The notes under the pieces were generated by a model. That model made no database searches. It saw nothing but the letters and a program-made list of their open reading frames with translations, and had not been told where the DNA came from. Source: Planctomycetota bacterium (GTDB taxonomy: Bacteria > Planctomycetota > Phycisphaerae > Phycisphaerales > SM1A02). From it: DNA of 35,714 nt. The stretch spans positions 1 to 35,714 of the forward strand of contig VGXR01000027.1 of assembly GCA_016873255.1 (NCBI GenBank), in the 5' to 3' direction. This document shows, one piece after another, positions 1 through 35,714 of the stretch (its first letter is position 1; each line of letters opens with the position of its first letter). Position numbers and translations under genes: made by a program.

Positions 1-120
1 GTGGGCGCGGGGGCGGTGGGCGCGGGCGCGGCGGGCCGAGCGGGTGCGGTGGGCGCGGGTGTGGCGGTCGGGGCGGGTGCAGTGGCCGACGCGGGCGCAG
101 CGGGCGATGCAGGTGCGGGG
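1..120. repeat. Low-complexity GC-rich imperfect repeats
   Basis: The first 120 bases are dominated by irregular copies of GTGGGCGCGGG-like and GCGGGTGCGG-like units. On the minus strand they encode the Ala/Pro linker of the truncated gene. Such a stretch is prone to slippage, so length differences between strains would be expected. Confidence 0.5.
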
Positions 121-329
121 GCCGGTCCCGCGGCCGACTGCGCCACGGCTGCGGTGCCGGATGCGGGTTCCGCCGTTGCCACGCTGGTGCTCGCAGCGGG
201 CGCGTTGCCCTTGCCGAGGATGGTGATGGCCGCGATGCCCCCGGCCACGGCGACGAGGGCGAGCGTGAGGACGAGGCGACGCGCGCCGGCGGACCGGGCG
301 TTCCTCTGGGAGGTGGCGTTCGTGTTCAT
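1..329 (-). CDS. Membrane-anchored Ala/Pro-rich protein, N-terminal fragment
   Basis: Reading leftward from the ATG at 329, the frame stays open to the window edge, so only about 109 N-terminal residues are present. The protein begins MNTNATSQRNARSAGARR, a short basic cytoplasmic segment. One hydrophobic helix follows (about residues 19-37, LVLTLALVAVAGGIAAITI), and then a long linker made almost only of Ala, Pro, Thr and Ser. This reads as a single-pass inner-membrane anchor with a periplasmic low-complexity tether, and any functional domain lies outside the window. The opposite strand is also open here (1-336), but that is an artefact of the GC-rich repeats. The gene is the last of a possible two-gene unit with the phosphoesterase 27 bp upstream. 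No family can be assigned. Confidence 0.6.
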   Translation of the reverse strand, partial: MNTNATSQRNARSAGARRLVLTLALVAVAGGIAAITILGKGNAPAASTSVATAEPASGTAAVAQSAAGPAPAPASPAAPASATAPAPTATPAPTAPARPAAPAPTAPAP

Positions 330-356
330 GGTGTGAGCGTCCGGGGCGTGACCCGG

Positions 357-1139
357 TCAGCGGGCTTCTCGCAGCCGGTCGCCGAGGAAGTCGTTCAGGC
401 GGTCGATGGAGTGGATCCGCCGGATCGTGTCCTCGATGTCGTATTCGACGCGGTGGAACTCGACGCGGTGCTTGCCGTCGCCGCCCGAGGTGTCGAGGAT
501 GGCGAACGCGGCGCGCGGGTCGCCGTCGCGCGGCTGGCCCACGGAGCCGGGGTTGACGATCGCCTTCGTCTGCGGGTCGATGGGGTAGGAGTGGTCCGTC
601 AGCTCGTCGGGCTTCCAGAACTCGCTGTCGTCGGTGAACACGCCCTGGACGTGCGTGTGGCCCACGAAGCAGACGCGGTCGATGCGGTCGAAGATGCCGG
701 CGAGCTTCGCGGGCGAGTTGATCGCGTCCTCGGGGAAGAGGTACTCGTTGATCGGCTTGCGCGGCGTGCCGTGGACGAACAGGTAGTCGCCCTCTCGCTT
801 GCGCACGGGCAGGAGCCCCAGGAAGTTCCAGCGCTTGCGCGCCGAGTCCGGGTTCTCCCGGCTGTCGCGCTCGAACTGCTCGCGCGTCCAGTATGCGGCC
901 TGCTCGGCGATGGTGTTGAAGTTCGTCGGCTCGTAGAGGACGCCGAAGTCGTGGTTGCCGAGCAGCGACCACTCGCAGCGCTCCGCGACGGCGTCGGCGC
1001 ACTGCACCGGGTTGGGGCCGTAGCCGATGATGTCCCCGAGGCACAGGATGCGCTGGCAGCTGTGCTTGTCGATCTCGGCCAGCACCGCCTCGAGGGCGGA
1101 GAGGTTCGAGTGGATGTCGCTGATGAGGGCGGTGCGCAC
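357..1139 (-). CDS. Calcineurin-like metallophosphoesterase
   Basis: This 260-residue protein has the full set of metallophosphoesterase motifs in order: DIHSN (D8, H10), GDIIGYG near residue 37, GNHD near residue 62, a later FVHGTP, and GHTHVQG. These residues bind two metal ions in the family and cleave phosphodiester or phosphomonoester bonds. The protein has no signal peptide or membrane segment, so it should be cytoplasmic. It is closest in style to the small stand-alone 'serine/threonine phosphatase or YfcE-like' group, and the substrate cannot be read from the sequence. The start is GTG (complement of CAC at 1137-1139), chosen because the metal motif begins eight residues in and AGGA lies about 10 nt upstream. 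It is divergent from lpdA across 116 bp. Confidence 0.88.
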   Translation of the reverse strand: MRTALISDIHSNLSALEAVLAEIDKHSCQRILCLGDIIGYGPNPVQCADAVAERCEWSLLGNHDFGVLYEPTNFNTIAEQAAYWTREQFERDSRENPDSARKRWNFLGLLPVRKREGDYLFVHGTPRKPINEYLFPEDAINSPAKLAGIFDRIDRVCFVGHTHVQGVFTDDSEFWKPDELTDHSYPIDPQTKAIVNPGSVGQPRDGDPRAAFAILDTSGGDGKHRVEFHRVEYDIEDTIRRIHSIDRLNDFLGDRLREAR

Positions 1140-1255
1140 GGTGGATCCTGAAGCGGGCGGATGCTAGCAAAAACAGCGGTTTCCCCGCCGGGCCGGTTGC
1201 CCCCGGTTTCCCTACGATACGAGGCCGTTTTCACCTGGAACCGAGGAACACAACC

Positions 1256-2743
<1,488 letters not shown>

Positions 2744-2788
2744 CGCCTGCCTGCGGCCGCGGTGGCTCCCCGGGGGTCCGTCCGTCGG

Positions 2789-3301
2789 TCAGGGAGTCCA
2801 TCTGCTCAGCAAGATGCCGAGGTCCGCGCCGTTGGTCGTGCCATCTTTGTTGAGGTCGGTCGGGCCGGGCTGGGCCCAGGCACCGAGCAGGATGCCGAGG
2901 TCTGCGCCATTGACCATCCCGTCGCCATTCAGATCTCCGGGGATCGCGAGCGGCATGACGACGATCGTTCCGGTCATCGTGGAGCAATGCGGTGAGCAGA
3001 AGTAGCGGACCGTGGTACCGGCGGTGGACTCTGGGACCACCCACACGAAGCTCGTGAAGGTCAGGTTGAGCGGGCCACTGAAAAGCCCGTTCGAGGTGCA
3101 GCTGCTGCCGCTCGTCACCGTGTGGCTCCCGCTCGTTCGCACCCATCGGACGGTATCTCCGGCGTTCACCGTCACCGAGGATGGCGAGAAGGACAGGTTG
3201 ACCTGCTGGATGACGATTTCCGCAGCGAAGGCCGGGCAGGCTGCGAAAAGGGCGAGGCAGGGGGCGAGGCAGGGGGCGAGGCAGGGGGCGAGTCTGTTCA
3301 T
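2789..3301 (-). CDS. Secreted cupredoxin with dockerin-like C-terminus
   Basis: This 170-residue protein has a signal peptide (residues 1 to about 26, ending CPAFA). Next is a small plastocyanin-like domain (about 27-115) and then two dockerin-like calcium-binding loops, DLNGDGMVNGADLGILL and DLNKDGTTNGADLGILL. Likely copper ligands are the His of SGSHTV and the Cys, His and Met of YFCSPHCSTM, so a type 1 copper site is plausible. C-terminal DLNGDG/GADLG pairs are common in planctomycete exported proteins. Here they end the protein, as usual, and whether they bind a cohesin is unknown. GGAG lies 9 nt before the ATG. The signal peptide contains a four-residue tandem repeat, described separately. 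The gene converges with lpdA with 45 bp between them and no clear terminator. Confidence 0.85.
   Translation of the reverse strand: MNRLAPCLAPCLAPCLALFAACPAFAAEIVIQQVNLSFSPSSVTVNAGDTVRWVRTSGSHTVTSGSSCTSNGLFSGPLNLTFTSFVWVVPESTAGTTVRYFCSPHCSTMTGTIVVMPLAIPGDLNGDGMVNGADLGILLGAWAQPGPTDLNKDGTTNGADLGILLSRWTP
3249..3292. repeat. 12-bp in-frame tandem repeat in the signal peptide
   Basis: The unit GGGGCGAGGCAG occurs about 3.7 times in a row (3249-3260 with one mismatch, then 3261-3272, 3273-3284 and a partial copy at 3285-3292). On the coding (minus) strand it gives APCL-type units within the hydrophobic core of the cupredoxin signal peptide. Because the unit is 12 bp, gain or loss changes signal length by four residues without a frameshift. 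Confidence 0.9.
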
Positions 3302-3449
3302 GGGGATCTCCGGTCTGAGTCAGTTCAGTATTCGCGATTCTGCGTCGGTGGACGCTCAATTTCCGGCTTTTTTGCGCTTTATGTGCGGTCGTGCCTGATC
3401 CATCCGGTCAAATGGTGCGGGATCCCGGTCATCGTCGGCCTTCGTGATG

Positions 3450-5138
3450 TCACACGGCTGGCCCGGCGGGCGCGGGGGCGCAATGACCGGTCAGGAGGCT
3501 GTTTCCGGCCATAGCCCCCGGCTTCGGCAGTCCCATCATCTCGAGCACCGTCGGGGCGATGTCGGCGAGTCGCCCGCCTTCGCGCAGCCGCGCGCCGCGG
3601 AACGCCTCGCCGACCACGAACAGCTCCACGTCGAAGTTGGTGTGCGCCGTCTGGGGCTTGCCGGTCACGGGGTCCTTCATCTGCTCCGCGTTGCCGTGGT
3701 CCGCGGTCACCACCAGGCTGCCGCCGCGCGCGAGCGTCGCGTCCGCGATCGCGCCCACGCACCCGTCGACCACTTCGCACGCCGTCACCACAGCCGCCAT
3801 GTTGCCGGTATGGCCCACCATGTCCGGGTTCGCGAAGTTCACCACGATGAACGGCTCGCAGTCCGGCGCGGCCAGCCGCGCGAGCACCGCGTCGCGCACG
3901 CCGTGCGCGCTCATCTCGGGCTTCTGGTCGTAGGTCTGCACGTCCTTGGGGCTGGGGATGAGCGCCCGCCGCTCGCCGGGGAACGGCTCCTCGCGGTAGT
4001 CGTTGAAGAAGAACGTGACGTGCGGGAACTTCTCCGTCTCCGCGCAGCGGAACTGCGTGAGACCGAGGCCCGAGATCCACGCGCCCATGATGTCGGGCAT
4101 CTGCCCGGGCCGGTCGAAGGCCACCTCCATCGGCAGGCCTTCCTCATAGCGGCACATCGCGGTGAAGAGCACGTCGCGCGGGCGCGGGTCGCGCGCGAAC
4201 CCGCCTCCCTTGGCCTTCGCCCATTCGGCATCGGGCAGCACGAACGCCATGGTGAGCTCGCGCGGGCGGTCGCCACGGAAGTTGAAGAACACGACCGCAT
4301 CGCCGTCGTTCGGCACGCCCGCGTCCGGCAGGACGCGCGTGGGCGGCACGAACTCGTCGCCGGCCATGTTGGGCGAGGGCGGCGCCGCGTAGTAGTCGCG
4401 CAGCACCTGCGCCGCGCTTGCGCCGGACGGCGTGCCCGGGCGCGCCATGATCGCGTTCCATGCCCGCTCCACGCGGTCCCAGCGGAAGTCGCGGTCCATC
4501 GCCCAGTAGCGTCCCGCGACGGTCGCGATGCGCCCGCCCGTCTCGCGCAGCACGCCCTCGAGGCGCTCGATCACGGCCAGCCCGCTCGTCGGCGCGGTGT
4601 CGCGGCCGTCGGTGAACGCGTGCACGAACACGCGGTCGCCAGGCACGCCCTGTGCCTTCGCGAGCCGCAGCAGCGCCTCGAGGTGCGCGAAGTCGCTGTG
4701 CACCTTGCCGCCGCCCACGAGGCCCATGACGTGCAGCGCGCGCGGCCGCCCGCCCGGTGCAGACTCCTTCGCGCGCGCGCACGCGGCCAGCAGCCGCGGG
4801 TTGCGCGCGAACTCGCCGCCGCGGATCGCCCGCGTGATGCGCATCAGCTCCTGGTCGACGATGCGGCCCGCGCCGATGTTCTGGTGGCCGACCTCGCTGT
4901 TGCCCATCACGGGCTCGCCGTCCTCCACCGGCAGCCCGACGTCCTCGCCGCTGGTCTTCACCAGCACGTGCGGCCACTCGCGCTCGAGCCGGTCGTTCAC
5001 CGGCGTCCGCGCCGCCCGCGTCGCGTCGCCGTCGCGCTGCTCGGCATGCGCGTTGATGCCCCAGCCGTCCCGCACGATCAGCACGCAGGGCACGTTGCGG
5101 GGAGCCACGGTGCCGGAATCCGTCGTCGCAGCGGTCAT
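3450..5138 (-). CDS. gpmI: 2,3-bisphosphoglycerate-independent phosphoglycerate mutase
   Basis: This enzyme interconverts 3- and 2-phosphoglycerate in glycolysis and gluconeogenesis and belongs to the alkaline-phosphatase-like, manganese-dependent type. The 562-residue product has the metal-binding RDGWGIN (D24), the phosphoserine nucleophile in VMGNSEVGHQNIGAG (S81), DGRDTAPTSG, NFRGDRPRE, the NFANPDMVGHTG segment and the C-terminal TADHGNAEQMKDP. All active-site blocks are intact. The frame is open far upstream, but MTAATTDSG at 5138 is chosen because it places the catalytic blocks at the family's usual positions and leaves room for the divergent gene at 5208. The ribosome binding site is weak (a GGGG run very near the ATG). 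Confidence 0.95.
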   Translation of the reverse strand: MTAATTDSGTVAPRNVPCVLIVRDGWGINAHAEQRDGDATRAARTPVNDRLEREWPHVLVKTSGEDVGLPVEDGEPVMGNSEVGHQNIGAGRIVDQELMRITRAIRGGEFARNPRLLAACARAKESAPGGRPRALHVMGLVGGGKVHSDFAHLEALLRLAKAQGVPGDRVFVHAFTDGRDTAPTSGLAVIERLEGVLRETGGRIATVAGRYWAMDRDFRWDRVERAWNAIMARPGTPSGASAAQVLRDYYAAPPSPNMAGDEFVPPTRVLPDAGVPNDGDAVVFFNFRGDRPRELTMAFVLPDAEWAKAKGGGFARDPRPRDVLFTAMCRYEEGLPMEVAFDRPGQMPDIMGAWISGLGLTQFRCAETEKFPHVTFFFNDYREEPFPGERRALIPSPKDVQTYDQKPEMSAHGVRDAVLARLAAPDCEPFIVVNFANPDMVGHTGNMAAVVTACEVVDGCVGAIADATLARGGSLVVTADHGNAEQMKDPVTGKPQTAHTNFDVELFVVGEAFRGARLREGGRLADIAPTVLEMMGLPKPGAMAGNSLLTGHCAPAPAGPAV

Positions 5139-5148
5139 TCCCCAAGGA

Positions 5149-5175
5149 TACGGATGGTGCCTCGCGGGATCCGTA
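5149..5175. promoter_or_regulatory. Inverted repeat between divergent genes
   Basis: TACGGAT (5149-5155) and ATCCGTA (5169-5175) form a perfect 7-bp inverted repeat with a 13-nt spacer. It lies in the 69-bp gap between gpmI and the divergent small membrane-protein gene. It could be an operator for either gene or a hairpin in the gpmI leader. No clear -35/-10 pair was found beside it. Confidence 0.3.
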
Positions 5176-5207
5176 GCATCCGGTCTCGTGCCGAAGGGGA
5201 CCGGACG

Positions 5208-5726
5208 ATGAACATCGGCGGCGAGATCCTCAGCAAGTGCGGCGGCGATCCCGTGCGTCCGCGCCTGCCTCGGCGCGGCAGCCGGCTGACGGGGTTCGTC
5301 ATGATGCTCGTCGGCACGCTCTTCGTGGCGGGCTTGACGATGATCGCCGCGCCGATCAACCTCTTCGTCCGCGACGCGCATGACCGTCCCGTTGCGGCAT
5401 GGATGGCATGGCCGCCGCTGTCGCGCGTCCAGGAGTGGGGCCCCGTCCGCTCGTGGCTCTGGGCTTCGTCGGGAAGCGCCCGCCGGTTCGTCCTCATCGA
5501 CCACTGGGTGGACGTCCTCTTCGACCCTCCGGCGAAGCCGGCCCCCTTCGAGCATCGCGAGGACTACACGCCGATGTCGCGCGCGCTCGGCGTCACGCTC
5601 TTACTCCTCTGCGTTGCGGCCATCGCCATGGCGTTCCGGTGGGGGTGGCTCGGCTTCCTGCACGCCGCACCGCGTCCCGCCGCCGGCACGGGTGGCCCCG
5701 GCACCTCGGGCGGGGCAGGCCCATGA
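5208..5726 (+). CDS. Small two-helix membrane protein
   Basis: This 172-residue protein belongs to no family I recognise. It starts MNIGGEILSKCGGD, then a basic stretch (RPRLPRRGSR). A hydrophobic helix follows at about residues 25-47 (VMMLVGTLFVAGLTMIAAP), then a soluble Trp-rich central part and a second helix at about 127-145 (LGVTLLLLCVAAIAMAF). The tail is Gly/Pro-rich. The topology suggests both ends in the cytoplasm and about 80 residues in the periplasm. The ATG at 5208 is preferred over the longer open frame because GGGGACCGGACG lies just before it and the next gene begins with the same MNIG. Its stop overlaps the next start (ATGA), so the two are translationally coupled. Confidence 0.65.
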   Translation: MNIGGEILSKCGGDPVRPRLPRRGSRLTGFVMMLVGTLFVAGLTMIAAPINLFVRDAHDRPVAAWMAWPPLSRVQEWGPVRSWLWASSGSARRFVLIDHWVDVLFDPPAKPAPFEHREDYTPMSRALGVTLLLLCVAAIAMAFRWGWLGFLHAAPRPAAGTGGPGTSGGAGP

Positions 5727-6130
5727 ACATCGGCCACGACCTCATGCGCCGGTTCGGCCCGAGGCGCGAGCCGCTGCGCGACGAGCATCCGCGCCCGCGC
5801 GGCGTGGACTGGGTGCTCGCGGCGTTCCTCCTCGCGATCGGCGGCGCGGCGGTCGCGGGCCTTGCCGTCGCCGGCTTCCGGTCGGCCGCCGGCGCGCGCG
5901 TGGCCGTGCCGCTCTGCCTCACGTATGTCGGCGGCTACGCGCTTTACTCCCTCATCCGCTGGCTGGTGACGCCCGGCTTCGACCAGACCTCCATCGATGC
6001 CGGCGACGTGTTCGACCGCGGATTCCTCCGGCGCAAGCGCTACGGCGGCCCGCCGGTCCAGGTGGCACTTGCGGTGCTCGCCGCCGCGGCGCTCTGGGTC
6101 GCGCTGGCGGTCGTGCGGCACCATCGGTGA
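5723..6130 (+). CDS. Small membrane protein, MNIG partner
   Basis: This 135-residue protein belongs to no family I recognise. It begins MNIGHDLMRRFGPRRE, similar in opening and basic character to the product of the gene directly upstream. Three hydrophobic segments follow: about residues 29-49 (VLAAFLLAIGGAAVAGLAV), 56-78 (a more polar helix through LCLTYVGGYALYSLIRW) and 112-130 near the end (VALAVLAAAALWVALAV). The start ATG overlaps the upstream stop by four bases (ATGA). yggS follows 28 bp after its stop, so all three may share a transcript. A shared origin with the upstream gene by duplication and divergence is possible but rests on a short N-terminal match. Confidence 0.65.
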   Translation: MNIGHDLMRRFGPRREPLRDEHPRPRGVDWVLAAFLLAIGGAAVAGLAVAGFRSAAGARVAVPLCLTYVGGYALYSLIRWLVTPGFDQTSIDAGDVFDRGFLRRKRYGGPPVQVALAVLAAAALWVALAVVRHHR

Positions 6131-6158
6131 CCGCACGCGCGTGGCGTATCCTCCGCCC

Positions 6159-6938
6159 ATGGCCTCCGGAACGCAGGACGCGAACGGCACCACCCTCAAG
6201 CAGCGCTATCTCGACGTGAAGTCGCGGATCGCGGCGGCCGCCGTGCGCGCCGGCCGCCGGCCCGAGGAGGTGATGCTCGTCGTCGTCTCGAAGAGCGGCT
6301 CCGTCGACCAGATCCGCGAGCTCGTGCAGCTGGGGCAGGCCGACTTCGCGGAGAACCGCGTGCAGCAGCTGCTGCAGCGCGTGGCGCAGGTCGACGAATG
6401 GCGCGCGCGCCGCGCGGAGCTCGGCGGCCAGGCCCCGCCGGTCCGCTGGCACATGATCGGCTCGCTGCAGCGCAACAAGGTGAAGAAGGCCGTCGAGTGC
6501 GTGCGCCTGGTGCACTCCGTGGACAGCCTGCGCCTTGCCGAGGAGCTGCAGGCGGCATCGGTGCGCCGCGAGGCCCCGACCGAGGTGCTCGTGGAGGTGA
6601 ACGTCTCCGGCGAGGGATCGAAGCACGGCGTTGCGCCGGGCGCCGCGCGCCACCTGGTGGCGCAGATCGAGACCATGGTGAACGTCCGCGCCCGCGGGCT
6701 GATGTGCATGGCGCCGCTCGAGGGCGGCGTGGCCGCCGCACGCCCCACGTTCGAGCGCTGCCGCGAGCTCTTCGAGGACATCCGCCACTCCGGGATGGGC
6801 GGCGAGCGCTTCGACATCCTGTCGATGGGCATGAGCGCCGACTACGAGGTGGCCGTCGAGTGCGGCGCCAATCTGGTGCGCGTGGGCGGCGCCGTGATCG
6901 GCCCGCCGCAGGTCACCGAGGAGCCGGAAGAGGCGTGA
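6159..6938 (+). CDS. yggS: YggS/PLPBP family pyridoxal-phosphate homeostasis protein
   Basis: This is a single-domain PLP-binding protein of the alanine-racemase-like TIM-barrel fold. The family controls free vitamin B6 levels in the cytoplasm and has no firmly established enzyme activity. The 259-residue product has the PLP-lysine motif VVSKSGSVDQI (VSK), the block ADFAENRVQQLL, WHMIGSLQRNKVKK, the HSVDSLRLAEEL segment, VNVSGEGSKHGV and the C-terminal MGMSADYEVAVECGANLVRVG. It is slightly longer than typical because of an acidic C-terminal tail. The ATG at 6159 (MASGTQDANG) is chosen because an earlier start would run into the upstream gene. Its last 26 bp overlap the 3' end of the convergent desaturase gene. 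Confidence 0.92.
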   Translation: MASGTQDANGTTLKQRYLDVKSRIAAAAVRAGRRPEEVMLVVVSKSGSVDQIRELVQLGQADFAENRVQQLLQRVAQVDEWRARRAELGGQAPPVRWHMIGSLQRNKVKKAVECVRLVHSVDSLRLAEELQAASVRREAPTEVLVEVNVSGEGSKHGVAPGAARHLVAQIETMVNVRARGLMCMAPLEGGVAAARPTFERCRELFEDIRHSGMGGERFDILSMGMSADYEVAVECGANLVRVGGAVIGPPQVTEEPEEA

Positions 6939-7851
6939 CGGCCTCGCGCCGCCGCTCGCGGCGCGGGTTGATGTCCGACGCCAGACCCACCAGCGACAGC
7001 GCGCGCACTTCCCAGTAGGTGACGTCGATCTCCCACCAGCGGTGCTGAACGGTGCAGCAGGCGGGGTCGGCATGGTGGTTGTTGTGCCACCCCTCTCCGC
7101 AGGAGACGAGCGCCACGAGCCAGTTGTTGCGGCTGTTCTCGTCGGTGTCGTGGTTGCGGTAGCCGAACATGTGCGTGAGGCTGTTCACGCTCCACGTGAT
7201 GTGCCACACGAGCACGGTCCGCAGGAACACGCCCCACGCCACCACGCCCGCGGCGAACGCGCCCGCCGACGCGGCATCGCCCCACAGCAGCCCGATGCCG
7301 AACGCCACGGCCGCGTAGAGCACGCCCTGCGCCGCGTAGAACCACAGCGGGCTCCACGGGTGCTTCTCGAGCCACATGTAGAACGGGTCGCGCAGCACGT
7401 CGCGCGCGTAGCGCTCGTAGTTCGAGCGGTGGTGCAGGTCGCCGTTGCGGACGAGCAGCCACCACACGTGGCCCCAGAGGAAGGTCACCAGCGGCGTGTG
7501 CGGGTCGCGCTCCTCGTCGCTGTGCGCGTGGTGCATCCGGTGCGTGGCGATCCACCGCGCGGGCGAGTCCTCGAGGCAGCAGAGCGCGCCGACCACCAGC
7601 AGGTGCTCGAACCACAGCGGCGTCCGGAAGCTCCGGTGCGCCAGCAGCCGGTGGTAGCCCATGGTGATGGTCTGCCCGAAGACGTGCACCCCCAGCACGC
7701 ACGCCACCACGGCCGTCCAGGAGAACCACGAGGGCACCAGCACCAGGAGGGCCAGCGCATGCACCGCGAGGATGGGCGCCGTATAGCGGACAAGCACCTT
7801 GCGCGGCTCGGTGGCCGGCGGGTGCTGGAGGGGGATTCGTGCGATTGTCAC
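6913..7851 (-). CDS. Acyl-CoA/fatty acid desaturase
   Basis: This is a membrane di-iron desaturase of the stearoyl-CoA (delta-9) type, introducing a cis double bond into acyl chains for membrane fluidity. The 312-residue protein has the three histidine boxes in order: HRLLAH near residue 66, HRMHH near residue 103 and EGWHNNHH near residue 245, with hydrophobic pairs of helices between them. The start codon is GTG (complement of CAC at 7849-7851), giving MTIARIPLQ. The next in-frame Met is inside the first His box, so the GTG is required. It lies 69 bp downstream of gmk on the same strand and overlaps yggS tail to tail by 26 bp. Electron donor genes are not nearby. Confidence 0.92.
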   Translation of the reverse strand: MTIARIPLQHPPATEPRKVLVRYTAPILAVHALALLVLVPSWFSWTAVVACVLGVHVFGQTITMGYHRLLAHRSFRTPLWFEHLLVVGALCCLEDSPARWIATHRMHHAHSDEERDPHTPLVTFLWGHVWWLLVRNGDLHHRSNYERYARDVLRDPFYMWLEKHPWSPLWFYAAQGVLYAAVAFGIGLLWGDAASAGAFAAGVVAWGVFLRTVLVWHITWSVNSLTHMFGYRNHDTDENSRNNWLVALVSCGEGWHNNHHADPACCTVQHRWWEIDVTYWEVRALSLVGLASDINPRRERRREAVTPLPAPR

Positions 7852-7920
7852 TGGCGGGCCTGGGGAACGGAACGGGCGCCGTCGCCGAGACGCGGCGTCG
7901 GGGACGCGGGTGTGCGGACG

Positions 7921-8559
7921 CTACCCGTTTCGCCGTCCGGCCGTGAGCCGCGATGCCACCACCGAGGCCACGGCCTCGATCGCCTGCGGGAGCGTGTCGT
8001 TGACCACGAATGCGTCGAAGGTTCGGTTGCCGCGTGCCCGCTCGATCTCGCGCTTGCTCTCGGCGAACCGCCGGTCGATGGCCGCCGCGTCCTCGCGCCC
8101 CCGCGCGCGCAGGCGCTTCAGCAGCTCGTCCTCGCTCGGCGGCAGGACGAAGATCCCCAGCGCCTGGGGCACCTTCCGGCGCACGTTCTCCGCGCCCTGC
8201 ACGTCGATGTCGAGCACCACCAGCTCGCCCCGCGCCAGGGCCTGGCGCACGGGGTCCTCGGGAGTCCCGTACCAGCTGCGCCCGAACACCTGTGCGTGCT
8301 CCAGGAAGCGGTCCTCGTCGATCCAGCGCTGGAACGTCGGCGGGTCGACGAAGAAGTAGTCCACCCCTTCGCGTTCGCCCGGGCCGGGCGCGCGGGTGGT
8401 GGCACTCACGGAGAACAGCCCGCCGAAGCGGCGGATGAGTTCGTGCGCGATGGTGGTCTTGCCGACCCCCGACGGCCCGCTCATCACGAGGAGCAGCCCG
8501 GGCCCGGTCCCTGCGGGGGCCGTGCCTGCGCTGCCTGCTGCGTGGCCGCCGGTCGCCAT
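7921..8559 (-). CDS. gmk: Guanylate kinase
   Basis: This enzyme phosphorylates GMP to GDP with ATP and is essential for GTP and dGTP supply. The 212-residue protein has the P-loop SGPSGVGKTT near residue 27, the GMP-binding SATTRAPGPGEREGVDYFFV block, VLDIDVQGAENVR and the RLRARGREDAAAIDRR lid region. A Gly/Ala-rich leader of about 20 residues precedes the core. The ATG at 8559 is the first in frame, and a somewhat later start cannot be excluded. It is in the same direction as the small exported-protein gene (60 bp upstream) and the desaturase downstream. Confidence 0.95.
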   Translation of the reverse strand: MATGGHAAGSAGTAPAGTGPGLLLVMSGPSGVGKTTIAHELIRRFGGLFSVSATTRAPGPGEREGVDYFFVDPPTFQRWIDEDRFLEHAQVFGRSWYGTPEDPVRQALARGELVVLDIDVQGAENVRRKVPQALGIFVLPPSEDELLKRLRARGREDAAAIDRRFAESKREIERARGNRTFDAFVVNDTLPQAIEAVASVVASRLTAGRRNG

Positions 8560-8619
8560 CGGGCGGAGTCTAGTGCGACCCCGCCCGACGGCGGACCGCG
8601 TGCCCGTCGCGTGCCCGGG

Positions 8620-8946
8620 CTAGAGAGATGGCCACACGTTCTGCAGCCACCACGCGTAGATCGGGTTGACCTGCGCCGGTGTCATGGTGAGCTGCCAGGC
8701 CGTGCCGCCGTTCTGCGCGTTCATCCACTGCACGAAGAGGCGTTCCTGCATCGAGTGGCTCCAGTAGTCCAGCCACCAGCGGCGGCTGCGCTGCCGAGGG
8801 GCGCTCTCCGGCTCGATGGAGCCCGTGTTGCCCGAGCCGTGCACCTCGGGCACGGCCGCCGCGAGCACCGCGAGCGCGACGGCCAGCATGGCCGTGGCAC
8901 CGCGCCACGGCACAATGGCCCGCCGCGGGGGAATGTGTCGATTCAT
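8620..8946 (-). CDS. Small exported Trp-rich protein coupled to XRE regulator
   Basis: This 108-residue protein belongs to no family I recognise. The basic N-terminus (MNRHIPPRRAIVPWRG) and a hydrophobic stretch (AMLAVALAVLAAAVPEVHG, about residues 19-37) form a signal peptide or anchor. The mature part of about 70 residues is unusually rich in Trp (eight, in RRWWLDYW, VQWM, TAWQL, AWWLQNVW) and has a basic RQRSRR site soon after the signal. It ends NVWPSL. The start is secure: GGAG sits in the 11-bp gap after the regulator's stop codon, at good spacing to the ATG at 8946. The tight coupling to the regulator suggests a shared job, for example a propeptide, effector or periplasmic partner, but nothing in the sequence proves it. 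Confidence 0.75.
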   Translation of the reverse strand: MNRHIPPRRAIVPWRGATAMLAVALAVLAAAVPEVHGSGNTGSIEPESAPRQRSRRWWLDYWSHSMQERLFVQWMNAQNGGTAWQLTMTPAQVNPIYAWWLQNVWPSL

Positions 8947-8957
8947 GTTCGCTCCTT

Positions 8958-10196
8958 TCATTGTGCACCCACGATCTTCGCCTGCGACAGGATCCGCCAT
9001 CCGGTCTCGCGGAACGACGGGAACCGGCCCATGGTGCCGGCGATGGTCCGGACCTCGTCCTCGTCGAGCACCCAGTCCTCGCCGAAACCCGTGGCCTGCC
9101 CTTGCCGGTCGCGGCGGACGAGCTCCATGCTGAACGCCCGCTCGCGCAGCGACCAGTTGCCGAGCCTCTCCGCGATCTCCACGGCCTTGTTGGTGAACAC
9201 GGCCATGGCGCGGTCGAGATCCGCGCCGCGCGTGTGCCGCAGTGCGATGTTGCATCCGTAGATGCACCACCACCCGTAGCTTTCCAGCCAGTCGCCCGGC
9301 GGGGCGAGCTGCGGGTCCTCGACGCCGCCGAGCGACTGCACGATCAGCGCGACCGCGTCGCGCGGGTCCCTTGTCCCCAGCGCGCACTCGGCCTCAATGA
9401 GCGCGCCGCGGCAGGTATTGCCGACGCCGCCGTAGCTGTCGTCGCCGAACTCGCGCGCGAGTCCGCCGAAGAGCGTGCCGGCGAGCGCGAGGTCCGCCTG
9501 CGCCGCCTTGGCATGCCGCTTCGCGGCGCTGCCGGCGTCCTCGATGCCGCGCCGCCCGCACTGGCCCCGGTACATCAGCGCGAACGCCTGCGCGACCCGC
9601 TCCAGCCGGCCGTCGGGCGGGGCGGACTCGAAGCGCTCCACCAGCTCGTTGGCCGTGGCACGCGCCTCCACGAGGTGCCAGAGCGCGTAGTGCGCGCCTG
9701 CCAGGTTGACGCGGAGCATCAGGTCGATCGCCGGCGGCAGCCCGCGCATCCCCACCGCCTCGCGGAGGCAGTCGAGGCTCCTGACGAACCGGCCCATGCC
9801 GTCATGCCCGCCGGAGACCCGGTTGAGCGCGCGGGCGCGGTCCACCGGAGTGGACGCCAGCGCGACCATGCGCGACCCGACCTCCACCAGCCGTTCCCAG
9901 TCGCCCGCGCGGTGCGCGTCGAGCGCATGGCCATCGAGCGTGGCGAAGTCCTCGTCGCCCTGCACGAGCGGGCGCGGCTCCTCCCAGACGGTCCGGGCCA
10001 CGTCGCCGACGTTCCAGTCGAGCGCATCGGCCAGTGCCACCACCAGGTCGAGCTTCGGGTTGCCGCTGTCGGGAACGACTTTCGACAGGTCACGGCCGAG
10101 GTTTGCCGCCATCTGCTGGCGGCTCCACCCTCGGTACACGCGCGCGAGATCCACGAATCGGCAGAGCCGTTCGCGTCGCGCCAATGTCATGTCCAT
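8958..10196 (-). CDS. XRE-family regulator with long helical repeat domain
   Basis: This predicted 412-residue cytoplasmic regulator has an N-terminal Cro/CI-type helix-turn-helix (about residues 8-65; WSRQQMAANLGRDLSKV then NPKLDLVVALADALDW). A C-terminal part of about 340 residues reads as paired amphipathic helices (for example ARALNRVSGG, AHYALWHLVEARATANELV, RAMAVFTNKAVEIAERLG) and looks TPR-like, though I cannot score repeats. HTH plus TPR is the plan of the RRNPP peptide-sensing regulators. The frame is open further upstream, but MDMTLARRER at 10196 puts the HTH at the usual place; the ATG six bases on is an alternative. It is followed after 11 bp by the small exported-protein gene, making a two-gene unit set between tmk and gmk. 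Confidence 0.78.
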   Translation of the reverse strand: MDMTLARRERLCRFVDLARVYRGWSRQQMAANLGRDLSKVVPDSGNPKLDLVVALADALDWNVGDVARTVWEEPRPLVQGDEDFATLDGHALDAHRAGDWERLVEVGSRMVALASTPVDRARALNRVSGGHDGMGRFVRSLDCLREAVGMRGLPPAIDLMLRVNLAGAHYALWHLVEARATANELVERFESAPPDGRLERVAQAFALMYRGQCGRRGIEDAGSAAKRHAKAAQADLALAGTLFGGLAREFGDDSYGGVGNTCRGALIEAECALGTRDPRDAVALIVQSLGGVEDPQLAPPGDWLESYGWWCIYGCNIALRHTRGADLDRAMAVFTNKAVEIAERLGNWSLRERAFSMELVRRDRQGQATGFGEDWVLDEDEVRTIAGTMGRFPSFRETGWRILSQAKIVGAQ

Positions 10197-10251
10197 GTCC
10201 CCACGCTGTCTGCGGGCCAATCGGTGCCCGCGCTCCGTCCACACCCGGGCG

Positions 10252-10279
10252 AGTATGGGCGCGCTCAGGCGCGGGTCAA
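10252..10279 (-). promoter_or_regulatory. Candidate promoter of the XRE regulator operon
   Basis: Reading the minus strand, TTGACC (10279-10274) and CATACT (10257-10252) are separated by 16 bp, a reasonable match to a sigma-70 type promoter. Transcription would begin near 10245 and give a leader of about 50 nt before the ATG at 10196. Confidence 0.45.
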
Positions 10280-10283
10280 CGGG

Positions 10284-10296
10284 ATTTGGCGCAAAT
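10284..10296. promoter_or_regulatory. Perfect dyad upstream of XRE promoter
   Basis: ATTTG-GCG-CAAAT is a perfect 5-3-5 palindrome, conspicuous in this GC-rich DNA, lying four bases upstream of the candidate -35. It is a natural candidate operator for the XRE regulator or another dimeric factor. Function is inferred from position and symmetry only. Confidence 0.4.
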
Positions 10297-10329
10297 TCAT
10301 GCCGAAACCGCAACCGAACGTGCAATCAT

Positions 10330-11031
10330 TCACGATGTGGACAACCGGTGGACGGGCGCGCCGCGCAGGCTCCATCCGCGCACCGCGGCGAGCAGCGCCG
10401 CCGTCACCTCATCTGGACCGACCCCGGAATCGACCACCGCGTATCGATCGGGCCACCGGCGCGCCTGCGCCGCGTAGCCGGCGCGCACGCGCGCGTGGAA
10501 CTCCGCGCCCTTGCTCTCGATGCGGTCGAGGAGCGGCGACAGGCGCTGCATGGCGATGTCCGTCGGGACGTCGAACACCACGGTCAGGTCGGGCCAGTGG
10601 TTGCCGGTGGCGACCTGCCCCACGGCCAGGATCTCCTCCTCGTCCAGCCCGCCCGCGGTGCCCTGGTAGGCCAGCGTGCTCGAGACGAAGCGGTCGGCGA
10701 GCACCAGCGATCCCGCCGCGATGGCCGGCGCGATGCGCTGCTCGTAGAGCTGCGCGCGGCTCGCCATGTAGAGGAGCATCTCCGTGCGCGTGGTCATATC
10801 GGCGTTGGCGGGATCAAGCAGGATGGCGCGGACCTTCTCGCCGATGGCCGTGCCGCCCGGCTCGCGCACCTCGACCACGCAGAGCCCCGCCGCGCGCGCC
10901 GCATCGGCGAAGCGCCGGAACTGCGTGCTCTTGCCGCTGCCGTCGGGCCCGTCGAAGACCACGAACTTCCCCTGCAGCGCACGCATCCACGCGGCGTCGC
11001 CGGGGGCGGGCTGCTGTGCGGGCGTGCTCAT
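10330..11031 (-). CDS. tmk: Thymidylate kinase
   Basis: This enzyme phosphorylates dTMP to dTDP for DNA synthesis. The 233-residue protein has the P-loop FDGPDGSGKST near residue 26, VREPGGTAIGEKVRAILL, the DRFVSSTLAYQG motif (DR-x-x-x-S type) and a late FDVPTDIAMQRL strand. The lid region (LLDRIESKGAEFHARVR) fits the family. MSTPAQQPAPG at 11031 is chosen as the start because its ATG overlaps the upstream stop codon in an ATGA arrangement, implying translational coupling to the zinc-ribbon membrane protein. The gene is followed by 133 bp carrying the promoter region of the XRE regulator unit. Confidence 0.94.
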   Translation of the reverse strand: MSTPAQQPAPGDAAWMRALQGKFVVFDGPDGSGKSTQFRRFADAARAAGLCVVEVREPGGTAIGEKVRAILLDPANADMTTRTEMLLYMASRAQLYEQRIAPAIAAGSLVLADRFVSSTLAYQGTAGGLDEEEILAVGQVATGNHWPDLTVVFDVPTDIAMQRLSPLLDRIESKGAEFHARVRAGYAAQARRWPDRYAVVDSGVGPDEVTAALLAAVRGWSLRGAPVHRLSTS

Positions 11032-11516
11032 GGCGGCGATGGTAGCGATGGCTCGCGCGCCTCGTCCCGTGCCTCGGCGGCGGCGCGCGCATCCCAGGGC
11101 CGGACGTAGCGGGCGATGCGAACGCGCGAGTACGTGGTCCCGCACGCGTAGCAGCAGAGCTGCGTCCGCGCGAGCACCAGCACCGCGGCGTCGAGCGCCA
11201 CCAGCGCCACAAGGGCGGCCAGCACGGCGGGGTCGCTCGAGTAGCCGAGCACGCCTGCCACGACGCCGGCCGCCGCGAGCACCAGCGCGAAGGGCGCGAA
11301 CCGAGGCAGCGAGCGCCTGCGGTAGAGGTGCCGCCCGCCGCACGCCACGCAGGAACGCAGGCAGCCGCCGTCGTCCACGGCGCGCTCCCAGTCGAGGAGC
11401 ACCTCGCGCGACGAGCCGTCGTCGGCCGTCGCGCGCACGATGGGCGGCCGCAGCGCGGGGTCCACGGCGGCGCGCCCCACCGGCCGTCCTTCGTGATCGC
11501 GGATCTCGAGTTCCAT
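11028..11516 (-). CDS. Membrane protein with CxxC zinc-ribbon-like motifs
   Basis: This 162-residue protein belongs to no named family I recognise. A soluble N-terminal part (MELEIRDHEGRPVGR) leads to CVACGGRHLYRRRS. Two adjacent hydrophobic helices follow (about residues 78-97 and 101-119), then a second cysteine pair, CCYACGTTYSRVRI, and a charged Ala/Glu-rich tail. The two CxxC pairs flanking a membrane hairpin look like one split zinc ribbon on the cytoplasmic face, as in small predicted zinc-ribbon membrane proteins. The ATG at 11516 is preferred over longer starts because the divergent gene begins at 11561. The stop overlaps the tmk start by four bases. Confidence 0.65.
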   Translation of the reverse strand: MELEIRDHEGRPVGRAAVDPALRPPIVRATADDGSSREVLLDWERAVDDGGCLRSCVACGGRHLYRRRSLPRFAPFALVLAAAGVVAGVLGYSSDPAVLAALVALVALDAAVLVLARTQLCCYACGTTYSRVRIARYVRPWDARAAAEARDEAREPSLPSPP

Positions 11517-11560
11517 CGCCGCCTCGAGGATAGCCCGCCGCGCGTTACGATCCGCCCGCG

Positions 11561-12085
11561 ATGCAGGACCGTGCGCACGAGACGCCGCTGTGCCCCGAGG
11601 GGGACTTCCGGTTCTGGACCGGCGTGGGCGCGGCATCGCTTGCCGCGTACGTGCTCGGCTGCCTCGCGGGGCTTCCCGGCGTGGTGGCGCAGGGCGCCGA
11701 CGGCGTGGGCACCATCGACAGGCTCTCCGCGGCGGGCGCCGCCACGGTGTGGCTGCTGCTCTGCACGGGCGCGCTTTCCGCGGGCTTCGCCGCCGTGTCC
11801 CTCGTGCGCGGCCGGCCGCCGGGCTCGGCGGCGGACATCGCGAGCCGCGCGTTCGCGTGCGCGGCGGTCGCCTCGCTCTGCAGGTACGTGCCGATCGGCG
11901 TGCCGCTCCTCAAGGCGGCCTTCGATGCCGTGGCCACGGCGACGGCATCTGCATTCCTGGTGCGCTCCGCGTTCCGCGTGCACACGCTCGACGCGTTCGC
12001 GGCGGTGGCGGTGGGGAGCGGGGCGCTGGGCGCGCTCGCGGCCGCGGCGTTCGTCGTGACGTGGGCGGTCCGCGCGGGGTACTGA
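11561..12085 (+). CDS. Predicted multi-pass membrane protein
   Basis: This 174-residue protein belongs to no family I recognise. After a polar leader (MQDRAHETPLCPEGDFRFW) there are about four hydrophobic helices, near residues 20-42, 60-82, 103-130 and 145-168. They are rich in Ala, Val and Leu and joined by short loops, one of which carries RGRPPGS. It is divergent from the zinc-ribbon gene across 44 bp and converges on der with only 10 bp between the stop codons. Codon use fits its neighbours. Function is unknown. Confidence 0.6.
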   Translation: MQDRAHETPLCPEGDFRFWTGVGAASLAAYVLGCLAGLPGVVAQGADGVGTIDRLSAAGAATVWLLLCTGALSAGFAAVSLVRGRPPGSAADIASRAFACAAVASLCRYVPIGVPLLKAAFDAVATATASAFLVRSAFRVHTLDAFAAVAVGSGALGALAAAAFVVTWAVRAGY

Positions 12086-12095
12086 CGCCCGCGCG

Positions 12096-13496
12096 TCAGT
12101 GCTCGCGCTTCTCGCGCTTGCGCTCGCTGAAGACCAGCTTGATGGGCACCTCGCTGAAGGGCAGGTGCTCGCGCAGCTGGTTCTTGAAGTAGCGCTCGTA
12201 GGTGCCCTCGAAGAGGTCGGGCTTGTTGACCACCATGGCGATGGTCGGCGGCTTCACGTCGATCTGCGCCACGTAGAACACCTTGGCGCGCGTGCCGAGG
12301 CGCGAGCTGGGGCCGCGCGCCTCCAGGATCTCGCGCACCGCGCTGTTGACGCGCCCGGTGCCCTCGCGGTGCTTCGCCTGCGTGTCGAGGTTGGCGATCA
12401 GCCCGAGCAGCTCGCGCAGGCCGGTCGCGTCCTTCGCGCTCACGAAGACGATGGGCGCGAAGTCGAGCCCGGGGAACTCCTGCGTCAGGTACTCGATGTA
12501 GTCCCTGGGCGACAGCTTGGGCTGCACCAGGTCCCACTTGTTGACCGCGATGACGGTGGGCTTGTAGCCCTCCTCGAGCTTGCTCGCGAGGCGCTTCTCG
12601 ACCTGCGAGCACTTCTCGGTGGCGTCGAGGAGCAGCACGCAAACGTCGGCGCGGTGGATGGCGTCGTCGGTGCGCGTGCTCGAGTAGTACTCGACGTCGT
12701 CGGCGTAGCTCTTGCGCTTGCGCACGCCGGCGGTGTCGATCGCGACCAGCACGTTGCCGTCCACCTCGAAGCGCACGTCGACCGCGTCGCGCGTGGTGCC
12801 GGCGATCTCGCTCACGATGACGCGCGGCTCGCCGGCCAGCGCGTTCACGAGCGAGCTCTTGCCCGCGTTGCGGCGGCCGACGATCGCGAAGCGCACGTCC
12901 GGCGACTCGGGGCGCTCGCCCGCGCCCGCCGTCCCGAGGCGCTCCCACAGCGCCTCGGACAGCGCGCGCGTGCCGAAGCCGCTCGTCGCGCTCACGAGCA
13001 CCGGGTCTCCGAAGCCGAGCGCCGCGGCCTCGATGCCGTCGCCCTCCCAGCTCGGGTCGTCGACCTTGTTGCACACGGGCAGCACCTTCGCGGCCAGGCC
13101 CGCGCCGCGCAGGAGCTTGGCGACCGTCTCGTCGAGCGCGACCACGCCGTCGTGCGCGTCGACCACGAAGAGGATGAGGTCGGCCTGCTGCGCCGCGGCC
13201 TTGATCTGCCGCTCGATCTCCGGCGTGAGGGCGGCGAGGTCCTTGCCGGCATCGTCGATGCGTCCGTCCTCGGCCGTGTAGACGCCGTAGCCGCCGGTGT
13301 CCATCAGCTCGACGAAGCGCGGCGCCGCGTCGCCCGCGTCGGGCGGCGGGCGCAGCTCGACCACCGAGGTCACGCGGTCGCGGGTGACGCCGGGCGTCGG
13401 GTCGACGATCGAGATGCGGCGCCCGGCGAGCCGGTTGAAGAGGCTCGACTTGCCGACGTTGGGGCGGCCGATGATGGCGAGGCGGGGAAGCGGCAT
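12096..13496 (-). CDS. der: Ribosome biogenesis GTPase Der (EngA)
   Basis: This double-GTPase acts in assembly of the 50S ribosomal subunit. The 466-residue protein has two G domains. The first has GRPNVGKSS near residue 10, TRDRVTS, MDTGG and NKVD. The second has GRRNAGKSS near residue 208, GTTRDAVDV, DTAGVRKR and NKWD, and a KH-like C-terminal domain follows. The second P-loop has Arg where the family usually has Pro (GRR for GRP). Between the first switch and the NKVD there is an extended acidic loop (YTAEDGRIDDAGKDLAAL), longer than in Escherichia coli. The ATG is 3 bp after the stop of the DUF1579 gene, so the two are probably cotranslated. Confidence 0.95.
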   Translation of the reverse strand: MPLPRLAIIGRPNVGKSSLFNRLAGRRISIVDPTPGVTRDRVTSVVELRPPPDAGDAAPRFVELMDTGGYGVYTAEDGRIDDAGKDLAALTPEIERQIKAAAQQADLILFVVDAHDGVVALDETVAKLLRGAGLAAKVLPVCNKVDDPSWEGDGIEAAALGFGDPVLVSATSGFGTRALSEALWERLGTAGAGERPESPDVRFAIVGRRNAGKSSLVNALAGEPRVIVSEIAGTTRDAVDVRFEVDGNVLVAIDTAGVRKRKSYADDVEYYSSTRTDDAIHRADVCVLLLDATEKCSQVEKRLASKLEEGYKPTVIAVNKWDLVQPKLSPRDYIEYLTQEFPGLDFAPIVFVSAKDATGLRELLGLIANLDTQAKHREGTGRVNSAVREILEARGPSSRLGTRAKVFYVAQIDVKPPTIAMVVNKPDLFEGTYERYFKNQLREHLPFSEVPIKLVFSERKREKREH

Positions 13497-13499
13497 GGG

Positions 13500-14387
13500 C
13501 TACTCGGGGCCCCGCAGGATCTCGCGCGTCTGGTCATCGACGCCCCGGCTCACCTGCTTCTCCATGAGCTGGTCCATCTGCGAGTCCCAGCCCATGTTCA
13601 TGTCCTGGAAGTACTTGGACATCGCCTGCTTCTGCGCGGACATCTGGCCGATGGCCTGCTGCATCTGCGCGCGCATCTTCGCGGGGTCGCCCTGCTGGTA
13701 CTGCACGCGGACGTTGCCGCCGGTGGGCATGCCGTCGGCACCGGTCGGTGCGTCGGGCGTGGTCGAGCGGGTCATCAGGAGGCGCACGTTGCGCGCCGGC
13801 TTCATGCCGCTCTGCAGCGTCATGTTGACCGCGATGCCTGCGTTCGAGAACGCGTACTGCATGCCCACGCTGCGCGGCGTGCCCGTGGGCGTGTCGAGCG
13901 GCGCCGCCATGGCGAACACGAACGCGCCGACCTCGGGCATCCACTCGCCGTGCTGGTAGACCATCGACTTGTCGAGCTCGGTCATCATCACGTGCGTGTA
14001 CTTGCGCAGGCCCGGGGAGTAGCCGATGTAGTCGACCTGCTCGAGCACGTAGCTGCCGCCCTGCAGCGTGGTCTCGCCCATCAGGAAGTTGTTGTCGAGC
14101 GTGAACGCCCAGGTGGCGCTGCCCGTGAAGTCGCCGACGGGCTTGTCGTTCTCGTCGAAGGACTGCCCCTTGATGTCCCAGCGGCCGACGAACTGGTTCA
14201 GCACGCTCATCGCGGCGGCCGTCTCCTTGCTCACCTGGTCGGGCGTGGGCTTCGTGCGGCCGGGCGGGACGGCGGGGCCCGGGATCGAGGCCCCGAGGAG
14301 CAGCGTGAGGGCGGCGCCGGCAAGCGCGCCGAGGGCCACGGAGGCGGCGGCGCCCCGGTGGGGGGTCGATGGACGGTGTTCCTGCAT
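13500..14387 (-). CDS. DUF1579 domain protein, exported or membrane-anchored
   Basis: The 295-residue product starts with a polar leader and a hydrophobic segment (about residues 12-36, AAASVALGALAGAALTLLLGA), so it is anchored or exported. Residues about 60-235 match the DUF1579 pattern: LNQFVGRWDIKGQSF, PVGDFTGSATWAF, NNFLMGETTLQGG, then YIGYSPGLRKYTHVMM. That family is a lipocalin-like beta-barrel of unknown role. The C-terminal 60 residues are rich in Gln and Met (AQMQQAIGQMSAQKQ) and probably helical. It lies 3 bp upstream of der on the same strand and diverges from upp across 66 bp. Confidence 0.8.
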   Translation of the reverse strand: MQEHRPSTPHRGAAASVALGALAGAALTLLLGASIPGPAVPPGRTKPTPDQVSKETAAAMSVLNQFVGRWDIKGQSFDENDKPVGDFTGSATWAFTLDNNFLMGETTLQGGSYVLEQVDYIGYSPGLRKYTHVMMTELDKSMVYQHGEWMPEVGAFVFAMAAPLDTPTGTPRSVGMQYAFSNAGIAVNMTLQSGMKPARNVRLLMTRSTTPDAPTGADGMPTGGNVRVQYQQGDPAKMRAQMQQAIGQMSAQKQAMSKYFQDMNMGWDSQMDQLMEKQVSRGVDDQTREILRGPE

Positions 14388-14453
14388 GGTGGTGGGCTCC
14401 GGGCCGCGGCAGCGGCCGAGGTGCGGAGTCTACGCTTCGCGCCCGGAGGCCCC

Positions 14454-15104
14454 ATGCCCACGCAGAGCAGCGCGTTCCCCAACCTTCGGGTGTTCGACCA
14501 TCCGCTCATCCAGCACAAGCTGGCCGTGGCGCGCGATCGGCACACGCTGCCTGCGGACTTCCGGCGGCTGCTGAACGAGATCGCCGGGCTGATGACCTAC
14601 GAGGTCTCGCGTCGCTTCGAGACGCGCGGCGTGAAGGTGGAGACGCCGCTCGAGGTGGCCGACGGCCGCCAGCTCGCGCGCCCCGTCACGCTGGTGCCTG
14701 TCCTGCGCGCGGGCCTGAGCATGACCGACGGCGTGATGCAGCTCTTCCCCGAGGCGCGCGTGGGGCACATCGGCATCCGCCGCGACGAGGCCACCCGGCG
14801 CCCGGTCTTCTACTACGCGCGGCTTCCGTCGGACGTGCGCGACGGGTATTCGATCGTGGTTGACCCGATGCTCGCGACCGGCGGCAGTGCATGCGCTGCG
14901 ATCAGCTACCTCAAGGAGGCCGGCTGCCGGGACGTGCAGATGGTGTGCCTGGTGGCGGTGCCCGAGGGCGTGAAGCGCGTGCTCGACGAGCACCCTGACG
15001 TCATGATCCACGCGGCCGCGCTCGACCGCGGGCTCGATGCGGACGCATTCATCCGCCCCGGTCTCGGCGACGCGGGTGACCGCGTGTTCGGCACGATCGG
15101 TTGA
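14454..15104 (+). CDS. upp: Uracil phosphoribosyltransferase
   Basis: This pyrimidine-salvage enzyme joins uracil and PRPP to make UMP. The 216-residue protein has the family's blocks in order: VFDHPLIQHKL near the N-terminus, VPVLRAGLSMTDG, GHIGIRRDEATRRP, the PRPP loop VDPMLATGGSA near residue 138, and the C-terminal uracil-binding stretch FIRPGLGDAGDRVFGTIG. Length is normal. The ATG at 14454 follows GGAGGCCCC, a good ribosome binding site. Its TGA stop is flush with the left end of the first palindromic element. Confidence 0.95.
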   Translation: MPTQSSAFPNLRVFDHPLIQHKLAVARDRHTLPADFRRLLNEIAGLMTYEVSRRFETRGVKVETPLEVADGRQLARPVTLVPVLRAGLSMTDGVMQLFPEARVGHIGIRRDEATRRPVFYYARLPSDVRDGYSIVVDPMLATGGSACAAISYLKEAGCRDVQMVCLVAVPEGVKRVLDEHPDVMIHAAALDRGLDADAFIRPGLGDAGDRVFGTIG

Positions 15105-15221
15105 ATCCGCTCCTGGTTGGATGAATCAGCTCCTCGTTCCTTTGGCACCATTCTCCTTCTCCCGAGACTGGCGCGTTCTCTGGAGAGAGCAAATGGTGCC
15201 AAACTAACCAGGGACGGATTT
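15103..15221. repeat. Palindromic element, copy 1
   Basis: This is an imperfect inverted repeat with arms around TTTGGCACCATT (left) and AAATGGTGCCAAAC (right). It begins at the upp stop codon and ends at GACGGATTT. The centre (CCCGAGACTGGCGCGTTCTC) is nearly the same as in copy 3. The left end is partly duplicated: GAATCCGCTCCTGGTT is followed at once by GAATCAGCTCCTCGTT. The convergent pduO-type gene takes its TAG stop codon (15204-15206) inside the right arm. Confidence 0.88.
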
Positions 15222-15779
15222 CGCGGTCCACGGGGCGTCGGGGATGCCGCGCTCGTGGTTGGCGCGTCGCGCCATCGCAAAGAAGAGATCGCTGAGCCTG
15301 TTCATGTAGCGCAGCAGCGGGTCGCCGACGGGCTCGATGCTGCCGAGCGAGATGATGGCGCGCTCGGCGCGCCGGCAGACGGTGCGCGCAAGGTGCAGCC
15401 GCGCTGCGACCTCGGTGCCGGCCGGCATCACGAACGTCTGCAGCGGCGGGTTCGCGCTATCCATCTCGTCGATCCAGCCCTCGGCCTCGGACACGTCGGC
15501 GTCGTCGATGCGGTGGATCTTCGCCTGCTGCTTGGCGCCCTCGGGCGTGGCCAGGTCCGCGCCGATGTCGAAGAGCCGTGACTGCAGCGCCGAGATCACC
15601 TCGTGCGTCCGTCGCTCGAACGCGTGCCCGTGGTCGCACGCGGCAAGCACGAGCCCCAGCACCGCGTTCAACTCATCCACCGTGCCGTAGGCCTCGATCC
15701 GGGGGTGGTCCTTCGATACCCGCGCGCCGCTGAAGAGGCCGGTGGTGCCGTCGTCGCCGGTGCGGGTGTAGAGCTTCAT
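15204..15779 (-). CDS. Cob(I)alamin adenosyltransferase, PduO type
   Basis: This enzyme transfers the adenosyl group of ATP to cob(I)alamin to make coenzyme B12. The 191-residue protein opens with the PduO/MMAB signature TRTGDDGTTGLFSGARVSKDHP, continues with IEAYGTVDELNAVLG, and has the later CRRAERAI and RYMNRLSDLFFAMAR helices that form the five-helix bundle trimer. The last five residues (KSVPG) and the stop codon come from the palindromic element, so the native C-terminus was probably a little different before insertion. No B12-dependent enzyme gene is adjacent. It lies 57 bp downstream of the glycosylasparaginase gene. Confidence 0.93.
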   Translation of the reverse strand: MKLYTRTGDDGTTGLFSGARVSKDHPRIEAYGTVDELNAVLGLVLAACDHGHAFERRTHEVISALQSRLFDIGADLATPEGAKQQAKIHRIDDADVSEAEGWIDEMDSANPPLQTFVMPAGTEVAARLHLARTVCRRAERAIISLGSIEPVGDPLLRYMNRLSDLFFAMARRANHERGIPDAPWTAKSVPG

Positions 15780-15836
15780 AGGGGAGGGGCTTCGGCGGCC
15801 GGCACCGGCCGGATTCGTCCGGCGCGGCACGAGCCG

Positions 15837-16823
15837 TCAGTCAGCGCGCAGCGTAAACCCGGGCGGCTCGAGCCGTTCCCCGGAGGCATCCTGCACCGCC
15901 ACGAGGAACCCTGTTCGCAGGGCCGCCGCGCCCACCGCGCCGTCGCGGCCCATCACCACGAACGCCGTCTGGTGGTGGGGCTCGATGCGGTAGCTGTGCC
16001 CGATGCGCTCGACCACCGCCCGCGCCGCCTCGAGCGGCGTGGCCCCGCGGCGCAGCTCCTCCACCGCCAGGAACGAGCCGCACACCCCCATGATCAGCTC
16101 ACCGGTGCCGGTGGCGGTGGCCGCGCCGGCCTCCGGGTCGACGTAGAGACCGTGCCCGATGATGGGCGAGTCACCCACGCGCCCCGGCACCTTCCAGGGC
16201 GTTCCGCTCGTGCTGCATGCGCCCGCGAGGCGTCCGTCTGCGCCGACGGCAAGCGATCCGATCGTGTCGTGCGCGTGCCAGCGCCGCTCGGCGCGCGCGT
16301 GCTGCCCGAAGAGCGCACCGGCTCCCGGGACGCCCGTGTCCACCGGCCGGAGCGCCCGGTCGCGCGCCTGCGCGGCGGCGTCACCGCCCGACTCGAGCGC
16401 GCCCGCGCGCCAGCGTTCCCACTTCGCCCGCGCCTCGGGCGAGACCAGCTCGCGCTCGGGCTCGCCCTGCGCCCGCGCGAACGCATCCGCGGCCTCGCCG
16501 ACGAGCATCACGTGCGCGGTCCGCTCCATCACCCATCTTGCCACGCGGGCCGGGTGCAGGTGCCGGCGCAGCCCGCACGCGCTCCCGCACTCGGCCGGCG
16601 AACGCATGACGCAGCCATCAAGCGTGACGCGACCGGCGGCATCCGGCAGGCCCCCGAACCCGACGCTGTCGACGGCCGGATCCTCCTCGGCCACCCGGCA
16701 CGCCTCGAGGACCGCGTCCATCGGGTCGCCGCCTGCGGCCAGGCTTGCCCATGCTGATCGGTTCCCGAGGGCGGAGAAGCTCCAGGTGGACGCGATGCGG
16801 GGGCCGGAGGGAACGCTTGTCAT
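15837..16823 (-). CDS. N4-(beta-N-acetylglucosaminyl)-L-asparaginase
   Basis: This is an Ntn-hydrolase of the aspartylglucosaminidase type, cleaving the bond between asparagine and GlcNAc left from N-glycoproteins. The 328-residue precursor has TWSF near residue 13, DSVGFGGLPD near residue 52, LRRHLHPARVARWVMERTAHVMLVGE, and the autocleavage site HDTIG with T187 as nucleophile. PGRVGDSPIIG and ATATGTGE follow. Cleavage between D186 and T187 would give the usual alpha and beta chains. No signal peptide is seen, so the enzyme appears cytoplasmic. AAGG lies about 10 nt before the ATG. A broader isoaspartyl-peptidase role cannot be excluded, but these blocks favour the glycosylasparaginase branch. 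Confidence 0.9.
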   Translation of the reverse strand: MTSVPSGPRIASTWSFSALGNRSAWASLAAGGDPMDAVLEACRVAEEDPAVDSVGFGGLPDAAGRVTLDGCVMRSPAECGSACGLRRHLHPARVARWVMERTAHVMLVGEAADAFARAQGEPERELVSPEARAKWERWRAGALESGGDAAAQARDRALRPVDTGVPGAGALFGQHARAERRWHAHDTIGSLAVGADGRLAGACSTSGTPWKVPGRVGDSPIIGHGLYVDPEAGAATATGTGELIMGVCGSFLAVEELRRGATPLEAARAVVERIGHSYRIEPHHQTAFVVMGRDGAVGAAALRTGFLVAVQDASGERLEPPGFTLRAD

Positions 16824-17139
16824 TATTGGCCCTTCAGGCTACCCCGCATCGGCGCCCGGCCAACCCCGGTCCGGAATTCGAAAGCCTGCCTGAATCCCGC
16901 GCCGAAAGGTGTCTCGTATGGAAGGGGGGACGGGTACCCTTCCCTGTCCTGGCCCCGCGAGGGGCTCGGGACAACCAAACGGCCTCGCGATCCTGCCGCC
17001 AAAGGACCGCATCCTGTTCGAGTCCAGCCCGCCGGAGCTGGCTTGCCGAATCTCGAAGCCTCGGCAAGGTCCTACGCACCGGTCACGTCTCGGTTCGGAC
17101 TCTTCATGCGGCCCGCGGGCTGCAGAAAGGCGAGATGGA
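16824..17139 (+). promoter_or_regulatory. 316-bp intergenic region with several potential hairpins
   Basis: No gene was found between the divergent glycosylasparaginase and pilin-like genes. The region holds a 7-bp stem GGAAGGG/CCCTTCC (16920-16926 with 16937-16943). It also holds two adjacent stems just upstream of the pilin-like gene: CCAGC/GCTGG (17024-17028 with 17037-17041) and the perfect 8-bp CTTGCCGA/TCGGCAAG (17042-17049 with 17061-17068). This could be a structured 5' leader, but I could not match it to a known riboswitch class. No confident promoter was found. Confidence 0.4.
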
Positions 17140-18294
17140 ATGAACCGTCTCAAGAAGGGCTTCACGATCGTCGAGCTGCTGGTGGTCGTTGCGATCATCG
17201 CGCTGCTCATCGCGATCCTGCTGCCCGCCATCGGCAAGGCGCGTGATGCAGCGCTCGTCACGCAGAGCCTCGGCAACCTCCGCAACCTGGTTGCGGCGTG
17301 CAACGCGTACGGCGCCGACTACAACGACCGCCAGTACACGGCCTGCCCGGACGAAATTGGCCTCTACGGCAACTTCCCCACGGGCGCGTGCGCCGGCATC
17401 GTCGCCTCCCAGTGCATCCCGCAGATGGTGCTCGGATGGGACCAGACCGGCGGCCTCTGGGGCTACTGGATCGCCGGACAAAACCCCTCGGGCCGCTGCG
17501 CCGGCTGGCCCGGAAACTGCGGTAACTTCATCGTCTACCAGCCGTGTGATTACTGGAGCGGCAGCTGGCTCGGCTCTTGGCGCCTGACCAACTGCAAGGC
17601 CTTCAACACCTACGTCAACGGCAGGTACTACGACAAGGTGTTCTGGGCGCCCAAGGACAAACTGACCCTCGAGAATGTGCAGAAGTACTTCGAGATGCCG
17701 GTCGAGTTCAGTTACGACCAAACCAACTACGAGGAGCCCACCTATTGCTGGAGCCCGGCTGCCATGTGGTCGCCGGACGTCTTGGCGTGGTCCCGCCGCC
17801 TCAACGGCACCGCAGGCTGCCCGGCTCGCCCCGGTGCGGCCCCAACCGCGGCGTTGATGCCCGGCGCGTACAGGAGCCCGTCCGCCAGCATGTCGCAGTA
17901 CCCCTCGCTGAAGTGGCGCATGTGGGAGCACCAGTGGCTGCAGAACACCGAGGGCGGCGAAGTGAACCCTGCGTTCAACACGCCGACCCCCTGGTTCTAC
18001 AACCACGGCTACAACAGCGCTCCCGCAGTGATGTGCTTCGACGGCCACACGCAGGTCGTGTCGATCGCCGGCATCCAGCAGGATGACGACCTTTCGCAGG
18101 CCCAGAACCCCGGCGTCGGGGGCAGCAAGACCCTGTGGTTCCACTCGATCACGGGCACCGGCGACGGGTACTACTCGAACGGTGCCTACGACCAGCTCGT
18201 CTACCGTTTAGGCCAGTCCTGCCCCTCGGTGGCGGCCGGCGTGGCGACCGTCGACGGCATCCTCGGCCGCGACATGCTCCGCATCGGCGACTGA
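17140..18294 (+). CDS. Prepilin-type pseudopilin-like protein
   Basis: The 384-residue product has a class III (type IV pilin) signal. The leader is MNRLKKG, with cleavage expected between G7 and F8, followed by FTIVELLVVVAIIALLIAILLPAIGKAR with the conserved Glu at +5 (E12). A hydrophobic helix anchors it in the membrane before assembly. The rest is an aromatic and Cys-rich exported domain (many Trp, Tyr and Cys between residues 60 and 200) ending with a FDGHTQVVSIAG segment. Planctomycetes often carry many such genes, in part as type II secretion pseudopilins or surface proteins. No secretion ATPase or prepilin peptidase gene is adjacent. AGAAAGG lies upstream of the ATG. A strong terminator follows. 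Confidence 0.85.
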   Translation: MNRLKKGFTIVELLVVVAIIALLIAILLPAIGKARDAALVTQSLGNLRNLVAACNAYGADYNDRQYTACPDEIGLYGNFPTGACAGIVASQCIPQMVLGWDQTGGLWGYWIAGQNPSGRCAGWPGNCGNFIVYQPCDYWSGSWLGSWRLTNCKAFNTYVNGRYYDKVFWAPKDKLTLENVQKYFEMPVEFSYDQTNYEEPTYCWSPAAMWSPDVLAWSRRLNGTAGCPARPGAAPTAALMPGAYRSPSASMSQYPSLKWRMWEHQWLQNTEGGEVNPAFNTPTPWFYNHGYNSAPAVMCFDGHTQVVSIAGIQQDDDLSQAQNPGVGGSKTLWFHSITGTGDGYYSNGAYDQLVYRLGQSCPSVAAGVATVDGILGRDMLRIGD

Positions 18295-18346
18295 GTCCGG
18301 CGGAGGCCTCGCCTCCACGGCTGCGCCGACGACACCAGTGCTTTCC

Positions 18347-18384
18347 CGCGAGGGCCGCTCCGTGCGGCCCTCGCGGTGCTTTTA
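18347..18384 (+). terminator. Intrinsic terminator after the pilin-like gene
   Basis: A perfect 12-bp GC-rich stem (CGCGAGGGCCGC with GCGGCCCTCGCG, 18347-18358 and 18364-18375) has a 5-nt loop and is followed by GTGCTTTTA. It lies 52 bp after the pilin-like stop codon and ahead of the peptidase gene. It should separate the two transcripts, although the T-run is short. Confidence 0.85.
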
Positions 18385-18436
18385 CGGCCGAAGGCACCCG
18401 ACGTGTTCCTACAATCACGGCCTCGAAAGGCCCGAA

Positions 18437-20551
18437 ATGCAGCACGCTTCCGCTTCCGTTCGCCTAGCCGCCGTCTCCCTGCTCTCGACCGTGGCATGGG
18501 CGGCCGCGCCATGGCAGGATGCGCCTGTCACGAAGGAGACGCCCGCCACGAAGGATGCGCCCGCATCATCGGAGGCACCGGCGACGCAGGACGCGCCTGC
18601 GGCTGCGGACGCGCCCGCTGCGCCGCCCGCGGGCAAGATCATCGAGGGTGCGGTCAACGTCTACTCGTGGGCACCCGACGACAGCGCCAAGCGCGTCGAG
18701 GCCAAGGACATCGACCTGCGCAAGGTCTTCGAGGACCTCGGTCCCGTGGCCACGCGCTGGTACCAGCACGCAATCACGCTCTCCAACCCGTGGTTTGAGG
18801 GGCGCGCGCCCGGCGTTCGTGGCAACGACCTCGCCGCCGAGTACCTGGAGTTCTGGATGAAGGACACCGGGCTCGAGCCCGCGTTCCCCGCGGTGGGTAC
18901 CGATGGCGTGACGCCCAAGGACGGCGAGTGGACGAGCTACATGCAGGAGTTCGCGCTGACGGGCGGCTCGCCGAAGGTGGAGCTGGCGCAGGCCTCGTTC
19001 GGCGGCAAGGACCTCGAGCGCGGCAAGGACTACGCGGTCCTCGGCATCTCGGGCACGGCCAAGGCCGAGGCGCCGGTGACGTTCGTCGGCTACGGGATCG
19101 AGAAGGGTGAAGGCGGCTACTCGAGCTACGAGGAGGGCGCCGACCTCACGGGCCGCATCGCCATGGTGCTGCGGTACGAGCCGCTTGACGACCGCGGGCA
19201 CTCGAAGTGGGCCTCGCGCCGCTTCAGCGAGTTCGCCAACATGAGCGACAAGATCAATGCCATCGTGGACCGCGGCGCCGCGGGCATCATCCTGGTGGCG
19301 CCCCCGGGAGTGCGCTACGGCAAACCGGACCTCGAGGACGTCTCGACCAGCCGCTGGGGCCGCCCGCTGGACATCCCCGTGGTGCAGGCAAGCGCGGAGC
19401 TGGCCGAGTCCATCCTGAAGGCCGGCGCGCCCGACAAGGGCTCGCTCATGGACTGGCGCGTCCTCGCGGACGAGGGCAAGGTGAAGACCGTCGCGCTCGG
19501 AGACGGGTCGAAGCTGGCGCTCGAGACCAAGCTGTCCGTCGGCGGCACCCCTACGCAGAACGTGGGCGGCGTGCTGCGGGGCAAGGGCTCGCTGAAGGAC
19601 GAATGGGTGGTGGTGGGCGCGCACTACGACCACGTGGGCTACGGCTACTTCGGCACCAGCCCGCAGTACACCGGGCAGCTGCACCCCGGCGCGGACGACA
19701 ACGCAAGCGGCACCTCCGCCATGCTGTGCGTCGCGCAGCTGGTGGCCGAGCGCTACGCGGCGAAGGACGCTCCCGCGGACGCGCGCAGCGTGCTGTTCCT
19801 GGGCTTCACCGCCGAGGAGAGCGGGCTGCGCGGCAGCAAGTGGTTCGTGGAGCACCCGACCATCCCGGGCGACAAGATGTCTCTGATGGTGAACATGGAC
19901 ATGGTGGGCCGCCTGCGTTCGGACGACCTCGCCGTGGGCGGCATGTCGTCGGCCAAGGACATGGTGGAGATCATGCGCCCGGTGTTCGAGCGCAGCGGCC
20001 TCGTCATCCGCGCCGACCCGTCCGGGCGCGGGCCGAGCGACCACGCCAGCTTCTACGGCGCCGGCATCCCCGTGGTGTTCATCTACACGGGCAACCATGA
20101 CGACTACCACACGCCGAAGGACAAGGGCTACACGCTCAACCCGGAGGGCGCGGCCAAGATCGTTGGCATGACCACCGACATGGTGATGACCATTGCCACG
20201 CGCCCCGAGAAGCTGGAGTTCAAGCAGGGCAGCGGCCGTTCCGCGGACCGCGGCTACGCGGCCGTGCGCCTCGGCGTCATGCCCCGCATGGACGACGAGC
20301 GCCCCGAGGGCGCGCCCAACAACGGCGTGATGGTGGATGCGGTGAGTGCCGATACATCGGCTTCGGATGCCGGCATCCGCAAGGACGACGTGCTGCTTGC
20401 GTGGAACGGCGAGGAGCTCGAGGGCGCATCGACCATGATGGCCAAGCTGCGCAGCCACAAGCCGGGCGACGTGGTGAAGTTGAAGGTCTGGCGCGAGGGC
20501 AAGGAAGTGGAGCTCGACGTCACGCTGCGCGCTGCGAAGCCGAAGGAGTAA
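18437..20551 (+). CDS. Exported M28 zinc peptidase with PA and PDZ domains
   Basis: The 704-residue protein has a signal peptide (about residues 1-24) and then a linker of repeated DAPA/EAPA units to about residue 60. A PA-like insert spans roughly 180-340 (VTFVGYGIEKGEGG, AAGIILVAPPGVRYG). An M28 catalytic domain has the zinc ligands in VVVGAHYDHVG (about 395), GADDNASG (about 418), FTAEESGLRGSKWF (about 458), NMDMVGR and DDYHTPKD. A C-terminal PDZ domain (about 615-700; GVMVDAVSADTSASDAGIRKDD) follows. It probably acts as a periplasmic or outer-surface aminopeptidase, with PDZ helping substrate or partner binding. AAAGG lies 8 nt before the ATG. Its TAA stop is flush with palindromic element copy 2. 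Confidence 0.92.
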   Translation: MQHASASVRLAAVSLLSTVAWAAAPWQDAPVTKETPATKDAPASSEAPATQDAPAAADAPAAPPAGKIIEGAVNVYSWAPDDSAKRVEAKDIDLRKVFEDLGPVATRWYQHAITLSNPWFEGRAPGVRGNDLAAEYLEFWMKDTGLEPAFPAVGTDGVTPKDGEWTSYMQEFALTGGSPKVELAQASFGGKDLERGKDYAVLGISGTAKAEAPVTFVGYGIEKGEGGYSSYEEGADLTGRIAMVLRYEPLDDRGHSKWASRRFSEFANMSDKINAIVDRGAAGIILVAPPGVRYGKPDLEDVSTSRWGRPLDIPVVQASAELAESILKAGAPDKGSLMDWRVLADEGKVKTVALGDGSKLALETKLSVGGTPTQNVGGVLRGKGSLKDEWVVVGAHYDHVGYGYFGTSPQYTGQLHPGADDNASGTSAMLCVAQLVAERYAAKDAPADARSVLFLGFTAEESGLRGSKWFVEHPTIPGDKMSLMVNMDMVGRLRSDDLAVGGMSSAKDMVEIMRPVFERSGLVIRADPSGRGPSDHASFYGAGIPVVFIYTGNHDDYHTPKDKGYTLNPEGAAKIVGMTTDMVMTIATRPEKLEFKQGSGRSADRGYAAVRLGVMPRMDDERPEGAPNNGVMVDAVSADTSASDAGIRKDDVLLAWNGEELEGASTMMAKLRSHKPGDVVKLKVWREGKEVELDVTLRAAKPKE

Positions 20552-20727
20552 ATCTGCTCCTCGTTCGTTTGGCACAAATCGTTTTCTCCAGGGAAATCTG
20601 GGAGCGGGTGGTGTTTGGTTGCCGGTCGGCGAGGCGTCCAGGCCCATCTGCGTCGCACCGCGCATCGGCCGGCCAACCGGACTTCTCTGGAGAAACGATT
20701 GGTGCCAAACGAACCAGGAACGGATTT
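20549..20727. repeat. Palindromic element, copy 2 (long form)
   Basis: The left arm begins at the M28 peptidase stop codon (TAAATCTGCTCC) and runs through TTTGGCACAAATCGTTTTC. The right arm runs from GAAACGATTGGTGCCAAACG to CGGATTT. Both arms carry AATCG where the other copies have AATTG or AATTT, so the arms change together. The centre is about 80 bp longer than in other copies and holds a nested imperfect inverted repeat (GGTTGCCGG near the left, CCGGCCAACC near the right). Confidence 0.88.
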
Positions 20728-20747
20728 CGCCGGCTGGTGGCAGCGCG

Positions 20748-21557
20748 TCACCCCAGCGCGAGGCGGCCGCCGTCGACGGGCAGGTTCACGCCCGTCAGGT
20801 AGCTCGCCGCGGGCGAGGCAAGGAACACGGCGACGGCGGCGATCTCCTCGGGCGCCGCGAACCGGCCCATCGGGACGAGCCGCATCGCATCGGCCTCCAC
20901 TTCCTGGAGGCTGACGCCCGCCCGGCGCGCGCGTCCGTCGAGGAGGGACTCGAGCCGCGCCGTGCGCGTGAACCCGGGAAGGATGGTGTTGACGGTGATG
21001 CCGAACGGCGCCAGCTCCACCGCGAGCGTGCGGGCCCAGTTGGCGACCGCGGCACGAATGGTGTTGGAGACGCCGAGGCCACGGATTGGCGTCACGACGC
21101 TGGTGGAGGTGACGTTGATGATGCGCCCGTGGCGCGCCTCGCGCATGCCGGGCGCGAAGCACTGGACCAACGCATGCGCGCTCAGGAGGTGCATCTCGAA
21201 CGCCTTGGTGAAGTCCTCGGCCCGTGCCTCGATGGCGCTTCCGGCCGGCGGCCCGCCGGTGTTGGTGAGCAGGATGTGCACGGGCCCCGCCGTCTCCACG
21301 TGCGTCCGAGCGGCCAGTTCCACGTCGCGGGACGAGGAGAAGTCCACCTCGACCGACCAGTGCTTCTGGCCCGCGGTGCGCGGCAGCTCCTCGAGCGTGC
21401 GGATGAGGCCTTGGTCGTTTCGCCCGCAGGCGGTCACGGTGGCGCCCGCGGCGGCCATGGCGATCGCGGTGGCCTTGCCGATGCCCTGGGTGGCGCCGCA
21501 GACGAAGGCGTGTCGGCCGAGGAGCGGGAGGCTGGCGGTGGCGGCGGCCGTGGACAT
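20748..21557 (-). CDS. SDR-family oxidoreductase lacking the YxxxK pair
   Basis: The 269-residue Rossmann protein of the short-chain dehydrogenase/reductase superfamily has the cofactor motif CGATQGIGKA near residue 20, then ACGRN, LLTNTGGPPAG (the NAG-type motif) and a FabG-like tail ending TGVNLPVDGG. The active-site region reads INVTSTSVVTPIRGLGVSNTIRAAV, with Ser and Arg where classical enzymes have the catalytic Tyr and Lys. Some FabG-like SDRs share this SNxxR pattern. The reaction is therefore unknown and may not be a classical ketone reduction. MSTAAATASL at 21557 is the start that fits the Rossmann position. It is divergent from the GH95 gene across 48 bp. Confidence 0.85.
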   Translation of the reverse strand: MSTAAATASLPLLGRHAFVCGATQGIGKATAIAMAAAGATVTACGRNDQGLIRTLEELPRTAGQKHWSVEVDFSSSRDVELAARTHVETAGPVHILLTNTGGPPAGSAIEARAEDFTKAFEMHLLSAHALVQCFAPGMREARHGRIINVTSTSVVTPIRGLGVSNTIRAAVANWARTLAVELAPFGITVNTILPGFTRTARLESLLDGRARRAGVSLQEVEADAMRLVPMGRFAAPEEIAAVAVFLASPAASYLTGVNLPVDGGRLALG

Positions 21558-21558
21558 G

Positions 21559-21605
21559 GCGGGAGGGTAGCGAACCGCGGCAGGCGGGAGCGGTAGAACT
21601 CCCGC
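21559..21605. promoter_or_regulatory. Direct repeats and start-codon hairpin upstream of GH95 gene
   Basis: GCGGGAG followed by GGTAG occurs twice (21559-21570 and 21584-21596, the second with one extra C). The second GCGGGAG pairs perfectly with CTCCCGC (21599-21605), giving a 7-bp stem and 8-nt loop that ends directly at the GH95 ATG. The GGGAG in the stem is the only ribosome-binding-site-like sequence nearby, so the hairpin could mask it. Confidence 0.45.
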
Positions 21606-24600
21606 ATGGGCGCGCTGCTCCGTTTCCGTGAATTGGCCGTGGCCGTCCTGGCGTCGGTGGCCGCGCTGCGTGCGCCCGCCGATGCACTGGCCGAGGCGCC
21701 GAACGCGCCGAACGCGCCGCCCGCGCCCCATGTGTCGCACGCCGCGGGCGACGACGCACGCACGCTCTCCGGCATCACGCTTGCCCCTGCTGCCGTGCCC
21801 GGCGCATGGGAAGGGCATGGACTTCCCGTCGGTGCAGACGGCATCGCGTGGTACGTGGCCGAGGTTTCGCTCGATGCGGAAGACGTGCTCGGAGACCTCG
21901 TGCTCTCGCTCGGCCGCGTCGATGACGACGACGAGTCGTGGTTCAACGGGACGCGCATCGGTGCCACGCAGGGTGCCGACCGCGTTCGGTCGTATCCGGT
22001 GCCGCGTGCGCTGCTGCGGGAGGGGATCAATCGCGTGGCCATCCGCGTGACGGACCGCGGCGGTGCTGGCGGCATCATGGGCGCGCCGGGAATGCCGGCG
22101 CTCGAGGGCGCGCGCACGCGCATCGAGCTTGCGGGCCGATGGTGGATCGCAGCGGGCGATCACCCGGCGCTCGCGTCGTTCGACCCCGTGATGGACCCCG
22201 ACCTGCGTGCGCGCATGGCGCCCATCGCCGTGGGCGTGCGCGCCACCAAGGTGAACCCCGACGAGGCAGTCGTCGGCCCGCAGCCGGACCTCTGGTACGC
22301 GCGCCCCGCATCACGGTGGACCGAGGCGCTGCCGGTGGGGAACGGGCGGCTGGGCGCCATGGTCTTCGGGGGCGTGGGACACGAGCGCATCCAGCTGAAC
22401 GAGGCCTCGGTCTGGGAAGGGAACGCGGGCGACCGCAACGCGCCGAAGGCCGCGGCGAGCTTCCGCGCCGCGCGCGCGCTCGCGCTTGCGGGGAAGGTGG
22501 TCGAGGCGCAGGAGATCCTGCAGCGCGACTGCATGCTGCCCCAGGACATGATGCCGCGCAGCCACCAGACGCTCGGCGACCTGTTCGTGGAGTTCGAACG
22601 TGCCCCGCGCGCCGTGGATGAGTATCGGCGCGGACTTGACCTGCGCACGGGCGTCTCGACCACGCGCTTCGAGGTGGACGGGGTGCGGGTGGTGCGCGAG
22701 GTGGTGGCGAGCGCGCCGGATGAGCTGCTTGCGGTCTGCGTGCGCGTGGACGGCGATGGCACGCTGCCCGACCTTCGCGTGCGGCTGCGCCGCCAGGCCT
22801 TCGGGACGGACGTTCCGGCGCATGCGGCAATCCCCGCCCAGCGGGGTGCGCGGCTTTCCTACGCAGGTCGCACGGGGCAAGGTGGCGTTCGCTACGTGAC
22901 CACGGCGGACGTTCGCGCGGATGCCGGCAGCGTCGACGTTGCGGATGGTGACGCAGTGGTGCGCGGCGCGCGGCGCGTCACCGTGTGCGTGGCCGGGCGA
23001 ACGGACTACTTCGGCATGCGCCTGGCCGACCGTGTGCCCGCACCGGGTGCCGAGGGCGCGGCGGTGGCCTCAAGCAGCGACCCGGCGGCGCAGTGCGAGA
23101 CGGACCTTCGCAGCGCGCAGGTCGGGTTCGACGCGCTTCGCGAGCGCGCGACCGCGTGGACCTCCCGCGCGATGGATCGGGTGGAGATCGATCTCGGTGG
23201 GCCGCCGCCCGAGTCGAGCGCTGCGCCCGGGCTGCTCTCCACCGAGGCGCGCCTCGCGAGGTTCCGCGGCAAGCCCGAGTGGGACAACGGACTGGTGGAG
23301 CTCTACTTCCGCTATGGCCGCTACCTGCTGCTCGCCTCGAGCCGCGAGGGCAGCCTGCCCGCAAACCTGCAGGGCATCTGGAACGAGCACTTCCGTGCGC
23401 CGTGGAACGCGGACTTCCACACCAACATCAACGTGCAGATGAACTACTGGCCCGCGGGTCCGTGCGCGCTGCCGGAGACCGAGCTGCCGCTCATCGACCT
23501 GATCGACCGCGTGCGCGTGCGCGGCGCCGACACGGCACGCGACCTCTACGGCATGCGCGGATGGTGCTGCCACCACATCACCGATGCGTGGGCCGTGACG
23601 TCGCCCGAGGGGCAGACCGTGTGGGGGATGTTCCCGCTCGGGGGCGCATGGCTTGCGCGCCACCTGTGGGAGCACTACGAGTTCACCGGCGACGCGGTGT
23701 TCCTCCGGGACCGTGCGTACCCGGGGCTCGAGGGCGCGGTGCGGTTCGTGCTGGACTACCTGGTGGAGGACCCGGCCACCGGGATGCTGATCGGCGGGCC
23801 GGCAAACAGCCCGGAGAATTCCTTCGTGCTCGCGGACGGCCGTCGCGCGGACGTGAGCATGGGGCCGTCGATCGAGCTGTGGATCGCGCGCGACCTGCTG
23901 GTGAACTTCGTGGATGCGGCGCGGGTCCTCGGGCGCGGCGGCGAGGCGCTTCCGATGCAGGCCGATGCGGCGCTGGCGAAGCTCGCGATGCCGCGGATCG
24001 GCGCGGACGGCCGGCTGATGGAGTGGTGGCAGCCCTACGGCGAGGCGGAGCCCGGGCACCGGCACATGAGTCACCTGTACGGGCTGCATCCGGCGTCCTT
24101 CATCACGGTTGATGGCACGCCGGACCTCGCGGCGGCTGCGCGCAGGAGCCTCGATGAGCGGCTTCGCCAGGGCGGCGGCCACACCGGCTGGAGCCGCGCG
24201 TGGCTGATCAGCTTCTGGGCGCGGCTTGGCGAGGGCGAGCGTGCGTGGGGCGACGTGTGCGCGCTGCTTGCGAAGTCGACGCTGCCGAACCTGTTCGACG
24301 ACCACCCCCCGTTCCAGATCGACGGCAACTTCGGCGGCACGGCGGGCATCGCCGAGATGCTGCTGCAGAGCCACGTGCGCAGCTGGTCGGCGGGGCACCT
24401 GGTGCACCGGATCGACCTGCTCCCTGCGCTGCCGAAGGCATGGCGCGATGGCAGCGTGCGCGGGCTGGTGGCGCGCGGGAATGTGCGCGTGGACATGGAG
24501 TGGAAGGGCGGGACGCTCGTGCGCGCGAGGCTGGATGCGCCGGATGGCCGCGAGCTGCGCGTCAGGATGCCGGGCGGCACGGAGCGCGTGAACGTGCGCG

Positions 24601-24698
24601 TGCAGGGTCAGCCGGCGCTCGACCTGCCCGTGCCGGACGGCGTGGTCATCATCCCCCGTGCCGCGGCCGGCGCGGCGCGCACCGTGGAGCTGCGGTAA
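21606..24698 (+). CDS. GH95 family glycoside hydrolase (alpha-L-fucosidase type)
   Basis: The 1030-residue exported enzyme probably releases terminal fucose (or galactose, in some members) by inversion. A signal peptide (about residues 1-28) is followed by a beta-sandwich, sugar-binding-like domain at about 40-185 ([15 protein letters not shown]). The GH95 part begins with [39 protein letters not shown]. The catalytic barrel has [69 protein letters not shown] and, near residue 904, [18 protein letters not shown]. All these blocks are typical of the family. Its TAA stop is flush with palindromic element copy 3. Confidence 0.93.
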
Positions 24699-24796
24699 AT
24701 CCTCTCCTAGTTCGTTTGGCACCAATTTCCTTCTCCCGAGACCAGCGCGTTCTCTGGAGAAAACAATTGGTGCCAAACGAACCAGGAACGGATTTA
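24696..24796. repeat. Palindromic element, copy 3 (both ends are stop codons)
   Basis: This is an almost perfect example of the element: the left arm TAAATCCTCTCCTAGTTCG pairs with the right arm ending CGAACCAGGAACGGATTTA. The inner part GTTTGGCACCAATT/AATTGGTGCCAAAC pairs exactly. Its first bases are the TAA of the GH95 gene. Its last bases, read on the other strand, are the TAA of the convergent peptidase gene, so the element exactly fills the space between two stop codons. Confidence 0.9.
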
Positions 24797-27700
24797 GAGG
24801 TCTCGCTCGGCGAGCTTGCGATTGAGCATGAGGGTCCGGACGTCGGGGTCGACGACGGCCTTCGTGGGCTTGAAGTCGCTCTCGATGGTCAGCGCGATGG
24901 TCTCGCCCGCCGAGATGGTGCCACGGGCGCGCGCATCGCGGTACTCGGGGCGCTGGGTCGCGGCGGCGGCGCGTTCCTTGGGCGTTCGGCAGATGGAGGC
25001 CTCGGGCCAGCGTTCCTCGCCGTTGGTGACGGCCACCTCCAGCGGGACGGTCGCTGTGTTGGCGTTGCGCACCGTGATCACCGTTCGCCACGGGTCACCG
25101 TCCTTCGCGGGTGCAGTGACCGTGGCCGACTCGACCTTGAACTCCGGCACCACCACGTCGTAGAACCACTGCTTGGTGAATGCGTCGTAGGCCGCGGCAT
25201 CGGGTGCGTGCGGCCGCAGCGCCTCCACCAGGTCCTGCAGCAGCGGGAAGTCGGGACCGTCCTTGAACGCACCGATGAAGTCCCGCATCGCGGCGTCCAT
25301 GCGCTCCTCGCCCATGTGCTCCATGAGCATCCAGAACACCCATCCGCCCTTGTCATAGGTGACCGTCTGGTCGCCGCTGCGGCTGCCGTCGGTCTCGGTC
25401 ATGGGAAGCTCGTCGTCGGCACTGCGCTGGACGCCGTACTGGAACTCGAGGTTCCGCATGAACGCCATCCGCATGCGCTCGCCGCGGATCTGGCGGATCA
25501 GGCGCGCGGACGAGTAGTGCGCCATGCCCTCGCTGAGGATGTTCCCGCCCGGGTCGATGCCCGGGCGCAGGATGTTGCCGAACCACTGGTGCGCCGCCTC
25601 GTGCGCGGTCACCATGAAGGGCGTGTCCTCCTCCGGCGTCGGCCGTGACATGAAGCCGATCGTCTCGCTGAAGGTGATGTTGGTCGGGAACCCCTGCGCG
25701 TAGGCCGCGAGCCCCGGAAACTCGCTCAGCCGAAGCTCCTTCCACGGGTACGGCCAGAACCACTTCGAGTACCACTCGTGCGCGCCGTCAAGCGCCTCGA
25801 GCATGACCGGCACGTTGAACCCGTGCTCCGGCAGGTGCCAGATGACCGTGGACTTGCCGCGCGACTCCTGCCACCGGCCCGCCACCACGTTCACCGCCAT
25901 CACCGGGTGATCGGTCTCCCATCGCATGGTCCGAACGCCGTCGGCGACGGTGTCCGCGACGCATACGCCCGGCATGTTCGCGCGGTAGTCCTCGGGCACG
26001 CGGATGGTGGCCCTGACGGTGGTGTGGCCGCCGGTGCCGAAGGCGGTCTTGGTGACCTTCTTCCAGTCGTTCGGTCCGACGCGCTTCGGCTCGGGGGTGC
26101 GCTCGGGGTCCACGCCCACGCCGTCCACGTAGCCCATCTCGGGCAGGAACGTCGGCCCGAAGCTCGTGAGCACCGTGCCCGCGGGCAGGATGAACTCACC
26201 CGCCCCGGCCGGGTTCTTGCGCGTTCCCGAGGGCACGCGCACCTCGTAGCCGAAGCCGACGTCCACCTCCGCGCCGGGCGCCAGCGGCGCGTCGGGCGTG
26301 AACACCCAGAGGCCCGCGCTGTCGTCGACCTTGCGCGCGCGGGGGTTTCTCTTCCTGGCCTCGGCCGCGGACTCGCGCGTCCACTCCTGGCCGTCGAAGG
26401 TGAACGTCAGGCCGGTGAACGTCGTGTTCGGCGTCATCGCGAACTGCCGCATGGGCGCATCGGTCATGTTGCGCAGGCCGTACGAGCCCTTCACGCGCAG
26501 GCTGCCGTCCGCGGGCGCCAGGTCCATGTCAAGTTCGATCCGGACGATGGTCGGCTGCGACACGTCCTTCCACGTGTTCGCGTTGCCGACGTAGTACTGC
26601 TTCTCGCGCTCGCGCTCGGGCGAGCCGCCTGGTCCCTCGCGCACCATCACGGCCAGCGTGACGCCGCAGGCGATGGCCGGCGCTGCGAACACGAGCATCC
26701 GCGCGCCGCGCTTCCATGCGCGCGACCACTGCAGGCGCGAGGTGATGCCCTGTGCGTCCGGCGTGCGCCGGCGCCACCACTCGACGGCCGCGTGCAGCAT
26801 GGTGAGGCCAACCAGTGCCCAGAGCACGCGGTTGAGCACCAGCGCGCCGCGGTCCATCTGGAGCGGCCCGAAGTCGGTCCACGTGAGGCCGTCCCACAGG
26901 TACCAGTTGAACACCCAGTTCATGAACCCCTGCCGCACGCACCAGCCCGTCGCGATGAGCGCGCCGAGGCCCGCCGCGTACACGCCGTAGCGGTTCCGGA
27001 ACAGGCTCCACGCAAGCGCGAGGAAGCACATCCATGCGAAGAGCGTCGCGGACATCATCGCGCCCCACGCGAGCATGAACGGCCACGGAGTAGGCGGCAT
27101 GAGGATGCCCGTCTGGACCCACTGCACCGCCAGCGCCACGGTCACCGTCGACCAGACGGCGCCCAGCACCGCAAGCACCACGGTCGCGGTGCAGGCGAGC
27201 ATGCGCCCGAGGAGGAGCGGCGCGAGCGACGTGGGCGTCGCGTTCACGATCGCCGAGATGCGCGAGCGGTCGTCGCGCGCCAGGCTCTCCGTGAAGTAGT
27301 AGAGCACCATCAGCGCCGAGAGCAGGGTGACGGTGTTGTAGGTCTCGCCCGCGAACGCGCCCGCGGAGGTGAGGTTGGGCGTGCCGAACGCGCCCGGCGT
27401 GTACAGCGCGCCGATGCACTGGACGCAGACGAGCGGCACGAACACCCAGAGACCTGGCGAGCGGCGCAGCTCGCGGGCCTCCGCGCGGAATGCATCGGCA
27501 AGCGCGGCCATCGCGCTCACGCGCGACTGCGTCATGCCGAGCGCGGCAAGCGTGACATCCGCGCGCGGGCGTGCCTCGGCCATCCGCTGCTGGGCATCGG
27601 CCTGCGCGATGATTGCCGCGCGGGCCGCGCTCGCCACGGCGAACGGCGCGCGCATCCTGCGCCGCTCGCGGTGCGCCGCGGCCAGGAGCGCGGCGACGGC

Positions 27701-28492
27701 CGCCGCGGCAAGGCCCGCACGCTGCGCGAGCATCAGCCCGTCGAGCGCCAGCGGCTGCGTGTTGTAGAAGGCGGCACCGCGGTCCACCTTGATCCACGTC
27801 TCGTTCATCCAGCGGAACCCGGTGAGGTCGACCGCCTGCAGCGCGCGGTTGCCCCATTGCGGCAGCCACTCCGGGGAGAAGCTCCACAGGAAGAAGACGT
27901 TCGCCAGGAGCAGGGCCACCGGCAGCGCGAACACCAGCACGGCCTGGCGAGTGACCGCGCCGATCGCGAAGCTGATGGCGCCGAGCGAGAGCACCGGCAG
28001 CAGCACGAAGAGCGCCATCGGGCGCACGTAGTTCACGAGCGCGAACGGCCCGCGCATCTTCTCCGGCTCCGCGAGCGGGTAGAGCTCGTAGAAGCCGACC
28101 TGCATGGCGAGGTGGATCCCGACGATGGCCGTGTACACGAGCGCCACGCCGAGCCAGCGTCCCGCGACGTACTGCCCGGGCGTGAGGCCCGTGCTGCCGA
28201 CGATGGGCATGATGCGCAGTGCGTCGTCCTCGCTCGGGGCGTTGCCGAACGCCGTGCACACGAAGAAGACGTAGAAGAGCGCCAGGAGCAGCATGTCGCC
28301 GAACGCGAGGTTGAACTCGCTGTTCAGGAACGCGCGCTCGCCGCCGGCCACGCGGCTGCCGGTGCCGATCTGCACGGCGCCTGCGGCGAAGCCCCAGTTC
28401 AGGAAGAGGAGGATGGCGAGGAAGACCCAGAGCGACGGGCGTCGCCAGGCGGTCTTCAGCTCGAGGAAGGCAAGGGTCAGGATGCGGTGCAT
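24794..28492 (-). CDS. ABC-2 permease fused to M1 metallopeptidase
   Basis: The 1232-residue membrane protein has two ABC-2-type permease halves (about residues 1-270 and 310-620), each with about six helices (first LTLAFLELKTAWRRPSLWVFL; second starts near DAFRAEARELRRSPGLWVFV). A periplasmic M1 peptidase domain follows (about 650-1232). Its zinc site is HEAAH (about 962-966) with the third ligand in LSEGMAHY. There are 19 residues between the second His and that Glu, one more than the usual 18. Before it, the sequence YAQGFPTNITFSE replaces the GAMEN motif of classical aminopeptidases. Fusions of this kind are known in bacteria but their substrate is not. MHRILTLAF at 28492 starts the first helix. 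The ATPase partner is the gene just upstream. Confidence 0.9.
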   Translation of the reverse strand: MHRILTLAFLELKTAWRRPSLWVFLAILLFLNWGFAAGAVQIGTGSRVAGGERAFLNSEFNLAFGDMLLLALFYVFFVCTAFGNAPSEDDALRIMPIVGSTGLTPGQYVAGRWLGVALVYTAIVGIHLAMQVGFYELYPLAEPEKMRGPFALVNYVRPMALFVLLPVLSLGAISFAIGAVTRQAVLVFALPVALLLANVFFLWSFSPEWLPQWGNRALQAVDLTGFRWMNETWIKVDRGAAFYNTQPLALDGLMLAQRAGLAAAAVAALLAAAHRERRRMRAPFAVASAARAAIIAQADAQQRMAEARPRADVTLAALGMTQSRVSAMAALADAFRAEARELRRSPGLWVFVPLVCVQCIGALYTPGAFGTPNLTSAGAFAGETYNTVTLLSALMVLYYFTESLARDDRSRISAIVNATPTSLAPLLLGRMLACTATVVLAVLGAVWSTVTVALAVQWVQTGILMPPTPWPFMLAWGAMMSATLFAWMCFLALAWSLFRNRYGVYAAGLGALIATGWCVRQGFMNWVFNWYLWDGLTWTDFGPLQMDRGALVLNRVLWALVGLTMLHAAVEWWRRRTPDAQGITSRLQWSRAWKRGARMLVFAAPAIACGVTLAVMVREGPGGSPEREREKQYYVGNANTWKDVSQPTIVRIELDMDLAPADGSLRVKGSYGLRNMTDAPMRQFAMTPNTTFTGLTFTFDGQEWTRESAAEARKRNPRARKVDDSAGLWVFTPDAPLAPGAEVDVGFGYEVRVPSGTRKNPAGAGEFILPAGTVLTSFGPTFLPEMGYVDGVGVDPERTPEPKRVGPNDWKKVTKTAFGTGGHTTVRATIRVPEDYRANMPGVCVADTVADGVRTMRWETDHPVMAVNVVAGRWQESRGKSTVIWHLPEHGFNVPVMLEALDGAHEWYSKWFWPYPWKELRLSEFPGLAAYAQGFPTNITFSETIGFMSRPTPEEDTPFMVTAHEAAHQWFGNILRPGIDPGGNILSEGMAHYSSARLIRQIRGERMRMAFMRNLEFQYGVQRSADDELPMTETDGSRSGDQTVTYDKGGWVFWMLMEHMGEERMDAAMRDFIGAFKDGPDFPLLQDLVEALRPHAPDAAAYDAFTKQWFYDVVVPEFKVESATVTAPAKDGDPWRTVITVRNANTATVPLEVAVTNGEERWPEASICRTPKERAAAATQRPEYRDARARGTISAGETIALTIESDFKPTKAVVDPDVRTLMLNRKLAERDL

Positions 28493-28593
28493 CGGCGGTC
28501 GGTCCTGTGTTGGTCGGCGGGGCGGTTGCTTGGGTCGCTGGCGTCGGGCGCGCGGTCCGTCGATCTGCGGGTCTGCGGAACTTCGTGGGCCCT

Positions 28594-29502
28594 TCAGGCC
28601 GCGGCGACCGGGCGCGTCGCATCGGAGGCCCGGCTCTCGTCCATCACCCCGAAGTACACGTCTTCGAGCGTCGGCGGCACGGGAACGAAGCCCGCGGGCT
28701 GCTGCCCGGCCTCGCCCTGGACGCGCGTGCGGAACATCGACCCCTCCACCAGCACGGCCTGCGTGACGCGGTGGGAGGCGCGGATCCGCTCGAGCGCCGC
28801 CGGTTCGACGATCCCCTCGAAGACGCGGCCGTCGAGGCGCCGGCGCGCGTCGCTCGTGCCGCCGCTCGTGACGCATCGGCCGCCGCGGATCACGGCGAAG
28901 CGCGGGCAGAGCGTGGCGATGTCCTCGACGATGTGCGTCGAGAGCAGCACGATGCGGTCGCGGCCGAGCTCGGCGAGGATGCGGTAGAAGCGCTGGCGCT
29001 CCTCGGGGTCGAGGCCGGCGGTCGGCTCGTCCACGATGACGAGCCGCGGATTGCCGGCGATGGCCTGCGCGATGCCGAGGCGCTGGCGCATGCCGCCCGA
29101 GTAGGTGCGCACCTTGCGCCTGGCCGCGTGCGCGAGGTTGACGCGGTCGAGCAGCTCCTCGACCAGCCTCTTGCGGCCCTGCGGCGCATCCACGCCCTTG
29201 AGCCGCAGCAGGAAGTCGAGCATCTGCGCGCCGCTCAGCGACGGGTAGAAGCCGAAGTCCTGCGGCAGGTAGCCGAGGCGGCCCCACACCGCGCGAGGGT
29301 CGGTCACGATGTCCGTGCCGTCGAGCGTGACCGTTCCGCCGGTCGGCTCGAGCAGCCCGGCGAGGATGTTCATGAGCGTGCTCTTGCCGGCGCCGTTCGG
29401 GCCGAGCAGCCCGAAGAGCCCCTCGGGGATGTCAAGCGAGACGCCCTTCAGCGCGGCGACGGGACCGGGGTAGATCTTGACGAGGTCGTTGATGCGAAGC
29501 AT
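28594..29502 (-). CDS. ABC transporter ATP-binding protein
   Basis: The 302-residue ATPase should energise the permease/peptidase fusion encoded next. It has Walker A GPNGAGKST near residue 36, the Q-loop LGYLPQDFGFYPSLS, the signature TYSGGMRQR, Walker B LVIVDEPTAGLD and the switch histidine in STHIVED. The roughly 80-residue C-terminal extension (ending SRASDATRPVAAA) is typical of ABC-2 export ATPases. The ATG at 29502 lies 4 bp outside palindromic element copy 4. The AGGAG at the end of that element, about 11 nt before the ATG, is the best ribosome binding site. The permease/peptidase gene follows after 101 bp in which I see nothing notable. Confidence 0.95.
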   Translation of the reverse strand: MLRINDLVKIYPGPVAALKGVSLDIPEGLFGLLGPNGAGKSTLMNILAGLLEPTGGTVTLDGTDIVTDPRAVWGRLGYLPQDFGFYPSLSGAQMLDFLLRLKGVDAPQGRKRLVEELLDRVNLAHAARRKVRTYSGGMRQRLGIAQAIAGNPRLVIVDEPTAGLDPEERQRFYRILAELGRDRIVLLSTHIVEDIATLCPRFAVIRGGRCVTSGGTSDARRRLDGRVFEGIVEPAALERIRASHRVTQAVLVEGSMFRTRVQGEAGQQPAGFVPVPPTLEDVYFGVMDESRASDATRPVAAA

Positions 29503-29506
29503 GCCT

Positions 29507-29606
29507 ACATTCGCTCCTGGTTACATTGGCACCAATTGTTTTCTCTGGAGATGTCCGTCGTTCCGTGGAGATGGAAACTGGTGCCAAACGAACCAGGAAC
29601 GGATTT
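29507..29606. repeat. Palindromic element, copy 4 (inside a gene cluster)
   Basis: The left arm TTCGCTCCTGGTTACATTGGCACC pairs imperfectly with the right arm GGTGCCAAACGAACCAGGAACGGATTT; the centre differs from copies 1 and 3. Unlike the other copies it lies between two genes of the same direction. Its right end abuts the TGA stop of the HAAS/sensor gene (29606-29608). Its left end carries the AGGAG that precedes the ABC ATPase start. Confidence 0.85.
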
Positions 29607-30685
29607 CAGCCGCGTGGCGGCACGGTGGCCCGCGGGCGTGCCACCTGGATCGCCTGCACCACGTTGCCGTACACCCAGCCGAGGCCACGCATGAGCCAGA
29701 GGCCCGCGGTGGCCACGGCAACGCCGACCGCGAAGGAAAGGACGATGAGGGAAGGCGGCAGCCGCACGACTCCGTCCGCGTCCGGCGTCAGCTCGCGGCC
29801 GAGGTAGGAGACGGTCACGTCGTCCGCGTCGTCCAGGTCGAGGTGCAGGGCGTGGACTCCCAGCACCTCGAGGAGCGGCACGCCGATGAGCACGGCGCTT
29901 GCCGCTGCCACGGTGACGGTCACCGCAAAGAGCACGACGGCGACCGGGAAGTTGCCCAGCAGGTAGCCGAGCGACAGCCAGCTCCGCACGTCCTTCAGCC
30001 AGCACCAGATGCGCTGCCAGAAGCCGACGGTGTCCGCGCCCTCGACGGGCTGCACGCGCCTCGGCATGCGCACGCCGAGGAAGACCTCGACCACCTTGCC
30101 CTCGAAGAGGCACAGTGCCCGCGCGCTCCCGAGCAGGAAGATGAAGAGCGGCACGCCGACGATCACGGTCGCCAGGCCGATCGACAGCGACCCGATCACG
30201 ATGGCCCACACGAAGTAGGCGACAGACAGCGCAAATCCGACCGCGCCGAAGTAGACGAGCGCACCCCACGCCCTCGCATCCGCCCAGATGCCGAGCACCG
30301 GGATGTCGCGGACGCGCCAGGGCGCAGGCACGGCCGGGGCCGCCTCGACGCCCCCTGGCACGCTCGAACGGTGGCTGCCCGAACCAGTGCCGGCGAGCGC
30401 CGTGCCGGGCTCGCCGCGCCACGCGGAGGCAGACACCGGGCGCCCGCTCGCTGCCGACGCGCCCTCGGCCGCCAGGTACGCCGTCGCGATCTCCGCGGGC
30501 CTTCCGTACTCCGCGATCGCCCGCTCCGCGTCGACGCCTGCCCGTACCGCCGCGCGGAGGTGGCCCTCGGCGTCGAGGAGCGCATCGTGGCGGAGCGCGG
30601 GATCGGCGCGCTCAAGCTCCAGCTCCAGTTGCAGCAGGTAGGCGCGGATCGGGCCGGGGATGACGGGCGGTTCAGCGGATGCCAT
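29606..30685 (-). CDS. HAAS-type membrane protein with putative sensor domain
   Basis: The 359-residue protein begins with a helical HAAS/DUF1700-like domain (about residues 10-75; IRAYLLQLELELERADPALRHD, then AIAEYGRPAEIATAYL). A low-complexity linker leads to a membrane region with two pairs of helices (about 145-195 and 250-290) and a final helix near 320-340. The pattern, with LGYLLGNFPVAVVLFAVTVT, recalls the 'putative sensor' domain often encoded beside PadR-like regulators. It probably senses or relays membrane state, but the ligand is unknown. Its start overlaps the padR-type gene by 14 bp, so the two are coupled. Its stop abuts palindromic element copy 4. Confidence 0.78.
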   Translation of the reverse strand: MASAEPPVIPGPIRAYLLQLELELERADPALRHDALLDAEGHLRAAVRAGVDAERAIAEYGRPAEIATAYLAAEGASAASGRPVSASAWRGEPGTALAGTGSGSHRSSVPGGVEAAPAVPAPWRVRDIPVLGIWADARAWGALVYFGAVGFALSVAYFVWAIVIGSLSIGLATVIVGVPLFIFLLGSARALCLFEGKVVEVFLGVRMPRRVQPVEGADTVGFWQRIWCWLKDVRSWLSLGYLLGNFPVAVVLFAVTVTVAAASAVLIGVPLLEVLGVHALHLDLDDADDVTVSYLGRELTPDADGVVRLPPSLIVLSFAVGVAVATAGLWLMRGLGWVYGNVVQAIQVARPRATVPPRG

Positions 30686-31037
30686 CGATGCCTCCGAGCG
30701 TTCGGTTCACCCACTTGCTGGTGGTGCGCCACGTCTCGCACCAGGCGGCGAGCACCCGCCGTCCCTCGGCGGTGAGCGTGAAGCACTTGCGCGCCGGGCC
30801 CTCGTTGGAGGGAACCAGCGTGCTGCGGACCAGGCCGTCCGATTCCATCGACCGCAGCATCGGGTAGAGCGTTCCTTGCTTGAACGAAAGGCCTTCCGGC
30901 GCCTGCTCCGCCAGCTGCCGCGCGATCTCGTACCCGTGGATCGGCTCGTCCGCGCGCGCGATCGTCGCCAGCACCACGAGCCACGCGGTGCCGACGCTTA
31001 GGTCGCGCTGGAGCCTGTCGCCGGGGTCGGTCGGCAT
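30672..31037 (-). CDS. PadR-family transcriptional regulator
   Basis: The 121-residue winged-helix protein has the PadR pattern IHGYEIARQLAEQA, then LSFKQGTLYPMLRSMESDGLV as the recognition helix and wing, and a C-terminal dimerisation helix (TAEGRRVLAAWCETW). PadR proteins usually repress their own operon and release DNA on binding a ligand. Here it heads a cluster with the HAAS/sensor protein and the ABC/M1 export module, so it is the likely regulator of all four genes. MPTDPGDRLQ at 31037 is the start because the promoter -10 is only 6 bp upstream of it. The frame is open further upstream, but those codons would precede the promoter. Confidence 0.9.
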   Translation of the reverse strand: MPTDPGDRLQRDLSVGTAWLVVLATIARADEPIHGYEIARQLAEQAPEGLSFKQGTLYPMLRSMESDGLVRSTLVPSNEGPARKCFTLTAEGRRVLAAWCETWRTTSKWVNRTLGGIDGIR

Positions 31038-31039
31038 GA

Positions 31040-31072
31040 CGGTACTGTACGACGCACAATACTGGTTGTCAA
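31040..31072 (-). promoter_or_regulatory. PadR promoter and overlapping operator palindrome
   Basis: On the minus strand TTGACA (31072-31067) and TACAGT (31049-31044) are 17 bp apart, a strong sigma-70 type match. Only 6 bp separate the -10 from the ATG at 31037, so the transcript would start at or within a base or two of the start codon. A 25-bp imperfect palindrome (31040-31064, 9 of 12 arm positions matching, centre A at 31052) covers the -10 and the spacer and is a likely PadR site. Confidence 0.7.
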
Positions 31073-31110
31073 GTAGCACTGGTCCCGTGCGCCGCACGTA
31101 CCATCCGCGC

Positions 31111-32103
31111 ATGAGCGAAACCCACGCCCACGGCAGCCAGGCAGGCGCGTCCGCCCCCATCGCGCTCGACGGGAGATTCACCGAGCGCCTCTTCTCCCCC
31201 ATCTCCGGCTGGGTGATGCTGCCCATGACCCTCGCGCTCCTGGGCGTGTTCGTGTTCGGCGTCATCTCCACCATCCGGCAGCATGAGCCCGCGCCGCTGG
31301 TCGTCGGTCTGCCCTGTCTCCTGCTTGCCTTTCTCTCGGTCTTCGGCTTCTTCGTGGTCAGCCCCAACGACAGCCGTGCGCTGGTGCTCTTCGGCCACTA
31401 CCGGGGCACGGTGCGCGCCATCGGGCTGCACTGGACCAACCCCTTCACCATCAAGCGGCGCGTCACGCTGCGCGTCCGCACCTTCGAGACTGGCTCGCAG
31501 CTCACCGCGGCGCTGAAGGACCCCATGGGCAAGGTGCTGCAGGAAGGCACGCGCAGCCGCCACCCGCTGAAGGTGAACGACCTCGACGGCAATCCGATCG
31601 AGGTGGCCGCGGTGGTGGTGTGGCGCGTCGTGGACACCGCCGAGGCGCTCTTCGCGGTGGACGAGTACGAGAAGTACGTCGAGATCCAGAGCGAGGCCGC
31701 GCTGCGCAACCTCGCCAGCAAGTACCACTACGACTCGCCCGAGCCGGGCGGCGTCAGCCTGCGCGGCAGCACCGACCTGGTGGGCCAGCGCCTGAAGGAC
31801 GAGCTCGACGGCCGCCTGCGCGGCGCCGGCGTGGAGGTGCTCGAGAGCCGCATCTCCAGCCTCAGCTACGCCCCCGAGATCGCCGCCGCCATGCTGCAGC
31901 GCCAGCAGGCGAGCGCGGTGGTGGCCGCGCGGCAGAAGATCGTGGAGGGCGCGGTCGGCATGGTGGAGCTTGCCATGGAGCAGATCCACGCCAAGCGCCT
32001 CGCCGAGTTCACGCCCGAGCAGAAGGCCGCCATGGTCACCAACCTGCTCGTGGTGCTCGTGAGCGAGCGCGGCGCGCAGCCGACGGTGCAGACCGGGCAG
32101 TGA
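31111..32103 (+). CDS. SPFH/Band 7 (stomatin-like) membrane protein
   Basis: The 330-residue protein has a short polar leader, two hydrophobic helices (about residues 33-55 and 60-84) and then an SPFH domain at about 90-260. Its blocks are NDSRALVLFGHYRGTV, LHWTNPF, RVRTFETGSQ, DLDGNPIEVAAVVVWRV and YEKYVEIQSEAALRNLASKY. A helical tail follows (APEIAAAMLQRQQASAVVAAR), as in stomatins and flotillins. Such proteins oligomerise at membranes and organise or protect partner proteins. The ATG at 31111 places the helices near the N-terminus. It is divergent from the PadR module across 73 bp holding that module's promoter, and is followed 33 bp later by the GT39 gene. Confidence 0.9.
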   Translation: MSETHAHGSQAGASAPIALDGRFTERLFSPISGWVMLPMTLALLGVFVFGVISTIRQHEPAPLVVGLPCLLLAFLSVFGFFVVSPNDSRALVLFGHYRGTVRAIGLHWTNPFTIKRRVTLRVRTFETGSQLTAALKDPMGKVLQEGTRSRHPLKVNDLDGNPIEVAAVVVWRVVDTAEALFAVDEYEKYVEIQSEAALRNLASKYHYDSPEPGGVSLRGSTDLVGQRLKDELDGRLRGAGVEVLESRISSLSYAPEIAAAMLQRQQASAVVAARQKIVEGAVGMVELAMEQIHAKRLAEFTPEQKAAMVTNLLVVLVSERGAQPTVQTGQ

Positions 32104-32136
32104 GCGCGCGGCCGCACGTCAGGGTGTAATGCCCGG

Positions 32137-33789
32137 ATGATCCCGAGCAGCCACGCCGATGCACCGCCGCGATGGGCGCAATGCTCCGTGCTTGCGGTGG
32201 CCATCGCGCTCGTCTGGCATTCGCTCGGGAATCACGCGCTCTTCCCGCCCGACGAGGGCCGCTACGCCGCGGTGAGCGGCTGGATGGCGACCCACGGCAA
32301 CTGGTTTGAGCCAACGATCCGCGACGAGCTGCACATCACGAAGCCGCCGCTGGCGTACTGGGCGCAGGCCGCCAGCATGCGTGCGTTCGGGATGGACGAG
32401 TTCGCGGCGCGCCTTCCGAGCGCGGTCTCATCGACGCTACTGCTGCTCTCGGCATTCGCGTTCGCACGGCGATGCCTTGGATCGCTGGTTGCAACGCTCT
32501 CGGTCGCCGTGCTCGCCTGCATGCCGCTTTTCGAGGTGGTCGGCCGGCTGGCGATCACCGACGCGATGCTCGCGCTCTGGTGGTGGCTTGCCACCTGCGC
32601 GGCGTGGATGGCCTTCTGCGCAGGCCGTGCGCGGGCATGGTGGGTGCTCGCATTCTGGGCGTCGAGCGCGCTCGTCGGCGCCACCAAGGGGCCGCTCCTG
32701 CTCGCGCCGTTCGCGGTCGTCGTGTGCTGGCTTGCCCTCGCGGGGCGGCTGCGGGAGCTGCGCATGCTGCGTCCGTGGATCGGACTCCCGCTTGCGGTCG
32801 TGCCGCTCGCACTCGTGGCGTGGGGCTTCTACGTGGCGAACCCCGACCGCACGCTCGACGTGTGGCGCTTCGAGTTCGTCGATCGGTTCACCGGCGGGAA
32901 GCACGACACGCCGCGGTGGTCGATCCCGGCGGCCTTCGTTGCCGGCCTTTTTCCCGCGACCGCGATGCTCACGCTGCCGTGGTTCAACATGCCGTGGCGG
33001 CGCGCCCTCGATGCGTTCCGAACGGGCGACCTGCGGGCGCTGCTCCTTGTCGCAGTGGTTCTTCCGCTCATCGGCTTCACGGTACTGCGGGGCTCGTCGC
33101 CGACCTACCTGCTGCCGCTCGCACCCCCGCTCGCGGTGCTCGTCGGCATCATGCTCGCGCGGTGGATCGACGGCAGTGTCGCGGACATGCCCGCCGGGTA
33201 CACGCCGCCGGACGTTCGCATCACGATCGGTGCGGTCCTGACACTGCTTGCGCTCGCGATGCCGCTCGCGGCGGTGATCATCGTCGGTCGCGGCGATGGG
33301 CCTGCGTGGGCGCCGGGTTGGTCGCTCGCGTGGTGGTCGCTCGCATTCGTGCCTGCGGCGGCCGCGTCATGGCTGTGCATGGCCCTCTGGAAGCGGCGCG
33401 ACCGGCGGCTACCGACGCTCGGCCTCGTGTGCCTTGCGTGGCTCGGCGGGTGGGCGTACGCGCACCGGGTCGAGGACCAGGCGATGGAGCGCCTGTCAAT
33501 GCGACCGCTCGTCGCGTCGCTGCCGCCGGGCTGCCCGGTCGCGGTCGTGGGCTTCACTGACCTCGGCATTGACTGGCTGCTGGGCCGGTGGACCGCGGGC
33601 CATTGGGGAGGCAAGCCGCTGCGAGCCTGGATGGATGCGCATCCCGACGGCAGGGTGCTGGTCGAGCAGGCGGAACTCGATCGCATGCGCGCCAAGAAGG
33701 ACCCCAACCTCCGCCGCCTCGATCCGGTCGATGCCTTCGATGCATGGCCGATGCGGCGCATCAACGTCTGCCGCGTGATCGCGCCCTGA
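32137..33789 (+). CDS. GT39/ArnT-like polyprenol-linked glycosyltransferase
   Basis: This 550-residue multi-pass membrane protein is of the dolichyl-phosphate-mannose/ArnT superfamily (GT-C fold), moving a sugar from an undecaprenyl-phosphate donor to lipid or protein at the outer face of the membrane. About eleven hydrophobic helices are visible. The first periplasmic loop carries the family's acidic motif PPDEGRYA (D39, E40), followed by THGNWFEPTI and ITKPPLAYWAQAAS. LAITDAMLALWW and KGPLLLAP match later family blocks. The C-terminal 110 residues are soluble and Arg-rich. The donor and acceptor cannot be read from the sequence. It ends 12 bp before the convergent mnmC stop codon, with no terminator seen. 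Confidence 0.88.
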   Translation: MIPSSHADAPPRWAQCSVLAVAIALVWHSLGNHALFPPDEGRYAAVSGWMATHGNWFEPTIRDELHITKPPLAYWAQAASMRAFGMDEFAARLPSAVSSTLLLLSAFAFARRCLGSLVATLSVAVLACMPLFEVVGRLAITDAMLALWWWLATCAAWMAFCAGRARAWWVLAFWASSALVGATKGPLLLAPFAVVVCWLALAGRLRELRMLRPWIGLPLAVVPLALVAWGFYVANPDRTLDVWRFEFVDRFTGGKHDTPRWSIPAAFVAGLFPATAMLTLPWFNMPWRRALDAFRTGDLRALLLVAVVLPLIGFTVLRGSSPTYLLPLAPPLAVLVGIMLARWIDGSVADMPAGYTPPDVRITIGAVLTLLALAMPLAAVIIVGRGDGPAWAPGWSLAWWSLAFVPAAAASWLCMALWKRRDRRLPTLGLVCLAWLGGWAYAHRVEDQAMERLSMRPLVASLPPGCPVAVVGFTDLGIDWLLGRWTAGHWGGKPLRAWMDAHPDGRVLVEQAELDRMRAKKDPNLRRLDPVDAFDAWPMRRINVCRVIAP

Positions 33790-33801
33790 AGGTCACGCGG
33801 T

Positions 33802-35714
33802 TCATGTGGCCGTCCGCAGCTCGCGCACCAGGAATCGCTGGGGAAGGATCGCCGGCAGCAGGTCGTCGCCGATGCAGCGCGGCGTGTCGCAGGCAAGGTC
33901 AGCGATCAGCTCGCCGGCGAGCAGCGCCGTGCACGTCCCGCGCGAACCGTGCGCGAGCGTCACGAAGAGGCCGGGCATCAGTGGCGGGTCGGGCCAGCGC
34001 GCGGCCGCGGGACCGTGCGCGAGCCGCTCGAAGGCGGCCCGGAACGCCGCGTCAGCCACCACCGGGCCGACCACGGGGCAGTGGTCGTGCACGCTGGTGC
34101 GGATGCCGGCCCACGCACCGCGGCGCGAGGGCGTGCATGCGGCAAGCGCTGGGAGCAGGCGCTCCGCGTGACCGAGGTTGAGCGCGTCGTCGTGCGGCGT
34201 GGGCGGGGCATCGAGGCGCTCGCGCTCGAAGGTGGCGCCGACGCAGGCCGTGCCGTCCACGGGCGGCATCACGAATCCGTTTGCGCTCACCACGCAACGC
34301 GGGATGTCGCCTGCGCCGTCGAACGCAAGCTGCGAGAGCTGGCCGCGCGTGGCGCTCAGCGGCACGGAGGGGAGGGCGTCGGAGGCGAGCGCCTCGGGCA
34401 TGTCCGCAAGCGCACCGGCGGGGATGCCGGCCGTGGCGATGACCGCGACGCAGGACTCGAATGCGCGGCCGTCCTCGAGCTCGGTGGTCCAGCCGTGGTT
34501 GCGCGGGTGCAGGCGCGCGACGGGTGCGTGCTCGTGCAGCGTGATGCCCGGGTGCGCAAGCAGCGCGCGCACCGTGAGGTGCGGGGCGGTGGTGCACGCG
34601 TCGGCCACGAGGAGCGCTGCGTCGCCGACGGGCGTGCCCGCGTGTGCGCGCGCGGCATCGGCGTCCAGGAGGCGAAGCATGGATGCGGGCCAGCCCCAGT
34701 CGGCGATGGCCTGCTCGAAGGCCCACTCGTCGTCGGACGAGACCGGGCTGAGGAGCCCGCACGGCCGGTGCGGCACGCCGACCCGATCCATGAGTGCGCG
34801 TGCATGCAGGAACGCGGCGGAAACAAGGCGGGTCTGCGGGCTCTGCCAGCTGGCCAGGTGCGGCGCGAGCACCGCACGCGGCGCCGCGGATGCCCCCGAT
34901 GCCGCGGCGCGCGCATCGAGCACGGTGACGCGCAGGCCGCGCTCGGCGAGCGCGCGTGCGGCGGCGGCACCGGCGAGCCCCGCGCCGATCACGGTGGCGG
35001 AGCGTGGGGTGGAGGGGGTGGGGGTTTGCGCTGCGGTCGCCGCTGGCGCTGGCGCGGGCGCACGCGCTTGCGCACCGACCGCCGCCGTCGCGAACCACTT
35101 CGGCAGCGTGCGCAGGCACGAGCGATCGGGTTCGCGGGCAAGCGCGCCGACGAGCATCTCGCGCTTGCCGAGCGCACCCGGCGGGCGCGCCACCGCGAAG
35201 CCGGCGGCGGAGAGGCGTTCTCCCACCGCGCTGGCCGCGGAGTACGTGGCAACGGTCGTGCCGATGCGGGAGCGCGCGGCCACCAGCGCGATGGCCTCGC
35301 CGGACCACATGTCTGGGTTGCGCGCGGGCGCAAAGCCGTCGAGGCACCATGCATCGGCCACGAAGTGCGCGGTGGGCAGTTGCTCGAGCACGTCGCCGAA
35401 GAGGAGCGTCAGCCGCACGCGGCCGCAATCGAACGCGCGGCGGTGGATGCCGCGCACATGCGGCGGCCAGGCGCGGGCCAGTTCATCGGCGAGCGGCGCG
35501 AGCGGCTCCATCGCCGGGTCCGCAAGCGCCGCGCGCCGGGCCAGGGCGCGGTCGAGCGGAGCGCCCTCGACGCTCACGAAGTCAAGCTGCGCATCCGGCG
35601 CCGCATGCGCGCGGAACGCGGCCCATGCGCACAGGAAGGTGATGCCGGCGCCGAAGCCGAGCTCGGCGATCACATGGCGCGGGCACGCGGACCAGCGCGC
35701 GGCCTCGTCCCCCG
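33802..35714 (-). CDS. mnmC: tRNA U34 methyltransferase/FAD oxidoreductase MnmC, 5' end cut
   Basis: This bifunctional enzyme completes the mnm5U modification at the wobble base of several tRNAs. The FAD domain converts cmnm5U to nm5U and the SAM domain methylates it. The frame is open to the window edge, so the start lies outside. The N-terminal SAM domain shows ELGFGAGITFLCAW and the typical DAWCLDGFAPARNPDMW. After an Ala/Pro linker, the FAD domain begins at VIGAGLAGAAAARALAERG and continues through DAAALLVADACTT-like repeats to the C-terminal FVTLAHGSRGTCTALLAGEL. An internal GTG at 35673 is not the start, since upstream codons match the family. The fused form is best known from Gammaproteobacteria. 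Confidence 0.93.
   Translation of the reverse strand, partial: GDEAARWSACPRHVIAELGFGAGITFLCAWAAFRAHAAPDAQLDFVSVEGAPLDRALARRAALADPAMEPLAPLADELARAWPPHVRGIHRRAFDCGRVRLTLLFGDVLEQLPTAHFVADAWCLDGFAPARNPDMWSGEAIALVAARSRIGTTVATYSAASAVGERLSAAGFAVARPPGALGKREMLVGALAREPDRSCLRTLPKWFATAAVGAQARAPAPAPAATAAQTPTPSTPRSATVIGAGLAGAAAARALAERGLRVTVLDARAAASGASAAPRAVLAPHLASWQSPQTRLVSAAFLHARALMDRVGVPHRPCGLLSPVSSDDEWAFEQAIADWGWPASMLRLLDADAARAHAGTPVGDAALLVADACTTAPHLTVRALLAHPGITLHEHAPVARLHPRNHGWTTELEDGRAFESCVAVIATAGIPAGALADMPEALASDALPSVPLSATRGQLSQLAFDGAGDIPRCVVSANGFVMPPVDGTACVGATFERERLDAPPTPHDDALNLGHAERLLPALAACTPSRRGAWAGIRTSVHDHCPVVGPVVADAAFRAAFERLAHGPAAARWPDPPLMPGLFVTLAHGSRGTCTALLAGELIADLACDTPRCIGDDLLPAILPQRFLVRELRTAT

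Follow-up and report, generated by a model that had tools for sequence, protein, structure and literature searches.

A family of palindromic elements whose ends overlap or contain the stop codons of neighboring genes in a Planctomycetota genome

A dispersed family of palindromic elements supplies stop codons to genes of a Planctomycetota bacterium (GenBank assembly GCA_016873255.1). At 61 of 72 gene-facing arm ends, the stop codon of the adjoining gene overlaps the element end or lies inside the arm. The elements are probably REPIN/TIR-like miniature elements that were once moved by a Y1 transposase and that settled at minimal convergent junctions. They amount to an unusually full and quantified example of a mobile repeat that makes the stops of dozens of host genes and, at times, their final residues too; element-free states are seen in sister species.

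The window, which is the whole stretch of 35,714 nucleotides that was analyzed, is contig C27 of a 2.78-Mb genome (G000) that is 97% complete and consists of 152 contigs. Sample-like isolate names suggest a freshwater habitat for the bacterium. The genome was compared with 13 species of the same genus, including G012 (assembly 88% complete), and with 27 genomes from the family and order. Background values came from an element-free sample of 400 kb (20 control stretches, none with a listed element), which had a coding fraction of 92.7%; the gaps between its convergent genes had a median of 17.5 nt, and 12 of 48 were overlaps.

Four palindromes were found in the window where a preliminary description had located them, and its further claims also held: five element ends fall on stop codons (upp TGA, M28 TAA, GH95 TAA, M1 TAA, and HAAS TGA), a sixth gene, of the pduO type (cobalamin adenosyltransferase), stops within an arm, and three copies (E1, E2, and E3) are each flanked by a (+) and then a (-) gene. 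E1 (15103-15221) lies between upp (+) and the cobalamin adenosyltransferase gene (-). Its left side is duplicated, since a partial left end at 15103-15120 precedes the one at 15124-15167; the right arm spans 15177-15221. The upp stop TGA (15102-15104, +) has its T outside and its GA inside the E1 end, and the cobalamin adenosyltransferase stop TAG (15204-15206, -) is located at +15 inside the E1 arm, with the last codons, KSVPG, encoded by the element. E2 (20549-20728) separates an M28/PDZ peptidase gene (+) from an SDR gene (-), with arms at 20550-20595 and 20683-20727 and an interior of about 90 nt. The M28 stop TAA (20549-20551, +) consists of a T followed by AA from E2. The SDR side is the sole gene-facing element end in the window away from a stop, the TGA (20748-20750, -) being found 20 nt outside the E2 end at 20727. 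E3 (24696-24796), with arms at 24697-24741 and 24751-24795 and a 9-nt loop, fills the gap between the GH95 gene (+) and an M1/ABC-2 gene (-); one end makes the GH95 stop TAA (24696-24698, +) and the opposite end makes the stop TAA of the M1-type gene (24794-24796, -). E4 (29507-29606) is placed between the start side of an ABC-transporter ATPase gene and the stop side of a HAAS/Sensor gene. Its left end (29507), facing the ABC-transporter gene start, is degenerate (ACATTC), and the HAAS/Sensor stop TGA (29606-29608, -) has TG outside and A inside the other end. All eight genes adjoining the four elements gave Pfam matches. With at most one mismatch, TTTGGCACCA occurred nine times in the window, eight of them inside elements, compared to a mean of 0.95 over 100 shuffles. 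RNA folding of E1, E3, and E4 gave z-scores of -6.0, -11.8, and -5.2, respectively.

A genome-wide arm search, as recommended in the preliminary description, showed that the family extends far past these four loci. The arm model, built from 39 arms and run over the contigs of the genome, yielded 81 matches at E ≤ 1e-3 and 88 at E ≤ 1, corresponding to about 50 elements; exact copies of TGGTGCCAAAC numbered 35 in the genome versus 0 for the reversed control. The architecture is that of two inverted copies of an arm of about 34-46 nt around a variable interior. There are 32 inverted pairs in the genome (30 without two doubtful ones), and element lengths range from 44 to 735 nt. The arm ends read GAAAT/TAAAT, and the GTAG/GTGG head is absent from them. 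Among the 13 species of the same genus, the arm model gave one match in G005 and two weak ones in G012, and at E ≤ 1e-3 there was no match in the 27 family and order genomes. Half-sites of the outer-end pattern numbered 55 in G000 and 24 in G012, and the other 12 genus genomes had 0-3 apiece. Twelve of the 13 same-genus species thus have few or no copies of the family, and the thirteenth, G012, has a diverged sub-family. Exact-pattern scans of viral and GTDB sequences, from which near records were possibly left out, gave 0 matches. The dispersal of the elements, their restriction to certain species, and their absence at the examined orthologous sites in most relatives support the earlier proposal of a small mobile palindrome, as does the resemblance of the arms to repeats flanking Y1 transposase genes in sister species.

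To locate stops, a codon model trained on the window was used to assign a frame to each arm end, and the first in-frame stop was then determined; gene calls beyond the window rest on this window-trained model, and Pfam support covers the eight window neighbors only. We used 87 of the 88 arm matches, leaving out the last one (C107:1481-1503, E 0.39). Setting aside a contig-edge match (C12:1-40) left 86 ends, and removing 7 with a coding score below 0.2 and 7 facing gene starts left the 72 that were counted. One of these is the second, inner left end of E1; the left arm at C5:57139, absent from the matches of the model, is uncounted.

This stop-distance count had been suggested with the preliminary description, and its outcome agrees with the pattern seen in the window. 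Relative to the element end, 36 stops were at -1, 8 at -2, 11 at +15, 6 at +30, and 11 outside. The first class comprises T|AA, T|GA, or T|AG at the end, the second TG|A, and the two internal classes a TAG 15 nt in and a TGA 30 nt in, so that element-supplied stops occur in all three frames. TAA made up 22 of the 36 flush stops versus 6 of 320 genome stops (p = 1.8e-20; the 320 sampled genes end with 286 TGA, 28 TAG, and 6 TAA), and this excess shows that the element supplies the letters. Seventeen genes run into the arm and terminate there. When the ends were sorted by frame, 36 of the 41 frame-2 ends had T before AAA and stopped there, the other five, with G, stopped earlier, and none read on. 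In frame 0, in which the arm has stops of its own, 17 of 21 ends entered the arm, and none of those 17 had T before AAA. T before AAA is true by definition at the -1 ends, and the informative counts are those for frame 0 and for reading on. The end bases thus tend to follow the frame of the adjoining gene, which is not expected from a fixed target or from target duplication.

Two-armed elements stood between convergent genes in 25 of 30 cases (27 of 32 before dropping the doubtful pairs, one of which was counted twice via the inner end of E1 and the other, on C6, encloses a gene), a count that includes two ends with low coding scores (C8 right and C9:21166 left). In the 400-kb sample, the convergent share of neighbor pairs was 48 of 315.

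The preliminary description had also proposed looking for empty orthologous sites, and such sites were found: most relatives examined have no element there, and, judged by eye, their genes either overlap at these junctions or are separated by anything from a few nt to several tens of nt. The E1 site carries a diverged element in G012 and none in G001, G004, G005, G007, or G013. Fifteen gene ends were compared by eye, of which two (C9:21166 left and C5:15509 left), read in a wrong frame, were dropped. In 12 of the remaining 13, joint and native stop are about 0-4 codons apart, although the tail difference can exceed 4 codons against single relatives (GH95 in G013); the exception is the SDR gene, which retains its native stop. 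In five of the 13 tails, residues encoded by the element have taken the place of native ones. The cobalamin adenosyltransferase ends in PWTA|KSVPG* here and in PWTPTQR*, PWTPKPVK*, PWTPKPRA*, or AWKPRAH* in relatives; other replaced tails are LERR|KSVPG* versus LERRRKR* and LANPRSGE|RFAPG* versus LANPRTGPQWS*. Another six tails differ by 0-2 codons, inside the spread among relatives. The M28 tail, AKPKE*, is unchanged in length compared with G012, G004, G007, G013, and G001, with TAA here and TGA there. Joints that are flush on both sides where relatives have gaps go beyond simple insertion and need overlap, deletion, or replacement.

The sister species G012 shares the E1 joint, including the KSVPG tail, and its elements L136, L137, and L146 are also at sites with elements in G000; these three further shared sites are a lower bound, as only fetched loci were compared. 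The element C30:28226 is a single arm in G000 and a doublet at L146 in G012. The arms of the G012 elements are nearly perfect (likeness 0.988 within versus 0.881 between elements; 0 of 5000 shuffles as good), and in 10 of 10 pairs compared the arms were near-identical and the loops, judged by eye, differed. The corresponding values in G000 were 0.752 within and 0.744 between elements (1006 of 5000 shuffles as good), or 0.803 and 0.794 without the out-of-register E1 (738 of 5000). Because two arms from one element resemble each other no more closely than arms taken from different elements do, hairpin pairing seems not to be maintained in G000. The G000 copies look old, and those of G012 look younger or homogenized. 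Of the usable G012 ends, 11 of 17 have a stop in or overlapping the element, and the other 6 stops lie 6-10 nt away. The G012 arm carries a TAA at +14 in frame 2; among the seven frame-2 ends, those at L137, L139, and L149 keep G and stop at +14, both L141 ends are T|AA, and two stop earlier. A second, unrelated palindrome family was observed in G012 at the E3 and E4 junctions, on the M28 side of E2, and at the C21:32800 junction. This palindrome is short and perfect (GAAAAyATGCCGGGGG/CCCCCGGCATrTTTTC) and looks like a terminator; its half-sites number 49 in G012, with a range of 0-5 across the other 13 genomes.

A search for a TnpA_REP-type gene, likewise suggested at the outset, had a divided result: no Y1 transposase was detected above noise in G000 (best E 0.09; none by Pfam) or in G012 (0.145), and hence no transposase gene was seen with these exact arms on its flanks, but strong Y1 (IS200-like) genes were present in 9 of the 14 genus genomes searched (E < 1e-80). 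CAMBSR010000061.1 encodes a transposase with 100% identity to that of G004. At eight of the nine genus loci, the Y1 gene is bounded by inverted repeats, which differ between species; no bounding inverted repeats were found at the G005 locus. Ten of the 16 flanking repeat ends overlap the stop of the neighboring gene, as TAA or TGA with AAAT-type ends and as TAG with the GTAG-type ends of G001, the only species with GTAG repeats among the genus Y1 loci examined; coding scores were low (0.14 or less) at five Y1 loci. The loci are not independent, as five of the eight appear to represent one position, which we take to be valS-folC. Over 34-nt units, the G012 arms are identical to the G004 repeat at 24-25 positions and the G000 consensus at 22. 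In the best of 12 comparisons, that of the arm with the G004 repeat, 0 of 20000 letter shuffles were as good, and 8-32 of 20000 when only the core was used. The other repeats are less arm-like (20-23 of 34 positions for G007, 18-20 for G008, and 18-19 for G002), and for the G002 repeat 567-2577 of 20000 core-only shuffles were as good. The resemblance between the arm and the G004 repeat is good but indirect evidence for a putative Y1 mobilizer.

Under the preferred reading, that of REPIN/TIR-like elements at convergent junctions, copies would have been spread by a Y1 transposase (IS200/IS605-like, RAYT/TIRYT) that has since been lost from G000. They may have survived mainly at short or overlapping 3'-3' junctions of this compact genome, because the AAA ends and the in-arm stops could close both reading frames at once. 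A few original nucleotides between the genes may have been lost at insertion or afterwards, and the flush position would be a consequence of stops arising, and being selected, at the joint and not of stop-codon recognition. Such recognition, in which a mobile palindrome seeks out stops and enters, for example, behind the T of a native one, is close to the preliminary proposal of insertion at TRA stop triplets, and it would account for the 61 of 72 ends on or including a stop, for frame 2 being the commonest class (41 of 72), and for the Y1-flanking repeats that are likewise on stops. Insertion into T|GA with AA from the element would give the TAA excess too (36 T|AA-type ends), and the M28 tail of unchanged length, like several other flush tails that differ by 0-2 codons, is in its favor. 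We nevertheless consider stop-seeking quite unlikely overall, though conceivable for the flush ends, since 17 of the 72 genes extend into the arm before they terminate, 5 of the 13 compared tails have element-coded residues after native loss, most G012 ends are not T|AA, and a single insertion point cannot occupy two stops that in relatives are separated by a few nt to several tens of nt. An IS630-type TA target-site duplication was dropped on inspection, as the TGA joints and unequal end bases misfit; a target-site duplication would also be expected of a MITE of a DDE insertion sequence, and in the G012 flanks no common direct repeat was seen by eye. Many elements have unequal left and right end bases. 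The other suggestion of the preliminary description, that 3'-end structures were copied between genes, gained no direct evidence: each unit is a pair of inverted arms, and the G012 element L147 lies between divergent genes.

Insertion anywhere in short 3'-3' gaps, with a deletion bias later trimming the interval between gene and element down to the stop of the element, is a serious possibility, if not quite a probable one. The short and often overlapping convergent gaps of this genome fit it, as do the loss of the native gap and of up to about 4 codons, the few ends that retain 20 nt or more, and the degeneration of some ends unused as stops (E4 left, ACATTC; C9:12476 left, GGATTC). Against it, intermediates are few, with the stop outside at 11 of 72 ends, and the near-perfect, probably younger G012 copies are already in or overlapping at 11 of 17 ends, though 6 stops lie at 6-10 nt. 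It seems improbable that the family consists of ordinary bidirectional terminators of transcription whose repetition stems from duplication or from binding of the sequence by a factor. The 3'-3' location of the elements would suit terminators, and the same junctions in G012 hold the terminator-like perfect palindrome, but the elements have no T-run, their arms do not co-vary in G000, and they reach 735 nt with interiors common to other repeats. A scan for intrinsic terminators (GC stem plus T-run) was at chance level, with 5 sites between 14 and 31 kb of the window versus 4.9 expected, one touching the left end of E2 and none at E1, E3, or E4; it is a weak test, because it also misses the G012 palindrome at L150. 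Rfam gave no match in the window and, at seven further loci, one tRNA outside the element. Unlikely, finally, is a reading as portable 3'-end cassettes, in which a mobile process replaces the entire stop-to-stop interval of convergent genes and gives both genes new stops and short tails, and in which the families (A in G000, B in G012) take each other's place at shared junctions. If it were true, the termination sites of a lineage would be periodically rewritten by selfish repeats.

The literature matches listed included no published account of this arm family. REPINs were defined by Bertels & Rainey 2011 (PMC3116915), and according to Nunvar 2010 (PMC2817692), RAYT genes invariably lie between two inverted REPs. 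The present elements resemble REPINs and REP-RAYT systems, as portrayed in those sources, in being extragenic inverted doublets with conserved ends and a variable spacer, in including at least one singlet that is a doublet in a sister species, and in the occurrence within the clade of a Y1 transposase flanked by inverted repeats. They differ in their arms of 34-46 nt, the lack of a GTAG/GTGG head, a family of about 50 elements, a transposase not found in G000, and G000 doublets that no longer co-vary. Close parallels come from passages of Di Nocera 2013 (PMC3733652): one sentence states that the GTAG termini of REPs often supply a TAG stop, most convergent REPs are described as no more than 20 bp from either 3' end, and Y1 genes flanked by TIRs (TIRYT, motif GGGGWSAS) have planctomycetes among their hosts. 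Convergent preference, a distance of at most 20 bp from both 3' ends, stop-giving termini, and planctomycete hosts are thus likenesses to these systems as excerpted, and GGGGACAG, which agrees with GGGGWSAS, is present in the G007 repeat and in one copy from G002. A TIRYT-associated TIR repeat would be unrelated to GTAG, dispersed, and found at the flanks of Y1 genes; the arm is 22-25/34 identical to the Y1-flanking repeat of G004, and no Y1 gene carrying these arms turned up. Unlike the GTAG REPs of that account, the stops here are mostly TAA/TGA completed by the AAA end; they occur on both sides and in three frames, and they are given with counts and an orthologue comparison. Since REP ends giving TAG stops have already been published there (PMC3733652), what is new is how far, and by what mechanism, stops are supplied, and not the kind of phenomenon. 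RepRanger 2025 (PMC12306157) reports that E. coli REPs within 15 nt of stops stall ribosomes; these are also hairpin repeats adjoining a stop codon, with the stop outside the repeat there and overlapping or inside it here. Rickettsia palindromic elements, as mentioned in PMC3733652, sit in coding sequence and likewise add residues to host proteins as mobile palindromes, but by that mention they are within genes, whereas the elements here end the protein. With the present family, one can test in what way REP-like elements come to settle at 3' ends, and also whether repeat capture is a route by which stops and C-terminal tails evolve.

The long elements contain interior modules that are common to 12 of the 13 other genus genomes, and 9 of the 20 examples retrieved lie clearly between convergent genes.

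The palindromic elements at positions 20549-20728 and 24696-24796 of the window sit on the boundaries of an old inversion, since the interval between them (20749-24690) lies in the opposite orientation in six same-genus species (G001, G004, G007, G008, G010, and G013) and in the same orientation in the sister species G012. The genome of this sister species also carries a second dispersed palindrome family (GAAAAyATGCCGGGGG/CCCCCGGCATrTTTTC), with 49 half-sites. In the 20 fetched loci (L150-L169), 20 of the 22 usable gene-facing ends of this second palindrome overlapped a stop codon or were located no more than 9 nt from one.

The interior modules of the long elements (L045:2050-2680; L215-L234) were found as dispersed repeats in 12 of the 13 other members of the genus, with a clear convergent-gene setting in 9 of the 20 fetched examples.

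Some element ends of the source-genome family were tandemly repeated in steps of 15-22 nt (L048, L054, L072, and window positions 15103-15125), resembling the outcome of slippage or of the repeated capture of an end. At L083 and L088, tandem units of about 15 nt, consisting of inner arm sequence, adjoined single arms. At another locus of the source genome (L050, contig C6, 52731-53321), two arms of the family enclosed a gene that we take to be RidA-like; its stop codon adjoined sequence resembling the inverted repeat that bounds a transposase gene in G003, another species of the genus, and this sequence continued into an arm of the palindrome family.
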